A stretch of DNA of 64,000 nt from Myxococcales bacterium (GCA_016191815.1 JACPVI010000006.1:1-64000); one strand, 5' to 3'. Counted from the stretch's first letter, positions 1 through 64,000 are shown. Numbers and translations: made by a program. Notes: generated by a model from the letters alone, not told the origin.

Positions 1-39
1 GGACCGAGCCCGGCGGTCGAGGTGCGAGCCGCCCAAGGA

Positions 40-80
40 GGAAGCCCGAAGGAATACTTGTCGGTATTGCGAGGGCTTCC
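40..80. other. Nested palindrome in gene-free left edge
   Basis: The first 148 bases hold no gene I can support. Within them GGAAGCCC (40-47) pairs with GGGCTTCC (73-80), and inside that AATAC (53-57) pairs with GTATT (64-68) around a six-base loop. The minus-strand operon reads across this stretch, so it could form a structured spacer in that mRNA. I have a vague memory of similar palindromes in other proteobacterial genomes but cannot name a family. Confidence 0.4.
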
Positions 81-148
81 GACGCCGGCCGGCGAAGCAG
101 ATCGGCCGCCCGGCGACGGGAGGGGGAAGACTCACAGCCTCGGAGCCC

Positions 149-862
149 TCAGGGCGAGGGCTTGGCCAAGACGAAGCACCCGAGCGCGTAGGCGTTCTCC
201 CGCGGATCCTCCGAGCAGACGCGCGCCGGGAAGGAGAGGGCCAAGGCGCGGGGAGCGGCCTGCCACCGGTTCGCCTTTCGTTTGACGAAGTAGCGCTCCT
301 CCCGCGCCTCGTAGCCTTCCAGCAGGCGGGGCAGCCTCGCCTCTCCGTACACTCGGCAGAAGGGCCGGAAGACGGCATCCACCCCCACCGGAATCGTCAT
401 CACCATCAGCCCGCCAGGGCGCAAGAGGGAGCGGAGCCGCGCCATGGCCTCGAGGTCTCCTTCGGGGCGCTCTACCGCCACTCCGTACCGGCCGGAGAGC
501 CCGACGTGCTCGATGGCCGAGCAGTTGATGACGAGGTCGAACCGCCCTTCCGGAAGGGGGAGGGTGAGCAGGTCTCCCTCCACGTCCTCGAGCGCGGAGA
601 GCTCGTACGGCCGCGGCGCGGCCCAAAGATCGATCGCGGTCACCTGGAAGCCCTTGAGCGCGGCTACCAGAGAGAGCGGGCTTCCGCCCGCGCCCACCTC
701 CAGGGCCTCGCCGGGCCCTTCGGGCATCCGCGCCGAGACGTAGGACCACTCCACGTCGCGATCTCCCTCCAGGTTTTGGGCGGGTCTCCGGCGGGTGCGC
801 CAGCGGTGAACCGGCTGGTAGAGCCACTCCGGTACCCAGAGCGGAAAGTTGACCCGCCGCAT
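149..862 (-). CDS. SAM-dependent methyltransferase of the polysaccharide operon
   Basis: Predicted 237-residue class I SAM-dependent methyltransferase. A glycine-rich motif I (EVGAGGSPLS), an acidic end to strand 2 (AIDLW) and the post-II segment FDLVINCSAIEHVG are visible. The ATG at 862 is chosen because a GGAGGG-type ribosome binding site precedes it and the recognisable protein starts there; a longer frame exists upstream but would overlap the Wzt gene. It follows the exporter ATPase gene by 23 bases in the same operon, so it probably methylates a sugar or the glycan end. In Wzm/Wzt systems terminal methylation can signal chain end; whether this enzyme does so is inference. Confidence 0.8.
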   Translation of the reverse strand: MRRVNFPLWVPEWLYQPVHRWRTRRRPAQNLEGDRDVEWSYVSARMPEGPGEALEVGAGGSPLSLVAALKGFQVTAIDLWAAPRPYELSALEDVEGDLLTLPLPEGRFDLVINCSAIEHVGLSGRYGVAVERPEGDLEAMARLRSLLRPGGLMVMTIPVGVDAVFRPFCRVYGEARLPRLLEGYEAREERYFVKRKANRWQAAPRALALSFPARVCSEDPRENAYALGCFVLAKPSP

Positions 863-885
863 CTGCGCCCTCCTCAGGTGGGCCG

Positions 886-2091
886 TCAGTCCTCCTTGGG
901 GCCAGGAACGAACTCGAAGGGGAGATTCAACAGCCCGGCAAACTCGTCTCGGCAGTCCGCGAGCACCTCGGTGTCGATCGTCATCGCCGGGGCCCCATAC
1001 CACTCGTCCAGCATCCGGTCCTCCTCGAAGAGGGTGACCTGCCACTGGTACGCCCCCGGCCGCAGAGGCAGGCTGGAGAAGCGGTAGGTGAGCCGGTTCC
1101 GCCCGCGGGGGAACTTGAGCCCGGAGACCGCCCAGCCCCAGACGATCTGATTGGCGTGGTCACGGAGGGTGATGCCGTGCCGCCCGCGCTCGATCGGCTG
1201 CGGTGTCTCGAACTCGAAGTGGACGGTGGCCGTGCCGAGGGTGTCGAGGACGTGCACACTCCCCGAGTCGCCCAGGCTCCAACCGGTGAAGCGCGCGTGG
1301 CGCTCCTCCGGCCCCGCTGCCCTGGGGTCGGCGAGGAGCGAGGCCTCGTACGCCGAGACCACCTCCCCGGTCGGGCCGAACCGCTTGAGTTCCCCGCCGT
1401 CGAGCCACAGGCAATGGCCGCAGAGGCGGCGCACCGCGTTCAGGTGGTGGCTCACGAACAGCACCGTCCGGCCGCCCCGGGCGACTTCGTCCATCCGCCC
1501 CAGGCACTTCCGCTGGAAGGCCGCGTCGCCCACCGCGAGCACCTCGTCGATGAGGAGGATCTCCGGCTCGAGGTGGGCGGCCACCGCAAAGGCGAGGCGA
1601 ACGTACATCCCGCTCGAGTAGTGCTTCACCGGGGTGTCGAGGTGCAGCTCCACCCCGGCGAAGGAGACGATCTCGTCGAACTTCCGGGCGATCTCCGCCC
1701 GCTTCATTCCGAGGATGGCGCCGTTGAGGAAGACGTTCTCCCGCCCGGTCAGCTCGGGGTGGAAGCCGGTGCCGACCTCGAGCAAGGACCTCACCCGGCC
1801 GTGCACCAAGGCGCTGCCCTCGGAGGGTTCGGTGATGCGCGCGAGCAGCTTGAGGAGCGTCGACTTGCCGGCGCCGTTTCGGCCCACGACCCCCACCGCC
1901 TGCCCGTGGCTGATCTCGAAGGAGGCGTTGCGGAGCGCCCAGAGGAAGCCCTTGGAATCCCTCTTGGAGGCGCGGGCGAACGGAGCTCTCGCCAGCGACA
2001 CCAGCGCCTCCCGCAAGGTGAGGTACCGCGACCGCCCTCCGAGGCGGTGCCGCTTTCCGAGGCCGGAGGCCTTGATGGCGATTGCGCTCAC
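886..2091 (-). CDS. wzt: Wzt-type O-antigen/polysaccharide ABC exporter ATPase
   Basis: 401-residue ATP-binding subunit of an ABC-2 polysaccharide exporter. The nucleotide-binding domain has Walker A GRNGAGKS (70-77), a signature YSSGM (158-162) and Walker B ILLIDE (178-183), with the switch His in FVSHH. Residues from about 250 to the end form an additional domain of the Wzt C-terminal type, which in known systems binds the modified end of the glycan and selects the substrate. It starts with GTG, one base from the stop of the permease gene, so the two are translationally coupled. The cargo is probably an O-antigen or capsule-like polymer made by the surrounding enzymes and exported across the inner membrane. 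Confidence 0.93.
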   Translation of the reverse strand: MSAIAIKASGLGKRHRLGGRSRYLTLREALVSLARAPFARASKRDSKGFLWALRNASFEISHGQAVGVVGRNGAGKSTLLKLLARITEPSEGSALVHGRVRSLLEVGTGFHPELTGRENVFLNGAILGMKRAEIARKFDEIVSFAGVELHLDTPVKHYSSGMYVRLAFAVAAHLEPEILLIDEVLAVGDAAFQRKCLGRMDEVARGGRTVLFVSHHLNAVRRLCGHCLWLDGGELKRFGPTGEVVSAYEASLLADPRAAGPEERHARFTGWSLGDSGSVHVLDTLGTATVHFEFETPQPIERGRHGITLRDHANQIVWGWAVSGLKFPRGRNRLTYRFSSLPLRPGAYQWQVTLFEEDRMLDEWYGAPAMTIDTEVLADCRDEFAGLLNLPFEFVPGPKED

Positions 2092-2092
2092 G

Positions 2093-2941
2093 CTAGACCA
2101 CGTCCACGAAGGTCCGTTCCAGCCGCCGGAACGCGGCGGCGCCGGTGAGAAGCAGGAGCAGCGCGGTGAGCGCCGAGGCGGCCAAGAGTTCCCCCCGCGG
2201 GGCGGTGGTGCCCAAGAGCGCCCAGCGGAACCCCTCGATCGCCCCCACCATCGGGTTGAGCCCGTACAACAGGCGCCACCGCTCGGGCACGATGCTCGCC
2301 GGGTAGGCGATCGGCGAGGCGAACAACCAAAGCTGGAGCAAGAAGGGGACGACGTGGCGGAAGTCCCGGTAGAGCGCGCTGAGGGCGGCCAGCCACAGGC
2401 CGGTGCCGAGGGCGGTCATCACCGTCAGCCCGAGGAACGCGGGCAGGGCCAGCATTCCCATCTGTGGGACGCGCCCATGGGCCAGCAGCGCCATGAAGAG
2501 GAGCGCCATCGCCAGCGCGAAGTCCAGCAATCCGGCCAAGAGCGGCGCGAGCGGGAGCAAGAGGCGAGGGAAGTAGATCTTGGTGATCACCGCGCGGTGC
2601 TCGACCAAGCTTCCCGCCGACCCCGACAGCGCCTGGGCGAAGTACGTCCACGGGACCAGGGCGGCGAAGGCAAACAGCGCGTAGGGCGCGCCATCGGAAG
2701 GGATTTGGGCGAAGTGCCCGAAGAAGAGGGTGAACGCCGCCGCCGCGGCGGTGGGTTGCAGGACCGCCCAGGCCACGCCGAGGAGCGTCTGCTTGTAGCG
2801 GACCCGGATGTCCCGCGAGGCGAGCACCCACAACAGCTCGCGGTACTCCCACAGCTCCCGCAGGTCGACCCTTACCCAGCCCGACCTGGGCCGGATGAAG
2901 ATCACCTTCCCTTCCGGAGCGGATTGCACGGGCTCCGTCAC
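2093..2941 (-). CDS. wzm: Wzm-type polysaccharide ABC exporter permease
   Basis: 282-residue ABC-2 membrane subunit. The amphipathic N-terminal stretch (WEYRELLWVLASRDIRVRYKQ) typical of this family precedes about six hydrophobic segments. Length and the pattern YRDFRHVVPFLLQLWLFASPIAYP fit Wzm/RfbD/KpsM proteins. It forms the pore for lipid-linked polysaccharide with the adjacent Wzt. The stop of the upstream dehydrogenase gene overlaps its start by four bases, so the genes are part of one operon. Confidence 0.92.
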   Translation of the reverse strand: MTEPVQSAPEGKVIFIRPRSGWVRVDLRELWEYRELLWVLASRDIRVRYKQTLLGVAWAVLQPTAAAAAFTLFFGHFAQIPSDGAPYALFAFAALVPWTYFAQALSGSAGSLVEHRAVITKIYFPRLLLPLAPLLAGLLDFALAMALLFMALLAHGRVPQMGMLALPAFLGLTVMTALGTGLWLAALSALYRDFRHVVPFLLQLWLFASPIAYPASIVPERWRLLYGLNPMVGAIEGFRWALLGTTAPRGELLAASALTALLLLLTGAAAFRRLERTFVDVV

Positions 2942-4287
2942 TTCTCCTCCCGGCGCGCACGAGGCGCTCCGCTTCCGATGCCCAGCGGGAGGTACTCCGC
3001 CACTCCGCTCAAGAGGACCGGGTCGAGCTGCCGCCAGCAGTCGATCACCGCCACCCGCCTAGAGGCGGGGCGAGAGAGCAGCACCTCCAGCTCTTTGAGC
3101 TGCGGCCAGGGTGTGGCGAGCACGAGCAAGTCCGCCCGGCGCGCGCACTCCTCCAGGGTGGGAGCTAGCTGGAAGGCGCCCGGGGCGGCCCGCTGGGCGC
3201 TCTCGTTCGCGAGAGGATCGAAGGCCACCACCGGGATGCCCGCGGAGGCGAGCCTGAGCGAGAGCAACAGTCCCTGGGATTCCTCCACCACGTCGGTGTC
3301 CGGCTTGTAGGAAAGGCCCAGCACGCCCACGGTGCCGTCGCGGGGAAGGCGCTGCAGCACCCGCTCGGCCAGCCTTTCGACCTCGCCGCGGTTTGTCCGG
3401 TCGGTGGCCTCGGCCAGATCGGCGGGGGCTCCGATCCCGCGAGCCAGGGCGGCCAGCGCGAGGTTGTCCCGGGGGAAGCATGGGCCGCCATACCCGATCG
3501 CCCCCTTGAGGTACTTTTTGCCGATGCGGGAGTCGAGGCCGAGCGCCGAGGTCACCACGTCCACGTCGGCGCCGTCGAGCCGCTCGCAGATGCGCGCCAG
3601 CATGTTCGCGAAGGTGATCTTGGTGGTGACGTAGGTGTTGACCGCAAGCTTGGCCAGCTCGGCGTTCACCCAGCTCATCCGGGCCAGGGGAGAGTGCCGG
3701 TCGAGCACCCGGCGGTACAGCGCCTCGAGTAGGTCGCCCGCGCGGCGGTCCGACTCGCCGACCAGCACGAAGTCGGGGTTGAGGAAGTCGCGGACCACGC
3801 TCCCCAGGGCGATGAACTCCGGGTTGTAGCAGAGGCCGAGCTCCCTCCCGCATGTCTTGCCGCTCCGATCCTCCAGGAGCGGCCGCACCTGGCCCCCGGT
3901 GGCCCCAGGCATCACCGTGCTGGTCAGCACCACCAGGTGGTAGGAAGCCTTCTCCCTGAGCGCGCGTCCCACCCCCTCGCAGACCGGGAGGACCTGGGAC
4001 AGGGAGAATCCGCCGCCCGGATCGCTCGGCGTAGCGACCACGATGAAGGTGACGCCGGAATCGCGCACCGCCTCGTGCAGGTCCATCGTGGCAGTGATTT
4101 CCCCCGGCGCGTTCGCCAATACCTCCGCGAGGCCGGGCTCGTGCACCGGCGGCTCTCGCCTGGCAAGCGCAGCCACCTTCGCCGGCGAGCTGTCCACTCC
4201 GATCACCCGCAGGCCCTTGTGGGCCAGGCACGCCGCCATCGGAGCGCCTAGCCTCCCCAGCCCGACGATGGAGATCGCCTCAGGCAT
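2938..4287 (-). CDS. UDP-glucose/UDP-N-acetylmannosamine-type sugar dehydrogenase
   Basis: 449-residue NAD-dependent nucleotide-sugar 6-dehydrogenase (UDPGDH family). The Rossmann motif IVGLGRLG is at 7-14, the catalytic Lys lies in NTYVTTKITFAN (about 223) and the nucleophilic Cys in GYGGPCFPRD (270). The C-terminal UDP-binding domain is present (VLGLSYKPDTDVVEES). The enzyme oxidises C6 of a UDP-sugar to a uronic acid for the polymer. From sequence alone I cannot separate UDP-glucose from UDP-GlcNAc/ManNAc dehydrogenases. The start at 4287 is taken just before the Rossmann strand; it overlaps the preceding glycosyltransferase by eight bases. Confidence 0.9.
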   Translation of the reverse strand: MPEAISIVGLGRLGAPMAACLAHKGLRVIGVDSSPAKVAALARREPPVHEPGLAEVLANAPGEITATMDLHEAVRDSGVTFIVVATPSDPGGGFSLSQVLPVCEGVGRALREKASYHLVVLTSTVMPGATGGQVRPLLEDRSGKTCGRELGLCYNPEFIALGSVVRDFLNPDFVLVGESDRRAGDLLEALYRRVLDRHSPLARMSWVNAELAKLAVNTYVTTKITFANMLARICERLDGADVDVVTSALGLDSRIGKKYLKGAIGYGGPCFPRDNLALAALARGIGAPADLAEATDRTNRGEVERLAERVLQRLPRDGTVGVLGLSYKPDTDVVEESQGLLLSLRLASAGIPVVAFDPLANESAQRAAPGAFQLAPTLEECARRADLLVLATPWPQLKELEVLLSRPASRRVAVIDCWRQLDPVLLSGVAEYLPLGIGSGAPRARREEK

Positions 4288-5248
4288 TGGCGTTGGTCTC
4301 CCCCAGGCGGGTCCGGAATCGCCGCGCCAGCCCCCAAGCCGAGCGCGCCAGCCGGAGCAGGGGCTTGAGAAGGGGATGCTCGAGGGCGAGCGCATCGGCC
4401 CGCCGGACCAGGTGAGCGCGGTCGAGCGGGCGAGTCAGGCCGCGGGGCGTGAGGAGAAGCGTGGCGTCGAGCAGCGTGTAGGTGGCCCCGGCTTCGCCAG
4501 AGAGCTCGCGGTTCACCGCGGCCTCGGGCCCGTTCCACACCGCAGCCTCGCCGCCGCTCACGTGGGCGTAGTCGTGATTCTGATGCACCGCCGTCACCGC
4601 GGCGGTGGCGTCGACCAGTGGCGCCCCCGCCTTGCGCGCGCCGTACAACAGCCAGTTGTCCCAGGCCGTCCGGCCCACCGCGAAGGGCGGTATCTCGCTC
4701 CAGAGGCCTCGGGGAAAGACGAAGTAGTCGATCCCGGTCACCGGGTGGAGCTTGCCCTCTTTGGACACCTTCGCGCGCAGCTGCTCCTCCCAGCCGTCCT
4801 CGAAGCGGAGCGGCTCGCGCACATCGAGGTCCCACCTTTGGCCGCCGATGAGGAAGCAGGACTTCTCTCGCGCGACCGCGGAGACGGCGGAGGTGAAGTC
4901 GCCCAAGAGGACGATGTCCGCGTTCACGTAGGCCAAAAGCGGGTGCTTCGCCCTTTTCTGGGCCAGCTCGAACAGTCCGTTCACCAAGGGAGTGCCGTGG
5001 CGGTTTCTCGGCACCTCCGGCAGATGGGCGACGCCGAGCTCCTTCGCCACTTCGGAAGTGCCCTCCTCGTCCCCGAGCAGCAGCACCTCGCAAGCCGGCC
5101 GCAAAAGCGTCCAGCTCCGCACGGCGTTGCGCTGGATGAGTCCGATATGTCCCCGGAACGGCTTGGGGACGGTGAACACGCTCAGCATCGCGGGCGGCGA
5201 CCATAGCGCGAAGCCACCGAAGCGCGAGGGCTCGTGCTCAGCGGCCAT
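4280..5248 (-). CDS. Putative glycosyltransferase, polysaccharide operon
   Basis: 322-residue soluble protein resembling GT-A glycosyltransferases. It has a SVFTVPKPFRGHIGLIQRNAVRSW opening, LLLGDEEG, and YVNADIVLL, which looks like the metal-binding acidic motif. It lies between the DegT aminotransferase and sugar dehydrogenase genes and overlaps both neighbours, so a sugar-transfer role in assembling the same glycan is likely. The start is uncertain: ATG at 5248 overlaps the previous gene by 11 bases, while an ATG at 5188 lies directly before the first core strand. No convincing ribosome binding site decides between them. Confidence 0.72.
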   Translation of the reverse strand: MAAEHEPSRFGGFALWSPPAMLSVFTVPKPFRGHIGLIQRNAVRSWTLLRPACEVLLLGDEEGTSEVAKELGVAHLPEVPRNRHGTPLVNGLFELAQKRAKHPLLAYVNADIVLLGDFTSAVSAVAREKSCFLIGGQRWDLDVREPLRFEDGWEEQLRAKVSKEGKLHPVTGIDYFVFPRGLWSEIPPFAVGRTAWDNWLLYGARKAGAPLVDATAAVTAVHQNHDYAHVSGGEAAVWNGPEAAVNRELSGEAGATYTLLDATLLLTPRGLTRPLDRAHLVRRADALALEHPLLKPLLRLARSAWGLARRFRTRLGETNANA

Positions 5249-6356
5249 GAAAGCGGCGGACGGAGTCGATCACCTGTGCCTGCTCGTCCTCCCGGAGGCC
5301 TGCGTTCATCGGGAGCGAGAGGATCCGCGGCGAGAGCGCCTCGGTGACCGGAAGGGAGCAAGCGCCCACTTGGCCCAGGTGATTGGGGGAGGGGTAGTGC
5401 ACCAGCGCCTGCACCCCGTCGCGCTCGAGATGCCGGAGCAGCCGGTCCCGGACTTGGCCGGACTCGACCTCCATCACGCAGAGGTGCCAGGCGGGCTCGC
5501 ACCGCTCGGAGACCGTCTGGAAGCGCACCGGCAGATCTCCAAGCTCGCTCCGGTACCGCTGCACCATGCGCGCCTTCCGGGCGTTCCACTCCGACACCTT
5601 CCCCAGCCGCACCGTGAGGATGGCGGCCTGCAGCTCGTCCAGGCGGCTGTTCAGCGCGCGCGGATGCCTTGGGAGCCCCCGGTCCTTCTGGCCGTAATGC
5701 CTCAGCTCGCGGACCCGCTCCGCGTCGGCCTCGGAACGGGCGAACACCGCACCGCCGTCTCCCAGGGCGCCGCAGTTCTTGGTGGGGTAGAAGCTGAAGG
5801 CTCCGAATCGGCCCACGGTGCCCACCATGGCGCCCGCCGCCGAGGCGCCCTGGGCCTGGGCGGCGTCCTCGACGACGGCGACGTCGGTTCGGCCCAGCCG
5901 CGCCAGTTGCTCGGCGATGAGGAGCACCTCGGCCGGGTTGCCGTACAGGTGCACCGGCACCACCGCGCGGGTCCGTAGCGTGAGCGCCGCCTCCAGGCAG
6001 CGGGGGTCCATCAGCCAGGTGTCTTCCTTGATGTCGAGGTAGACCGGAGTTGCCCCCACCGACCGGATCGCCGAAGCAGTCGGGACTGCGGTGTGGGAGA
6101 CGGTGATCACCTCGTCGCCGGCGCCGATGCCGAGCGCGAGCAGCGAGAGGGCGATGGCGTCGGTCCCCGAGTTGCAGCCCACCACCTGTCCACTCCCCGC
6201 CTTGCCCAAAAGGGCCGCGCCCAGCTCGGACTCGAAGCGCCGGAGCTGCGGGCCGAGGATGAAGCAGCCTCCCGCGAGGACGGCGCCTACCGCGGCGTCG
6301 ATCTCGGCGCGCTGCTCCTCCACGAGCCGGCCGAGGTCGAAGAACGGGACTCTCAC
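5238..6356 (-). CDS. DegT/DnrJ/EryC1-family sugar aminotransferase
   Basis: 372-residue PLP-dependent aminotransferase that would aminate a nucleotide-linked keto-sugar. The PLP lysine is Lys193 in SFYPTKNCGALGDGG, preceded by the EDAAQAQGA segment. The N terminus VPFFDLGRL...AEID is typical of the family. The start is GTG at 6356, overlapping the TGA of the epimerase gene (GTGA). The open frame extends much further upstream, but that part is only the shadow of the epimerase gene. It is probably one step in making an amino-deoxy sugar for the surface polysaccharide. Confidence 0.9.
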   Translation of the reverse strand: MRVPFFDLGRLVEEQRAEIDAAVGAVLAGGCFILGPQLRRFESELGAALLGKAGSGQVVGCNSGTDAIALSLLALGIGAGDEVITVSHTAVPTASAIRSVGATPVYLDIKEDTWLMDPRCLEAALTLRTRAVVPVHLYGNPAEVLLIAEQLARLGRTDVAVVEDAAQAQGASAAGAMVGTVGRFGAFSFYPTKNCGALGDGGAVFARSEADAERVRELRHYGQKDRGLPRHPRALNSRLDELQAAILTVRLGKVSEWNARKARMVQRYRSELGDLPVRFQTVSERCEPAWHLCVMEVESGQVRDRLLRHLERDGVQALVHYPSPNHLGQVGACSLPVTEALSPRILSLPMNAGLREDEQAQVIDSVRRFHGR

Positions 6357-7348
6357 CGGCCGCCCTCCGCCGGAAGGTAGTGGTGCAGCCGGCCGCGAAA
6401 CCACTCCACGGTTCGAGCGAGATCCCCGACCCAGTCCGGGTTGGCGCGCCAGCCGGTGACGGATGCGAAGGCTTCCGAGGAGCCGTAGTAGTCGCCGATC
6501 TCCAGCTTCCGGAGCTGTGCGGGGTACTCCACCTTCACTACCGGGCAGCCGCCCCCCGTCTTCGCCAACACCTGGGCGATGTGCTCCAGGGAGGCGCGAG
6601 GGCCGCTCAAGTTGAACACCCTTCCGGCGCAGGCCTCCGCGCCCGCGGCCAGGAGGAAGGCCTGCACCACGTCGTCCACGTGATTCAGGTCCCGGAGGTA
6701 GGCGCCGTCTCCGAACAGCTCGATCGGCTGGCCGGTGAGGGCCCGGTTGATGAACCAGCCGACGAAGCCGAACCGCGGGTGAGAGAGCGCCTGCCGCGGT
6801 CCGTAGGTGTTGGTGAGCCTCAGGGCGCAGGCCCGGAGCCCGTAGTGGCGCGCGAACAGCAAGTGGTACTGCTCGGCCGAGAACTTGTGCACCCCGTTGA
6901 TGTCCACCGGCGAGACCGGGTGCGCCTCGTCCACCGGCAGGTAGCGGGGAGGCCCGTAGAGCTGCCGGGTGCTCGCGTAGACCACGGTGGCCAGGGGGCA
7001 TCGCCCCCGAATCTCTTCCAGCAGGGAGAGGTGCGCCTGGCCGTTGATGGCGAGGTCCTCGAACGGCGCCGTCATGCTGTCGAGGTGGCTGATCCGGCCC
7101 GCGAGGTTGAAGACGAAGTCCGCGCCTTCGAGCAAGGGGCCGATGCGCAGCCGGCCGCACAGGTCCGCCTCCTCCAGCCGGATCCGGTCGAGCACGTCGG
7201 CCAGGTTGTGCCGGTTGGCGCCGCACTTCGGCGCGAGCGAGTCCACCACCGTCACCCGGGCGCCCTCCTCCAGGAGGCGGCGCGCCAAGTTGCTGCCGAT
7301 GAAGCCCAGCCCGCCGGTGACGACGGCGTTCTTACCAGCGAACGACAT
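6353..7348 (-). CDS. NAD-dependent nucleotide-sugar epimerase/dehydratase (SDR)
   Basis: 331-residue extended short-chain dehydrogenase. The NAD motif TGGLGFIGS is at 11-19, and the ASTRQLYGP and LRLTNTYGPRQ segments are conserved. The usual active-site Tyr-x-x-x-Lys reads Asn151-Gly-Val-His-Lys155, so the catalytic tyrosine position is Asn. I recall related sugar epimerases with an NGxxK motif, so this may be a subfamily trait and not damage. It probably produces the keto- or epimerised sugar used by the DegT enzyme encoded next. Confidence 0.87.
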   Translation of the reverse strand: MSFAGKNAVVTGGLGFIGSNLARRLLEEGARVTVVDSLAPKCGANRHNLADVLDRIRLEEADLCGRLRIGPLLEGADFVFNLAGRISHLDSMTAPFEDLAINGQAHLSLLEEIRGRCPLATVVYASTRQLYGPPRYLPVDEAHPVSPVDINGVHKFSAEQYHLLFARHYGLRACALRLTNTYGPRQALSHPRFGFVGWFINRALTGQPIELFGDGAYLRDLNHVDDVVQAFLLAAGAEACAGRVFNLSGPRASLEHIAQVLAKTGGGCPVVKVEYPAQLRKLEIGDYYGSSEAFASVTGWRANPDWVGDLARTVEWFRGRLHHYLPAEGGR

Positions 7349-8288
7349 GATGGATGCGCTCCGCCCTCATCTTGAGGCCAGAGAGGAAGGCCCGCCAGCC
7401 TCGGCGCGGTGGGAGCCTTCCGGCGTCGAAGCCCGGCTCGACCGAGCGGACGAGGGCCAGGGCCTCCGCGAGGTCGGCGACGTAGGGGTGGTAGAGCCAC
7501 CTCTGGGCTCCGGCGGGGAGACGGTACCTGCCGGCGCAGAGGTTGACCGCGCCGTCGGTGAGCAGGACGAGATGGTGGAAATGGTAGAAGACGACATCCA
7601 CGCCATCGGCCTGCGGCCCGCGCGGGCCCTGCCGGAAGCGGTAGCGGATCGCATTCCACGGGGCGACGCCACCCCCTGGGTGTTCCAGCACGTGAACCCC
7701 CTGAAAGCGCTCCGGCCAATCGTCCAGGTACTTCTGGTCGCCGAACTTTCCATCCTCGAAGCGCGCGTAGCACCACTCCAGGCAGCGCTGTTGCCACCAG
7801 CGGAGCACCGTGAGGCCGCGCTGGTCGGCGCGGAAGGAGATGAACTGCACGCAGTACACCCCGCTTTGCGCCGACTGGTCATACTCCTCGGCGTAGCGGT
7901 GGGCGGTGATCAGCACCGAGGCCTGCTGGCTCCGCCACTCCTCCAGCAAAAGCCCGGGCCGCTGGAAGAAGCCGAGGTCCGCGTCCAGGTAGGTGACCTC
8001 GGGCAGGCCGCGGTCCAGGCAGTGGGCGATGGTGTGCGAGGTGCAGGTCCAGCAGTACTCCGCCCGCGTCCGGGTGGGCTTGACCGCGAGCAGGGCGGGG
8101 GTCTCGAACTCCTCCAGCCGGACCAGGCTCATCCGCGGAAGCCGCAGCCGCTCGAGCACCGAGTGCGAGAGCGAATCGAAGCAGAACACGTGGAGGCGGA
8201 AGTCCTCGCCGCACCTCTCCAGCGAGCGGTACAGCGAAAGCCCTCGGGTGAGGTAGGCGCTGTCGAAGAGGGTGCAGTAGTGGTTCAA
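7332..8288 (-). CDS. Putative glycosyltransferase with DAD motif
   Basis: 318-residue protein with GT-A features: CTLFDSAYLTRGLSLYRSLE at the N terminus and YLDADLGFF, a DxD-type metal and nucleotide-sugar site, near the centre. The pattern resembles GT8-like or related transferases; the exact family is unclear. The start is TTG at 8288, overlapping the methyltransferase TGA (TTGA); no ATG is available nearby. Its 3' end overlaps the epimerase start by 17 bases. It presumably adds one sugar to the polymer made by this operon. Confidence 0.75.
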   Translation of the reverse strand: MNHYCTLFDSAYLTRGLSLYRSLERCGEDFRLHVFCFDSLSHSVLERLRLPRMSLVRLEEFETPALLAVKPTRTRAEYCWTCTSHTIAHCLDRGLPEVTYLDADLGFFQRPGLLLEEWRSQQASVLITAHRYAEEYDQSAQSGVYCVQFISFRADQRGLTVLRWWQQRCLEWCYARFEDGKFGDQKYLDDWPERFQGVHVLEHPGGGVAPWNAIRYRFRQGPRGPQADGVDVVFYHFHHLVLLTDGAVNLCAGRYRLPAGAQRWLYHPYVADLAEALALVRSVEPGFDAGRLPPRRGWRAFLSGLKMRAERIHHVVRW

Positions 8289-8947
8289 GCGCGCTCCAGG
8301 AGGGCCGCGCAGATGCGCCCCAAAAAGTTGGGAAAGCGCCGGGACAGCGCGGAGCGCAAAGGTCCGCTGGGGCCGTCCACCAGCTCCAGCCGGCGAATGG
8401 CGAGGCCACTCGCCGCGCACAGCTCCTCGAAGTCCCGCGCCGAGAACTGGTGGATGTGCCCGGTGGAATACCACCGGTAGCCGTAGAGCAGCTCCCGGGG
8501 CATCCGCCCAGCGAGGAGCAGGTCGAGGCGGTTTCGCCAGTGGGCGAAATTGGGAAAGGTCACCACCTGCCTGGGGGCGACTCGCCGCATCTCGGCCAGC
8601 GCCCGCTCCGGGTACATCACCATCTGCAGCGTCACGTTGCAGAGGGCAAAGTCGAACTCGTCCGGTCCGAACTCCGGGCGGGGCTCGTCGAGGCGGCCCT
8701 CCACGATGCGGAAACCCTTCGCCCGGGCGTGGGCCGACCCGCTCGGGGTAAGCTCGATCCCCGAGCCGGTGCAGCCCAGGCGGTCCCGAAGGTAGGCGAG
8801 CAGCGAGCCGTTCCCGCATCCGAAATCCAGCACGCGTGCCCCGGGCGTCACCATCGAGGCCACCACCGGGTACTCGGCGCGGAAGGACTCCGGGCTGTCG
8901 CGATAGTCGTAGGCGCGGTTGTCGTTGCGCGCGGGATCTTCGATCAC
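8285..8947 (-). CDS. MetW-like SAM methyltransferase
   Basis: 220-residue protein resembling MetW and related class I methyltransferases. Motif I reads VLDFGCGNGSLLAYL, followed by GIELTPSG and the conserved FDFALCNVTLQMVMYPERALAEMRRV. The FPNFAHWRNR segment and length are close to MetW. In this operon it probably acts on a glycan or lipid intermediate and not in methionine synthesis, since no metX is next to it. The GTG start at 8947 overlaps the TGA of the upstream methyltransferase. Confidence 0.8.
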   Translation of the reverse strand: MIEDPARNDNRAYDYRDSPESFRAEYPVVASMVTPGARVLDFGCGNGSLLAYLRDRLGCTGSGIELTPSGSAHARAKGFRIVEGRLDEPRPEFGPDEFDFALCNVTLQMVMYPERALAEMRRVAPRQVVTFPNFAHWRNRLDLLLAGRMPRELLYGYRWYSTGHIHQFSARDFEELCAASGLAIRRLELVDGPSGPLRSALSRRFPNFLGRICAALLERA

Positions 8948-9765
8948 GGCTTGGTGGCTTCCATGGTGAGCGAATCGGGCTTTCTCGGCTCGCCTCCGAC
9001 CGCCTCGAGCCCGTAGCCGGCGAATCCCGGGATGCGGCTTTCGCGCCAGTCGCAGCGGCGGACGTCGTTGAGTCCGTGGCGCTCGAGCAGGCGGCGGAGC
9101 GAGAACCGGTCGTACATCCAGCGGTGCAGCTCGCCCGAGGAGGCCATTCGACCTAGCCGCAGCCGGGAGGAAAGTGGCGGTCCTCCCAGCGCGCGTGCGG
9201 CGATGGCTCCCGCCGCCTCGCGCGCCCGGTCCAAAAGGCCCGCGATCGTCTTTCCCCTGAGCCGTTCGAGCAGCGAGCGCTCCGGCGGCGGCCGGAGGAT
9301 GGAGTCCAGCTCGTGGCCGATCCTCCGCCGGACGAAGTCCGCGTTCGGCACCGGCTGCCCCGCCAGGTGCCCCAGCATCCGCCCGCCCGGCTGCTCGCGG
9401 ACGAGTTGATCCAATAGCTCGAGGACCATCCAATCGTAGTCCGCCTCGGCGCCCGGTTCGCCCCGCTCGGCGCCCTCCAGCCGCTCGAGGTAGAGCCGGG
9501 CAATCTGCTCGAGGTCCGGCACCGCCACCCTCGCGTGTCCTCCCGGGCGCAGGACACGCACCAGCTCGGACATCAGGCGGTGAGCCGCCTCGGAGCTGAG
9601 GTGCTCGAGGGTGTGCGAGGAGTACACCGCGTCGAACTCCCGGTCGCCGAAGGGCAGCGGCCGCGACAGGTCGTGCCGGAGGACGCCCGGCCCCGCCGGG
9701 TGGAGATCGAGGTTGACCCAGTCCGGGTGGTACACCTCTCCGCAACCCAGGTTGAGCAGCCTCAT
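8944..9765 (-). CDS. SAM-dependent methyltransferase (Methyltransf_11-like)
   Basis: 273-residue class I methyltransferase. It opens directly on motif I (LLNLGCGEVYHPDWVNLDLHP) and has FDAVYSSHTLEHL and RVLRPGGHARVAVPDLE, the signature of small methyltransferases common in glycan clusters. The C-terminal half carries an extra helical region of unknown role ending in RRLLERHGLNDVRRCDW. It is separated by 49 bases from the upstream glycosyltransferase and overlaps the next methyltransferase by four. Confidence 0.8.
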   Translation of the reverse strand: MRLLNLGCGEVYHPDWVNLDLHPAGPGVLRHDLSRPLPFGDREFDAVYSSHTLEHLSSEAAHRLMSELVRVLRPGGHARVAVPDLEQIARLYLERLEGAERGEPGAEADYDWMVLELLDQLVREQPGGRMLGHLAGQPVPNADFVRRRIGHELDSILRPPPERSLLERLRGKTIAGLLDRAREAAGAIAARALGGPPLSSRLRLGRMASSGELHRWMYDRFSLRRLLERHGLNDVRRCDWRESRIPGFAGYGLEAVGGEPRKPDSLTMEATKP

Positions 9766-9814
9766 GGTTGGCGTCCCCAGACGCGCTGCTCGTACTCCTT
9801 GAGGCGCAGGCGGA

Positions 9815-11041
9815 TCAACTCGCGGACCCGGAGTGCTCGGGGACGCTCAGCTCGCGAATCAGCCGGACCAGCTCGCGCGCGCGGGCAGCATAGGTGTGGT
9901 CGCGCAGGCACCGATCCTGACCGGCCGCGGCGATCTTCCTTCGCTCCTCCGGGCTCTCGAGCAGCCAGCGGATCTTCCGCGCGCACTCGTCGCTCGTCCG
10001 GTAGGCGACCACCTCCCGGTCCGGCTCGAACAGCTCGGGGAGGTTCTCGCGCCAGTCGGTGACCAGGCAGGTGCCGACGCCGGTGACCTCGAACAGCCGC
10101 ATGTTCGAAGCGTGGGTGGAAGAGGAATCGGCGTGGGCGTTCAGCGCGAGCGTGGAGCCCGCGGTCACCCGGAACATCTCCATGCCGTAGACCGCCGGCC
10201 GAATCGAGGACGAGAGCCGTTCGGGAATTCGGTGCGAAGGCGGCGAGTCCCACGCGGCAGCTCCTCGGAGCAGCGGCATCCGGCCGATGATCCGATCCGG
10301 CACTCCCGCCGAACGCGCGGCCTGGAGGAGCCAGTACAGACCGCGCTTGGCCAGCTCCACCGCCGCCCCTCGCGGCGAGGGAGTCGGCGTGTAGATCTCG
10401 AGCGGGACTTGGAGCGCCAGCTCCGAGAGCAGCCTCCTGCGCCCCTCGTGATAGGCCTGGCCCTCTCGCAGCTGCCCGATGAAGGTGACCCGGTGCCGTT
10501 TTTGGGTGCTGCCCAGCCGGTCGAGGATCCGCGGGTCGAACCCGTGGTGGAGCTGGGCGGCGCGGATTCCCCGCGACCGCAGCGCCGCCACGGTCTCCGG
10601 TGCGCAGGAGAGCACCAGGTCCATCAGGCCCCAGGCCTCGGTCTTCGGAATCGAGCTGCCTGCCCAGCCGATGATCGGCCTCCGGCCCAGCACCTCTCGG
10701 AGCTTCGCGAGCAGCCGCGGCTCGTGGTGATCGTACCAGAGCACGTCGGGATCGAGCGCGCGGACCTGGGCGGCGGCGATGTCGAAGGACCAGTCCGGCC
10801 CAGGCGAAAAGCCGTGCTCGCGGGCCCAGGCGCGCTGGAGGGACTCGAAGTTGATGGTCAGCTCGTGCGACTGGTGGCCCAGGCCGGCCAGCGCGCCCGA
10901 CCAGAAGTCGGCCCAGCCAAAGGCGTCGTCGTGGAGCGCCTGGGCGATCTCAGTGTAGGGGCGTCCCCGAAGCTCGGGCCGCCGCGCCTCGAACTGGGCG
11001 AGGTAGTCGGGATAGACCGTGGTCAGCTTGACCAGCCTCAT
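9815..11041 (-). CDS. CgeB-like glycosyltransferase
   Basis: 408-residue GT-B-like glycosyltransferase. The C-terminal half has SNMRLFEVTGVGTCLVTDW and LFEPDREVVAYRTSDECARKIRWLLESPEERRKIAAAG, which matches the CgeB/Glyco_trans_1_2 type. The N-terminal domain begins LVKLTTVYPDYLAQFEARRPEL. The ATG at 11041 was chosen because it opens on the conserved strand and lies just after the stop of the GT2 gene. The frame is open much further upstream but only as a shadow. Role: sugar transfer in polymer synthesis. Confidence 0.82.
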   Translation of the reverse strand: MRLVKLTTVYPDYLAQFEARRPELRGRPYTEIAQALHDDAFGWADFWSGALAGLGHQSHELTINFESLQRAWAREHGFSPGPDWSFDIAAAQVRALDPDVLWYDHHEPRLLAKLREVLGRRPIIGWAGSSIPKTEAWGLMDLVLSCAPETVAALRSRGIRAAQLHHGFDPRILDRLGSTQKRHRVTFIGQLREGQAYHEGRRRLLSELALQVPLEIYTPTPSPRGAAVELAKRGLYWLLQAARSAGVPDRIIGRMPLLRGAAAWDSPPSHRIPERLSSSIRPAVYGMEMFRVTAGSTLALNAHADSSSTHASNMRLFEVTGVGTCLVTDWRENLPELFEPDREVVAYRTSDECARKIRWLLESPEERRKIAAAGQDRCLRDHTYAARARELVRLIRELSVPEHSGSAS

Positions 11042-11043
11042 CG

Positions 11044-11871
11044 TCAGAGCAGTCGCCGCACGCCTCGGTTCAGGCTCAGCCAGAGGGGCCGCAACAGCGG
11101 CGAGAATGGGCTTTGGGCCACCGCCTTGACCAGCCGCACGCGCGCCGCCTCCGCCTCGAGGGCGACCAGGTGGCTCAGGTAGAACGGCCGAGGGAGCTCG
11201 CGCCGGAGGCTGCGCGCCACCTGCCGGCACTCGGCCATCGAGCGCCGGTGGTCGTCGGAAGCGCCACCCAGCTCGAAATCCACCAGCGGCCTTCGGATGC
11301 ACAGCGCCCTGCACCCGGCGGCCAGGCATCGCAGATGGTGGTGGTAGTCGGAGGCGATCAGGTACTCGGTGGAGAAGGGGCCGACCCGGCCGAGCGCGAC
11401 CCTTCGATATACGATTCCCTGGTGGCAGAGCCGGTTCGCGCCCCACAGACTGGCGGCGAAGGTGAAGCTGGGAAGCCGGGGGTAGAGCCGCTCTCCGTCG
11501 CGATGGAGCTCCGCCCCGGCGCAGACCAGATCGAGCGAGGCGTCTTCGTCGAGGCGGCGGATCATCTCCGCGAGGAGCGGCGGATCACGCAGGGTGTCGC
11601 CGCCGTGCAAGAGCCAGAGGTAGCGGCCCTCGGAGGCCGAGATTCCGGAGTTGACCGCGGCGTAGATTCCCCGCGCGGGCTCGATGAGGTGGCGCACCGG
11701 CCACGGCGGCGAGTGCGCCTCCAACACCTTCTCGGACCACTCCGGCGAGGAGTCGACCACCAGCTGCTCCCGGACGAGCCCCAGCCCCTCGAGCGGCATC
11801 AGAGAGCGGAGGGTGCGCCTCAGGCCCTCGGGATCACGGAAGGTGGCGGTGACGATGGACAGGCCGCTCAT
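11044..11871 (-). CDS. Family 2 glycosyltransferase, first gene of the polysaccharide operon
   Basis: 275-residue GT2 enzyme opening with LSIVTATFRDPEGLRRTLRSL. It has ARGIYAAVNSGISASEGRYLWLLHGGD, where GGD occupies the DxD position, and a later WGANRLCHQGIVYRR segment. This resembles colanic-acid-type WcaA/WcaE transferases. The start at 11871 precedes the first beta strand and leaves only 34 bases to the divergent WecG-type gene, so the promoter may lie inside that gene. Confidence 0.82.
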   Translation of the reverse strand: MSGLSIVTATFRDPEGLRRTLRSLMPLEGLGLVREQLVVDSSPEWSEKVLEAHSPPWPVRHLIEPARGIYAAVNSGISASEGRYLWLLHGGDTLRDPPLLAEMIRRLDEDASLDLVCAGAELHRDGERLYPRLPSFTFAASLWGANRLCHQGIVYRRVALGRVGPFSTEYLIASDYHHHLRCLAAGCRALCIRRPLVDFELGGASDDHRRSMAECRQVARSLRRELPRPFYLSHLVALEAEAARVRLVKAVAQSPFSPLLRPLWLSLNRGVRRLL

Positions 11872-11905
11872 CTGTGGCGTGCGAGGGTATGGTACGACGG
11901 CCCGT

Positions 11906-12691
11906 GTGGACAGTCGGAACGGCGAGGCGCCCGCTGGCTCGAGGTACGTGCTGGGCACCCGGGTCGACGCCACGAGCTACGAGCAGGCCACCCGGCGCAT
12001 CCTGGAATGGGCGCGAGAGGGTGGCCGCTACGTGTGCGCGGCCAACGTGCACGTGGTGATGGAGGCCCACGACGACCCGAGCTTCCAGGCAGCCGTGAAC
12101 GGGGCGAGCCTGGTCACCCCCGACGGCATGCCGCTCGTCTGGGCGCTTCGCCTGCTCGGCGTTCCCCGGCAGGCCCGCGTCTACGGGCCCACCCTGATGC
12201 TCCGGGTGTGCGCCGCCGCGGCGGAGCAGGGCGTCCCGGTCGGCTTCTACGGAGGCCGTCCCGAGCACCTTGCTCCGCTGGTGGATCGCCTCGGGCGAAG
12301 GTTCTCCCGGCTCCGGATCGCCTACGCCGAGGCTCCTCCGTTCCGGCCGCTTTCGCCGGAGGAGGACGGCGCGGCCAGCCGGGCCATCTCGAACTCCGGC
12401 GCGCGGGTGCTCTTCGTGGGGCTGGGCTGCCCCGCCCAGGAGCGATGGATGGCCGCCCACCAGTCCCTGCCCGCGGTGCTCCTCGGCGTGGGGGCGGCGT
12501 TCGACTTCCACTCCGGGCGGCTTCGCCAGGCTCCGCCCCTTTTGCAGCGCGCCGGACTGGAATGGGCGTTCCGGCTTGCCACCGAGCCCCGGCGGCTCTG
12601 GAGGCGGTACCTCTTTCACAACCCCCGCTACCTCGCGCTGCTCGCCAGGCAGCTTGCCTCGGGCGCGCGCAGCTCGGGGGGACGGAGGTGA
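11906..12691 (+). CDS. WecG/TagA/CpsF-family glycosyltransferase
   Basis: About 261 residues. It has the family hallmarks [17 protein letters not shown] near the N terminus, [43 protein letters not shown], and the C-terminal [20 protein letters not shown], ending with [11 protein letters not shown]. Members transfer N-acetylmannosaminuronic acid, N-acetylmannosamine or related sugars to undecaprenyl-linked acceptors. It probably extends the lipid-linked precursor used by the neighbouring operon. The start is uncertain: GTG 11906 is favoured, but GTG 11879 or an ATG at 11855 overlapping the divergent gene is possible. Confidence 0.87.
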
Positions 12692-12694
12692 CGA

Positions 12695-12716
12695 GGCCCG
12701 TCAGTCATTCCGGGCC
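12695..12716 (+). terminator. Short GC hairpin after WecG-type gene
   Basis: GGCCCG (12695-12700) and CGGGCC (12711-12716) can pair six base pairs around a ten-base loop just after the stop codon. No T-run follows, so termination here is weak at best. Confidence 0.25.
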
Positions 12717-12735
12717 CCCGCCCTCGCTGGGTTTC

Positions 12736-12751
12736 TGGCATGCTTGCTGCT
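12736..12751 (+). promoter_or_regulatory. Sigma-54 promoter of pilin gene 1
   Basis: TGGCATG, four bases, then CTGCT matches the -24/-12 consensus TGGCACG-N4-TTGCA with the GG and GC dinucleotides at the required spacing (12737-12738 and 12749-12750). The start codon lies 47 bases downstream. M. xanthus pilA is known to be sigma-54 dependent. Confidence 0.75.
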
Positions 12752-12797
12752 CACTGCCGAGCGTGCGTTCGAGCTTCGGACGCCCAAGGAGCCCTTG

Positions 12798-13394
12798 ATG
12801 CGGCGACGAGACGGGGGAAGCGGCTTCACGCTCATCGAGTTGATGATCGTCGTGGCAATCATCGGAATCCTCGCGGCGGTGGCCATTCCGAACTTCATGC
12901 GACTGCAGGCGCGCTCCAAGCAGTCCGAGGCAAAGACGAATCTCAAGTCGCTCTTCACTGCGGAGCAGGCATTCATGCAGGAGTTCGACCGCTACACGCC
13001 CTACGTGCACGAGGTGGGGTTCATCCCCGAGCGGGGAAATCGGTATGCCTACCGGACCACGACCGGCAGCCTCGAGGGCCGTATCGGGTCCACCAGGGTC
13101 GTCGATCCCATCAACGTGGGCAGCGAGGCGGACACCTTCAAACACGGGGGGATCGTCGAGCCGGCGTACATCGCCGGCGCCACTGGCCTCCCTGTGGCGG
13201 CCACCACCGACTCGATCTTCTCGGCCACCGCCGCCGGACAACTCGACACTGACGCCGAGGCCGACTCTTGGCACATCGCGGCCTCCGGCCCCCGCGGGCG
13301 CGGGTACGACGTCGTGGCGGCGTGCGGGAACAACGAAACCAAAGAGGTCGATGGGACCGCTTTCAACTCGTACAACGACGTCTCCTGCCCCTGA
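12798..13394 (+). CDS. pilA: Type IV major pilin-like protein 1
   Basis: 198-residue type IVa prepilin. A short basic leader (MRRRDGGSG) precedes the cleavage site Gly-Phe and the mature N terminus [18 protein letters not shown], with Glu5 of the mature protein present. A long hydrophobic alpha1 helix and a variable globular domain follow, ending in [20 protein letters not shown] and SCP. Only two cysteines occur, both in the C-terminal loop region. AAGGAG at 12785-12790 is the ribosome binding site. A second pilin gene with nearly the same ends but a different middle follows at once. Which of the two is the main pilin cannot be told from sequence. Confidence 0.93.
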
Positions 13395-13435
13395 GGCCCG
13401 GGCGCCTTCCCCTGGCGCTGGCGGGTGGCCTTTTT
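13394..13435 (+). terminator. Terminator after pilin 1
   Basis: An interrupted GC-rich stem (AGG, CCCG and GCGCC pairing with GGCGC, CGGG and CCT, about 12 pairs with two bulges) begins at the pilin stop codon and is followed by TTTTTC. This fits an intrinsic terminator or attenuator separating the two pilin transcripts. Confidence 0.5.
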
Positions 13436-13522
13436 CGGCACCGGGGGTGACAAAAAACGGCCCTCCGGATCGAAAAAACCTCGCCCCTCCCGAAATCTGG
13501 CATACTTCCGCCGCCCCCGGTG

Positions 13523-13538
13523 TGGCGCATGCTTTGCT
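13523..13538 (+). promoter_or_regulatory. Sigma-54 promoter of pilin gene 2
   Basis: TGGCGCA, four bases, TTGCT is a near-perfect -24/-12 element, with GG at 13524-13525 and GC at 13536-13537. The pilin ATG lies 45 bases downstream, almost the same distance as for the first pilin. Together with the sigma-54 activator encoded at 22182 this suggests local control. Confidence 0.82.
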
Positions 13539-13583
13539 AAGCGCAGAAACGCGGTCTTCTCTCACCCCATCAAGGAGCGGCTG

Positions 13584-14186
13584 ATGCTCAGGCGACTTCG
13601 GAAGCGTGGTTTCACCCTCATCGAGCTGATGATCGTGGTCGCGATCATCGGAATCCTGGCAGCGATCGCCATCCCGAACTTCATCCGGTTCCAGGCGCGT
13701 TCGAAGCAGTCCGAGTGTAAGTCCAACCTCAAGTCGCTGTTCACCTCGGAGCGCGCCTTCAGGCAGGAATACGATCGGTATTCCGAGTACGTGCACGAGG
13801 TGGGCTTCCAGCCCGAGCGGGCCAACCGGTACTCCTACCGGTCCAAGGCCGGCCTGACCCTGGCGAACCGCACCGCGTCCACGCAGACCACCGCCCCGAC
13901 TGACGTCGGCGTCCAGGTTGACTCCTTCAAGTACGGCGGCAATACCGAGGAAACCTACATCGCCGGCACCACCGGCCTTGTCGCCGCCGCTACCACCACT
14001 GCCCAGTTCGAGGCGACTTGCGCCGGGCAACTCGACACCGACACCGAGGCCGACTCCTGGCACATCATGGCCAGCGGCGGCGCTGGCGCCGGCGGTGCGG
14101 TGGTGGCCGCCAAGTGCGGCAACAACGACACCAAGGAAGTCGACGGGACCCCGTTCAACTCGTACAACGACGTGAGCTGCCCGTAG
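13584..14186 (+). CDS. pilA: Type IV major pilin-like protein 2
   Basis: 200-residue type IVa prepilin. The leader MLRRLRKRG is followed by mature [18 protein letters not shown] with Glu5 present. The first 60 and last 45 residues closely resemble pilin 1, but the segment between about 70 and 150 differs. It has four cysteines (in SECKSN, EATCAGQ, AKCGNN and the C terminus), two more than pilin 1, so disulfide topology may differ. The ribosome binding site AAGGAG lies at 13572-13577. It has its own sigma-54 promoter and is followed by a strong hairpin before pilG, suggesting high separate expression. Confidence 0.93.
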   Translation: MLRRLRKRGFTLIELMIVVAIIGILAAIAIPNFIRFQARSKQSECKSNLKSLFTSERAFRQEYDRYSEYVHEVGFQPERANRYSYRSKAGLTLANRTASTQTTAPTDVGVQVDSFKYGGNTEETYIAGTTGLVAAATTTAQFEATCAGQLDTDTEADSWHIMASGGAGAGGAVVAAKCGNNDTKEVDGTPFNSYNDVSCP

Positions 14187-14206
14187 CAAGAGCTGCCGGG
14201 CAGAGA

Positions 14207-14238
14207 GGCGGCGACTGGGCCTGAGCCTAGTCGCCGCT
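14207..14238 (+). terminator. Strong hairpin between pilin 2 and pilG
   Basis: A 14-pair stem (14207-14220 with 14225-14238, two G-T pairs) closes a CTGA loop 20 bases after the pilin stop codon. No T-run follows, so it may act as an mRNA-stabilising 3' structure or partial terminator and not a strict stop. Confidence 0.6.
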
Positions 14239-14243
14239 GGCGT

Positions 14244-14272
14244 TTGAACCATGCGCTGACGCGCACTATTAA
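14244..14272 (+). promoter_or_regulatory. Candidate sigma-70 promoter of pilG, possibly leaderless
   Basis: TTGAAC (14244-14249), a 17-base spacer and TATTAA (14267-14272) resemble a vegetative promoter. The pilG ATG at 14278 sits where transcription would begin and lacks a clear ribosome binding site, so a leaderless or nearly leaderless mRNA is possible. Confidence 0.45.
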
Positions 14273-14277
14273 AGTCC

Positions 14278-15156
14278 ATGCGACGGCAAGCACTCTGCAT
14301 CGCATGCATCGCGCTCGGCATCGGAGTCGTCGCCGGGCTGGCGCGACCTCCGCGGCAAGGGCCGGCTCCCGGCAAGCATCTGCCCCCGATGCTGCCGCGC
14401 ATCGAGGTGCTGAAGGTGATCGGGGCTCCCTACCGGGAGCTGCTCACCGACTACTACTGGGTGCAGACGCTCCAGGCGGTCACCCGGGCCAACACGCCCG
14501 AGGAGTACCGGGACCTCTACGACTACGGCGAGCTGGTGTCCGAGCTGGACCCGAAGTTCCGGCCGATCTACCTCTTCGTGGGCGGCGCCTTGCCGGTCCA
14601 CCTCGGCGACGGCAATTGGGAAAACACCGCCGAGTCCACCAAGATCCTCGAGAAGGGCCACGCCCGCTTTCCGGACCAGGTGCTGCTCGCCATCCTGCTC
14701 GCCTACAACCTCAGCGAACACCACAAGGAAACCCAGCGGGCCGCGACGGTACTGCTCGAGGTCTCCAAGGTCCCGGGGGCGCCGAGGTGGCTGCCCCTCT
14801 TGGCCACCCGCATGCTCGCCGAGGCGAAGGACTTCGACGCCGGACTGGCCCTCGCCCAGTCGCTGGCCCGGTCGGACGATCCGGAGACCCGCGCCACCTT
14901 TCAGCGCCGGGTGAAGGAGCTGGAGCTGGAGCGACTGCTGACCGAAGTGGACTCCGCCTCGGCCGCGTACCTCTCCCGCACCGGCCGCGCTCCGGAGACA
15001 GTGGCCGCCCTGGTGGAGGCAGGCGACCTGCCGTCCTTGCCGGTGGATCCGCTCGGCGGCCAGATCGTCCTCGGCGAGAATAGGAAGGCCCGTTCGACCG
15101 CCGCCTTGAAGCGATTGAAGCTGCTCGGCAGAGACGCCGCCGAAGAGGTGCGCTAG
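14278..15156 (+). CDS. pilG: PilG-like T4P accessory protein
   Basis: 292 residues. An N-terminal hydrophobic segment (ALCIACIALGIGVVAGLA) works as a signal anchor. It is followed by a helical domain with TPR-like stretches (YWVQTLQAVTRANTPEEYRDLYDYGELVSELDPKFRPIYLFVGG). The C-terminal part contains VDSASAAYLSRTGRAPETVAALVEAGDLPSLPVDPLGG, a pattern also seen near the ends of other secretion-linked proteins. The name rests mainly on position: in M. xanthus pilG lies between pilA and the ABC transporter genes pilH and pilI. PilG there is needed for pilus assembly by an unclear mechanism. Its stop is two bases from the pilH start. Confidence 0.75.
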   Translation: MRRQALCIACIALGIGVVAGLARPPRQGPAPGKHLPPMLPRIEVLKVIGAPYRELLTDYYWVQTLQAVTRANTPEEYRDLYDYGELVSELDPKFRPIYLFVGGALPVHLGDGNWENTAESTKILEKGHARFPDQVLLAILLAYNLSEHHKETQRAATVLLEVSKVPGAPRWLPLLATRMLAEAKDFDAGLALAQSLARSDDPETRATFQRRVKELELERLLTEVDSASAAYLSRTGRAPETVAALVEAGDLPSLPVDPLGGQIVLGENRKARSTAALKRLKLLGRDAAEEVR

Positions 15157-15158
15157 CC

Positions 15159-16121
15159 GTGAGCGACGCCCCCCTCCCCATCGAGACCCGCGAGCTCAGC
15201 AAGACCTACCGGCTGGGCTTCTTCATGAACCGGAAGGTCCGGGCGCTCCAGGGCGTCAGCCTCTCGGTGCGGCCGGGCGAGGTGTACGGGCTGCTCGGCC
15301 CCAACGGCGCGGGAAAATCCACCACCATCAAGATCCTGATGAACCTGGTGCAGGCCTCGAGCGGAGAGGCGCGGCTGTTCGGCCAACCTTCTCAGGATTG
15401 CGCCGCCCGGCAGGAGGTGGGCTTCTTGCCGGAGAACCCCGCCCCGTACGAGTACCTGAGCGGAGCCGAGTTCGTGCGGCTCGCCGGCTCGCTGGGAGGG
15501 CTCTTTGGGCGCGAGCTCGACCGCCGGGTGGCCGAGACCTTGGGAGAGGTGGGCATGGAGCACGCGGCCTCCCTGCCCATCCGCCGCTACTCGAAGGGGA
15601 TGATCCAGCGCATCGGGCTTGCCCAGGCGATCGTCACCCGGCCAAAGCTGTTGATCCTCGACGAGCCGACCTCGGGGCTCGACCCGGTGGGCCGCCGGCA
15701 GATGCGCGATCTGGTGTCGGCCGAGCGGGCGCGCGGCACCACGGTGCTCTTCTGCACGCACATCATTCCGGACGTGGAGGCGCTCTGCGACCGGGTGGCG
15801 GTGCTGGTCTCCGGCAAGCTGGTGAAGGAGGGGAGCGTCCGGGACCTGGTCACCTCCCAGGTGCCGCTGGTGGAGCTGGTGATCGAGGGGCTGGGGCTTT
15901 CGCAGGTGCGGGCGCTGGGCGAGCCGCTCCAGTTCGAGCAGGAGATCGGCCAGCGGGTGACGGTGAGGACCGACGACGCCGCGGGGCAGCGCCTCCTCCG
16001 GGCCGTCCTCTCGGCGGGTGGACGGGTGGCGCAGCTCTCGCCGGCGCGCTTTTCCCTCGAGGACCTGTTCATGGAGACGGTCGCCGGGGCGAAGCAAAAA
16101 GTGGGAGGGGAGATCAATTGA
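15159..16121 (+). CDS. pilH: PilH ABC transporter ATPase
   Basis: 320-residue ABC ATPase. Walker A is in LLGPNGAGKSTTIKIL, the Q-loop is near EVGFLPENPAPYEY, the signature is YSKGM and Walker B is KLLILDEPTSGLDP, with the switch His in CTHIIPDVEAL. The C-terminal domain of about 100 residues is typical of CcmA/NatA-type ATPases. GTG start at 15159. In M. xanthus PilH and PilI form an ABC transporter required for T4P biogenesis, with unknown substrate. The TGA overlaps the TTG start of the permease gene. Confidence 0.87.
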   Translation: MSDAPLPIETRELSKTYRLGFFMNRKVRALQGVSLSVRPGEVYGLLGPNGAGKSTTIKILMNLVQASSGEARLFGQPSQDCAARQEVGFLPENPAPYEYLSGAEFVRLAGSLGGLFGRELDRRVAETLGEVGMEHAASLPIRRYSKGMIQRIGLAQAIVTRPKLLILDEPTSGLDPVGRRQMRDLVSAERARGTTVLFCTHIIPDVEALCDRVAVLVSGKLVKEGSVRDLVTSQVPLVELVIEGLGLSQVRALGEPLQFEQEIGQRVTVRTDDAAGQRLLRAVLSAGGRVAQLSPARFSLEDLFMETVAGAKQKVGGEIN

Positions 16122-16888
16122 TTCGGGTCTTCGCCAGCCTGGCCTGGAACGGCTTCCGGGAGGCCCGCCGCAACCGGGTGAGCGTGGTGATCGCCGCCTT
16201 CACCCTGGCCTTGGTGGGGGCCTCGGCGGTGATGGCGGACGTGACCGTCTACACCATGCGCCGGGTGGTCACCGACTTCGGGCTGGGGGCGATGGCCATC
16301 CTCCTCTCGGTGATGGCCATCTTTCTCTCCAGCGGCCTGCTCACCCGGGAGATCGAGCGCCGGACCATCTTCCTCATGGTGTCGCGGCCGGTCTCCCGCG
16401 GGCTGTTCCTCGTCTCGCGGCTGGCGGGGAACATGCTCACCCTGGGGGCGATGCTCCTGGTGATGAGCGCGGTGTTCTTCCTTCAGCTCATCGTGTTCGG
16501 GATCTCGCCCAGCGCGCCTCAGCTCATCGCCGCCGGAGTGCTCTGGTTCGAGCTGTTGGTGCTCACCAGCTTCGGCTTCTTGATGTCCAGCTTCAGCGGG
16601 CAGGTGACTTCTTCGGTGGTGACGGTGGGCATGTTCTTCGCCGGCCACCTGGCCAACGACATGTACGAGCTGTCGGCCCGCTCCAAGAGCGAAGTGGTGC
16701 GGGCCGCGGGAAAGGCGGTGTACTACCTCTTGCCGAACCTCGAGCGGTTGAACTACCGGGGCGCGGCCGCCTACGAGGTCACCCCGCCGCTGGGAGAGGT
16801 GTTCCAGTCGGCCCTCTACAGCGTGGGGTACTCGACCGTGCTCGTCGCATTGGCGATCCTGCTCTTCAACCGGCGCGACTTCCGCTAG
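16118..16888 (+). CDS. pilI: PilI ABC transporter permease
   Basis: 256-residue ABC-2-type membrane protein with about six hydrophobic segments. It has REIERRTIFLMVSRPVSRGLFLVSRLAGN, the cytoplasmic loop common to NosY/CcmB-like permeases. The start is TTG at 16118 overlapping the pilH TGA (TTGA), so translation is coupled. It partners PilH. No substrate can be inferred from the sequence. Confidence 0.82.
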   Translation: MIRVFASLAWNGFREARRNRVSVVIAAFTLALVGASAVMADVTVYTMRRVVTDFGLGAMAILLSVMAIFLSSGLLTREIERRTIFLMVSRPVSRGLFLVSRLAGNMLTLGAMLLVMSAVFFLQLIVFGISPSAPQLIAAGVLWFELLVLTSFGFLMSSFSGQVTSSVVTVGMFFAGHLANDMYELSARSKSEVVRAAGKAVYYLLPNLERLNYRGAAAYEVTPPLGEVFQSALYSVGYSTVLVALAILLFNRRDFR

Positions 16889-16910
16889 TGGCGAGAGTGG
16901 CGCTAGCGGA
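16881..16910. terminator. Palindrome spanning two convergent stop codons
   Basis: TCCGCTAG (16881-16888) and CTAGCGGA (16903-16910) form an eight-pair inverted repeat with a 14-base loop. It covers the stop codons of pilI and of the convergent GT2 gene. It could stop transcription in both directions, but there is no T-run. Confidence 0.35.
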
Positions 16911-17622
16911 GGCCGAGCCCCACGTAGAAGAGCGGGCGCAAGATGGACCACCAGCCGGTCACCGGCCTCATCTTGGTCTGGCCGAGTGCCCGGGGCGGGT
17001 AGACCTTGGTGACCGGCACCTCGGTGGTGCGGTAGCCGAGCTGGATCGCTTTCAGGTAGAGGTAGGGCTCCAGCTCGTAGGCGTCGAGCCAGGGCTGATT
17101 CAGGTCCAGCCGTGGATCAGCCAGGACGGACCGATGCACGGCGCGGAAGCCGTTGGTGGACTCGGTCACCCACTTCCGGGCGGCCAGCGAGAAGAGCAGC
17201 GGATGCACCCGGGTCGCGACCCGGCGGTAGATGGGCATCGAGCCGAAGTGGGCGCTCGGCTTCAAGTAGCGCGAGCCCTGGACGAAGTCCGCCCGGCCGT
17301 CGGCGATCGGGTCGACGAGGAGCGGGATCTCCTCTGGCGAGTCCTTGTTGTTGCCGGCCATCACCACCGCCACGTCGCAGCCGTGCCGCAGGGCGTGGCG
17401 GTAGCCCTCCCGGATGGCAGCTCCCACGCCCGCCACCCTGCCCATGGGTAGCACGGTGGCCCCGAGCTCCCTCGCGATCCGCGGAGAGTCGTCGGTGCAC
17501 CCGTCGTCCACCACCAAGAGCTCGTCGACCAGCCCCCGAGGAGTCCGGCGCACCACCTCGCCGATCTTCCCCGCCTCGTTGAAGACCGGCGCGATGGCGA
17601 TCAGCTTGAGTCCGCGGTACAT
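16903..17622 (-). CDS. DPM1-like GT2, putative polyprenyl-phosphate sugar synthase
   Basis: 239-residue GT2 enzyme. It opens with LIAIAPVFNEAGKIGEVVRR and has LLVVDDGCTDDSPRIARELGA and GVGAAIREGYRHALRHGCDVAVVMAGNNKDSPEEI, where the usual DADGQH acidic motif is replaced by AGNNKD. ESTNGFRAVHRSVL and the C-terminal RALGQTKMRPVTGWWSILRP follow the DPM1-like subfamily. Such enzymes commonly make polyprenyl-phosphate-linked sugars. It lies between pilI and pilD, and 57 bases divergent from a GT-C-like membrane protein that could use its product. A longer start at 17676 is possible but would leave almost no space. Confidence 0.78.
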   Translation of the reverse strand: MYRGLKLIAIAPVFNEAGKIGEVVRRTPRGLVDELLVVDDGCTDDSPRIARELGATVLPMGRVAGVGAAIREGYRHALRHGCDVAVVMAGNNKDSPEEIPLLVDPIADGRADFVQGSRYLKPSAHFGSMPIYRRVATRVHPLLFSLAARKWVTESTNGFRAVHRSVLADPRLDLNQPWLDAYELEPYLYLKAIQLGYRTTEVPVTKVYPPRALGQTKMRPVTGWWSILRPLFYVGLGLR

Positions 17623-17679
17623 GCAGCCATCGGTTTCTATCGCAACTTCGGCGAAGGGGGCCGGCAGCGCGGTCATTCC

Positions 17680-19992
17680 ATGTGGACCGGCGTGAGAAGG
17701 CTGGCCACCGCCAGCGGCATCGCGCTCGCCGCCCTGTGCGGCTTGCACCTCTGGCTCGGAGCGGCGCTCGTCCCGAGCATCGGCTTCTCCAAGTACCCCG
17801 AGGCGGCCGCGCTCCTCTTGCAAGGCAGGCTGGGCTCCGAGGCAGGAGGCGACTACAGCCCGCTCTACCTGTTGCTCAACGCGGCGCTCTCTCCGCGGGC
17901 GATGAGGTGGCTCCAGGCGCTCGCCGGGTGCGGCGGCTTGCTCGCGGTCCATGCCTTCGGCGCTCGGTGGTTTGGCCGCGGCGCGGGGTTGGCCGGCGCC
18001 GCCGCCTTCTCGCTCTCGGGCACCGCCCTGCTCTACGAGGCGGCGCTCGAGCCCGACCTCCTCATCTGCGCGCTCGGTGCGGCGGCGCTCGCGGCGCTCT
18101 CGAGGCTCCACGCTGCGGAGGGCGAGTTGACGCCCAAGGGGCGCCGCGTCGCGCTCCTTGCGGCGGGGCTCGCCCTCGGCCTGATGGCCTCGCTCCGGCC
18201 CACCGGGCTGCTCCTGGGGGCCGCCGCGGCCGCCTGGGTGGGCTGGAAGCTCCGCGGCGCCGGAGCGCGCCGAGCTCTCGCCGGCAGCGGTCTCCTCGCG
18301 GCAGCGGTGCTCCTCTTCGGTGCCGCGCCGCCGCTGTGGGTGCGCGGCCTCTCGGCTCACCCGGCGGCCATGATGAGCGCGGGCGCCGTCTTCCAGATGG
18401 GCAACCGCCCCGAGGGCACCGGCCTCGGCGCCCAGCCTCCGTACCTGCTCAAGCAGGCGGAGCGGCAGCTCCAGCGCTACGCGGCGCACGAGCTGTACCG
18501 CCGATTCGCGGAGGCGGCGGAGGGGAGGGCGCTCCGCCCCGCAGAGGCCGAGTGGTACTGGGCGCGGAAGGCCCTGGAGTTTGCCCGGCGGCATCCGGGC
18601 GCCCACGCGAGGCTGCTGATGCGGAAGGCGGCCTTCTTCCTCTACGGACCCGAGGCGCACGACATCGCCGAGCTACGGAGGGCCGAGTCCGCGCTGGGCC
18701 GCCTGCCGCTCCTCCGGCTCGACCACCTCGGCCTCCTGGCGCTCGGGGGGCTTGCGCTCGCGCTGATTCGGCGGCGCCCGGTCGGCCTTCCGGCCCTCTT
18801 CCTTCTGTGCGCCCTCGCCACCGGGGTCGCCTTCTACGTGGTGAGCCGCTTCCGCCTGGCGGCGTTGCCGGCCTCCTGCGCGCTCGCTGGTTGGCTCGTC
18901 GCCGATCTGATTGTCTCGCTGCGGCAGCCGGCGAGGCTGCTCCGGTGGGCGCCGGCCGGCCTCATCGCGGTGCTCGCCTCCTTCGTTCCGGGGGCGGTGG
19001 GCGACGCGGCCAGGTTCCTCGCCCGCACCTCCCAGACGTCCGAGCTGATGCAGCCCTTGCGGAGCTCCCTGGCGACGGGAGATTTGGCGCAGGCCGGGTC
19101 GACCTTCGCGCTCGCCCAGGCCATCCAGCCCTTCGTGGTGCACACCCAGAACCTTCGGGGCATCCCCTTCGAGTCGGAAGAGCTGGCGGAGCAGTCGGCG
19201 CATCTCGCTGCGGAGAGATGGGGGGCCGACGGTGACACCGACGCCTTGCTGCTCGCGGTCCTGGCGGACCGGGCCGGCCGATGCGGCGAAGCGCTCGAGA
19301 CCGTCCGCGGGCTCGGCGGGCCCGCCTTCCGCACCGCGGTGTTCGACCTGGCGCTCGACCCGGCGCTCTGGGCGGCAGAGTGCCTGCTTCGCCGAGGCGA
19401 TCGAGAGGGGGCGATGTCCGAAGTCCTCCGGTCGCTGGAAGAGCGCCCCGGGACGCTCCAGGGGCTCGCGTCGGCCGTCGCCGGCTCCGAGGCCACCGGC
19501 CGCCCGGCGGAAGCCTGGCGCGGGGAGCTGTTCGCCCTGCACGACGCCCTGAGCGCGCGCTACGCCCTCGCCCGAGCTCGCCTGCAGTGGGGCGACGCGG
19601 CCGGAGCGCTCGCCGACGCCGAGGCTACACTCGCCCTTTCGCCCGAGCTTGCTCTCGCTCACTACCAGCGGGCAGTCGCGCTGGTCCGCCTGGGAAGGAC
19701 GGCGGAAGGGCTGGAGGCCTACGCCCGTGCCCTCCGCGGCTTCCCCGCGTTCGCGTTCCCTACCCGGCCATTCGACCGCGCCGTCCGGGCGGAGCTGGAC
19801 GCCGGCGCCGGCGATCCTCTCCTCCTATCGCTGGCGATCGAGCACTTCATCCGCGCCGGCCGGCTCGAGGAGGCGGAGGCGCTTTTGCCCGCGGCGCTCC
19901 GGTTGCCGCTGAGGGCGCCCGAGCTGGAGGAGCAGCTAGGGTTCCTCTCTCGCGCGCGAAGCCGGCGTGCATTGGCTCCCGGCGGTGGCTAG
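17680..19992 (+). CDS. GT-C-like membrane glycosyltransferase with C-terminal TPRs
   Basis: 770 residues. The first 450 or so contain about ten hydrophobic helices and look like a PMT/ArnT (GT39-type) fold. A periplasmic loop includes PEAAALLLQGRLG and DYSPLYLLLNAAL, and ALEPDLLICALG resembles the second acidic motif. The C-terminal 300 residues are helical with TPR-like repeats (ARARLQWGDAAGALADAEATLALSPELALAHYQRAVALVRLGRTAEG). GT-C plus TPR recalls eukaryotic TMTC O-mannosyltransferases. No standard pil gene occupies this position. Family assignment is by pattern only; a Wzy-like or non-catalytic TPR membrane protein is the alternative. pilD follows within 14 bases. Confidence 0.65.
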   Translation: MWTGVRRLATASGIALAALCGLHLWLGAALVPSIGFSKYPEAAALLLQGRLGSEAGGDYSPLYLLLNAALSPRAMRWLQALAGCGGLLAVHAFGARWFGRGAGLAGAAAFSLSGTALLYEAALEPDLLICALGAAALAALSRLHAAEGELTPKGRRVALLAAGLALGLMASLRPTGLLLGAAAAAWVGWKLRGAGARRALAGSGLLAAAVLLFGAAPPLWVRGLSAHPAAMMSAGAVFQMGNRPEGTGLGAQPPYLLKQAERQLQRYAAHELYRRFAEAAEGRALRPAEAEWYWARKALEFARRHPGAHARLLMRKAAFFLYGPEAHDIAELRRAESALGRLPLLRLDHLGLLALGGLALALIRRRPVGLPALFLLCALATGVAFYVVSRFRLAALPASCALAGWLVADLIVSLRQPARLLRWAPAGLIAVLASFVPGAVGDAARFLARTSQTSELMQPLRSSLATGDLAQAGSTFALAQAIQPFVVHTQNLRGIPFESEELAEQSAHLAAERWGADGDTDALLLAVLADRAGRCGEALETVRGLGGPAFRTAVFDLALDPALWAAECLLRRGDREGAMSEVLRSLEERPGTLQGLASAVAGSEATGRPAEAWRGELFALHDALSARYALARARLQWGDAAGALADAEATLALSPELALAHYQRAVALVRLGRTAEGLEAYARALRGFPAFAFPTRPFDRAVRAELDAGAGDPLLLSLAIEHFIRAGRLEEAEALLPAALRLPLRAPELEEQLGFLSRARSRRALAPGGG

Positions 19993-20005
19993 CATCGGGC
20001 CGCGC

Positions 20006-21007
20006 GTGGAAACGCTCTCGCTGCTGGCCTCGAGCCCGCTGTCGCTTATTTGGCTCGCGGCGCTGGGACTCGTCGTCGGCAGCTTCCTCAACGTGGTGAT
20101 CGCCCGGCTCCCCGCGGAGCAGAGCATCGTGCGCCCCCGCTCCCGGTGCCCGAGCTGCGGCCACTCGATTCCCTGGTACGAGAACATCCCCATCTTCTCT
20201 TTCCTCGCTCTCCGTGGCCGGTGCAGCGCCTGCAAGAAGCCCATCTCGGTGCGCTACCCGCTGGTGGAGCTGCTCACCGCCACGCTCTTCCTCGCCTGCT
20301 GGCGCCGCTTCGGCTGGGAGTACCCGCTCGCGCCCGCGCTGCTCTTCGCCTCCCTCCTCATCGCCCTCGCCTTCATCGACGCCGAGCACTGGCTCCTCCC
20401 CCTGGAGCTGACCGTGCCGGGCATGGTGGTGGGCCTGGCCATGGCCGCGCCGATGGGGCTCGATCGGCTCTGGGCGGCCTCCCTGGGGCTTTCGGTCGGG
20501 TTTCTCTCCTTCCGCTTGCTGGAGTACGTGGGTTGGAAGGCCTTCCGTCGGGAAGCCCTCGGCGCCGGAGACAAGTTCCTCTTCGGGCTCATCGGCGCCT
20601 TCCTCACCCACCGGCCGCTCCTGGTGGTGCTGGGACTGGCCTCCCTGCAAGGCTCGCTCTACGGCGGGGTGCGGATGCTCCTCACCGGCCGCGCCGCGCC
20701 CGCCCCCGAGGATGCCGGCGCCGGCGCCGCCGAGCCGGAGCCCACCATGAGCTGGGCCTTCCTGGCGCCGGGTCTGTCTCTCTTTCGGCGGATGGCGCTG
20801 CTTCCCTACTCGCTCCTTTTGCAGCCCATCCCCGATGAGCCAAAGGACGCGGAGGGAGAGGAGGTGGAGTGGCGACCGGGAAAGAGCAACCTCCCCTTCG
20901 GTCCCTGGCTCGCGCTGGCCGGGGTGGAGGTGCTGCTGTTCGGGCCCTACCTGGCCTCGAAGCTTTCGCCGCTCGGGCTGGAGTGGCTCTTCGGCGGCAG
21001 GGACTGA
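20006..21007 (+). CDS. pilD: Prepilin peptidase/N-methyltransferase PilD
   Basis: 333-residue membrane aspartic protease that cleaves prepilin leaders and methylates the new N terminus. The cytoplasmic zinc domain has CPSC (48-51) and CSAC (73-76). The catalytic aspartates are Asp125 in FIDAEHWLLP and Asp189 in GAGD. About 90 residues, including an Ala/Pro/Glu-rich stretch, separate GAGD from the conserved NLPFGPWLALAG near the end, making it longer than most PilD proteins. GTG 20006 follows the upstream stop; GTG 19967 is possible but would overlap. It would process both pilins encoded here. Confidence 0.93.
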   Translation: METLSLLASSPLSLIWLAALGLVVGSFLNVVIARLPAEQSIVRPRSRCPSCGHSIPWYENIPIFSFLALRGRCSACKKPISVRYPLVELLTATLFLACWRRFGWEYPLAPALLFASLLIALAFIDAEHWLLPLELTVPGMVVGLAMAAPMGLDRLWAASLGLSVGFLSFRLLEYVGWKAFRREALGAGDKFLFGLIGAFLTHRPLLVVLGLASLQGSLYGGVRMLLTGRAAPAPEDAGAGAAEPEPTMSWAFLAPGLSLFRRMALLPYSLLLQPIPDEPKDAEGEEVEWRPGKSNLPFGPWLALAGVEVLLFGPYLASKLSPLGLEWLFGGRD

Positions 21008-21010
21008 ACG

Positions 21011-22132
21011 ATGAGCTTCCGCCTCGCCAGCATCTCCTTCCTGCTCGGCTCGCTGGCCACCGGCGTCACCTGGCTCACCGTCCAGCCGCCGCTGGTGCGG
21101 CTGCTCGACGCCATCCAGCGGCACACGCCGGAGGGCAGCCCGGCCCGCGAAGTGGTGGCGCAGGTGCGCGCCCTGCTCCCCTATTACCTCGGGCTGGACC
21201 TGCTGTTGATGGCGGGGCTCTGCTTCGCCGTCCTCCACCTCGCCATCGCCCGGCCGCTCAGGCGCACCGAAGAAGCGGTGGAGCAGCTCTCCCGGCTCGA
21301 GCTGGACTTGCCTCTTAGGCCGGCCGGCGGCCCGCTCCTCTCCCGACTCGAGCGCTCTCTCAAGAGGATGGCCGATGCTTTGCTCGCAGAGCAGGCGCTC
21401 ACCAGAAGGCAGCTCGCCGAGCTGAGGGAGGCCAACTTGAAGCTCCGCCGCGCCCAGACCGAGCTGGTCGCCTCCGAGCGGCTGGTCACCGTGGGCAGGC
21501 TGGCCGCGGGGGTGGCGCACGAGGTGGGAAACCCTCTCTCCGGAATCCTCGGCTACCTCTCGGTGATCCGCGCGCGGGCTGGGCAGAGCCCGGAGGTGGT
21601 GGAGCTTTTGGGCCGCGTCGACGGCGAGGTTCAGCGCATCGATCAGATCGTCCGCGGACTGCTTGAGCTGGGCCGCCCCGCGCGGGGGAGCCCCGGGCCG
21701 GTGGAGGTGGCCCGCATCGCCGAGGCCTGCGCCAGACTGCTCTCCGCAGGGCCGGACTTCGGCGCGGTGGAGATCAAGATGGAGCTCGAGCCGGGGGCGG
21801 TGGCCCAGGCCGAGCAGGGGCCGCTCTCCCAGGTGCTGATCAACCTCTTGCTCAACGCGGCCCAGGCGATGGGAGGCAAGGGAGCCATCCGCCTTGCGGC
21901 TCGCCGGCAAGGGGAGCGGATCGCGATCGAGGTCGAGGACACCGGTCCGGGAATTCCCCCCGAGGTGATGCCGCGGCTGTTCGAGCCCTTCTTCACCACC
22001 AAGGCGGGAGGGAAGGGCAACGGGCTCGGGCTCGCGGTCTCCCGGCACTTGCTGTCGGCGATGGGCGGCGAGCTGACCGCCGATAACGGCGAGCGCGGAG
22101 CGAGGTTCACCGTCACGCTGCCCGCCGTCTGA
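21011..22132 (+). CDS. pilS2: NtrB-type sensor histidine kinase (PilS2-like)
   Basis: 373 residues. Two N-terminal membrane helices flank a short periplasmic part (about 5-75), followed by a HAMP-like linker and a coiled-coil. The H-box is GVAHEVGNPLSGI, with His170 the phosphate acceptor. The N box INLLLNAAQAM, G1 DTGPGIP and FEPFFTTKAGGKGNGLGL are intact, so it should be active. It starts three bases after pilD. In M. xanthus a second pilS/pilR pair lies between pilD and pilM, which is the basis for the name. The signal is unknown. Confidence 0.87.
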   Translation: MSFRLASISFLLGSLATGVTWLTVQPPLVRLLDAIQRHTPEGSPAREVVAQVRALLPYYLGLDLLLMAGLCFAVLHLAIARPLRRTEEAVEQLSRLELDLPLRPAGGPLLSRLERSLKRMADALLAEQALTRRQLAELREANLKLRRAQTELVASERLVTVGRLAAGVAHEVGNPLSGILGYLSVIRARAGQSPEVVELLGRVDGEVQRIDQIVRGLLELGRPARGSPGPVEVARIAEACARLLSAGPDFGAVEIKMELEPGAVAQAEQGPLSQVLINLLLNAAQAMGGKGAIRLAARRQGERIAIEVEDTGPGIPPEVMPRLFEPFFTTKAGGKGNGLGLAVSRHLLSAMGGELTADNGERGARFTVTLPAV

Positions 22133-22145
22133 CCGCGAAGGGGTT

Positions 22146-22166
22146 CCCTCTCCCTTCGGGAGAGGG
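22146..22166. repeat. Palindromic repeat between kinase and regulator genes
   Basis: CCCTCTCCC (22146-22154) and GGGAGAGGG (22158-22166) form a perfect nine-pair stem around TTC, followed by CTAGGGTGGGGGA. From memory, palindromes of this pattern are scattered between genes in many proteobacterial genomes. Here the 3' flank GGTGGGGGA also serves as the likely ribosome binding site of the regulator gene. Confidence 0.6.
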
Positions 22167-22181
22167 CTAGGGTGGGGGACG

Positions 22182-23615
<1,434 letters not shown>

Positions 23616-23663
23616 CCCCCACTAGCGCTGGGATGCGCACACCGTCCCACCCACCACCGGTCG

Positions 23664-23700
23664 CATAATTTAGTATCAAAGACACATAATTTATATCAAA
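23664..23700 (+). promoter_or_regulatory. AT-rich direct repeats upstream of XRE gene
   Basis: CATAATTTAGTATCAAA (23664-23680) and CATAATTTATATCAAA (23685-23700) are near-identical direct repeats starting 21 bases apart, two helical turns. They stand out sharply from the GC-rich surroundings. They could be an operator for the XRE protein encoded downstream, or an UP-like or activator site. Confidence 0.5.
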
Positions 23701-23717
23701 TTGAGTGATCAGCGGAT

Positions 23718-23747
23718 TTGACGAGTCGGGGTCGCCGGGTGGACAAT
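23718..23747 (+). promoter_or_regulatory. Candidate promoter of XRE gene and pilM operon
   Basis: TTGACG (23718-23723) and GACAAT (23742-23747) with an 18-base spacer resemble a vegetative promoter, directly downstream of the paired AT-rich repeats and 31 bases before the XRE start codon. Confidence 0.42.
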
Positions 23748-23778
23748 CTCGCCCGGTTTGCATCCCTGGAGGGGAAGC

Positions 23779-24024
23779 ATGTCCGGGCGCAGGCAGAACA
23801 ACGTCCAGCGGCTGAGGGAGGAGCGGCTGCTCTCCAAGGCGGAGCTTGCGCGCAGGGCCGGGGTCTCGGTGCTCACCATCGATCGGGTGGAGCGGGGGGC
23901 GGAGTGCCGGCTTGACACCAAGCGGAAGATCATCCTCGCGCTCGGGCTCAAGGTTCAGGACAAGGACAAGGTGTTCGTGAACGGCCAAAGCTCGGTGCGG
24001 CGGGCGAGCCCGGAGGGTGAATAG
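23779..24024 (+). CDS. Small XRE-family helix-turn-helix protein
   Basis: 81 residues. It is almost entirely a Cro/CI-type helix-turn-helix: NVQRLREERLLSKAELARRAGVSVLTIDRVERG, followed by TKRKIILALGLKVQDKDKVFVN. A GGAGGGG ribosome binding site precedes the ATG. It lies between the pilR2-like gene and pilM, 62 bases before pilM and in the same direction, so it may be co-transcribed and control the operon. The upstream direct repeats are a plausible binding site. No ligand or oligomerisation domain is visible. Confidence 0.82.
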   Translation: MSGRRQNNVQRLREERLLSKAELARRAGVSVLTIDRVERGAECRLDTKRKIILALGLKVQDKDKVFVNGQSSVRRASPEGE

Positions 24025-24086
24025 GCGGCGAAGTTTTTTTGGCGGCCCCGAACCGGGAGTAGGCTCGTGGGCCACGGGAGAGACGA

Positions 24087-25169
24087 ATGGCAAAGGGGAA
24101 GCTGGCGCTGGGTCTCGACATCGGCTCGACGGGCGTGAAGATGATCCAGCTGAAGGAGCAGCGCCGGCGCGGGCAGCTCGGCTTCGCGCTCCAGAGCTTC
24201 GGGATGAAGCCCTTGCCGCCGGAGGCGATCGTCGACGGCGCGCTGATGAACTCCACCGCCATCGTGCAGGCCATCCAGGAGCTGATGGGCGAGCTGAAGG
24301 TGAAGAACAAGGATGTGGCGATCGGGGTCAGCGGCCACTCGGTGATCATCAAGAAGATCTCGATGCCGCGGATGACCCAGGAGGAGCTGGAGGAGTCGAT
24401 CCAGTGGGAGGCGGAGCAGTACATCCCCTTCGACGTGAAGGACGTGAACATCGACACCCAGATCCTCAACCCAGAGGCCAACGATGCGACCGGGCAGATG
24501 GACGTGCTCTTGGTCGCGGCGAAGAAGGACATGATCAACGACTACACCACCGTGGTGGCGGAGGCCGGGCTGTCGCCCACCGTGGTGGACGTGGACGCCT
24601 TCGCCGTGCAGAACATGTTCAGCGTCAACTACGACGTGCCGGCGAACGAGACCCTGGTGCTGATCAACGCCGGGGCCTCGGTGACCAACATCAACATCCT
24701 CTCCGCCGGCAACACGGTGTTCACCCGCGACGTCACCATCGGGGGGAACCAGTTCACCGAGGAGATCCAGAAGCAGCTCAACGTCTCCTATGAGGAGGCG
24801 GAGGCGCTGAAGATCGGCGGCGGGAGGTCGGACGCCGACTCGGTGGTCCCCCAGGACGTGGAGCGGGTGATGACCTCGGTGGCCGAGCAGGTGGCGGGGG
24901 AGATCCAGCGGTCGCTCGACTTCTATGCGGGCACCGCCGCCGACGCCAACTTCGCCAAGGTGTTCCTCTCCGGGGGCACCGCGAAGATCCCCGCCTTGTT
25001 CAAGACCATCGAGACCAGGGTGGGGGTGCCGGTGGAGATCATGAACCCCTTCAAGAACATCGAGATCGACAACCGGAGGTTCGACCCGACCTTCATCATG
25101 GAGGTCGCGCCGGTGGCAGCGGTGGCGGTGGGGCTGGCGTTGCGGCGGAGTGGCGACAAGCTCGGGTAG
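24087..25169 (+). CDS. pilM: PilM, T4P inner-membrane platform protein
   Basis: 360-residue actin-like cytoplasmic protein. It opens with LGLDIGSTGVKMIQL, the ATP-binding phosphate-1 motif, has LINAGASVTNINIL as phosphate-2, and KVFLSGGTAKIPALF near the C terminus. Typical PilM segments SMPRMTQEELEESIQWEAEQYIPFD and GGNQFTEEIQKQL are present. In known systems PilM binds the N-terminal tail of PilN and links the motor to the PilN/PilO/PilP alignment complex. GGGAGAG precedes the ATG. It starts the pilMNOPQ run. Confidence 0.97.
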   Translation: MAKGKLALGLDIGSTGVKMIQLKEQRRRGQLGFALQSFGMKPLPPEAIVDGALMNSTAIVQAIQELMGELKVKNKDVAIGVSGHSVIIKKISMPRMTQEELEESIQWEAEQYIPFDVKDVNIDTQILNPEANDATGQMDVLLVAAKKDMINDYTTVVAEAGLSPTVVDVDAFAVQNMFSVNYDVPANETLVLINAGASVTNINILSAGNTVFTRDVTIGGNQFTEEIQKQLNVSYEEAEALKIGGGRSDADSVVPQDVERVMTSVAEQVAGEIQRSLDFYAGTAADANFAKVFLSGGTAKIPALFKTIETRVGVPVEIMNPFKNIEIDNRRFDPTFIMEVAPVAAVAVGLALRRSGDKLG

Positions 25170-25181
25170 AGGACGACGCCG

Positions 25182-25856
25182 ATGATGATTCGCATCAACC
25201 TCCTGCCGGTCCGGCAGGTGAAGAAACGGGAGCTGGGCCGGCAGGTCCTGGTCCTGTTCGGGGCGGTTTTGCTCTTGGCGGGGGTGGTCAACTACCTCTG
25301 GTACAGCCACCGCCAGGACGAGTGGAGCCGCCGGCACGCGCAGATCGCCGACACCGAGCGGCGGATCGCCGAGCTGGAGAAGGTGATCGGCGAGGTCAAC
25401 AACATCAACAAGCGGAAGAAAGAGGTCGAGGACAAGCTCAAGATCCTCACCGAGCTGCGCAAGGGCCGCTCCGGGCCGGTGCGACTGCTCGACGCGCTCG
25501 CCACCGCCACCCCCAAGAAGGTCTGGATCACCGAGTTCAACGAGAAGTCCAACCTGGTGAAGATCACCGGCGTCGGGGTCAGCCACGACGACGTGGCGGA
25601 GTTCATGCGCTCGCTCTCCCACGTCGTCTGGACGCCGAAGGGGCTCGGGAGGCTGATCGAGCAGAAGAGCGGTCAGACCTCGGCCCGGGTCGAGCTGCTC
25701 TCGGAGAGTGGGGCCATCGACGAGTTCGGGGTCGGGGAGGTGAGTCCCTTCTTCACCGCGATCGAGCTGAGGAGGGCGAGCCAGGGGCAGGAGGGGGGGG
25801 CTGTCGGGAAGCAGGTGAGCTTCGAGATCAACCTCCAAGCGAACTACGCGATCTAA
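25182..25856 (+). CDS. pilN: PilN, T4P alignment complex protein
   Basis: 224-residue bitopic protein. The cytoplasmic motif IRINLLPVRQ, which binds PilM, is followed by one membrane helix (LVLFGAVLLLAGVVNYLWY), a coiled-coil (AQIADTERRIAELEKVIGEVNNINKRKKEVEDKL) and a periplasmic ferredoxin-like fold. Two adjacent ATGs (25182 and 25185) are possible. It is 12 bases after pilM and five before pilO. Length is normal. Confidence 0.95.
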   Translation: MMIRINLLPVRQVKKRELGRQVLVLFGAVLLLAGVVNYLWYSHRQDEWSRRHAQIADTERRIAELEKVIGEVNNINKRKKEVEDKLKILTELRKGRSGPVRLLDALATATPKKVWITEFNEKSNLVKITGVGVSHDDVAEFMRSLSHVVWTPKGLGRLIEQKSGQTSARVELLSESGAIDEFGVGEVSPFFTAIELRRASQGQEGGAVGKQVSFEINLQANYAI

Positions 25857-25861
25857 ACGCC

Positions 25862-26464
25862 ATGGAACAGCTCATCGACAGGATTGCGAAGGCGTCCAAC
25901 GCGGCGAAGTTCGGCGGCCTCGCCGCGGCGGTGGTGTTGATCACCGCGGCCAACTTCTTCCTCTTCATCCAGGAGATCGAGGACAAGATCGAGGGTCAGA
26001 AGTCGACCCAGTCCGCGCTGAACCAGTCTCTGGCGGAGAAGCAGGAGATCGCCCAGAACCTGAACGAGCGCCGCCGGGAGATGGACCTCCTGGAGCAGCG
26101 GCTGGCCGAGGCGCTGACCGAGCTTCCCGACCGGAAGGAGATCGACGAGCTGCTGGCCCAGCTCAACGACATCGGGAAGAAGTCCGGATTGGAGATCTCG
26201 GTGGTCGAGCCGGGGCCGGAGTCGATGGCGGCCTTCTTCGCCCGCATCCCGATCAAGATGGTGGTGAGCGGCAACTACCACGAGATCGCGATGTTCCTGC
26301 AAGAGGTCTCCAACATGAGGCGCATCGTGAACGTGGACAACATTCGGCTCGGAAGCGGGGCGCTCCGCAACGACAAGGTCATCCTCACCTCGGAGTTTCT
26401 GGCCACCACCTTCCGCTTCGTCGAGCAGCCCAAGCCGCAGGGCGCCGGGGGGCCCAAGCGATGA
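25862..26464 (+). CDS. pilO: PilO, T4P alignment complex protein
   Basis: 200-residue bitopic inner-membrane protein. A membrane helix (GGLAAAVVLITAANFFLFI) is followed by a long coiled-coil (about 45-100) and a periplasmic domain with GKKSGLEISVVEPGPE and VVSGNYHEIAMFLQEVSNMRRIVNV, characteristic of PilO. It pairs with PilN and contacts PilP. Its stop overlaps the pilP ATG by four bases (ATGA). Confidence 0.95.
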   Translation: MEQLIDRIAKASNAAKFGGLAAAVVLITAANFFLFIQEIEDKIEGQKSTQSALNQSLAEKQEIAQNLNERRREMDLLEQRLAEALTELPDRKEIDELLAQLNDIGKKSGLEISVVEPGPESMAAFFARIPIKMVVSGNYHEIAMFLQEVSNMRRIVNVDNIRLGSGALRNDKVILTSEFLATTFRFVEQPKPQGAGGPKR

Positions 26465-27024
26465 ATCGACTACCGGCCAGCCTGTGCCTCGCCGCGGTGC
26501 TGGGCGTCGCGCTGATGCGGTGCGGAGACGAGCCCTCCGCCCCGGCCGAGACGCCCAAGCTGCGGCCGAGGCCCGCCGGAGCCGCGGCAGCCGCGGCGGC
26601 CGACGCCGGCACCCAGCCTTCGACCCCGTACCTGTACGCCTACAACCCCCTCGGCAAGCGGGATCCGTTCCGGAGCTTCCTGGTGGAGGCGAAGCTCGAG
26701 GAGTCCTCGGCGACCTGCAACGAGCCGCTCTGCCAGTGGGACGTGGAGCAGCTCGCGCTGGTGGCGGTGGTGAGCGGCGAGGCCAACCCGGTGGCCATGC
26801 TCGAGGACCCCAACCAGGTCGGCCACATCATCCGCCGCAACACCCGGGTGGGAAGGCAGGGCGGGAAGGTGACCCAAGTCCTCCGCGACTGCGTGGTGGT
26901 CACCGAGTACTGGACGGGCCCGGACGGGAAGAGCAACCCGAATCCGATCAAGGTTTGCGTCAAGAAGGACCGGCGGGGAGACATGCCCGTCGACCTGTTC
27001 GATCCGCAGAAGCGGTGGCAGTGA
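26461..27024 (+). CDS. pilP: PilP, T4P inner-membrane lipoprotein-like protein
   Basis: 187 residues. An N-terminal signal sequence is followed by a Cys at about 21, an Ala/Pro-rich disordered linker (residues 25-55) and the conserved PilP fold (YAYNPLGKRDPFRSFL, VEQLALVAVVSGEANPVAMLEDP, VGHIIRRNTRVGRQGGKV). The sequence before the Cys is ALMRC; Arg at -1 is unusual for a lipobox, so lipidation is uncertain. The C-terminal domain would bind the N0 domain of PilQ and connect the inner-membrane complex with the secretin. Confidence 0.93.
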   Translation: MNRLPASLCLAAVLGVALMRCGDEPSAPAETPKLRPRPAGAAAAAAADAGTQPSTPYLYAYNPLGKRDPFRSFLVEAKLEESSATCNEPLCQWDVEQLALVAVVSGEANPVAMLEDPNQVGHIIRRNTRVGRQGGKVTQVLRDCVVVTEYWTGPDGKSNPNPIKVCVKKDRRGDMPVDLFDPQKRWQ

Positions 27025-27061
27025 GCGCGTGGGCTCCGAGCTGGAGTTCCGAGGGAGTCTC

Positions 27062-29746
27062 ATGAAGACAGAGAGCGCAAGGATGACCCGAAGCACTCTG
27101 ATGTTCGCGGCGGCGTTGGTGGGGTTGGCGGGCCAGGGCGCGCTAGCCGCAGAGCTCAACGTGTTGAGCGACGTCGCCGTCCGGCCCACGCCCGCCGGAG
27201 CGCAGATCGTGCTCACCGGCAGCCGTCCGCCGACCTTCACGGTGTTCCGTCTGGCGGACCCCGACCGGCTGGTGGTGGATCTCTCCACCGCAGACGCCGG
27301 CGCGCTGAAGGGGCACCAGGATGGGGCCGGGCCGGTGGCCGGCGTGGTGGTGTCGCAGTTCTCCGACGAGCGGGCCAGCGTCGCCCGGCTGTTGGTCTCG
27401 CTGGAAGGCGCCTCGCGCTACGACGTCCGCGCCGATGGCAACCGCGTGGTGGTCTCGGTGGACGGGAAGAAGGGAGAGCCCGCGCCGGTCGAGGAGGCCA
27501 AGGCAACTCCAAAAGAAACCGATGCTGCCGAGGCTTTGGCGGTGCCGCCACCGCAGGCGGAGAACGTGGTCGCCTCCCGCGTCGACGAGCAGGCGGTGGA
27601 GCGGCCGGCCAGGCGCGTCACCGGGCTCTCCTTCTCCAAGGACACCCTGCGGGTGCTCACCGACGGAGAGATGGCGAAGTTCGAGCTGATCGAGCTGTCC
27701 AACCCGCCGCGGCTGGCGTTGGATCTCCACGGGGTGAGCCTCTCGGCGCGGGCGCCCAAGGCCCGCTCGCGCCAGGTGGCCGGAGTCCGCGTCGGCTCGC
27801 ACGGCGACAAGGTGCGGGTGGTGCTGGACGTGAGGGGGGAGATGCCGGCGTACCGCGCGAGTCGCCTCGAGCGAGGCGTCTCGGTCGCGCTGAATGACCG
27901 GCCGGCGGTCCAACAGCGCGCCGAGGTCTCGAAGCCGGCGGAGGTGGAGATCGACGGCCGCAAGGTCAGCCTCGAGTCCTCCGAGACCGAGCCCTTGGTC
28001 GCAAAGGCTGAGCCGGCGCCGGAGCGGCCGGCGGCGATGGCGGAGGTGAAGGACTTGACCTTCGCGGACTCCTCCGAGGGCGGAAGGGTGGAGATCAAGC
28101 TGGCCGGAGAGGTGCGCTGGAAGGTGGAGCGGCCCGACGGGCGCAGCGCGGTGTTGGATCTCGAGCCGGCCCGGCTGCCGAAGCGGCTCGAGCGCAGCCT
28201 CGACACCTCGGCGCTGGACACGCCGGTGAAGATGGTGAGCGTGTTCACCGCCCCGGGGTCGGCGGGCAAGGTACGGGTGGTGGTGGCGGCGAACGGGGCG
28301 CTGGAGGAGACGCTCGTCAAGACCGCCTCCGGCCTCTCCTGGCGGCTGGCGGCCAAGGGCGTGGCGACCGAGCAAGCGGCGGTCAGCTCGAAGGCGGCGG
28401 GTTTCGCCTCGGAGTCGGCCCGCTACGCGGAGCGGGGCGCGCCCCGCCGCGCGCGCTACACCGGGAAGAAAGTGTCCTTCGAGTTCAAGGACATCGACAT
28501 TCACAATCTCCTGCGGGTGATCGCGGAGATCTCGAAGAAGAACATCGTGGTCGCGGACGACGTGCAGGGGAAGGTGACCATCCGCCTCCGGAACGTGCCG
28601 TGGGATCAGGCGCTGGAGCTGATCCTCCGATCGAAGGGGCTGGGGAAGGAGGAGCTGGGCAACAACATCGTCCGGGTGGCGCCGCTCAAGACCCTGGAGG
28701 AGGAGTCCAAGCTCCGCGAGGAGCGTCGCAAGTCGCTGCAGCGGCAGGAGGAGCTGGTGGTGCAGCTCATTCCGGTGAACTACGCGACGGCGGACCAGAT
28801 GAGCAGCCGGGTGAAGGACGTGCTCTCGGAGCGGGGCACAGTGTCCGTCGACTTGCGCACCAACACCCTCATCGTCCGGGACGTGGCCTCGAACATCGGC
28901 CGGGCGCGGGCGCTGGTGCAGCGGCTCGACACCCAGACGCCGCAGGTGCTGATCGAGAGCCGCATCGTCGAGGCGGCCACCAACTTCGTGAAGCAGATCG
29001 GCGTGCAATGGGGCGGCCACGCTCAGGCCGCCCCCGCCACCGGGAACCCCACCGGGCTGATCTTCCCCAGCACTTTTTCGGTGCGGGGCGGGTCCAGCGG
29101 GGACGCGAGCGCCGGGACGGCGGGGACGCCGAACTTCGCGGTCAACCTGCCGGCGGCGGTGAGCACCGGGTCAGGCGGCGCGCTCGGCTTCGTGTTCGGG
29201 TCGGCGGGCGGGGCGGTGGCGCTGAACCTCCGCCTGTCGGCGCTGGAGAACCAGGGCGTGGTGAAGACCATCTCCGCGCCGAGGGTGACCACGTTGGACA
29301 ACAACCTGGCGCGGATCAGCCAGGGCGTCTCGATTCCCTTCAGCCAGGCATCGGCCCAAGGGGTGAACACCACCTTCGTCGAGGCGCGGCTGTCTCTCGA
29401 GGTCACGCCGCACATCACCCAGGACGGCAGCGTGCTGATGAACATCAAGGCGGAGAACAACCAGCCTGACCCGTCGAACACCGGCGCCAACGGCCAGCCG
29501 GCGATTCAGAGGAAAGAGGCCAACACCCAGGTGCTGGTGAAGGACAGCGACACCACGGTGATCGGTGGGATCTACGTTCGCCGCGCGGCCAACAGCACCT
29601 CCTCGGTGCCGCTCCTTGGGCGCATCCCGCTGCTGGGGTTCTTCTTCCAGAGGAGCGACGAGACGGAGAACCGGCAGGAGCTGCTCATCTTCATCACTCC
29701 GCGGATCGTCAACCGCGAGGCGACCAGCGTCGCCCAGAACCTGTGA
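27062..29746 (+). CDS. pilQ: PilQ secretin
   Basis: 894-residue outer-membrane secretin. A Sec signal peptide is followed by three AMIN-like peptidoglycan-binding domains (about 28-120, 178-270 and 326-420). Then come an N0/STN domain (VSFEFKDIDIHNLLRVIAEISKKNIVVADDVQGKVTI), an N1 domain (VQLIPVNYATADQMSSRVKDVL) and the secretin barrel region (SAPRVTTLDNNLARISQG; LEVTPHITQDGSVLMNI; VGGIYVRR-like end). The start at 27062 is chosen because of the GAGGGAG ribosome binding site and signal peptide. Three AMIN domains fits the myxobacterial form. Confidence 0.96.
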   Translation: MKTESARMTRSTLMFAAALVGLAGQGALAAELNVLSDVAVRPTPAGAQIVLTGSRPPTFTVFRLADPDRLVVDLSTADAGALKGHQDGAGPVAGVVVSQFSDERASVARLLVSLEGASRYDVRADGNRVVVSVDGKKGEPAPVEEAKATPKETDAAEALAVPPPQAENVVASRVDEQAVERPARRVTGLSFSKDTLRVLTDGEMAKFELIELSNPPRLALDLHGVSLSARAPKARSRQVAGVRVGSHGDKVRVVLDVRGEMPAYRASRLERGVSVALNDRPAVQQRAEVSKPAEVEIDGRKVSLESSETEPLVAKAEPAPERPAAMAEVKDLTFADSSEGGRVEIKLAGEVRWKVERPDGRSAVLDLEPARLPKRLERSLDTSALDTPVKMVSVFTAPGSAGKVRVVVAANGALEETLVKTASGLSWRLAAKGVATEQAAVSSKAAGFASESARYAERGAPRRARYTGKKVSFEFKDIDIHNLLRVIAEISKKNIVVADDVQGKVTIRLRNVPWDQALELILRSKGLGKEELGNNIVRVAPLKTLEEESKLREERRKSLQRQEELVVQLIPVNYATADQMSSRVKDVLSERGTVSVDLRTNTLIVRDVASNIGRARALVQRLDTQTPQVLIESRIVEAATNFVKQIGVQWGGHAQAAPATGNPTGLIFPSTFSVRGGSSGDASAGTAGTPNFAVNLPAAVSTGSGGALGFVFGSAGGAVALNLRLSALENQGVVKTISAPRVTTLDNNLARISQGVSIPFSQASAQGVNTTFVEARLSLEVTPHITQDGSVLMNIKAENNQPDPSNTGANGQPAIQRKEANTQVLVKDSDTTVIGGIYVRRAANSTSSVPLLGRIPLLGFFFQRSDETENRQELLIFITPRIVNREATSVAQNL

Positions 29747-29754
29747 GAGCCACC

Positions 29755-30576
29755 ATGAGGAACCAGATGCCGACTCACCTGAAGCTGATGGCGGCCGCTT
29801 GCAGCGCCCTGATGCTCGGCTCCTGCGTGCCCAACGAGAGTCCGATTCGGATCATGGCTGCCCACGGCCTGAAACCTTCTGCGCTCTCATCGAGCACGTG
29901 CGAGGCAGAGCAAGCGAATCAGTACCGAGGTTCCATGGACATCTCGGGAACGGGTGCTTATCGAGTCGAATTCGACATCGTAAACGAGCTACAGCCGCTT
30001 TCTACAAGCGTGGGGCAAGAGCAGTTGGCCGGGCCGGATCGCAATACCTTCTATGCGCAGCGTTTGATTCGAAGTTACACGACCAGCCCGAGCATAGGCT
30101 TGGAGCGGGAGGAACTGGCCATACACATCCCGTTCCAACCCTCCGAATCGGCTCACCATACACGGATAGATCTCATTTCTGCCAAGGCGGAGAGTCGCTT
30201 GGCCTCGGTGGTCAACACGACCAACTTCGTGGAGGTGATCGCCAGGGTTCAGCTCGCTGGCGTCTTGGCGCATGGCCAGCCATTCACGAGCAACGAGATC
30301 GGCTATCCGATCTTGGTGTACAGCTCAGGGTTCCAGGGGTGCTCGCCCGAAACCGCACCACGGGCTCGGAATGGTCCGTGCGGGAATGTTGGTGGCCAGG
30401 ACGACACTTCGCCCAGGTGCTGCATGATCCCCAACCCGAAGCCGGAGTGGATCGCGATCACCCTCCAAGATGGCGGCACTGCAGACGGCGGGTTCAAAGA
30501 TGCCCGTCCTGACGGAGGCGTTCCGTTCATCCAGGACCCGGCCTTGGCCGAGTTCTGCCCGGGGACAGCAGGTTGA
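29755..30576 (+). CDS. Low-GC lipoprotein of unknown function at end of pil operon
   Basis: About 273 residues. A signal peptide ends in the lipobox LGSC, so it should be a lipoprotein. I recognise no domain. It has eight or more cysteines in the mature part and ends in a GGTADGGFKDARPDGGVPF stretch. The stretch 29881-30240 has a GC content of roughly 50-60 percent, clearly below its neighbours, and its codon use looks different, hinting at recent acquisition or relaxed selection. ATG 29755 is chosen; a GTG at 29743 overlapping the pilQ stop is possible. Position after pilQ suggests a pilus- or outer-membrane-linked role, but nothing in the sequence proves it. Confidence 0.8.
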   Translation: MRNQMPTHLKLMAAACSALMLGSCVPNESPIRIMAAHGLKPSALSSSTCEAEQANQYRGSMDISGTGAYRVEFDIVNELQPLSTSVGQEQLAGPDRNTFYAQRLIRSYTTSPSIGLEREELAIHIPFQPSESAHHTRIDLISAKAESRLASVVNTTNFVEVIARVQLAGVLAHGQPFTSNEIGYPILVYSSGFQGCSPETAPRARNGPCGNVGGQDDTSPRCCMIPNPKPEWIAITLQDGGTADGGFKDARPDGGVPFIQDPALAEFCPGTAG

Positions 30577-30613
30577 CCGCGGGCCCAAGGCCCCATAGAA
30601 GCTGGGGCCAGCC

Positions 30614-30976
30614 ATGTCCTTCCTCAGCCATCTCGAGTCGGTGGTGAAGCAGGTCAACGGAGCCCTGGCCTGCTCGGTGATGGGGTTCGACGGCATCGCG
30701 GTCGAGACCCACCAGGTCGACTCCGCCGCCGAGCTGGACCTCAACGCCGCCTGGGTGGAGTACGCCAACATCCTCAGCCAGGTGAAGACCGCCGCCGAGA
30801 CCCTGAAGACCGGCACCGTGGCCGAGCTGAGCATCAACTCCGAGAACGTCGTCACCCTGATGCGCCTGGTCTCCCCCGAGTACTTCCTGGTCCTGGCCAT
30901 GCGCCCCTCCGGCAACTACGGCAAGGGCCGCTACGTCCTCCGGATCACCGCCCCTAAGGTCAAGGCCGAGCTGTAG
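30614..30976 (+). CDS. Roadblock/LC7 (MglB-like) protein
   Basis: 120-residue stand-alone roadblock/LC7 domain. The fold signature is visible in LESVVKQVNGALACSVMGFDGIAVETHQVD, a central helix (AAWVEYANILSQVKTAAETLKTGTVAELSIN) and YFLVLAMRPSGNYGKGRYVLRI. Such proteins act on Ras-like GTPases; MglB is the GTPase-activating protein of MglA in myxobacteria. It lies between the pilQ-linked lipoprotein and efp, upstream of the sgmX-like gene, whose M. xanthus counterpart binds MglA-GTP. No GTPase gene is in the window. A polarity role is inference. Confidence 0.86.
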   Translation: MSFLSHLESVVKQVNGALACSVMGFDGIAVETHQVDSAAELDLNAAWVEYANILSQVKTAAETLKTGTVAELSINSENVVTLMRLVSPEYFLVLAMRPSGNYGKGRYVLRITAPKVKAEL

Positions 30977-30995
30977 GCGACCACCCAAACGGCGC

Positions 30996-31024
30996 TTGCC
31001 CCCACCTCGCCGCGGGGGTAGACA
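30996..31024 (+). promoter_or_regulatory. Candidate efp promoter
   Basis: TTGCCC (30996-31001), 17 bases, TAGACA (31019-31024) may be a vegetative promoter 42 bases before the efp start codon. Matches to consensus are partial. Confidence 0.35.
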
Positions 31025-31065
31025 CCCTCGCCCCCGAAGCCCTATTCCTACCGCGCGAGACCGCC

Positions 31066-31644
31066 ATGCCCGGTGTGATTGACACTTCCGAGTTCCGAAA
31101 GGGCCTCAAGATCGAAGTCGACGGCGAGCCCTACGAGATCGTCGAGTTCCAGCACGTCAAGCCGGGCAAGGGCTCCGCCTTCGTGAGGACCTCGATCCGA
31201 AGCCTGCTCTCCGGCCGGGTCCTCCAGCCCACCTTCAAGAGCGGCGACAAGGTCGGCAAGCCGGACATCGAGGAGAAGGAGATGCAGTTCCTCTACCGGC
31301 AGGGCGACGAGTTCTACTTCATGGACACCAAGACCTACGAGCAGACCTTCCTCACCGAACATGTCCTGGGCGAAGGAAAGAACTTCCTCAAGGAGAACGT
31401 CAACGCCTCGGTGCTCTTCTACAACGGCAAGGCCATCGGCGTGTCCCTGCCCAACTCGGTGGATCTCCGGGTGGTGAAGTGCGACCCGGGCATCCGGGGC
31501 GACACCGTGTCGGGGGCCACCAAGCCGGCCACCCTCGAGACCGGCTTCGTGGTCAGCGTTCCCCTCTTCATCAACGAGGGCGACATCCTCAAGATCGACA
31601 CCCGCGACGGCAAGTACCTCACCCGCGTCGCGGCGGCCGGCTAG
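31066..31644 (+). CDS. efp: Elongation factor P
   Basis: 192-residue EF-P with all three beta-barrel domains and normal length. The conserved loop reads HVKPGKGSAFVRT with Lys35, the residue that is beta-lysylated in many bacteria. The C-terminal domain carries KIDTRDGKYLTRV. EF-P relieves ribosome stalling at polyproline stretches; several proteins here are proline-rich (SgmX-like linker, TolA/TonB-like linker). It forms a run with accB and accC. Confidence 0.97.
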   Translation: MPGVIDTSEFRKGLKIEVDGEPYEIVEFQHVKPGKGSAFVRTSIRSLLSGRVLQPTFKSGDKVGKPDIEEKEMQFLYRQGDEFYFMDTKTYEQTFLTEHVLGEGKNFLKENVNASVLFYNGKAIGVSLPNSVDLRVVKCDPGIRGDTVSGATKPATLETGFVVSVPLFINEGDILKIDTRDGKYLTRVAAAG

Positions 31645-31668
31645 CTGCCCAGGGAGGGTTCGAACGGC

Positions 31669-32235
<567 letters not shown>

Positions 32236-32268
32236 TCGAACGCGCCCGAGCGGGCCCGGCCCGCAGCC

Positions 32269-33654
<1,386 letters not shown>

Positions 33655-33715
33655 TAAACCGCGGCGAACCCCCTGATCCGCCTCGGAAATCCCCTCGCCC
33701 GCTCGGGTGCCAACC

Positions 33716-33744
33716 TTGATTGACGGGGAGGATTCCGATACCCT
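33716..33744 (+). promoter_or_regulatory. Candidate promoter of sgmX-like gene
   Basis: TTGATT (33716-33721), 17 bases, TACCCT (33739-33744) is a possible promoter in the 178-base gap after accC, leaving a leader of about 85 bases. Only the -35 is convincing. Confidence 0.35.
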
Positions 33745-33832
33745 CGAACTCCCCTCTGTGTACCCGCAAGTTTTGACGAAACTGTAAGTGGTTCCAGGAC
33801 CTTGGCGGTGACCTGGAAGGGCGCCTCAGTCG

Positions 33833-36800
33833 ATGGACAAGAACAAAATCATCGAGGCCGCCGCCAAGCTGGTCGCCAAAGGGGCCTACGAGAAGGCGAT
33901 CAAGGAGTACCAGAAGGTCCTCGACGCCGATCCGAAGGACGTCCGCATCCTCCAGAAGATGGGGGAGCTGTACCAGAAGAAGAACGACAGCGTCCAGGCG
34001 GCGCAGTACTTCATCCGGGTCGCCGAGAGCTATTCCAACGACGGCTTCTTCCTCAAGGCGGTCGCCCTCTACAAGCAGGTCCTCAAGCTGAACCCGGCGT
34101 TGATCGAGGTCAACCTGCGGCTGGCAGAGCTGCACCAGCAGCTACAGCTGATGAGCGAGGCGATGGCCTACTACCAGGTCGTCGCCAACCACTACGACAA
34201 GGCCGGGGACACCAAGGCGTCCTTGGACACCTTGAAGAAGATGGTGGACCTCGATCCGGAGAACGTCGCCTCCCGGATCAAGCTGGCCGAGCTGTATGCC
34301 CGCGAGAGCATCAACAAGGAGGCCCTGGTCGAGTTCAAGCGGGCGGCCGAGTACCTGAAGCGGAACAACCGCACCGACGACTACCTCCGGGTGGCCGAGC
34401 GGATCAGCGCCCTGGAGCCCGAGAACCTCCCGCTGGTGCGCGAGCTGGCCGAGAGCTACCTCGCGCGATCGGACCACAAGCGCGCCCTGGCCAAGCTCCA
34501 GGTGTGCTTCAAGGCCGACCCGCATGATCTCGAGACGCTGAAGCTGCTGGCCAGCGCCTTCCAGGGCCTGGGGCAGACCTCGAAGACCGTCTCCGTGTAC
34601 AAGGAGCTGGCCAAGCTCTACTCGGACCGCGGGCGCACCGACGACGCGAGCGGCATCTGGCGGCAGATCGAGCAGCTGGATCCCAGGGATCCGGATCTCC
34701 TCTCCCGCAAGGCGCCGGCGGCACCCGCGCCGCCTCCGCCCGAGCCGGAGCCAGCACCCCCGCGCCACCGCGCCCAGCCCGCCCGCGCTGCGGCTCAGCC
34801 GACCCGCGCTGCGGCTCAACCGGCCCGCGCCGCGGCTCAACCGGCCCGCGCCGCGGCTCAACCGGCCCGCGCCGCTCCTCCGCCGGAGCCTGCTCCGCCA
34901 CCGCCGCCCGCTCCGGAGAAGCCTGCCGCGGCGCTGGGGAGGGACCAGCTCGCCAAGCTGCTCACCGAGACCGATGTCTACGTGAAGTACGGGCTCCACG
35001 AGAAGGCGCTGGAACACCTGCGGAAGATCTTCTCGGTCGACCCGGAGAACCTCGACGCGCACGAGAAGGCGTATCAGATCTACCTCGCCTCCAACAATCA
35101 CGCCCAGGCGGTCGAGCAGCTGCTCAACGTGCTCAGGCTCTGCACCCGGCGCGCCGAGGTGGCGCGGGCCCAGCCCTACCTCGCCAAGATTCTCCAGGAG
35201 AATCCTGGCCACCCCGAGGTGCCGGCGTTCCTCGCAGTGCTGAGGTCCACCGGGACCGCCCCCACCGAGACCGCCGAGCAGCTGCCCGACGACGCCATCC
35301 TGGTCGATTCCAGCGACGAGGAGATCATCGTCGCCGACGCCCCGGAGGATGCCCTCGGGGCCGATGACGTGGCGCTCCGCGCCGCCGGCGCCCAGGAGGG
35401 CGAGGTGGTCGAGGAGGCGATGGTCGTCGCCGAGGAGTCCCAGAGCGAAGAGATCACCGGCGCTCCGATCGATGAGGAGAATGGGCCGACCGGCGTCTCG
35501 CCTTCGCTCGAAGACGAGCCACTCTCTTCGCCCGAGCTGTCGCCGGAGGACCTGGCCGCCGCCTCGGCCGAGGAGGATTCCTCCGGCGAGCTGATACTCG
35601 ACGGGGACGAGCCGTCCGCGGGCGACCTGGGCGCCCACGATCGGCCCACTGCAGTACACGCCGTGCCCAGCGCGGCAGCCTTGAGGGCCGCGGGGTATCC
35701 GGAGCGGGCGAGCGAGCCGGAGCCCGAAGACCGAACCGATTCGGGCTTCCGGCCGCTGGGGTCGGTCATCGAGCCTGAGCCGATCACCGACACCTCGCGG
35801 ATGCCCCGGCTTGGCGAGGCGACCGAAGAGATTCTGCCGCAGCCCGCCGAGGAGCTGGCGGAGGAGCAGCTCGACCAGCCTTTCGAAGAGCCCGCGGAGG
35901 AGCCCGCCGGCGAGCCGCCTGTGGAGGAGGAGCCCGCCGCCGAGGAGTGCGACGAGGCCGCCTTCTTCCTCGACCAAGGCCTCGCGGACGAGGCGCGCGA
36001 GATCATCGAAACCATCCTCATCGCCTACCCCGGCCACCGCCGCGCGACCGGCCTGATGGCCCGCCTGGAGGCGCTGGAGCAGGACGGCTCGCGGGAGGCG
36101 GCCAGCACCACCGAGGAGGTGGCGCCGCCCTCGGTCTCGCCCGTCTCCGACTCGAAAGACGCCTTCGATCTGGCGGCCGAGCTGGCCGAGGAGCTGGGGG
36201 AGATCGGCGGGGAGGCCGCGCCGTCCGCCGGCGGGGTGGCGGGGGACGACTTCCAGTATTCGGTCGAGGAGGTGTTCAGCGAGTTCAAGAAGGGGCTGGA
36301 GAAGGTGGTCAAGCCGGAGGACGTCGACACCCACTACGACCTCGGCATCGCCTACAAGGAGATGGGCCTGGTCGACGACGCGATCGGCGAGTTCGACGTC
36401 GCCCGCCAGGGCTGCGCGGGGAAGAAGAAGGAGGTCGACTGTCTGACGATGATCGGCCTGTTGCAGCTCTCCAAGGGCGACGCCAAGGCGGCGATCGACT
36501 CGTTCAAGCAGGGGCTCACCAGCGAGCACGCCACCGGCGAGGTGGAGAAGGCGCTGCGGTACGAGCTGGGGACTGCCCACGAGCAGGCCGGCAGCCCGGG
36601 ACGGGCGCTGTTCCACTTCCAGAAGGTCCACAAGCTCGACCCCAAGTACCGCGACGTGGCCAATCTGGTATCGCGGCTCTCCAGCTCCACCAAGCCCGAG
36701 GATGACCCGCTGCCGCCGAGGAAGCCCGGAGGCCCCAACGGGGCCAACGGCGCGCCCACCAAGAGCGGGCCTTCCGGCGGTCCCTCCGGACGGGGAGACC

Positions 36801-36862
36801 CCTCGGGCGCCAGCGCCAAGCCGCCGGATCCGTCCAAGGCGCGCAAGGTCGGGTACGTGTAG
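33833..36862 (+). CDS. sgmX: SgmX-like TPR protein for polar T4P assembly
   Basis: 1009-residue cytoplasmic protein without signal peptide. TPR helices fill residues 1-290 (AYEKAIKEYQKVLDADPKDVRILQKMGELYQKK). A low-complexity Ala-Gln-Pro-Arg linker follows, then TPRs at about 370-460, a long acidic linker (480-700), one TPR near 705-740 (GLADEAREIIETILIAYPGHRRA), TPRs at about 825-950, and a Gly/Pro tail. In M. xanthus SgmX is a TPR protein encoded downstream of accC that binds MglA-GTP at the leading pole and promotes pilus formation. Name rests on architecture and gene order. Confidence 0.82.
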   Translation: MDKNKIIEAAAKLVAKGAYEKAIKEYQKVLDADPKDVRILQKMGELYQKKNDSVQAAQYFIRVAESYSNDGFFLKAVALYKQVLKLNPALIEVNLRLAELHQQLQLMSEAMAYYQVVANHYDKAGDTKASLDTLKKMVDLDPENVASRIKLAELYARESINKEALVEFKRAAEYLKRNNRTDDYLRVAERISALEPENLPLVRELAESYLARSDHKRALAKLQVCFKADPHDLETLKLLASAFQGLGQTSKTVSVYKELAKLYSDRGRTDDASGIWRQIEQLDPRDPDLLSRKAPAAPAPPPPEPEPAPPRHRAQPARAAAQPTRAAAQPARAAAQPARAAAQPARAAPPPEPAPPPPPAPEKPAAALGRDQLAKLLTETDVYVKYGLHEKALEHLRKIFSVDPENLDAHEKAYQIYLASNNHAQAVEQLLNVLRLCTRRAEVARAQPYLAKILQENPGHPEVPAFLAVLRSTGTAPTETAEQLPDDAILVDSSDEEIIVADAPEDALGADDVALRAAGAQEGEVVEEAMVVAEESQSEEITGAPIDEENGPTGVSPSLEDEPLSSPELSPEDLAAASAEEDSSGELILDGDEPSAGDLGAHDRPTAVHAVPSAAALRAAGYPERASEPEPEDRTDSGFRPLGSVIEPEPITDTSRMPRLGEATEEILPQPAEELAEEQLDQPFEEPAEEPAGEPPVEEEPAAEECDEAAFFLDQGLADEAREIIETILIAYPGHRRATGLMARLEALEQDGSREAASTTEEVAPPSVSPVSDSKDAFDLAAELAEELGEIGGEAAPSAGGVAGDDFQYSVEEVFSEFKKGLEKVVKPEDVDTHYDLGIAYKEMGLVDDAIGEFDVARQGCAGKKKEVDCLTMIGLLQLSKGDAKAAIDSFKQGLTSEHATGEVEKALRYELGTAHEQAGSPGRALFHFQKVHKLDPKYRDVANLVSRLSSSTKPEDDPLPPRKPGGPNGANGAPTKSGPSGGPSGRGDPSGASAKPPDPSKARKVGYV
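34771..34878 (+). repeat. 21-base tandem repeat in sgmX-like gene
   Basis: About five copies of a 21-base unit (GCTCAACCGGCCCGCGCCGC core) encode the heptapeptide AQPARAA within the linker between TPR blocks. The last three copies are almost identical, so copy number probably changes by slippage. The linker is likely flexible and positively charged. Confidence 0.85.
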
Positions 36863-36868
36863 CCAGCC

Positions 36869-37813
36869 ATGACGTACCTCGACTTCTTCGAGCTTAGCCA
36901 GGAGCCGTTCTCGAACGCGCCGGTCAGCCGTTTCTATTTCAACTCCGCCCAGCACTCCCAGGCCCTCACCCGCTTGATGCACGCGGTCAGCTACATGAAG
37001 GGGATGGCGGTGTTGGTGGGAGACATCGGCGCCGGGAAGACCACCCTGGCCCGGCGCATGCTCGACTCCTTGCCCGAGGCCGAGTACGAGGCGGCGCTCT
37101 TGGTGATCATCCACTCGGGGATCACCGCCAACTGGCTGCTCCGCCGCATCGCCCTCCAGCTCGGGGTGGAGAACCCGGCCCAGGAGAAGCTGGCCTTGCT
37201 CTCCCAGCTCTACCAGCGGCTGTTGCAGATCTACGAGGCCGGGCGGAAGGCGGTGGTCCTGATCGACGAGGCCCAGATGCTGGAGACCCGGGAGATCATG
37301 GAAGAGTTCCGGGGCCTTTTGAACCTCGAGGTCCCGGAGCGGAAGCTGATCTCCTTCGTGTTCTTCGGGCTGCCGGAGATCGAAAAGAACCTCAAGCTGG
37401 ATCCGCCGCTGGCGCAGCGAGTGGCGATGCGCTACCGGCTCGAGCCGTTCACCTTGGAGTCCACCGAAGCCTACATCAAGCACCGGCTGCGCCTGGCGGG
37501 TTGCCCGCGCATGCCGTTCGAGGACGGCGCGCTCGCCGAGGTGCACGGCTGTTCAGGAGGCTCTCCCCGGCTGATCAACACCGTCTGCGACAACGCGCTC
37601 TTCGAGGCTTTCCTCGCCCGCGCGGACACGGTGACGGCGCCGATGGTGGAGCAGGTCGCGGAGAACCTTGGCCTCAAGGGCAAAGAGCCGCCGCCTGCGG
37701 GCAACGGCGGCCAAGCGCAGGGCTTCGGCGGCGCCGCCAAGGCCCCGGCCCCGAAGCCCCGGCTGGACCTGGCCGAAATAGACCGCTACCTCGAGGGCCT
37801 CGGTAAGCTGTAG
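36869..37813 (+). CDS. ExeA/GspA-like AAA ATPase
   Basis: 314-residue ATPase of the ExeA type. It begins with YLDFFELSQEPFSNAPVSRFYFNS, typical of the family, then Walker A GDIGAGKTT (51-59), Walker B VVLIDEAQ (129-136) and the GCSGGSPRLINTVCDNAL sensor-2 region. No C-terminal membrane helix or peptidoglycan-binding domain is present, unlike full ExeA; instead there is a Gly/Pro linker and a short end segment. ExeA-type ATPases help insert secretins. It lies seven bases after the sgmX-like gene and may be part of the same operon. Confidence 0.82.
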   Translation: MTYLDFFELSQEPFSNAPVSRFYFNSAQHSQALTRLMHAVSYMKGMAVLVGDIGAGKTTLARRMLDSLPEAEYEAALLVIIHSGITANWLLRRIALQLGVENPAQEKLALLSQLYQRLLQIYEAGRKAVVLIDEAQMLETREIMEEFRGLLNLEVPERKLISFVFFGLPEIEKNLKLDPPLAQRVAMRYRLEPFTLESTEAYIKHRLRLAGCPRMPFEDGALAEVHGCSGGSPRLINTVCDNALFEAFLARADTVTAPMVEQVAENLGLKGKEPPPAGNGGQAQGFGGAAKAPAPKPRLDLAEIDRYLEGLGKL

Positions 37814-37816
37814 GCC

Positions 37817-40800
37817 GTGGCTCGAGAACGGAACAGGCTGAGGCGGTTCTTGCTGATCAGCCTGGTGTTGCTCACCTTGGCGGTGCTGGCCCTGCGCACC
37901 CAGGCGGCGTGGGAGGGCGCCTGCACGCTCCTTAGGCAGCAGTTGCCCTCGCTGATCGGCCTCGAGGTCGGAATCAACCGCTGCGAGATAGATCCGCTCA
38001 CCCAGACCGTCACGCTGCGCGGCCTGTCGATTTTCCCGCCCGGCTCGGACCGGCCGATCTTCGTGGCGGACAGCGCCCAGCTGGCGCTCCGCTCACTGCA
38101 GCTCGCCAGCGCGTCGCTCAGGCGCGTGGAATTGGAGCGCCCGCGCGTCTACCTCGACCTCACCCAAGCTCCAAAAGGCGCGGGCGGCGGGTGCTTTCTC
38201 GACGGGCTCAAGCGGGTGGAGGTCGACACCCTGGAGATCCGCGGCGCCCAGGTGAAGGTGCTGCTCCCCGGCGGCCAAAGCGTGGAGGTGCGGGAGCTGG
38301 ACTTGGGTTGGACGGTGCGGCGGGGCGTGGCGGAGCTTGAGCTGGATGCCCGAGGCGGCGAAGTCCGGCTGGGCCAGACGGAGATGGTGCTCTCGCGCCT
38401 GTATGCCGAGGGAGGGCTGGACGTGGAGGAGGAGGTGCTCGAGCTGACCAAGGGAGAGGCGCGCCTGGACGAGGCCAGCCTGGAGCTCTCCGGCCGGGTG
38501 GACTCGCTCTGCGACCCGCGGCTGTCGTTGGACGGGCAGCTCTTCGTCCCGGTGTCGATGCTGGCGCGGGCGGCCGGCTCCGCGCAGAAGACCGCCGGGC
38601 ACCTGTGGTCTCGCGTGACGCTGTCGGGCAAGGTGGAGGCCCCGGTGGTCCAGCTCGACCTCGCGGGGAGCGGGGTGTCAGTGGGCATCTACTCTCCCGA
38701 CGACTTCACCGCTCACCTCGCCTACTCCGGAGACGAGCTGACCCTGATGGACTCGAGCTTCCCCACCGGGCCGGGAGCGGTGCGCGCCAAGGGGAGCCTC
38801 CGGCTAAGCGGGAACCTGCCGCTCAAGCTCAAGGTCGAGGGGGACAACGCCCAGTTCGGGCGCATCCTCGAGAAGGCCGGCCTGCCAGGGGCGTGGGTGG
38901 ACTGTCCCGTCACTGGCCGTGCGGCGCTCGCCGGCGCCATCCTTCCCTCGTTCGGCCTCTTTGGCGACGGTGAGGCCAGGACCGGGCGCTTCATCGTCAC
39001 CTCCCACCCCTTCGACGCGCCGAGCGAGCCGGGCGACGAGCTGTTCTCCTTCGCCCAGGGGCACGCGGCGGCGCACCTGGCGGTGCTGGCAGACCGGGTG
39101 GAGCTGACCCAGATAAAGGCAAGCTCGGGGGCCACCTCGGCGGAAGCGGCCGCCACGCTCTACTTCGACCACAAGCGCGGGCTGGAGATCGCCGGGCGGT
39201 CCGAGGCGATCGACCTCTCGGACTTCGGCCACATCGCGGGGCGGAGCTGGGCCGGCAGGGGCGCCGCGGAGTTCCAGCTCTCCGGCCCCTACTTCGACAT
39301 CGCCATCGACGCGCGGGCGTCGCTCCGCGACTTCCAGTTCAAGGACTACTCCCTCGGCGTGGTGCAGGGCCGAGTGGCCTACCGCGCAAGGAAGCTGTCC
39401 TTCCCCTCCATCACCGGCCAGAAGGGGAAGACGCAGTACTTCGGCTCGGCGCTCTTGGAATTCCCCCAGGAGGGGATGCGGCTGTCGCTCTCGGCGAAGG
39501 CGCCCGACGGCCGCGCCGAGGACCTGCTCGACGCCATCGTCCGGCTGCACCCGCTGTTGGAAGTCCTCCACGGTGAGCTGAGCGGAGAGGCCCAGGGCAC
39601 CTTCTCGCTCGAGGGCCCGGCCAGCCGCTTCGGGGGAGGCGTCGTGGTGGAGCTGCGCGACAACACCTACTTCGGCCGGAGGCTCGGAGACGGCCGCATC
39701 GACCTGCGCTTCGTGGACGGCGAGGCGCTGGTTTTGGACCGGGCGGTGCTGGAGGGGCCGATGGGGCGCGCCAGCGCCGAGGGCAGCTGGGCGTTCGCGG
39801 GGCCGCTCGACTACCGCTTCCGCTACGACGACATCTCGCTGGCCGAGCTGTTGGGGCCCAAGCTGGCCGAGTCACTGGGCGCCCTCGGCACGCTCGCCCT
39901 CGCCGGCTCGGTGGAGGGCGACAGCACCACGCCGGTGGTGAGCGGCTACCTCACCTCTCCGCGCCTCACCTTGGGGGGGAAGCCGATCGGCTCCGCCCAC
40001 CTGGAAGGGCGAATCCAGGGCCGCGAGCTGCAGCTCTTCGGCAGGCCCTTCGACGACGCGCGCGTCTCCTTGAAGATGCGGCTGCGCGAGCCGCTGCCGT
40101 TCGAGACCACCCTGTCCCTGGCGCTGCCGGAGATCAGGCCGCTGCTGCCCGAGGGGGCGATCAGCCAGGGCCTGTCCGGCTCGCTCAACGGGACCATCAT
40201 CGCCTCCGGCGTGCTGCGGGACCTCAAGGCCGCCAGGGCGAGCGCGTACCTCTCCCAGCTCAGCCTCTCGCGCGGCGACTTCGCGGGGAGCAATGACCGG
40301 CCCATCTCCATTGCCTACGAAGGGGGCCGGCTGCAGGTCGACTCCTTCGGATTTAGGGGGCCGAACACTCAGCTCACCGCGCAGGGACATCTCGGGCCGG
40401 AGAGGATCGACTTCGGCCTCCACGGCACGCTGGACATGCGGCTCTTCGAGTCCTTCTTCCCGCAGCTCGAGCGCACCGCCGGGAAGATAGAGGTCACCGC
40501 CTCGGCGACCGGCAAGGTGAACGACCCTTCGCTGGTGGGCCGGGTGGAGGTCCACGAGGCCCGGTTCTCGCTGAGAGACCACCCCGCGTCGGTTCGTGCG
40601 CTTTCGGGACGGGTGGAGTTCTCCGAGTCGCGCGTGCTGGTGAAGGACGTGATGGGGATCCTCAACGACGGTGAGCTGCGGGTCCGCGGGGAGGCGGCGC
40701 TCTCGGAGCTCAAGCTCGGCCAAGTGGAGCTGGGGGTGGACCTCTTGGACGTCTCCTACCGGCCGGTCGAATACTTGCCGCTGACCGCGAGCGGGAACCT

Positions 40801-41710
40801 GCTCCTCTACGGGCGCCCGGAGAAACTCCAGCTCTCCGGAGGAGTGGAGGTCTCGAAGCTGCGCTACGAGCAAAGGGTGGAGCTGGAGAGCTTCCTCAAG
40901 GACGTGAAGAGCGCGCGGGTGAGCGCCCAGGGGCCCAACGCGCCCAAGGAGTGGCTCCGCTTCGACGTGGACGTGCATGCGGGCCGCGACGTCCGGATCG
41001 ACAACAACATCGCCAAGGCCAGGCTCTCGGGGAAGCTCAAGCTCACCGGCACCAACGTGCGCCCTGGTTTGCTCGGCACCATCGAGGCCGCCGAGGGCAG
41101 CCAGGGCTTCTTCCGCGACAACCAGCTGGAGATCTCCAAGGGCGAGCTGCAGTTCAAGGACGCCTCGGAGATCGAGCCGATCCTCGATTTGCACGCGCAG
41201 ACGCGGATCCGCGAGTACCTGGTCACCCTCAAGGCGTTCGGTAGGCTGGCCGAGCCAAAGGTGATCCTCTCCAGCGAGCCCAGCCTGCCGGAGGCGGACA
41301 TCCTGGCGCTGATGATGTTGGGGGTGACCTCGCGCGACCGCCTCGTCTCCTCGCAGACCGGCGCCGGGCTGGCCGCGGAGGCCTACCTCGCGGCCTCGGG
41401 CATGAACCGGCAGGTGCAGCGCTTCATGCCTCGAAACCCGCTCCTCAAGGACGTGCAGGTGCACCTCTCCACCACCCTCAACCAGGCGAGCGGACAGGTG
41501 GAGCCGGCGCTCAGCCTCCAGACCAAGCTCTTCACCGAGCGGTTGAACCTCTCGGTGACTCAGCCCGTCTCCGGCCGGGGCACCCGCTTCCAGGCCGAGT
41601 ACCAATTCGACGACCGGCTCTCCACCCGGTTGCAATGGGACAACGAGAGCCAGGACTACTCGTTCGGCAACCCGGGGTTGGACCTGAAGCTCCGATTCGA
41701 ATGGGAGTGA
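37817..41710 (+). CDS. tamB: TamB-like AsmA/DUF490 protein
   Basis: 1297 residues. An N-terminal membrane anchor (RFLLISLVLLTLAVLAL) is followed by an almost continuous beta-rich repeat region typical of bridge-like lipid transport proteins. The C-terminal TamB domain is clear: YEQRVELESFLKDV, VHAGRDVRIDNNIAKARLSGKLKLTGTN, GFFRDNQLEISKGELQFKD and EADILALMMLGVTSRD. TamB spans the periplasm and supports phospholipid transport or outer-membrane protein assembly with TamA. It overlaps the Omp85 gene that follows by ten bases. GTG start. Confidence 0.92.
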   Translation: MARERNRLRRFLLISLVLLTLAVLALRTQAAWEGACTLLRQQLPSLIGLEVGINRCEIDPLTQTVTLRGLSIFPPGSDRPIFVADSAQLALRSLQLASASLRRVELERPRVYLDLTQAPKGAGGGCFLDGLKRVEVDTLEIRGAQVKVLLPGGQSVEVRELDLGWTVRRGVAELELDARGGEVRLGQTEMVLSRLYAEGGLDVEEEVLELTKGEARLDEASLELSGRVDSLCDPRLSLDGQLFVPVSMLARAAGSAQKTAGHLWSRVTLSGKVEAPVVQLDLAGSGVSVGIYSPDDFTAHLAYSGDELTLMDSSFPTGPGAVRAKGSLRLSGNLPLKLKVEGDNAQFGRILEKAGLPGAWVDCPVTGRAALAGAILPSFGLFGDGEARTGRFIVTSHPFDAPSEPGDELFSFAQGHAAAHLAVLADRVELTQIKASSGATSAEAAATLYFDHKRGLEIAGRSEAIDLSDFGHIAGRSWAGRGAAEFQLSGPYFDIAIDARASLRDFQFKDYSLGVVQGRVAYRARKLSFPSITGQKGKTQYFGSALLEFPQEGMRLSLSAKAPDGRAEDLLDAIVRLHPLLEVLHGELSGEAQGTFSLEGPASRFGGGVVVELRDNTYFGRRLGDGRIDLRFVDGEALVLDRAVLEGPMGRASAEGSWAFAGPLDYRFRYDDISLAELLGPKLAESLGALGTLALAGSVEGDSTTPVVSGYLTSPRLTLGGKPIGSAHLEGRIQGRELQLFGRPFDDARVSLKMRLREPLPFETTLSLALPEIRPLLPEGAISQGLSGSLNGTIIASGVLRDLKAARASAYLSQLSLSRGDFAGSNDRPISIAYEGGRLQVDSFGFRGPNTQLTAQGHLGPERIDFGLHGTLDMRLFESFFPQLERTAGKIEVTASATGKVNDPSLVGRVEVHEARFSLRDHPASVRALSGRVEFSESRVLVKDVMGILNDGELRVRGEAALSELKLGQVELGVDLLDVSYRPVEYLPLTASGNLLLYGRPEKLQLSGGVEVSKLRYEQRVELESFLKDVKSARVSAQGPNAPKEWLRFDVDVHAGRDVRIDNNIAKARLSGKLKLTGTNVRPGLLGTIEAAEGSQGFFRDNQLEISKGELQFKDASEIEPILDLHAQTRIREYLVTLKAFGRLAEPKVILSSEPSLPEADILALMMLGVTSRDRLVSSQTGAGLAAEAYLAASGMNRQVQRFMPRNPLLKDVQVHLSTTLNQASGQVEPALSLQTKLFTERLNLSVTQPVSGRGTRFQAEYQFDDRLSTRLQWDNESQDYSFGNPGLDLKLRFEWE

Positions 41711-44700
41711 AACCCTCTCACGCGGCGGCCCTCTTCGCGCTCTGGTGGATGGGAGCTTTGGCTCAGTCCGCCGAGGTGCCGGCTCCATTGCCCACGGTGA
41801 GCGCGGTGGAGCTGGTGCTGCCGCCGGGCTCCAACCCGGCGCTGCTCAAGGCCGAGGAGGCGCGAGGGCTGGTGGCGGTCCGCAAGGGACAGCGGCTCTC
41901 CCTCAAGGCGGTGCGGAAGTCGATCGAGCGGCTGATCGCCACCGGCCGCTTCTCCGACGTGGTGGTGCGCGCTCTGGACTCGCCGGAGGGCACGCGGGTC
42001 ATCTTCGAGCTGGGGCCCAAGCGCTTCATCGCCGCGGTGGGCGTGGCGGGGGCGCTGCCGCTCCCGCGAGAAGAGGTGCTCTCCGCCGCGAAGCTCAAGA
42101 AAGGCGCCGAGTACTACCCGGAGAAGGCGGAGGAGGCGAAGGAGGCGGTGGTGGAGGCGCTGCGCAGGCGCGGCTACCGCTCCGCCCGGGCCGAGGTGCG
42201 GCTCGAGGAGGTGGAGGGCGGCCTGGAGGTGGAGCTGTCGGTGGTCAAGGGAGAGCCGACGCGCATCTTTGGCATCACCGTGGCGGGGAGCCCGGGGCTG
42301 CCGCTCGGCCGGGTGCTCTCGGCGACCGGCCTGTCGGTGGGAGCGGTGATGGATCTCTCCGCCGCCGAGGCGGGGACGGAGCGGCTGAGAGAGCTGTACC
42401 GCTCGGAGGGCTTCTTCCGCGCGCGGGTGGGGGAGCCCCAGGCGCAGGAGGAAGACGGGACCGCCTTGCTGGTGCTGCCGGTTTCCGCCGGACCCCAGTA
42501 CCGGATTCACCTCCACGGGAGCCGCAGCTTCCCCGACCAGCTCCTCAAGGGGGTGATCGGCTATGACGCTTCGGAGACGCTGGACCGCGCGGTGATGGCG
42601 CGCCTGGCCCGCAGGCTCGAGGCCTTCTACCGCTTCAAGGGCTACCACGACGTGCGGGCCGCCGCGAGGGAGATCCGCAGCCCGGACGACCTCCGGGCGG
42701 TGCTCCTCTTCGAGGTCGACGAAGGCCAACCCCTCTTCGTGCGGGAGGTGGCGTTCTCGGGGAACCGGGCAATCCCGAGCGAGCAGCTGAGGGCGGTCCT
42801 CGCCGAGGTGGTGCGGGGGATGGAGCCTCGGCACCCGGGCGCCTCTCATGCCACGGACGATCCCCTCGAGCTGGAGGGGAGGGTGCCCTCGGGGTACCGC
42901 GCGCACGCGCCCGAGCCGGATCCCGCGACGGTGCTGGTGGAGCCGGCCTACCGCCGCGCCGCGGAGGCGATGACCGACACCTACCGGGAGCGGGGATTCC
43001 TCTCGGCCCGCGTGCGGCTCTCGCACGCCGCGGTGGACGTGGAGAGGAAGACCGCCACGGTGGCCTTCCTGGTGGAGGAGGGGCCGCGCGCCGTGGTGCG
43101 GGAAGTCACCTACGTGGGGTTGCCGGAGGGCTTCGACGTACGGGACTTCCGCGAGGTGCGGGCCGCGGAGCCGCTGAGCTATTCGGCGGTCGAGCGCCAA
43201 CGAGCCGCGCTCAGCCAGGGGCTGGGCCGGCGAGGTTACCTCTTCGCCGAGGTGTTGCCGGACGTCGGCGTCTCTGAGTCCGGCGCTGACGGGCGGGTCA
43301 CGTTCAGGGTGGACGCCGGCCCGCAGGTCCGGGTGGGCAAGGTGGTGGTCAAGGGACTGGCGCGCACGGTGGAGAGCGTGGTGCGCGAGGCGATGCCGCT
43401 GCGCGAGGGAGACGTGCTGGATCCGGAGCGGCTGTTCGAGTCCCAGCAGGGCCTGGTGCAGCTCGGAATTTTCCGGAGCGTATCGGTCCGGCCGATCGCG
43501 CCGGAGCGGGTGGAGCCGGTCAAGGACGTGGAGGTCGAGCTGAGGGAGCTTCCGCTCGTCTCCGGGGAGATCGGCGGCGGCTACTTCCTCGCCGAGGGGC
43601 CGCGGCTGGTGGTGGACGGGGTGATGCCCAACCTGGCGGGGAGGGCGATCAACCTCTCCAGCCGGCTCAAGATCCACTACATCGGGGGCAGCGCCCAGGC
43701 GGTGGCCGGGCAGATCGAGACCAGCGACCTCGAGGGCATCGACCTCTTCGGAGGCCGCTTCATCTTCTCCGGACAGGGGCGCGGGCTGTGGTTCTTGCCG
43801 CGGGCGCTGGTCACCCGGGTGGACCTGGTGGCGGAGCGCGTCCACAAACCGTTCTTCCGCTTCACCCGCTTCGCGGCGGTGCCCGGCCTGGAGCTGCCCA
43901 TCACCTTCGAGGTGCCGAGGGAGGTGGACCTAGGGCTCTTGCGGATTCCCCAGAACCCGCAGGCGCGGCTCTCGCTGTCGCTCCAGTACGAGCCGGAGCA
44001 CGTCCGGCTTTCGCCGGTGCCCGGGGTGGGGCAGCTCTTGCCCACTCTCACCAGCGCCGACCAGGCTCGGCTCCGCTTCGGGTTCGGCGAGTTCAGCCTG
44101 CACTCTTTGAGGCTCACTCCCGCGCTCGACCTGCGGGACAGCGCGGTCAGCCCGCGGGCCGGGCTTTTGCTGTCCGCCTCGGCGGAGTGGATGCGCGACA
44201 TTCTCACGACGCTGGACGACCCCATCAACACCTTGAAGGCCTCGGCGACGCTCTCGGTGTACCGGGAGCTCGCCCCCTCGTGGGTGGTCGCGATTTCGGT
44301 CAGGGGCGGCCGCTTCTTTTCGTTGGAGCCTTCGTCGGTGACCATCCCCTCCAAGCGCTTCTACCTCGGCGGGGCGGCCACCATGCGAGGCTTCCGGGAG
44401 GAGGGGCTAATCCCCGCAGACCGCCGGGCGGACCTGGCGCGGGAAACCTCCGCGTGCACCGCGCTCGCGAACCCGCTGGGCTGCACGCTGGCCGCGCGGG
44501 CGCTGCTCGAAGGGAGGGAGCTCCCCTCTCCCGGGGGCGAGGTGTTCGCGTTGAGCAAGGCCGAGCTGCGGTTGCCCGCGCTGTGGCAGGACTTCGAGAT
44601 CGGCGTCTTCTTCGAGGCCGGAAACCTCTGGCTCGACCCGGAGGGCGTCAACCTCGCGGAGCTGCGGTACGTGGCCGGCACCGGGCTCCGCTACGTCACG

Positions 44701-44802
44701 CCCATCGGGCCGATGGCGCTGGACCTCGGCGCCAACCTCGCGCCGGATTACCGGGTGAACGAGCCCACCTTTAGCCTCCATTTCAACATCGGGCTGTTCT
44801 AG
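41701..44802 (+). CDS. tamA: Omp85-family outer-membrane protein (TamA/BamA-like)
   Basis: 1033-residue Omp85 protein. A signal peptide (HAAALFALWWMGALAQSAE) is followed by five to six POTRA-like repeats over residues 25-610 (for example VRKSIERLIATGRFSDVVVRAL and FREVRAAEPLSYSAVERQRAALSQGLGRRGYLFAEVLPDV). The C-terminal barrel contains the conserved LGGAATMRGFREEGLIP loop and ends FSLHFNIGLF with the terminal Phe of the beta-signal. It is much longer than E. coli TamA (three POTRAs). Overlap with the tamB-like gene supports a TamA role, but a BamA paralogue cannot be excluded. Confidence 0.88.
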   Translation: MGVKPSHAAALFALWWMGALAQSAEVPAPLPTVSAVELVLPPGSNPALLKAEEARGLVAVRKGQRLSLKAVRKSIERLIATGRFSDVVVRALDSPEGTRVIFELGPKRFIAAVGVAGALPLPREEVLSAAKLKKGAEYYPEKAEEAKEAVVEALRRRGYRSARAEVRLEEVEGGLEVELSVVKGEPTRIFGITVAGSPGLPLGRVLSATGLSVGAVMDLSAAEAGTERLRELYRSEGFFRARVGEPQAQEEDGTALLVLPVSAGPQYRIHLHGSRSFPDQLLKGVIGYDASETLDRAVMARLARRLEAFYRFKGYHDVRAAAREIRSPDDLRAVLLFEVDEGQPLFVREVAFSGNRAIPSEQLRAVLAEVVRGMEPRHPGASHATDDPLELEGRVPSGYRAHAPEPDPATVLVEPAYRRAAEAMTDTYRERGFLSARVRLSHAAVDVERKTATVAFLVEEGPRAVVREVTYVGLPEGFDVRDFREVRAAEPLSYSAVERQRAALSQGLGRRGYLFAEVLPDVGVSESGADGRVTFRVDAGPQVRVGKVVVKGLARTVESVVREAMPLREGDVLDPERLFESQQGLVQLGIFRSVSVRPIAPERVEPVKDVEVELRELPLVSGEIGGGYFLAEGPRLVVDGVMPNLAGRAINLSSRLKIHYIGGSAQAVAGQIETSDLEGIDLFGGRFIFSGQGRGLWFLPRALVTRVDLVAERVHKPFFRFTRFAAVPGLELPITFEVPREVDLGLLRIPQNPQARLSLSLQYEPEHVRLSPVPGVGQLLPTLTSADQARLRFGFGEFSLHSLRLTPALDLRDSAVSPRAGLLLSASAEWMRDILTTLDDPINTLKASATLSVYRELAPSWVVAISVRGGRFFSLEPSSVTIPSKRFYLGGAATMRGFREEGLIPADRRADLARETSACTALANPLGCTLAARALLEGRELPSPGGEVFALSKAELRLPALWQDFEIGVFFEAGNLWLDPEGVNLAELRYVAGTGLRYVTPIGPMALDLGANLAPDYRVNEPTFSLHFNIGLF

Positions 44803-44962
44803 GTCGAGCGTCGAGGGTCGAGCGTCGAGCGACCCGTTGAGCGTCCGTTCTGCGTCTGCCCGCCATTCGTCCACCGTGGACGCAGCCCGGTCGACCACGC
44901 ACTCGAGCCGCTTGACGGTCGCTGAACCCCTGCCGCTCGACACTCGACCCTCGACGCTCGAC
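44803..44962. repeat. 160-base palindromic element with GTCGAG sub-repeats
   Basis: The 29 bases at 44803-44831 are the inverted complement of 44934-44962 with one mismatch. Both arms are built of GTCGAG(C/G) sub-repeats. Between them lies a smaller palindrome, CGTCCAC-C-GTGGACG (44868-44882). It fills almost the whole gap between the Omp85 and acyltransferase genes. It may be a MITE-like or REP-like repeat or a double terminator; no flanking target duplication is obvious. Confidence 0.8.
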
Positions 44963-44981
44963 TCTCCGCTATGGTTTTGCG

Positions 44982-46343
44982 GTGTTCTATCGGTTCGCCA
45001 GGACCGTCATCGGCTTCGCCCTCGGCCTGTTCTATCGGATCAAGGTGAGCGGAGACGCCCACCAACTCGACGGCCCCCTCATCTTCGTCGGGAATCACCC
45101 GAATAGCCTCATCGATCCCGCCCTGGTATTCGTCGTCACCCACAGACACGTCACCTTCCTCGCCAAGGCTCCCCTCTTTAGGCTCCCCCTCATCGGCCAC
45201 GTCCTCCGCGCCCTCGGCGCGCTCCCCGTCTACCGGCGACAGGACGATCCGTCGCAGATGGACAAGAACCAGGGCACCTTCGAGGCCGCCTCACAAGCCC
45301 TCAAGCTCGGCCGCGCCATCACCATCTTCCCCGAGGGAAGAAGCCACTCCGAGCCTCACCTCACCGAGATCAAGACCGGCTGCGCCCGCATCGCCTTCCG
45401 CGCCGCCAAAGAAGGCGCCCGAGTCCGCATCGTCCCCGTCGGCCTCACCTACGCGCAGAAACATCGGTTCCGTAGCTGGGTGCTCATCGAAGTCGGTTCG
45501 CCGGTCGAGGTCGCTCCGTTGGTTGAGCGGCAGGACCCCACCGACGACTCCGACGCGGTCCGGAGATTGACCGAGCGCATCGCCGACGGGCTGTCCAACG
45601 TCACCCTCAACCTCGAAAACTGGGAGGACCTGCCCCTCATCCAGACCGCCGAAGCCCTCTACGCCTTCCGCCTCGGCGAACGCTCAAGAGACCCCGAGCG
45701 GATCCGCCGCTTCGCCAAGGGGCTGCAGCTCTTCCGGAGGGAACAGCCCTCCCGCTTCGAGAGATTGCGCGATGAGGTGATGACCTTCCGCCGGAGGCTC
45801 CAGCTCGTTCACGCTGACCCCAGAGACCTCACCCTCCAATACCGGCGCTCGGAGGTGTACCGGTTCGTCCTCCGCAACGCCGCCGCCCTCTCGCTCGGGT
45901 TTCCCCTCTTCGCCCTTGGGTGCGCCCTGTACTCCGGCCCGTTCCTCTTCGTCCGCTGGCTCAGCCGCACCATCCGCGTCGCCCCCGACCGCGTGGCCAC
46001 CGTGAAGTTCGTCGCCTCCCTCTTCCTCGCTCCGATCTGGTGGGCCCTGCTCACCTTGCTCGCCTGGTGGGCGGGAGGCCCCCTTCCCGGCGCGGTGGCC
46101 CTCTTGGGCGCCCTCCCGCTCGCGCTCTTCACCCGCTACTTCCTCGAACGCCGGCACGCCGCCGCCGGTGACGTGCTCGCCTTCCTCATCCTCGGCAGCC
46201 GGGCCAGGCTCAAGGCCCGCCTCCTCGTCGAAGGGGAGCGGCTGGCCGCCGAAATAGAAGCCCTCGTCGCCGAGCTGCGCCCCCGCGTCGTCGGCCCCGC
46301 AGACGAGCCGGCCGCCCCACGGGCCGTCAACGCCCGAGGCTGA
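44982..46343 (+). CDS. PlsC-like glycerol-phosphate acyltransferase
   Basis: 453 residues. The acyltransferase domain has VGNHPNSLIDP with His39 and Asp45 (His-x5-Asp, one residue longer than the usual His-x4-Asp, as in some GPAT-like groups), then FLAKAPLFRLPLIGHVLRALGALPVYRR and the phosphate-binding IFPEGRSHSEP. Two to four hydrophobic helices near 300-400 suggest membrane insertion. It resembles the group that also includes yeast Sct1/Gpt2. Probably acylates glycerol-phosphate or lysophospholipid. GTG start; its 3' end overlaps the convergent MFS gene by 17 bases. Confidence 0.85.
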   Translation: MFYRFARTVIGFALGLFYRIKVSGDAHQLDGPLIFVGNHPNSLIDPALVFVVTHRHVTFLAKAPLFRLPLIGHVLRALGALPVYRRQDDPSQMDKNQGTFEAASQALKLGRAITIFPEGRSHSEPHLTEIKTGCARIAFRAAKEGARVRIVPVGLTYAQKHRFRSWVLIEVGSPVEVAPLVERQDPTDDSDAVRRLTERIADGLSNVTLNLENWEDLPLIQTAEALYAFRLGERSRDPERIRRFAKGLQLFRREQPSRFERLRDEVMTFRRRLQLVHADPRDLTLQYRRSEVYRFVLRNAAALSLGFPLFALGCALYSGPFLFVRWLSRTIRVAPDRVATVKFVASLFLAPIWWALLTLLAWWAGGPLPGAVALLGALPLALFTRYFLERRHAAAGDVLAFLILGSRARLKARLLVEGERLAAEIEALVAELRPRVVGPADEPAAPRAVNARG

Positions 46344-47628
46344 GCTGCCCCCGCCCTCGGCCGGCAGGTGCCTCTCCCCGGGCGAGGGCCTCCAGGTCCC
46401 GCCGGAGCACTCCTCGCCCAATGAGCAGGATCGCCGCGGAGAGCGCAATCACCCCGCTGTTCACGATGATCGCGATGCCGAGCGATGAGGCGTCGCTGAT
46501 TGCGCCGATGACGATGGGAGACACCGCGTCTCCCAGCATGTGCACCAGCAAGACGTTCACCGCGTTGGCCGAGGCCCGCATCCCCGCCGGCACCACGTTC
46601 ATCAGCGCCGCGTTCAGCGGCCCGGTGTTGAAGAAGAGGAAGAACAGCGCCGCGAAGATCGCCGCCCAGTACACCGCCGGCTCCGCGGAGACCGCCGCGA
46701 GGAGCGCCCCCGGCACCCCCAGCGCCAACCCCAGGCCGCTCGAGAGGAAGTAGCCGCCTCGATCCTTCGCCTGCAGCCAGTCGCCCAGCCAGCCTCCCAC
46801 CAGCGTCCCGGCGAATCCCGCGATCACCAGGCACAGGCCGAAGGTCGGGCCCGCCCGCTCGAGCGGCACCCCCCTCTCGCGAAAGAGGAAGGTCGGCATG
46901 AAGGCGCCCAGCCCGCCCATCGCGAAGGTCATCGCCGCCATCCCGGCGGTGTTCACCAGGTAGCTCCGGGTAGAGGCCAGCGTGGAGACGATCTCGAGGA
47001 GCGACGGCCGCGGCTTCGCCGGGAGCCCGAGGTCCGCTTCGCCGCGCCGAGGCTCCCGGAGGAAGAACGCGATCAGCCCGAGCGCGAAGCCGGGGAACGC
47101 CGCCACGTAGAACGCCGAGCGCCAGCCATAAGTCGCTCCCACGCTTCCGCCTACCGCGTAGCCCGCCGCCACCCCGACCGGGAGCGCCGCGTAGAACAGG
47201 GACAGCATCCTGCCCCGCCGCCGGACCTCGAACAGGTCCGAGATGAACCCCGGCGCCACCGCCGCGTACCCCGCCTCCCCGATGCCGATCGCCGCTCGAG
47301 CGAGGAGCAGCTCCTCGAAGCTCCTCGCCTGTCCGCTCCAGACCGTCGCCAAAGACCAGAGGAGCACTCCGCCGCCGATGAACCACTTCCTCGGCAGGTA
47401 GTCGCCCCACACCCCGGTGAAGGGAGCGGCGATCGAATAGACGATGAGGAAGCTCGAGGTGAGCACTCCCATCTCGGTGTCGGTGCGGTGGAACTCCGAC
47501 TGGACCAGCGGCAAGAACCCCGCCACCACGTACCGGTCGAGGTAGTTGATGAGGTTGATGAGCGCCAGCACCGCCAGCGCCCCGTAGGCCCTGAGGTGGC
47601 TGGTCCGAAGGGGCTCAGCCGCCGGCAT
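46327..47628 (-). CDS. Spinster-like MFS transporter
   Basis: 433-residue major facilitator with about 12 membrane helices. It has NLINYLDRYVVAGFLPLVQSEF at helix 1 and GDYLPRKWFIGGGVLLWSLAT, the loop 2-3 motif, which is typical of the spinster/MFS_1 group. Some members move lysophospholipids or sphingolipids, but substrate cannot be told from sequence. Its start overlaps the Ppx/GppA stop by 14 bases, so the two are probably co-expressed. Confidence 0.87.
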   Translation of the reverse strand: MPAAEPLRTSHLRAYGALAVLALINLINYLDRYVVAGFLPLVQSEFHRTDTEMGVLTSSFLIVYSIAAPFTGVWGDYLPRKWFIGGGVLLWSLATVWSGQARSFEELLLARAAIGIGEAGYAAVAPGFISDLFEVRRRGRMLSLFYAALPVGVAAGYAVGGSVGATYGWRSAFYVAAFPGFALGLIAFFLREPRRGEADLGLPAKPRPSLLEIVSTLASTRSYLVNTAGMAAMTFAMGGLGAFMPTFLFRERGVPLERAGPTFGLCLVIAGFAGTLVGGWLGDWLQAKDRGGYFLSSGLGLALGVPGALLAAVSAEPAVYWAAIFAALFFLFFNTGPLNAALMNVVPAGMRASANAVNVLLVHMLGDAVSPIVIGAISDASSLGIAIIVNSGVIALSAAILLIGRGVLRRDLEALARGEAPAGRGRGQLSLGR

Positions 47629-48547
47629 GCCCTGCCCCGAACTTCTGCATGAGCAGCCCCCACCTCACCCCGCGGTCGCTCACCAGGCACTCGCGGGCGC
47701 CGAGCCGCTCCATCGCCGCGAGGAGGATCATCGCTCCAGCCGGGATGACGTCCGCCCGTTTGGGCTGCAAACCCCGCATCGCGCGGCGCTCCGAAAGCCT
47801 CGCCTCGCAGAGCCGGCCAGCGAGCTCCCGCACTTGCTCGAGCGCCAGAGAGCGCCTGTGGACCAAGGACGCGTCGTAGGGCTCGATGCCGCGCAAAACC
47901 GCATATAGCGTGGTGACCGTTCCGGCCACGCCCACCATCCGGAAGCCGGCCGGCGGCTCGGGGAGCGCCCCGAACGCTGCCCGGAGATGTTCCTCGACTC
48001 GGATGCGATCCTCGGCGCTCACCGGGTCGCTTCGGACGAACCGCTCGGTCAGGCGCACCGAGCCCACGTCCAGGCTGCGGCGGAGACCCATCACCCCCTC
48101 GCGAGTGCCGTAGATGAGCTCGGTCGACCCGCCCCCGATGTCCACCACGACCAGCGGCGTGCCTCCCTCTCCGAAATCCTCCTCGGCGGAGAGGAAGGAG
48201 AGCTGCGCCTCCGCCTCTCCCGAGATGATCTCCACCTCCACGCCCGCCCTCTGACGAGCCGCCTCGAGGAACTCCGCTCCGTTGGAGGCGTCGCGCGCCG
48301 CGCTGGTGGCCGAGACCACCAGGCCCTCCGCCCCAAGCCTCCGGGCCTCTTCGGCGAACGACTGCACCGCGGCCAGCGTCTCCTCGATCGCCTCGGGCGC
48401 GAGCCGCTTGGCGCGGTCCACCCCGCGGCCCAGGCGGGTGATCTCCGCCCGCTCCACCACCGGCGCGAACCGGCCCCCTTCCGCGCGGTCGGCCACCACC
48501 AGCAGCACCGAGTTGGTTCCGACGTCGATGGCGGCGAAACGCGGCAC
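47615..48547 (-). CDS. Ppx/GppA phosphatase
   Basis: 310-residue exopolyphosphatase/pppGpp phosphatase catalytic domain. The actin-like ATPase fold motifs are FAAIDVGTNSVLLVVAD (phosphate-1), VVVDIGGGSTELIYG (phosphate-2) and GVAGTVTTLYAV. The C-terminal HD-like domain of E. coli Ppx (about 500 residues) is absent, as in short bacterial homologues. It degrades polyphosphate or pppGpp. GTG start at 48547. It leads a two-gene unit with the MFS transporter. Confidence 0.92.
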   Translation of the reverse strand: MPRFAAIDVGTNSVLLVVADRAEGGRFAPVVERAEITRLGRGVDRAKRLAPEAIEETLAAVQSFAEEARRLGAEGLVVSATSAARDASNGAEFLEAARQRAGVEVEIISGEAEAQLSFLSAEEDFGEGGTPLVVVDIGGGSTELIYGTREGVMGLRRSLDVGSVRLTERFVRSDPVSAEDRIRVEEHLRAAFGALPEPPAGFRMVGVAGTVTTLYAVLRGIEPYDASLVHRRSLALEQVRELAGRLCEARLSERRAMRGLQPKRADVIPAGAMILLAAMERLGARECLVSDRGVRWGLLMQKFGAGHAGG

Positions 48548-48706
48548 CGCTGGACCATAGCGGATGACACCGGCCGCGACAGCCGTGTCGGAGTCCCCTG
48601 CGGCGCGGGCGCTCCACCTCTCTCCAGTCCGCCCGTGATTCGGAGATCTTCCCGCTGGCCCGGCGGTTGCTCGATCGCCCGCGGCCGTCTTCTCCCGGGG
48701 GAGCCC

Positions 48707-49756
48707 ATGAGGAAAACGCCGCGCTGGACGCTCTTGACTTGGGCGCTTGCTTCCCTGACTGGTTGCGTGGAGAGCGCCCTCAACCCTGGGGACTCGGTGA
48801 GTGTCACCGGCAGCGCGCTCGAGGAGGACAAGAGCCCGCTCGCCGCGGTGGAGCTTCTGCTGGAGAGGAGCGAGAACAGCGCTTGCCTCCTCACGACCGG
48901 CTTCGGGACGGTGAAGACCGATTCGGCGGGCGCCTACCGCCACGCGCTGACTGGAGCGCAGACGCAGAACGGGGAGATCGCCAGGTGTTTCCGGCTCAAG
49001 CTCCCGAGGGGGGACCGCGGGGCAGAGGTGGGGGCCGATTTCCTCGTGCAGATCACCCAAGTCCAGGTGCCGGCGCTCCAGCGCTGGCGCGGCTCGGTCG
49101 CCGCCACCCAGGGCGCCGCTGGCGTGGAGCTCGCCTTCGTCGATCTCTCGAAGAGCCACGGGCTCTCCGGGCTCAGGTACACCGCGCTGGTCCGGGCTGG
49201 AGGCGGGGTGCTGTGGGAGAGGAAGGATGCGGTCTCGCCCGTGGTGCTGAGCGATTTCGTGCTCGAGGACTTCGCCGCCGCCAGCGCCACGCTGGTGACC
49301 AGCTCCGAGCAGAAGGGCAGTGGCACCACCTTCACGTTGCGGCACGAGACTGACTCCGCCAGCCTGCCTCAGCGGCAGAAGGTGCCGGCGAGCCGAGGAG
49401 CCGGCTGTAGCTACAGCGGTGCGCCGGCCAGCTGCCCGCTCACCGACGGGAAGCTGGAGCGGGTGAGCCTGGCCAACGACGTGACCGAGCTGACCGTCTC
49501 GCTCACCTCTCCGCGCACGCTCAAGAAGGTGGTGTTGCGCGGGTTTGGCGCGAGCGTCCCGGCCACCATCGTGCTCGAGGGCTCCAACGGGGCGAGCTGG
49601 ACCAAGCTGGCCGACCTTTCCGCCACCGAGGAGTTCCAGGAGGTGGACCTCCTCGCCGGCACGCCGCCGATACAAACCGTTCGTCTGCGCGGCACCCGCA
49701 CCGACGGGGGAACCTTCGCCCTCCGGACCATCGCCGAGCTCTCGGTGTTCGAGTAG
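48707..49756 (+). CDS. Lipoprotein with C-terminal discoidin-like domain
   Basis: 349 residues. The signal peptide ends in LTGC, a good lipobox. The middle has a carboxypeptidase-regulatory-like pattern (VTGSALEEDKSPLAAVELLLERSE...TDSAGAYRHAL). The last 120 residues look like an F5/8 type C (discoidin) domain (KKVVLRGFGASVPATIVLEGSNGASWTKLADLS), which in other proteins binds carbohydrate or lipid. GGGGGAG precedes the ATG. It is divergent from the Ppx/GppA gene. Probably a surface or periplasmic lipoprotein; its function is unknown. Confidence 0.78.
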   Translation: MRKTPRWTLLTWALASLTGCVESALNPGDSVSVTGSALEEDKSPLAAVELLLERSENSACLLTTGFGTVKTDSAGAYRHALTGAQTQNGEIARCFRLKLPRGDRGAEVGADFLVQITQVQVPALQRWRGSVAATQGAAGVELAFVDLSKSHGLSGLRYTALVRAGGGVLWERKDAVSPVVLSDFVLEDFAAASATLVTSSEQKGSGTTFTLRHETDSASLPQRQKVPASRGAGCSYSGAPASCPLTDGKLERVSLANDVTELTVSLTSPRTLKKVVLRGFGASVPATIVLEGSNGASWTKLADLSATEEFQEVDLLAGTPPIQTVRLRGTRTDGGTFALRTIAELSVFE

Positions 49757-49763
49757 TCGGCGG

Positions 49764-50939
49764 TCAGATCTCCGCCTCCAGCGCTCGCGCCAACCGCTCG
49801 TACTGCCCTATCGAGTTGTAGAGCTGGGCGGCGATGCGCAACAGCCGCTTGGGCGGCGCCGGCCACGGTACCACCGGCACCTCGATTCCGTGCCGCTCCC
49901 AAAGCGCGTCCTGCAGCGGATCGGAATAGAGCGGCGTCGCCGGCGGCTCGGTCGAGCCGTCGGGAAGAGGCAGCGCCGCCAAGGAGCCCACCATCTCCTC
50001 CGGACAGGGCAGGGAAACACCCAAGGCCTTCGCCAACAGCGCTCGCGCTTCCAGCGCCAGCTCCCGGTTTCTCCGCATCACCTCCGGCCACCCACCCGGC
50101 AAGAGCGCCCCCATGAAACTGAGCGCCTCCGGCACGCACAGGTACGCCGAAGGATCGTCAGTCCCAGTCCAGTCGAACTCCAGTTGGAACCGGGAACGAT
50201 CTCTCCTCGGAGAGCTCGCCCCATGCGAGATCGCGAGCGGCCGGATGGCCTCTTGCTTGTCCGGCCGGACGTGCAGGAAGCCCGCCCCCTTGGGCGCGCA
50301 GACCCACTTGTGAAAGTTGCCGGCGTAGTAGGCCGCTCCGACCGCGCGCACGCTCAGCGGCAACATCCCCGGCGCGTGCGCGCCGTCCACCAGCGAGTCG
50401 ACTCCCCTCGCGGAGAGCGCCGATACCAGCTCGGCTGCCGGCAGCACCAGCCCGGTCGGACTCGTCACATGGTCGATCAGCGCCAGGCGCGTGCGCTCCG
50501 TCACCGCCGCCAAGACCGCCCGCACCACCGCCGCCGGCGACGTCACCGGCCAGGGCACCTTCGCCACCGCCACCCGCGCACCCGCACCGGAGGCCGCGTG
50601 CTCCAACGCGTTCCGGCACGCGTTGTACGCATGGTCGGTCACCAGAAGCTCGTCGCCCGGTGAGAGGGACAGCGAGCGCAAGACCGCGTTCACCCCCGCC
50701 GTGGCGTTCGGCACGAAAGCCAGATCCTCCGGCGAGCAGTCGAGGAAAGCCGCCACCTCGGCCCGGGCGCGGTCCCACAGCGGCTCCAGCTCGCGCACGA
50801 AGAAACGCACCGGCTCGGCCTCCATCCGCTCCCGAAACCGGGCCTGCGCCTCCAGGACAGCCACCGGGCACGCCCCGAATGAGCCGTGGTTCAGGAAGAC
50901 GACGGCCGGATCCAGCCGCCAGTTCGCCTTGAGGTCCAC
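49764..50939 (-). CDS. Class V aminotransferase (isopenicillin N epimerase-like)
   Basis: 391-residue PLP enzyme. FLNHGSFGACPVAVLEAQARFRERMEAEPVRFF at the N terminus is typical of isopenicillin-N-epimerase-like proteins. The PLP Lys is in AGNFHKWVCAPKGAGFL, the phosphate-binding TAGVN precedes it, and DGAHAPG supplies the Asp and His. The substrate is unknown; racemase, epimerase or cysteine-desulfurase-like chemistry is possible. GTG start at 50939, ten bases after the GNAT stop. Confidence 0.87.
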   Translation of the reverse strand: MDLKANWRLDPAVVFLNHGSFGACPVAVLEAQARFRERMEAEPVRFFVRELEPLWDRARAEVAAFLDCSPEDLAFVPNATAGVNAVLRSLSLSPGDELLVTDHAYNACRNALEHAASGAGARVAVAKVPWPVTSPAAVVRAVLAAVTERTRLALIDHVTSPTGLVLPAAELVSALSARGVDSLVDGAHAPGMLPLSVRAVGAAYYAGNFHKWVCAPKGAGFLHVRPDKQEAIRPLAISHGASSPRRDRSRFQLEFDWTGTDDPSAYLCVPEALSFMGALLPGGWPEVMRRNRELALEARALLAKALGVSLPCPEEMVGSLAALPLPDGSTEPPATPLYSDPLQDALWERHGIEVPVVPWPAPPKRLLRIAAQLYNSIGQYERLARALEAEI

Positions 50940-50949
50940 CCCAGGGACC

Positions 50950-51477
50950 TTACAGCTTCTTGTCGAAGGCGAGGTGCGTCTCCTCGAAGCCCATCGCCCG
51001 GAAGAAGCCGTGGGCGTCGTCGCGCATCGCGCTCGAGCGGAGATGCAGGAAGGCGCATCCCTCGCGGCGGGCAATCATCTCCGCCGCCGCAAGCAGCGCC
51101 CGCGCCACTCCGCGATGCCGGAACTGCCGGTGGGTCACCAGGGCGGTGAGGTGGGCGTGCCGGTCATCCCGGTGGAGGAGCCGGCCGACCTCCAGCGCCA
51201 ACAGCCCGGCCACGATACGCTCTCCGGTCGGGAGCGACAGCTCGGCGACCAGCACCGAGTGGTCCGGCGTCGAGGCCAGCGCCTCCAGGCGGGCGCGGAC
51301 CTGCTCCTCCGTCGAGGGGTAGCCGAGCTGGTCGAGCAGCTCGGCGATCGCGCCGGCCTCCCCCGCCTCCGGAGGGCGCACCCTGACCAGCCCTCGCGCC
51401 GCGCGCAGCTCCCGCGGCGTTGGCCGGCGGCGCGGCTGCAATTGCGCCACCGCGGAGCGCTTCGACGGAGGTGACAT
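50950..51477 (-). CDS. GNAT-family N-acetyltransferase
   Basis: 175 residues with a GNAT fold. LVRVRPPEAGEAGAIAELLDQLGYP begins the domain and TALVTHRQFRHRGVARALLAAAEMIARREGCAFLHLRSS contains the acetyl-CoA pyrophosphate-binding RxxGVA loop, followed by AHGFFRAMGFEETHLAF. The ATG at 51477 was chosen; a longer frame to 51546 adds only a basic tail. Substrate unknown. It is probably co-transcribed with the class V aminotransferase. Confidence 0.87.
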   Translation of the reverse strand: MSPPSKRSAVAQLQPRRRPTPRELRAARGLVRVRPPEAGEAGAIAELLDQLGYPSTEEQVRARLEALASTPDHSVLVAELSLPTGERIVAGLLALEVGRLLHRDDRHAHLTALVTHRQFRHRGVARALLAAAEMIARREGCAFLHLRSSAMRDDAHGFFRAMGFEETHLAFDKKL

Positions 51478-51582
51478 GCCCGTTGCGAGTGCACCCCGCG
51501 TACCGCGATGGAAGGGCGTCCATTCCGGGCCCCAGCCGTCGCTCACCGTGGCCGTTCGCCCACAGACCGGCCGAGCGGCGGC

Positions 51583-52125
51583 TCAGGACTGCCGCGAAGC
51601 GCGCTCGAGACCGAAGGCACGCCGGTACAGCCGGCGGAGGACGAACAGCGTCAAGGCCGCAATCACCAGCAACTGCAGGACGCTGCCGAAGAAGACGATT
51701 CCCCAACCGCGGAACTTGGAGAAGAACCACACCACCGCCGCGCAGGCCAGGCCGAAGCCGGCCAGGTCCCCCGCGGTCCGGACCGAGCCAAGCTCGCTGA
51801 GCGGGAACACCATGCGCGTGCCTGCCAGGCAGCCCAAAAGACAAAGGACCGGCGCGAGGAGCAACAGCAGATTCGCGTTCAACAGGCTCGCGTCCATCAC
51901 CCCCACCCCGATGGCGATGGCAAGGACCTCGGCGAGCACCGAGACGAAGCCCACCCCCACCAGCGCGCTGGCGATGAAGCGGCCGTCGGCGTCGGTCTTC
52001 CCTCCCTTGCCGATGAAGGCCAGCGCGGTGCCGACCGCCGGCAGCGCCAGCCCCCCGAGGAGCAGCCCAACGGCGTGCGCGTCGGCCCACGCATAGGCAG
52101 ACCAGAAAAACTGGTTAAGGGTCAT
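51583..52125 (-). CDS. Small integral membrane protein of unknown function
   Basis: 180 residues with four to five hydrophobic helices (AVGLLLGGLALPAVGTALAFIG; FIASALVGVGFVSVLAEVLAIAIGVGV; LLLLLAPVLCLLGCLAG; AGFGLACAAVVWFF; VLQLLVIAALTLFVL) and a basic C-terminal tail. I do not recognise a family. It lies 105 bases upstream of the GNAT gene on the same strand and diverges from the KAS III gene. Confidence 0.7.
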   Translation of the reverse strand: MTLNQFFWSAYAWADAHAVGLLLGGLALPAVGTALAFIGKGGKTDADGRFIASALVGVGFVSVLAEVLAIAIGVGVMDASLLNANLLLLLAPVLCLLGCLAGTRMVFPLSELGSVRTAGDLAGFGLACAAVVWFFSKFRGWGIVFFGSVLQLLVIAALTLFVLRRLYRRAFGLERASRQS

Positions 52126-52225
52126 TCGGGGACAGTTGCCTCGGCCGAAAGCATACCCTCGCTTGCGCGCGAGAGCGCTCGGCGGCTAAAGGCTCGGCTA
52201 AAGGGCGCCCCCGGAGGAGATGGAC

Positions 52226-53296
52226 ATGGCCCAAGCACACACCCGAATCCTGGGTACCTCTTTCGTGGTCGGCGAGCACTGCGTCAAGAACGACGCCCTC
52301 TCGAAGATCTGCGACACCTCCGACGAGTGGATCCGCGAGCGGAGCGGCATCGAGCAGCGCTACTACGTGGAGGAGGGCGTCTCCACCAGCGAGCTTGGCT
52401 TCCGAGCTTCCCAAAAGGCCCTGGAGGACGCCAAGGTCTCCCCGCAGGAGATCGACTACCTGGTCTTCGCCACCATGACGCCGGACTATTTCTTCCCCGG
52501 GTGCGGGAGCATCGTCCAGGCCAAGCTGGGCCTCGGCAACATCCCCGCGCTCGACCTGCGCCAGCAGTGCACCGGCTTCATCTACGGGCTCCAGATCTGC
52601 GACGCCCTGGTCCGAGCCGGGATGGCCAGGCGCCTGCTCTTCATCGGGGCCGAGGTGCACACCGGCTTCATGCCCTGGTCGAAGAAGGCGGTGGAGATCA
52701 TCCTCGGCCGCTCCCACGAAGAGCTGCCCAAGGAGGAGCGCGACTGGAACACCAAGTTCCGCGACCGCACGGTCCTCTTCGGCGACGCCGCTGGCGCGAT
52801 GGTGCTCGGGCCGGCCGATGATCCGTCGCGGGGCCTGCTCGGCTTCGCCCTGCACTCCGACGGGAGCAAGGTCGAGAGTCTCTACGTGCCCTCGGCAGGC
52901 ATGGCGTACCGTCCGTACGTCTCCGAGGTGCACTGCCGCGAGGGGCGCCACGTGCCGGTGATGGACGGCCGGACGGTGTTCAAGATGGCCGTCTCCAAGA
53001 TGCCGGAGGTGGTGCGCGAGGTCTGCCGGCTCGCCGCAGTGACCGTCGAGGACATCGACCTGCTCATCGCCCACCAGGCGAACCTGCGCATCAATGAGGC
53101 GGTGCAGCGCTCGCTCGGCTTGCCCGACTCGCGGGTGTACAACAACATCCAGAGGTACGGGAACACCACCGCCGCCACCATCCCGATCGCCTACGACGAG
53201 TGCAAGAGGAGCGGCCGGATCAAGCCGGGCGACCTCTTGTGCTTCGCCGGCCTCGGCGCCGGCTTCCACTGGGGCGCGGCGCTGATGCGGGAGTAG
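52226..53296 (+). CDS. FabH-like beta-ketoacyl-ACP synthase III
   Basis: 356-residue thiolase-fold condensing enzyme. The catalytic triad is intact: Cys115 in LRQQCTGFIYGLQ, His283 in AHQAN and Asn313 in YGNTTAATIP. The substrate-gate region contains a longer insertion (SKKAVEIILGRSHEELPKEERDWNTKF) than E. coli FabH, so it may be a paralogue with a different primer or acceptor. The second ATG (52226) is chosen because GGAGGAG directly abuts the first one. No fatty-acid genes flank it. Confidence 0.9.
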   Translation: MAQAHTRILGTSFVVGEHCVKNDALSKICDTSDEWIRERSGIEQRYYVEEGVSTSELGFRASQKALEDAKVSPQEIDYLVFATMTPDYFFPGCGSIVQAKLGLGNIPALDLRQQCTGFIYGLQICDALVRAGMARRLLFIGAEVHTGFMPWSKKAVEIILGRSHEELPKEERDWNTKFRDRTVLFGDAAGAMVLGPADDPSRGLLGFALHSDGSKVESLYVPSAGMAYRPYVSEVHCREGRHVPVMDGRTVFKMAVSKMPEVVREVCRLAAVTVEDIDLLIAHQANLRINEAVQRSLGLPDSRVYNNIQRYGNTTAATIPIAYDECKRSGRIKPGDLLCFAGLGAGFHWGAALMRE

Positions 53297-53301
53297 CAAG
53301 A

Positions 53302-53347
53302 GCACCGAACCCGTTCGGTGCCCAGAGCCCAGGCGGATTCTGGGCTC
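53302..53347. terminator. Twin hairpins between convergent KAS III and tolB genes
   Basis: The first hairpin has an eight-pair stem GCACCGAA/TTCGGTGC with loop CCCG (53302-53321). The second has GAGCCCAG/CTGGGCTC around seven bases (53325-53347) and reaches the tolB stop codon. They probably end transcription from both sides, though no T-run is present. Confidence 0.6.
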
Positions 53348-54626
53348 AAGGGCCCCAGTCCGGCGTGGTGTGGCTGCCCCGCTCCATCGGGAGCGGCGAC
53401 TGGTTGTTGCCGTCGAACATCATCACGAACAGCTGCGGCCAGCCGTTCCGGGTGGAGGTGAAGACGATCAGCCGGCCGTTGGGCGAGAACGACGGCTCTT
53501 CGTTGTTGCCCTGGTCCTGGGTGAGCCGGTTCACCTTGCCGGTCTCCACGTTCACCGTGAAGAGGTCGAAGGCGTTGCGCTCATCCCGGGCGGTGAAGGC
53601 GATCAAGTCTGCCCGCGGAGACCAGTCCGGGGTCTGGTTGTAGTTCCCCTGGAAGGTGAGCCGCTTCGCCTCCCCCGAGCCATCGGCGCTCTGGAGGTAG
53701 AGCTGCGGCGAGCCGCCCCGGTTGGAGACGAACGCCAGCCGCCTCCCGTCCGGGGACCAGGTGGGGCTCGAGTTGATGAAGAAGGGTGTGTTGGTCACCT
53801 GCCTGGGGTTCGAGCCGTCGACCTGGGCCACCCAGATCTGCGCGCTCTCCCCGTCGGCCTGGGAGTAGGCGATCCGCCGCCCGTCCGGAGAGAAGGCGAC
53901 TCCGGTCGCCATCCTCCCGGCGTGGACCACCGGGGTCGATGATCCGCCGCGGTGGAGGAAGATCTCGGGCTTTCCCCGGCGGAAGGAGGTGAACGCCGCC
54001 GACGCCCCGTCCGGGGCCAGCGCCGGCAAGACGTTGAAGCCTCCGCTCGCCAAGAGCGTGGCGCCCCGCCCGTCCCAGTCCGAGCGGTACACGTCCTTTC
54101 CCTGGGAGGTCTTCTTCACCCAGGCGAGGTGGGACTCGAACGGCCCCGTCTCGCGGGTGAGGTGCTTGTACACCGCGTTCGCCAGCCGGTGCGCGAGCCT
54201 GCGCACCTGATCGGCCGGCGCCGACTCGCTTGTTTTCAGGTCCTCCCGGCCGGTGGCCACGGTGAACAGCCGGAGGTCCCCCCGAATGGACTCGCCGTCC
54301 GAGGCGAGCTGGGCCTTCACCAGCGCCTCGGCTCCCACGTTGGACCAGCTCGCGAAGTTGATGCTGCTGGCGGTGACGCCCTCCTTGGTGTCGGCGAGGA
54401 AGCTCTTGCGGTCCAGGACCTGGAACAGTCCGCAGGCAGTGAAGTCGTACAGGAGCGCCTGGTCGAACTCCCCCGACTGCGCCGCCGCCTTGGGGTCCTG
54501 GGCGGCCGGACTCGCCACCGCCAGCGGCATCGGCCGGAAGTTGGCGCCGGAGATCTCGATCACCGCCGCCTGGGAAAGCCCGACGGCGGGCAAAAGGAGC
54601 GCGCTGAGCACGAGGGTTCGGTTCAC
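53346..54626 (-). CDS. tolB: TolB periplasmic protein
   Basis: 426 residues with a signal peptide (TLVLSALLLPAVGLSQA). The N-terminal alpha/beta domain ends near 170. A six-bladed beta-propeller follows, made of WD40-like PD40 repeats (FSPDGRRIAYSQADGESAQIWVAQVDG; WSPDGRRLAFVSNRGGSPQLYLQSADG; FSPNGRLIVFTSTRNGWPQLFVM). TolB binds Pal and takes part in outer-membrane constriction. It is last in the tol operon, nine bases after the tolA/tonB-like gene. No pal gene follows here. Confidence 0.94.
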   Translation of the reverse strand: MNRTLVLSALLLPAVGLSQAAVIEISGANFRPMPLAVASPAAQDPKAAAQSGEFDQALLYDFTACGLFQVLDRKSFLADTKEGVTASSINFASWSNVGAEALVKAQLASDGESIRGDLRLFTVATGREDLKTSESAPADQVRRLAHRLANAVYKHLTRETGPFESHLAWVKKTSQGKDVYRSDWDGRGATLLASGGFNVLPALAPDGASAAFTSFRRGKPEIFLHRGGSSTPVVHAGRMATGVAFSPDGRRIAYSQADGESAQIWVAQVDGSNPRQVTNTPFFINSSPTWSPDGRRLAFVSNRGGSPQLYLQSADGSGEAKRLTFQGNYNQTPDWSPRADLIAFTARDERNAFDLFTVNVETGKVNRLTQDQGNNEEPSFSPNGRLIVFTSTRNGWPQLFVMMFDGNNQSPLPMERGSHTTPDWGP

Positions 54627-54635
54627 GGTTGGCTC

Positions 54636-55358
54636 CTACGGTCGGAAGACGAGGATCACCCCGTCACTCTTGAGCTGCTCTCTGAGGTGGGCGGGCGGGG
54701 GCGGGAAAGGCGAGGCCCTCTTCACCGCGCCGAGCACCGCGTTGTCGAACAGGTCATTGCCCGAGCCGCGCGCGAACTTCACCTCGATCAGCTCCCCTGC
54801 GCGGCCGATGAGGATGAGCAGCTGCGCCGACAGCCGGATGCGCTCCTGCTCGGGGACGGAGCTTGAGACGTCGTAGTGCCGGCGGACCTGCGCGCTGATC
54901 AGGCCGAAGTAGCGCTCGCCCTCCTGGGTGGACGAGTCACCGTCGGGGTCGCCGTCCTCCTGGCCCTCGGGCTCCTCGGGCTTGGCCTTGGAAAGCTTGT
55001 CGAAGGCCCCGAAGAGCTTGTTGCGCCGCTCCTCGCCGCTCTTCTCGCCCACCTTGCTCTTCGACTTCTCGGGCGGCTTCACCCCGGGGATCGGCACCGG
55101 CACCTCCTCGGCGCGCTTGGGAGGGGGAGGAGGCGTCTCCTTCCTGGGGAGGAGCTTCGAGTCGCGCGGCTTCCCCTTTCGCACCAGGGTGGCACGGATG
55201 GGCTTCTGATCGAGGTCGATCACCCGGGTACCCCAGAACGCCGCCGCCAGCAGCCCCACCGCGAGCAGGGCCCCGTGGCCGACCAGCGATCCCAGCATGA
55301 AGCCCCAGAACGGCTGCCGCCTCGGACGAAGCAGGCTGTGCGAGGCCCCTTGCTCCAT
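54636..55358 (-). CDS. tolA: TolA/TonB-family energy transducer
   Basis: 240 residues. One N-terminal membrane helix (FWGFMLGSLVGHGALLAVGLLAAAFWG) contains the SxxxH-like motif (Ser and His) used to couple with TolQ/TolR or ExbB/ExbD. A Pro- and Lys-rich periplasmic linker and a C-terminal TonB/TolA-like domain (ISAQVRRHYDVSSSVPEQERIRLSAQLLILIGRAGELIEVKFARGSGNDLFDNAVLGAVKRASPFPPPP) follow. The ATG overlaps the tolR TGA (TGATG); a GTG three bases upstream is possible. Its position in the tol operon favours TolA. Confidence 0.88.
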   Translation of the reverse strand: MEQGASHSLLRPRRQPFWGFMLGSLVGHGALLAVGLLAAAFWGTRVIDLDQKPIRATLVRKGKPRDSKLLPRKETPPPPPKRAEEVPVPIPGVKPPEKSKSKVGEKSGEERRNKLFGAFDKLSKAKPEEPEGQEDGDPDGDSSTQEGERYFGLISAQVRRHYDVSSSVPEQERIRLSAQLLILIGRAGELIEVKFARGSGNDLFDNAVLGAVKRASPFPPPPAHLREQLKSDGVILVFRP

Positions 55359-55801
55359 CACTTGTTCGCCTTGGCCCTCTTGAGCGAGGTGAAGGGGTCG
55401 GTGATCATCCCCACGTTGTCGATGCCGGCGCGCTGGGTGGCTGCCATCACCTCCACCACGATTCCGTAGGGGAGGTCTCGGTCGGCGTGGAGGTAGACCT
55501 CCTTGTCGGTTTGCGCCTTGGCGTTGGTCTTCAGCTTCTCCTCCAACTCGGCGAGGGCCACTTCGGCGTCTCCGATGAAGACGCGCTTGTAGCGGTCCAC
55601 CGAGAGGACCAGCTTCTTCTCCTCGCTCTGGACTGGGGCGGCCTTTGCCTCCGGGAGGTTCACCTTCACGCCTTGCTGGATGAGCGGCGCGGTCACCATG
55701 AAGATGATGAGCAACACCAGCATCACGTCGACCAGCGGCGTGACGTTGATCTCGCTCATGGTGACGCGGCTGGAAGGCCCCTTGCCCCCGCTCATTCCCA
55801 T
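55358..55801 (-). CDS. tolR: TolR/ExbD proton-motive-force subunit
   Basis: 147-residue protein with one membrane helix. It reads MSEINVTPLVDVMLVLLIIFMVTAPLI; the Asp of VDVMLVLLIIF is the conserved proton-path residue. A periplasmic domain follows (KVYLHADRDLPYGIVVEVMAATQRAGIDNVGMIT-like pattern). It works with TolQ to energise the tolA/tonB-like protein encoded next. It is ten bases after tolQ. Confidence 0.93.
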   Translation of the reverse strand: MGMSGGKGPSSRVTMSEINVTPLVDVMLVLLIIFMVTAPLIQQGVKVNLPEAKAAPVQSEEKKLVLSVDRYKRVFIGDAEVALAELEEKLKTNAKAQTDKEVYLHADRDLPYGIVVEVMAATQRAGIDNVGMITDPFTSLKRAKANK

Positions 55802-55811
55802 CGCTTCGGCC

Positions 55812-56519
55812 TCACTTGAAGAAGTGGCGCTTCACGATGTTGAGGAAGTCCGAGGAGAAGTTGGCCATCTCGGTGTCGAATACCCTGATCCGCGAGACGA
55901 AGGAGTTGTAGGCGACCACCGCCGGGATGGCGGCGAACAGCCCTGCGGCGGTGGCGAAGAGCGCGTTGCCCACCGGCGCCGCCACGGTGGCAAGGGTGGC
56001 ATTTCCCTTCTCGGCGATCTCGTTGAACGCGTTGAGGATGCCCATCACCGTCCCGAACAGCCCGACGAAAGGCGCCGCCGCGCCCACCGTGCCCAAGAAG
56101 GAGACCTTCGCCTCCAGCTCGGTCAGCTCGGAGGTGGAGGCCCGGTTGAGCGCCCGCTCCACGTTCTCGATTCCCCCGAGCCGTTCGCTCATCGCTCCCT
56201 CGCGGGCCTCCTTCTGCTGGGCGAGACGGGAAAGCTCCTCATAGCCGGCGCGGAACACCTTGGAGAGGGGGGAGGCCTCGAGCTGCTGGCAAGCCTGGTA
56301 GATGGCGTCGAGGCGGGTGGCCTTCCAGAAGGCGTCCAGGAAGCTCAGCGACTGGGAGCGGGCCCTCCGCAGCTGCATCGCCTTCATGGTGATGAGCGCC
56401 CAGGAGCCGGCCGACACCAGCCCGAGCAACATGAGCACTGCCAGCTCCACCAGCGAGCCGTGCTTGACGATGTCCAGGTAGTTGATGGCCGCCCAATGAG
56501 GGCGAAGGATGCCGATCAT
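55812..56519 (-). CDS. tolQ: TolQ/ExbB proton channel subunit
   Basis: 235-residue membrane protein with three helices. The MotA/TolQ/ExbB signature covers LEAKVSFLGTVGAAAPFVGLFGTVMGILNAFNEIAEKGNATLATVAAPVGNALFATAAGLFAAIPAVVAYN. The first helix lies at about 24-46. It begins the tolQRAB operon. The gene is divergent from the three-repeat lipoprotein gene, with a 268-base gap. Confidence 0.94.
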   Translation of the reverse strand: MIGILRPHWAAINYLDIVKHGSLVELAVLMLLGLVSAGSWALITMKAMQLRRARSQSLSFLDAFWKATRLDAIYQACQQLEASPLSKVFRAGYEELSRLAQQKEAREGAMSERLGGIENVERALNRASTSELTELEAKVSFLGTVGAAAPFVGLFGTVMGILNAFNEIAEKGNATLATVAAPVGNALFATAAGLFAAIPAVVAYNSFVSRIRVFDTEMANFSSDFLNIVKRHFFK

Positions 56520-56787
56520 GCGCGCTTCCGCGTAACACCCCCCAAACGGCGGGTCAAACGTTGCGAGCGCCTCGCTCCGGCCCTCCGCGGGTAGGGCAAC
56601 GGAGTCAGGGCCGCGTTCGAGGCGCCGCGGAAAATCATTTTCTTTCGCCAGGTTGTATCATCGGCAATCGGCGATGGGGCTGCGGGCCAAGACGGGCGGA
56701 TGCGACACCGTTTGAATTCCCGGACGGCAGGGGTCGTCTGAGGCAATCGTGTTCGGGCCCACCGGGCCCCCACCAACGGGGCGAAAG

Positions 56788-57819
56788 ATGAACGCAAGAG
56801 CGCTGATCGCATTCCTCGCGATTCTCGGCATGACGGGCTGCATCATCGTCGACCGAGGCGGCGGCGGCACCGTGCCTCCGCCACCTCCCCCCAAGCCGGG
56901 CGACGTCACCTTCACCTGGTCCTTCGCCGGCAAGAGCTGCAACGAGGTGAGCCAGGTCCGCTCGGTCTTCATCGACATCCCGGGCGAGCAGCTGCAGAAC
57001 AACGGCGTCTACCCCTGCCTGGCGAACAACTACCCGGGCATCGTGCTGCACGACTTCAACCCGGGCACCTACAGCTTCACCCTCGAGGCCCTGGGCTACG
57101 GCAGCGAGCGTCTCTTCGTGGGCTCGGGCAGCTTCACCGTCAACGGGGACATCCGGGTGACGGTGGACCTCACCCCCGCCGGCGGAGCGAACTCCTACGC
57201 CTACCTCACCTGGCGCTTCCCGCCCAACTCGCAGAGCTCGAACCCCAACTGCGACCAGGCTGGAGTGGCCTTCGTGGACGTGTCCATCGATGGCTCGCAG
57301 CCGCAGCGCTTCCAGTGTGCGACGGGCCAGTCGCAGCCGGGAGCGCAGACGGCGTTCCTCAATGCCGGCAGCCACTCCATCACCCTGTGGGGGCTGGGCT
57401 CGGGCGGGTACCTCTACTACCGCTTCGACGGCACCTTGCAGACCTTCGCGGGCGCGCCGGTCTCGGCGGAGTACGGGCTCGGCTGGGCGGTGGGCGGCAC
57501 CGCGGTGAAGTGGCAGCTCACCAACGGCTCCTACGGCCTCACCTGCGCCCAGGCGGGCATCCAGACGATGAGCGTCAACTTCATGGACGCGCAGGGCAAC
57601 ATGGTCTACGGGACCGCGGGCGACACCCAGGCCTGCGACGCCGCGCCCATCGTCTACAACTACCTCCAGGCCGGCACCTACAAGGTCTTCATCAAGGGCA
57701 CCGGCACCGGCGGGACGTACCTCTCCAACGCCCAGAATCCCCCTGTGCTCACCGTGCAGGCGGGCGTGTTCGTGACCGCCCAGCAGGCGGTCAACGTCCA
57801 GCTCTTCAAGGCTCCGTAG
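56788..57819 (+). CDS. Lipoprotein with three internal Cys-paired repeats
   Basis: 343 residues. The signal peptide ends in GMTGC, a typical lipobox. A GGGGTVPPPPPPKP linker follows. The mature part is three repeats of about 95-105 residues, each with a WxF/W-x-L strand, a Cys, a (Q)-x-G/V-x-x-V-x-V/I-x-F strand and a second Cys (CNEVSQVRSVFIDIPG; CDQAGVAFVDVSIDG; CAQAGIQTMSVNFMD). Each repeat probably folds as a beta sandwich with one disulfide. I recognise no family. The upstream gap (56520-56787) is relatively AT-rich near 56631-56665 and probably carries divergent promoters. A strong terminator follows the gene. Confidence 0.83.
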   Translation: MNARALIAFLAILGMTGCIIVDRGGGGTVPPPPPPKPGDVTFTWSFAGKSCNEVSQVRSVFIDIPGEQLQNNGVYPCLANNYPGIVLHDFNPGTYSFTLEALGYGSERLFVGSGSFTVNGDIRVTVDLTPAGGANSYAYLTWRFPPNSQSSNPNCDQAGVAFVDVSIDGSQPQRFQCATGQSQPGAQTAFLNAGSHSITLWGLGSGGYLYYRFDGTLQTFAGAPVSAEYGLGWAVGGTAVKWQLTNGSYGLTCAQAGIQTMSVNFMDAQGNMVYGTAGDTQACDAAPIVYNYLQAGTYKVFIKGTGTGGTYLSNAQNPPVLTVQAGVFVTAQQAVNVQLFKAP

Positions 57820-57836
57820 GGGCTGGTCAGCGCAGC

Positions 57837-57866
57837 AAAGGGGTCGGGCAGGTCCCGGCCCCTTTT
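57837..57866 (+). terminator. Intrinsic terminator after three-repeat lipoprotein
   Basis: A 12-pair stem (57837-57848 with 57854-57865, one G-T pair) around loop CAGGT is followed by TTTTC. It is the clearest rho-independent terminator in the window and isolates the lipoprotein transcript from murI. Confidence 0.85.
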
Positions 57867-57914
57867 CGTTGCGGGCTCTGCGGCCTGGCATCGATCGTGA
57901 TAGTCCTCCCGGCG

Positions 57915-58721
57915 ATGAGGCCCGAAAGCAGCAGGCCGATTGGAGTGTTCGACTCCGGAGTGGGAGGACTCACGGTGCTCAAGGCGCTCATGGAGCGCCT
58001 GCCGAACGAGAGCACCGTCTACCTCGGTGACACCGCGCGGGTTCCCTACGGGACCAAGTCGGCCGAGGTGGTGCGGCGCTACTCGCTCCGCAACGCCGAG
58101 TTTCTCCTGGCGCGCGACGTGAAGCTCCTGGTGGTGGCCTGCAACACCGCCTCCTCGGTGGCCCTGCCGTCGCTGGCGGAGCGGCTGGGGGTTCCGGTGG
58201 TGGGGGTGATCGAACCGGGGGCGCGCGCGGCGGCGGCGTCCAGCCGGTCGGGGAGGATCGGCGTCATCGGCACTCCGGGGACGATTCGGTCCGGGGCCTA
58301 CCGGCGGGCGCTCGAGGCGGCGAGGCCGGGCGTGGAGGTGAAGGCGAAGAGCTGTCCGCTGTTCGTCCCGCTCGCCGAGGAGGGCTGGACGGAGGGTGAG
58401 GTGCCGACGCTGATCGCCCGCACCTACCTGGAGGGCCTGAGGCACGACCGGATCGACACCTTGGTCCTCGGGTGCACCCACTACCCGTTGCTTCGTGCGG
58501 TCATCTCCGAGGCGGTGGGAGGACAGGTGGCGTTGATCGACTCCGCCGAGGCGACCGCGGTGGCGGTGGAGGAGGCGTTGCGCGCGCAGGGCCTCTTGGC
58601 CTCGGAGGGCGAGGCCACCCACCAGCTGTCCGTCACCGACGTTCCCGACCGCTTCGCCGAGGTGGGGGCGCGGTTCCTCGGCAGGCCGATCCTTCACGCC
58701 GAGCAGGTGGACATGCCCTGA
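57915..58721 (+). CDS. murI: Glutamate racemase
   Basis: 268-residue MurI. It opens with IGVFDSGVGGLTVLKALMERLP and YLGDTARVPYG. The catalytic cysteines are Cys76 in VVACNTAS and Cys187 in LGCTHYPLL. It makes D-glutamate for peptidoglycan. Length is normal. It lies between the lipoprotein terminator and a decayed Kelch gene and is probably transcribed alone. Confidence 0.95.
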   Translation: MRPESSRPIGVFDSGVGGLTVLKALMERLPNESTVYLGDTARVPYGTKSAEVVRRYSLRNAEFLLARDVKLLVVACNTASSVALPSLAERLGVPVVGVIEPGARAAAASSRSGRIGVIGTPGTIRSGAYRRALEAARPGVEVKAKSCPLFVPLAEEGWTEGEVPTLIARTYLEGLRHDRIDTLVLGCTHYPLLRAVISEAVGGQVALIDSAEATAVAVEEALRAQGLLASEGEATHQLSVTDVPDRFAEVGARFLGRPILHAEQVDMP

Positions 58722-58792
58722 GGGGCCGCAGGTGGCACCGCTTCCATGGTTTGGAAGAGGAGGTGCCCTTTGACTCGCTCTCCTAGCGGCAG

Positions 58793-59102
58793 GTGCCGAC
58801 GCAACTTCTCGTGGGCGCCTTCGGCGGGAGCACCTACAACACGACGTTCGTGTTCAACCCTTCCACCCAGACCTGCCGCGACGCGGGAGTGATGGCGGAC
58901 GCGCGGAGCCTCCACACCGCCGCCGTGCTTCCGAGCGGAAAGGTCCTCGCCACCGGAGGCAACAACTTCGGCACCGCGCTTGGCCGCTCCGAGGTGTGGG
59001 ACCCGGATGCCGGCCGATGGTTCTTGGGAGCTGCTGCCGCCGGACGTCCTAAGCTGCCGGCCGGTCACTTTCGCCGCTGGCGGCAGCCAGCAGGGGCTCG
59101 CG
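58793..59102 (+). pseudogene. Remnant of a Kelch-repeat protein gene
   Basis: The 381-base gap between murI and the formate dehydrogenase gene contains a broken Kelch/galactose-oxidase-like frame. From 58793 it reads LLVGAFGGSTYNTTFVFNPS, TARSLHTAAVLPSGKVLATGG-like and EVWDPDAGRW, typical Kelch blade sequence. Near 59020 the pattern continues in another frame (WELLPPDVLSC, VTFAAGGSQQG), showing a frameshift. No start with a signal peptide and no end are present. The intact gene at 62799 has similar blades, so the fragment may be a relic of a paralogue. Confidence 0.65.
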
Positions 59103-61769
59103 GTGGTGCAAATCACAGTCAACGGAAGAACGGCCGAGCTCGAGGAAGGGCTGTCGATCCTCGACGCACTGCGCAGGCTCGGCCTGGAGGTCCCCCACCT
59201 CTGCCACGACGACCGGGTCCAGGCGGCGGCGGTGTGCCGGACCTGCCTGGTGGAAGTCGAGGGCGAGCCCAAGCCGGTGCCCTCCTGCGCGACTCGCCTC
59301 AGGGAGGGGATGGTCGTTCGAACGGACACGCCGGCGCTGGAGGACGAACGCCGCGGAGTGCTGCGGATGCTCGCCTGGCGCTACCCGGCGGAGCCCGCCC
59401 ACCGTTTCCCGGAAAAGCCCTTCCATAAGGCTGTCAGCGGCTACGGGCTGTCTTCGGAGCTCCGCGGCATGCACGACCTACGGCTGCAGGATTCCTCGCA
59501 CCCCCACATCCAGGTGGACATGTCGCGGTGCATCGACTGCTACCTTTGCGTCCGCATCTGCGATGAGCTGCAAGGGCAGTTCGTCTGGCGCGTCCTGGGC
59601 CGTGGAGCGGAAACGCGGGTCACGCCCGGCACGGGAGTCTCGCTGCTCGCGAGCGCCTGCGTGGGCTGCGGCGCCTGCGCGAGCACCTGCCCCACCGGAG
59701 CCCTCGAGGACAAGACGCGGCTCGAGCAGGGCTCGCCCGAGCGGTGGACCCGGACCACCTGCCCCTACTGCGGAGTGGGCTGCGAGCTGGAGGTGGGTTC
59801 CCGCGGTGAACGGGTAGTGGCGGTTCGGCCTGTGCTGGACGCACCGGTCAACAAGGGGCACCTGTGCGTCAAGGGCCGCTACGCCTTCGAGTTCGTCCAC
59901 GCCGATGATCGGGTGACCACTCCGATGATTCGAGACCGCCTCGGCTGGCGGCGGGTCAGCTGGCCCGAGGCGACGGGCTTCGTCGCCGAGCGGCTTCGCG
60001 GGCTGGTGGCGCAATACGGTCCCGACAGCGTGGGCGTCCTCGGCTCGTCGCGAGCCACGAACGAGGAAAACTACCTGGCGCAGAAATTCGCCCGGGTGGT
60101 CCTCGGCACCAACAACGTGGACTGCTGCGCGCGGGTTTGCCATGCGCCCACCGCGGCAGCGCTCAAGCTCATGCTGGGCACCGGAGCAGCCACCAACTCG
60201 TTCAACGACATCGAACGGGCGCGCACGCTGATGGTCTGCGGCAGCAACACCACCGAGAACCACCCGGTGGTGGGCGCCCGCATCAAGCAGGCGGCGCTCA
60301 GGGGGGCGAACCTCGTCGTCATCGACCCCCGGCGCATCGAACTGGCCGACTACGCCGTCCTGCACCTCCAGCACCGCCTCGGAACCGACGTGGCGCTGTT
60401 CAACGCCATGGCCCACACCCTGGTGGCCGAAGAGTTGGTGGACCGGGAGTTCATCGACTCCCGGGTCGCCGAGTGGGAAGAGTTCCAGAGGTTCATCGTG
60501 GACTGGACGCCCGAGCGGGCCTCCGCCCTCTGCGGGGTGAGCGCCGACTCCATCCGCCGCGCGGCTCGCCTGTTCGGCACGGCCAAGCCGTCGCTGTGCG
60601 TAAACGGCCTCGGCCTGACCGAGCACTCCCAGGGCACGGAGAACGTGATGTGCCTGGTCAACCTGGCGCTGCTCACCGGGAACGTCGGCCGCCCCGGGAC
60701 CGGGGTGAACCCGATGCGGGGCCAGAACAACGTGCAGGGCGCGGCGCAGATGGGTTGTGAGCCTTCCAACCTCACCGGGTTCGTGCCGGTGGCGCAGGGG
60801 CGCGAGGCCTTCGAGCGCGCGTGGGGCGCGGCGCTTCCCGCCCGGAAGGGCCTCGACGTGATCCAGATGGTGGAGGCGGCGAAGGAGGGCCGCCTCAAAG
60901 GCCTTTGGGCGATTGGCTACGACCTCCTCCTCACCAACCCCGGCGTGGAGCGGACGCGGGACGCGCTGCGAAAGCTCGGGCTCTTGATCGTGCAGGACCT
61001 GTTCATGAACGAGACCGCCCGGGAGGTGGGAACGGTCTTTCTGCCCGCGTGCTCCAGCTTCGAGAAGGACGGCACCTTCATGAACGCCGAGCGGCGCATC
61101 CAGCGCGTGCGCAAGGTGCTCGAGCCGCTCGCCGGGTCGAAGCCCGACTGGGAGATCATCTGCGCGGTAGCGCGAGCTTTGGGGCACGCGCAAGGCTTCG
61201 AGCAGGCGTCGCCGGAGGAGATCTGGAGCGAGGTCCGCACGGTGTGGAAGGTCGGCGCCGGCATCGGCTACTCGCGCCTGGAGCAGGGTGGGCTCCAGTG
61301 GCCCTGTCCCTCCGAGGACCATCCGGGGACCGAGATCCTCCACCGGAGCAGCTTCCCCGTGGGGCCGCGGGCGGCTCTCCGGCGCATCGACTTCAAGCCC
61401 AGCGCCGAGGCGAGGAGCGCCGAGCTCCCCTATCTGCTGAACACGGGCCGCAGCCTGTACCAGTTCAACGCCGGGACCATGACTCTGCGCACCCCGAATC
61501 GGGAGCTGAGGCCCGCGGACACCTTGGACCTTTCGCCGGACGACGCTAGGGCTCTCCAGCTCTCCGAGGGTGATCGGGTTCGGGTTCGCAGCCGCTACGG
61601 GGAGGCGACCCTCCCGGCGCACGTGAGCGAGAGGCTGCGGCCAGGGGAGTGTTTCGCCACCTTCCACACCCCGACGGCCCGCGTGAACGCGCTCACCAGC
61701 GACGAGCGCGACCCTTACACCCACACGCCGGAGTACAAGGTCACCGCCGTCGCGCTGGAGAAATGCTGA
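59103..61769 (+). CDS. fdhA: Molybdopterin formate dehydrogenase alpha subunit
   Basis: 888 residues. An N-terminal [2Fe-2S] domain (Cys34, 45, 48, 62) is followed by a His-Cys region and two [4Fe-4S] clusters (CIDCYLC around 143; CVGCGACASTC around 186). The molybdopterin domain starts with CPYCGVGC (220-227) and Cys255. The metal ligand is Cys346 in CCARVCHAPT, where E. coli FdhF has selenocysteine. The bis-MGD domain ends near the C terminus (TPEYKVTAV). This architecture matches NAD-linked FdsA/FdhA enzymes that oxidise formate. No FdsB/FdsG, fdhD or Mo-cofactor genes are beside it. GTG 59103 or 59106 is the start. Confidence 0.92.
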   Translation: MVQITVNGRTAELEEGLSILDALRRLGLEVPHLCHDDRVQAAAVCRTCLVEVEGEPKPVPSCATRLREGMVVRTDTPALEDERRGVLRMLAWRYPAEPAHRFPEKPFHKAVSGYGLSSELRGMHDLRLQDSSHPHIQVDMSRCIDCYLCVRICDELQGQFVWRVLGRGAETRVTPGTGVSLLASACVGCGACASTCPTGALEDKTRLEQGSPERWTRTTCPYCGVGCELEVGSRGERVVAVRPVLDAPVNKGHLCVKGRYAFEFVHADDRVTTPMIRDRLGWRRVSWPEATGFVAERLRGLVAQYGPDSVGVLGSSRATNEENYLAQKFARVVLGTNNVDCCARVCHAPTAAALKLMLGTGAATNSFNDIERARTLMVCGSNTTENHPVVGARIKQAALRGANLVVIDPRRIELADYAVLHLQHRLGTDVALFNAMAHTLVAEELVDREFIDSRVAEWEEFQRFIVDWTPERASALCGVSADSIRRAARLFGTAKPSLCVNGLGLTEHSQGTENVMCLVNLALLTGNVGRPGTGVNPMRGQNNVQGAAQMGCEPSNLTGFVPVAQGREAFERAWGAALPARKGLDVIQMVEAAKEGRLKGLWAIGYDLLLTNPGVERTRDALRKLGLLIVQDLFMNETAREVGTVFLPACSSFEKDGTFMNAERRIQRVRKVLEPLAGSKPDWEIICAVARALGHAQGFEQASPEEIWSEVRTVWKVGAGIGYSRLEQGGLQWPCPSEDHPGTEILHRSSFPVGPRAALRRIDFKPSAEARSAELPYLLNTGRSLYQFNAGTMTLRTPNRELRPADTLDLSPDDARALQLSEGDRVRVRSRYGEATLPAHVSERLRPGECFATFHTPTARVNALTSDERDPYTHTPEYKVTAVALEKC

Positions 61770-61822
61770 CGCAGGCGGCGCGGTCGGCGCACGCCCTCTC
61801 GAGCGTCACGGCCACGGCCGTG

Positions 61823-62701
61823 TCAGCCGACCTTCGCCTCCACGGTCGCCTGGTGGGCTGCCCCGTGCGCGGAGGGGTCCTCGATCATGCTCCGCAAGAG
61901 CTCGAGCGCCCCGGCGCAGTACAGGCCGTCCTCCACCCGCTCGTCGAGGGAGTACTTGATGGAGCAGATCTGCCGCGTGAAAAGCCTTCCCTCCGCGTCC
62001 ACCGCGGGCGCCACCTTGCGCCGGCCGATCGCGGCGAAGAGCGGGATGTTCCCGTACTCGTAGAGGTGGTGATAGGCCGACTCGAGCTTCACGCTGCCCA
62101 GGTTGGCGATGAACAGGCTGGCGTACATCGGATCCGGGTGGATGAAGGAGCCGGGGAGCAGGTTCCACCGGTCCAGCCAGCGCACCAGGCGAATGCCCCA
62201 CCGGAGGATCGGCCCGGGCAAGCGGAGGAAGAGCGCCAGCTCCTTGTCCAGGTGGCTCTTCTCGTCGCTCCGGCCCTTGTCGACGTCGCCGCGCACGAAG
62301 TCCACCAGCGCCTCGAAAGAGAGGGTAGGGTCGAAGCGGCGCTTGAGCACCACGATCGGCGCATCGTCGGTGAGCGCCTTCTTCGCGGAGTAGGAGATCC
62401 AGATTCCGTCCCGCTGGTAGATCCGGTTGCCGGAGACGAAGCGGTTCAGCCTCGGGCGCTCGCGCAAAACCCGCACCGCGGCCCAGAGGAAGACGTGGAA
62501 CAGGGTGATCCGACGCGGCCGCGTGGCGTTGAACCGCTCGATGAACTCCAGGGTGCGGGTGATGTCGACCTCCTGCTCGAAGTAGACCGCCGACTCGTTC
62601 CGGGTCCGCATGATGTACGGCATGATCCGCCGCGACGGCGGGACGCCGGTGGCGAGCTTTCCGTCCGGGCGCGAGAACAGGGGCATCCGGGCGAGAAGCA
62701 T
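61823..62701 (-). CDS. 2-oxoacid dehydrogenase acyltransferase-like (E2 catalytic domain) protein
   Basis: 292 residues resembling the catalytic domain of E2 acyltransferases (CAT-like fold). Visible parts are YIMRTRNESAVYFEQEVDITRTLEFIERFN, ITLFHVFLWAAVRVLRERPRLNRFVSGNRIYQRDGIWISYSAKKAL and SIKYSLDERVEDG near 247-259. The E2 active-site motif is normally DHRxxDG; here it is DERVEDG, with Glu254 in place of the catalytic His. No lipoyl or E3-binding domain is present. It may be a non-canonical acyltransferase or a structural protein. The start at 62701 was chosen over 62686. Confidence 0.75.
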   Translation of the reverse strand: MLLARMPLFSRPDGKLATGVPPSRRIMPYIMRTRNESAVYFEQEVDITRTLEFIERFNATRPRRITLFHVFLWAAVRVLRERPRLNRFVSGNRIYQRDGIWISYSAKKALTDDAPIVVLKRRFDPTLSFEALVDFVRGDVDKGRSDEKSHLDKELALFLRLPGPILRWGIRLVRWLDRWNLLPGSFIHPDPMYASLFIANLGSVKLESAYHHLYEYGNIPLFAAIGRRKVAPAVDAEGRLFTRQICSIKYSLDERVEDGLYCAGALELLRSMIEDPSAHGAAHQATVEAKVG

Positions 62702-62798
62702 ACCCCCGCACCGCCGCCGCGGACGGAATCGCGGCTCGTTGTTCCTCGCGCTCTTGGCCTGGGTGGAGTGACATGGCGCGCGTGAATTGGAGGCCGGG

Positions 62799-64000
62799 AT
62801 GAAGACGTTCGGCTGGTGCGCTGCCGCGCTCGTGTGGGGTGTCTGTTTCACTCTGACGCTGGCTTTCGGGTACGCCTCGGTGGGGCACGTCGTCGTCCGT
62901 ACCCCCGCGGCTTCCGCGTCGGCAGCGCTATGGGATCCGGGCACCGGTGCCTGGACCCTCGGACAGAGCATGGCCAGCGGACGCCGGAATCACGCCTCGG
63001 CCGTGCTGCCGGACGGCTCCGTGCTGGTCGCCGGGGGCTTGGGCAAGGGCGCGCTCTGGTACGACTACGAAGCCGGCAGGCCGCTTCGCTCCAGCGAGGT
63101 GTTTCGCTCCCCAGGCGGGTGGAGCGAAGCGGGAGAGCTGCCGCACGAATTCCACCAAGGCTCGATGTTCGCCCTTGCGGACGGCCGCGTGGTGGCACTC
63201 GGCGGCCCGAACGCGCAGGCGACGGCGCTCTGGGACCCAGAATCCCGGCGCTGGCACGCGGGGCCTTCGTTGAGCGCGCCGGTCTGGGTGGGTTACGCCG
63301 CGGCGCCTCAACGCGACGGGGCCATCATCCTCGCGTACGGCGAGCGGATGGAGAGCTGGGACGGCCGCTCGCCCTCTTGGGTCCGGAAGCCTGCCCCGCA
63401 GTGGAGTGTGAGCGCCGCCGCGCTGGCTGCGCTCCCTGACGGTCGGGTGCTTCTCGTCGGGGAGGGTGGGCCGGGCCGCAACAGCTATGCCTACGAGCCT
63501 TCCACTCGCTTCCAGCTGTGGGATCCGTCGACCGAGCACTGGCAGGAGGTGGGAGCTTGGCCCGGATCGGGGTTCCGGCACCTGGCGGCGAGGCTCGCAG
63601 GCGGCCCCGTCCTGGTCCTTCGCCAAGGGAATGACAGTCGCCTCGGTGCCATTCTCTGGAACCCGACGGACGAGAGCCTGGAAGAGACGGTCCCACCAGA
63701 CGGGCTCACGTTTCCGGAGAGCCTCGTGGCCCTCGCCGACGGGCGTGCGCTGATCCTCGGCCAGCTTGGCGCCGCGGTGTGGCAGCCCACGATGAGGAAG
63801 TGGGCCGCGGTCCCGACTCCTGGGATCCCGCTGAGCCGTCTTGCGGTGACCCTCCTTCAGGACGGGCGGGTGCTCGCCACCGGTGGCGACGGGCCGCCGG
63901 TGCGAAGGCTGGTTCGGTGGAGCGCTGTTGCGAGCGCGCTCGCCCTGCTCGGTGTCGCTTCGCTCGCGATCGGCGCCGCCCTCGCCATCCGCAAGTGGAG
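62799..64000 (+). CDS. Kelch/galactose-oxidase-like membrane-anchored protein (partial)
   Basis: At least 400 residues, running off the right edge. A signal peptide or anchor (GWCAAALVWGVCFTLTLAFGYA) is followed by several Kelch-like blades (NHASAVLPDGSVLVAGG; QGSMFALADGRVVALGGPNAQATALWDPESRRW; VSAAALAALPDGRVLLVGEGG; LAVTLLQDGRVLATGGDGPP). A hydrophobic segment (VASALALLGVASLAIGAALAI) comes near the end of the window. GGAGG precedes the ATG. It is divergent from the E2-like gene by 97 bases. A periplasmic propeller with unknown ligand is likely. Confidence 0.78.
   Translation, partial: MKTFGWCAAALVWGVCFTLTLAFGYASVGHVVVRTPAASASAALWDPGTGAWTLGQSMASGRRNHASAVLPDGSVLVAGGLGKGALWYDYEAGRPLRSSEVFRSPGGWSEAGELPHEFHQGSMFALADGRVVALGGPNAQATALWDPESRRWHAGPSLSAPVWVGYAAAPQRDGAIILAYGERMESWDGRSPSWVRKPAPQWSVSAAALAALPDGRVLLVGEGGPGRNSYAYEPSTRFQLWDPSTEHWQEVGAWPGSGFRHLAARLAGGPVLVLRQGNDSRLGAILWNPTDESLEETVPPDGLTFPESLVALADGRALILGQLGAAVWQPTMRKWAAVPTPGIPLSRLAVTLLQDGRVLATGGDGPPVRRLVRWSAVASALALLGVASLAIGAALAIRKW

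Follow-up and report, generated by a model that had tools for sequence, protein, structure and literature searches.

Between pilI and pilD, the pil locus of a Myxococcales bacterium carries a gene for a 770-residue membrane protein that is predicted, from its structural model, to consist of a GT-C fold followed by a TPR superhelix, and GT-C/TPR genes recur at the pil loci of related genomes. This repeated settling of GT-C/TPR enzymes beside pil genes suggests that these pili may be sugar-coated. For the protein itself, we give roughly even odds to a role as an inner-membrane, lipid-linked (polyprenyl-phosphate or -diphosphate) glycosyltransferase with a periplasmic TPR domain, most likely acting on a tandem pilin and served by a neighbouring GT2 protein that charges the carrier. 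The window, i.e. the whole stretch of 64,000 nucleotides that was analysed, contains the following features:

886-12691, both strands: polysaccharide cluster abutting the pilin genes
886-2091 and 2093-2941, minus strand: ABC exporter genes of this cluster
11684-12691, plus strand: WecG-type glycosyltransferase of this cluster
12798-13394, plus strand: first type IV pilin gene, mature pilin of 189 residues, candidate glycosylation target
13584-14186, plus strand: second, tandem type IV pilin gene, mature pilin of 191 residues, candidate target
14278-15156, plus strand: pilG, so named for its place in the pil locus and its similarity
15159-16121, plus strand: pilH, ABC ATPase
16118-16888, plus strand: pilI, ABC-type pil permease
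16903-17622, minus strand: GT2 protein, DPM1/AglJ-like, 239 residues, ATG start, without membrane helices (open reading frame, Pfam, NCBIfam, PDB)
17680-19992, plus strand: GT-C/TPR membrane protein, 770 residues (open reading frame, Pfam, model, hydropathy)
19967-21007, plus strand: pilD, prepilin peptidase, with an alternative second GTG start at 20006
21011-22132, plus strand: histidine kinase gene, 3' of pilD
22182-23615, plus strand: sigma-54-type response regulator gene of the pil locus

Past the two regulatory genes, pilM and pilN lie further downstream in the locus, and adjacent TamB-like and Omp85/POTRA genes are found downstream of it (37817-44802). The polysaccharide cluster, which stops some 100 bp short of the first pilin gene, also encodes a sugar-nucleotide dehydrogenase, a DegT aminotransferase, an epimerase, a methyltransferase and a glycosyltransferase, and is a possible sugar source, in a putative role. 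The tandem pilin genes (12798-14186) are similar in length and have diverged in their C-terminal halves; Ser and Thr make up 20% of the second pilin after residue 28.

Both reading frames that the first-pass annotation had placed between pilI and pilD are present, and both flanking genes were identified. Its coordinates stand; the strand of the GT2 gene, which it did not give, is minus, the plus strand of 16903-17622 containing a stop. The GT2 gene is thus convergent with pilI and divergent from the GT-C/TPR gene, from which it is separated by 57 bp. The GT-C/TPR gene overlaps pilD by 26 nt, or leaves a gap of 13 nt if the GTG at 20006 is used, and from this spacing the two are probably co-transcribed.

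Predicted fold and conserved residues of the membrane protein

The GT-C/TPR gene has a coding-like third-position GC of 0.90. Its product matches PMT_2 (5e-4) and TPR families (from 2e-3) in Pfam, all below the cut-offs; with 20.7 bits against a cut-off of 26.1 for PMT_2 (PF13231), the curated score does not assign it to GT39. Since every Pfam match falls short, the 'GT-C-like' N terminus and 'TPR-like' C terminus of the first-pass annotation were fair guesses from sequence, and fold prediction now supports both domains. An AlphaFold2 model was built from 14 family sequences (mean pLDDT 85.2, pTM 0.86). In VIA-align, many GT-C enzymes with Z scores of 12-24 head the list above the TPR rows, which places residues 5-452 inside the GT-C membrane fold. 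The best matches are Pmt4 (9i5k; Z 24.4, rmsd 3.9, 333 residues) and Pmt1-2 (6p25; Z 24.1, rmsd 3.7, 337 residues), followed by the oligosaccharyltransferases AglB and STT3 and by ArnT (Z 19.9). The Foldseek list by itself contained TPR-type matches only, the GT-C match emerging in the VIA re-alignment; residues ~460-760 match TPR superhelices in Foldseek. By sequence, PMT1 is the sole GT-C match in the PDB, and a weak one (E 0.025); the alignment pairs D126 with a PMT1 Asp. Our reading of hydropathy and of the positive-inside rule gives 11 transmembrane helices in the GT-C domain; K/R contents of 29% versus 11% in short loops agree with this number and with TPRs on the outside, so that the superhelix is probably periplasmic.

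The family alignment comprises 16 sequences, and invariant residues were taken from a 14-member alignment. Seven invariant polar residues (D58, D126, R243, E245, H270, R274 and R390) lie in or near presumed periplasmic loops, R390 being invariant within S-R-[FY]-R in what is, by position, presumably the last of these loops. Read by position, D126 and R390 are candidates for two GT-C features, an acidic residue at the TM3/TM4 end and an Arg in the last periplasmic loop. As judged from conservation, this set looks like a working site. A first-loop Asp is common to the known GT-C enzymes compared in PMC7801869. The canonical DD or DE pair is absent from the first periplasmic loop of the window protein, which reads FSKYPEAA (F-x-K-Y-P-[D/E/N] in the family), and profile alignment yielded no placement for the first-loop catalytic acid. 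Position 41 is acidic in all homologues but two and D58 is invariant; E41 or D58 may stand in for the canonical Asp. The missing pair would fit a protein devoid of catalysis that serves pilus assembly as a membrane scaffold or chaperone through its TPR domain, and this group has known pilus factors with TPRs, e.g. SgmX (PMC7519303). Against this explanation, which we consider very improbable compared with a catalytic role, stand the numerous invariant polar residues of the presumed periplasmic loops, D58, D126 and the last-loop R390 among them.

The designation 'TMTC-like' in the first-pass annotation captured the architecture, a GT-C domain followed by TPRs, and failed on profile similarity and on the DD motif. 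The hhalign probability against a bacterial TMTC-like profile is 1.8%, and neither the window protein nor its family shows the DD, KE or ERxxY motif, so that TMTC (GT105) membership is ruled out.

The GT2 gene and the distribution of the window GT-C/TPR family

The GT2 protein carries a Glycos_transf_2 domain (PF00535; 2.9e-12, 47.3 bits against a cut-off of 23.3). Its description as DPM1-like is borne out by its closest relatives, the dolichyl-phosphate mannose synthase of the archaeon Pyrococcus (5mlz; 6e-11) and, as best family match, AglJ (TIGR04182; 5e-23, 81.9 bits against a cut-off of 325); every NCBIfam equivalog cut-off was missed. Where 5mlz reads MDADLQHPPE, the GT2 protein reads MAGNNKDSPE, with AGN in place of DxD, and none of the five orthologues (the window copy and four others) has DxD at this site. 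Of 195 Myxococcota genomes, 5 have an orthologue. Three of the four outside the window lie in unrelated genomic places and none of the four adjoins the GT-C gene, which rules out a conserved GT2/GT-C pair and with it the dedicated pair of the first-pass annotation; among the 96 genomes searched, no other has the exact combination. On one contig (L045:8947-11374, genome G010), a homologue of the window GT-C/TPR gene precedes a DPM1-like GT2 reading frame that is cut off by the contig end.

The GT2 protein also resembles GtrB-type proteins. This likeness, the close structural match of the GT-C domain to ArnT and the proximity of the ABC-exporter cluster to the first pilin gene would all suit an assignment of both genes to the neighbouring polysaccharide pathway, where they would modify a lipid-linked glycan by ArnT- or GtrB/C-like side-branch transfer, their position at pil being accidental. 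However, pilA-G-H-I separate the polysaccharide cluster from the two genes, the window GT-C family is found at pilD in genomes G049 and G051 too, and GT-C/TPR genes are recurrent at the pil loci of many relatives; we hold this origin to be unlikely.

Clear homologues of the membrane protein are present in 17 other genomes of the family (18 with that of the window), and this is therefore a real conserved gene; a scan of genome contigs with the window protein alone gave no matches. The gene adjoins pilD in three genera (G000, G049 and G051). At the same locus in G049, a protein encoded beside pilD (L061:883-2847) matches Dpy19, a C-mannosyltransferase family, in Pfam above the cut-off (2.7e-7), and the label 'STT3-like' for it is ruled out. 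Copies in Myxococcus and Corallococcus, ~47% identical, usually neighbour not pil but a PEP carboxylase-like gene (identified by sequence reading). In a tree from which G051 was left out as too incomplete, these copies form one clade, and the pil-linked copies of G000 and G049 are separate deep branches, not resolved; counted by lineage, about half of this family is thus at pil. The first-pass annotation would have counted a pair found mostly away from pil and exported-protein genes as a refutation: the window family, which lies away from pil in 15 of its 18 genomes, partly falls under this, whereas the broader GT-C/TPR class at pil withstands it.

The same 15 genomes would suit a general O-glycosylation enzyme, acting on other exported proteins, with pilin one of many targets or none. 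The wide spread of bacterial TMTC-like proteins across phyla fits as well; in most cases the stretch read around them contains no pil genes. The coupling to pilD in the window and the recurrent pil placement in relatives speak against such a general role, to which we assign a low probability, in favour of pilin as the target.

GT-C/TPR genes at the pil loci of relatives

In the family search, pilI was detected in 88 of 96 genomes, and its surroundings were read in 81 loci. A different, TMTC-like GT-C/TPR gene lies at most 12 kb from pilI in 25 related genomes, the hosts being Myxococcus (for instance M. eversor), Corallococcus (for instance C. sicarius) and Citreicoccus. These pilI-linked proteins carry the EL1 DD, K-E and ERxxY motifs, which have been assigned to ligand sites of TMTC (PMC7801869), and a model of the protein has the GT-C and TPR domains. 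Profile matches lie near pilI in 29 of 61 cases, a share inflated by a profile built from pil-linked copies; all 20 close orthologues, which partly reflect one inheritance, are ~0.5-2.9 kb from pilI. More independent cases are the divergent GT-C/TPR proteins linked to pil in G011, G012, G066/G073 and G048 (the last TMTC-like by sequence reading, without a Pfam match) and the window-type protein in its three genera. GT-C proteins are common in the genome of the window, with 10 PMT family matches, so finding one beside pil in just one genome would in itself be no surprise.

Sugar-related genes accompany these enzymes. A polyprenyl-phosphate-type GT2, either of the two-helix GtrB/ArnC/PgfS type or of the AglJ type, is found in 16 of 27 GT-C/TPR pil loci, a DegT aminotransferase and a WbqC protein in ten, and methyltransferase genes in some. 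In G072 (L118:6302-13655), the glycan island that separates pilI from the following pil regulators encodes a TMTC-like protein, a second GT-C protein of the PMT_2 type, WbqC, DegT, a GtrB-like GT2 and a methyltransferase. Some Myxococcus-type genomes have pilI adjoining pilD with no glycan island between them, which makes a comparison within one genus possible. This recurrence of glycosylation-type genes at relatives' pil loci supports the first-pass proposal of glycosylation; the dedicated GT2/GT-C pair is not supported.

A scan not restricted to pil extended this beyond the Myxococcaceae. In Pseudoxanthomonas suwonensis (L216:5456-7746), a TMTC-like GT-C/TPR gene directly follows pilA, with pilC and pilD nearby; in a Planctomycetota metagenome-assembled genome (L212:261-7776), pilC, a pilin gene and genes for a DPM-like GT2, a GT4-like protein, a GDP-mannose dehydratase-like protein and a TMTC-like protein lie together, the last two named by our sequence reading. 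Most other matches outside the Myxococcaceae have no pil genes within the stretch read.

Other large membrane proteins were also noted at these loci: YfhO-type proteins beside pilI or upstream of pilA in Corallococcus-type and other genomes (L096:6262-8643, L102:6262-8982 and, upstream of pilA, L112), and proteins with a soluble end that we read as spermidine-synthase-like (L141:14133-16253, L143:2-2809 and L146:2-2923), which precede pilA in genera g4, g26 and g18. The pilins of genomes with a GT-C/TPR gene at pil contain 17.2% Ser/Thr versus 14.6% overall, and within genera the difference is 16.9% versus 12.5% in g6 (p 0.006), with p 0.13 in g19; since none of these values is corrected for relatedness, the difference is not used as support. 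Likewise ignoring relatedness, the window GT-C family and the pil TMTC-like gene co-occur with p 0.003 in g6 and p 0.14 in g19.

The wider pil-locus pattern supports glycosylation more than the GT2/GT-C pair does. From these genes we infer the enzyme activity, the donor sugar, the pilin target and the GT2 protein as supplier. The GT-C domain would transfer a sugar onto an exported protein, one of the two tandem pilins being the most likely acceptor, with a polyprenyl phosphate (or diphosphate) as donor carrier; the TPR domain would hold the protein substrate. The enzyme is probably made together with PilD, which matures the same pilins. The weakest step is the role of the divergent GT2 protein, which would load the carrier with sugar at the cytoplasmic face of the membrane. 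Pilin is the best single candidate target because the GT-C/TPR gene of the window runs directly into pilD and because genes of this architecture have come to lie at pil again and again. Counting against pilin glycosylation are the missing first-loop Asp pair, a GT2 that lacks DxD and does not accompany the GT-C gene elsewhere, the abutting polysaccharide cluster, which could own both genes, the PEP carboxylase-like neighbour in Myxococcus and Corallococcus, and the abundance of GT-C proteins in the genome. More tentatively, and with somewhat less than even chances, GT-C/TPR proteins (the TMTC-like ones and the unrelated window family) would be a general, as yet undescribed class of type IV pilin glycosyltransferases, recruited to pil several times (Myxococcaceae, Pseudoxanthomonas, planctomycetes), with interchangeable GT2s and glycan genes and a myxobacterial sugar coat that differs by species.

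Comparison with known systems

Other bacteria are known to glycosylate their pilins, and myxobacterial pili drive social motility. To our knowledge, bacterial TMTC-like proteins have no assigned substrate; the TMTC-like genes beside pilI or pilA point to a concrete candidate. Our literature search found no myxobacterial pilin glycosylation, no pil-linked TPR glycosyltransferase, and no description of the window GT2/GT-C arrangement or of a pil-linked GT-C/TPR architecture. A survey of myxobacterial pil loci published in 2018 gives the number of intervening genes; its main text names neither glycosyltransferases nor TPR proteins (PMC6060248). Pil-linked glycosyltransferases as such are already known; what appears new, in that we found no description of it, is the GT-C/TPR architecture at pil.

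The nearest known arrangement is that of TfpW of P. aeruginosa, a GT-C arabinosyltransferase encoded beside pilA (PMC11841053). TfpW and TfpO are strain-variable pilin accessory glycosyltransferases encoded beside the pilin gene, and pilin glycosylation in this species protects against pilus phages (PMC11841053). Like them, the window gene (between pilI and pilD) and those of the 25 relatives lie within the pil locus. However, the window gene precedes pilD whereas tfpW and tfpO directly follow pilA, its product has TPRs whereas the relevant part of PMC11841053 mentions no TPR domain for TfpW or TfpO, and glycosylation of its pilin is a prediction from the genes.

Pmt1, Pmt2 and Pmt4 (GT39) are the best structural matches of residues 5-452, with the weak sequence match to PMT1. 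PMTs have a luminal MIR domain (PMC7759382) where the window protein has a C-terminal TPR superhelix, and their first-loop DE motif is absent from the window protein, which also scores below the Pfam cut-off. TMTC1-4 and bacterial TMTC-like proteins share the order of GT-C domain and TPRs with the window protein, but not its profile, and their DD, KE and ERxxY motifs are not found in it. Finally, the window GT2 belongs by sequence to the same GT2 family as the dolichyl- or polyprenyl-phosphate sugar synthases DPM1, archaeal AglJ and PpgS, from which it differs by AGN in place of DxD and by falling short of the equivalog cut-offs.
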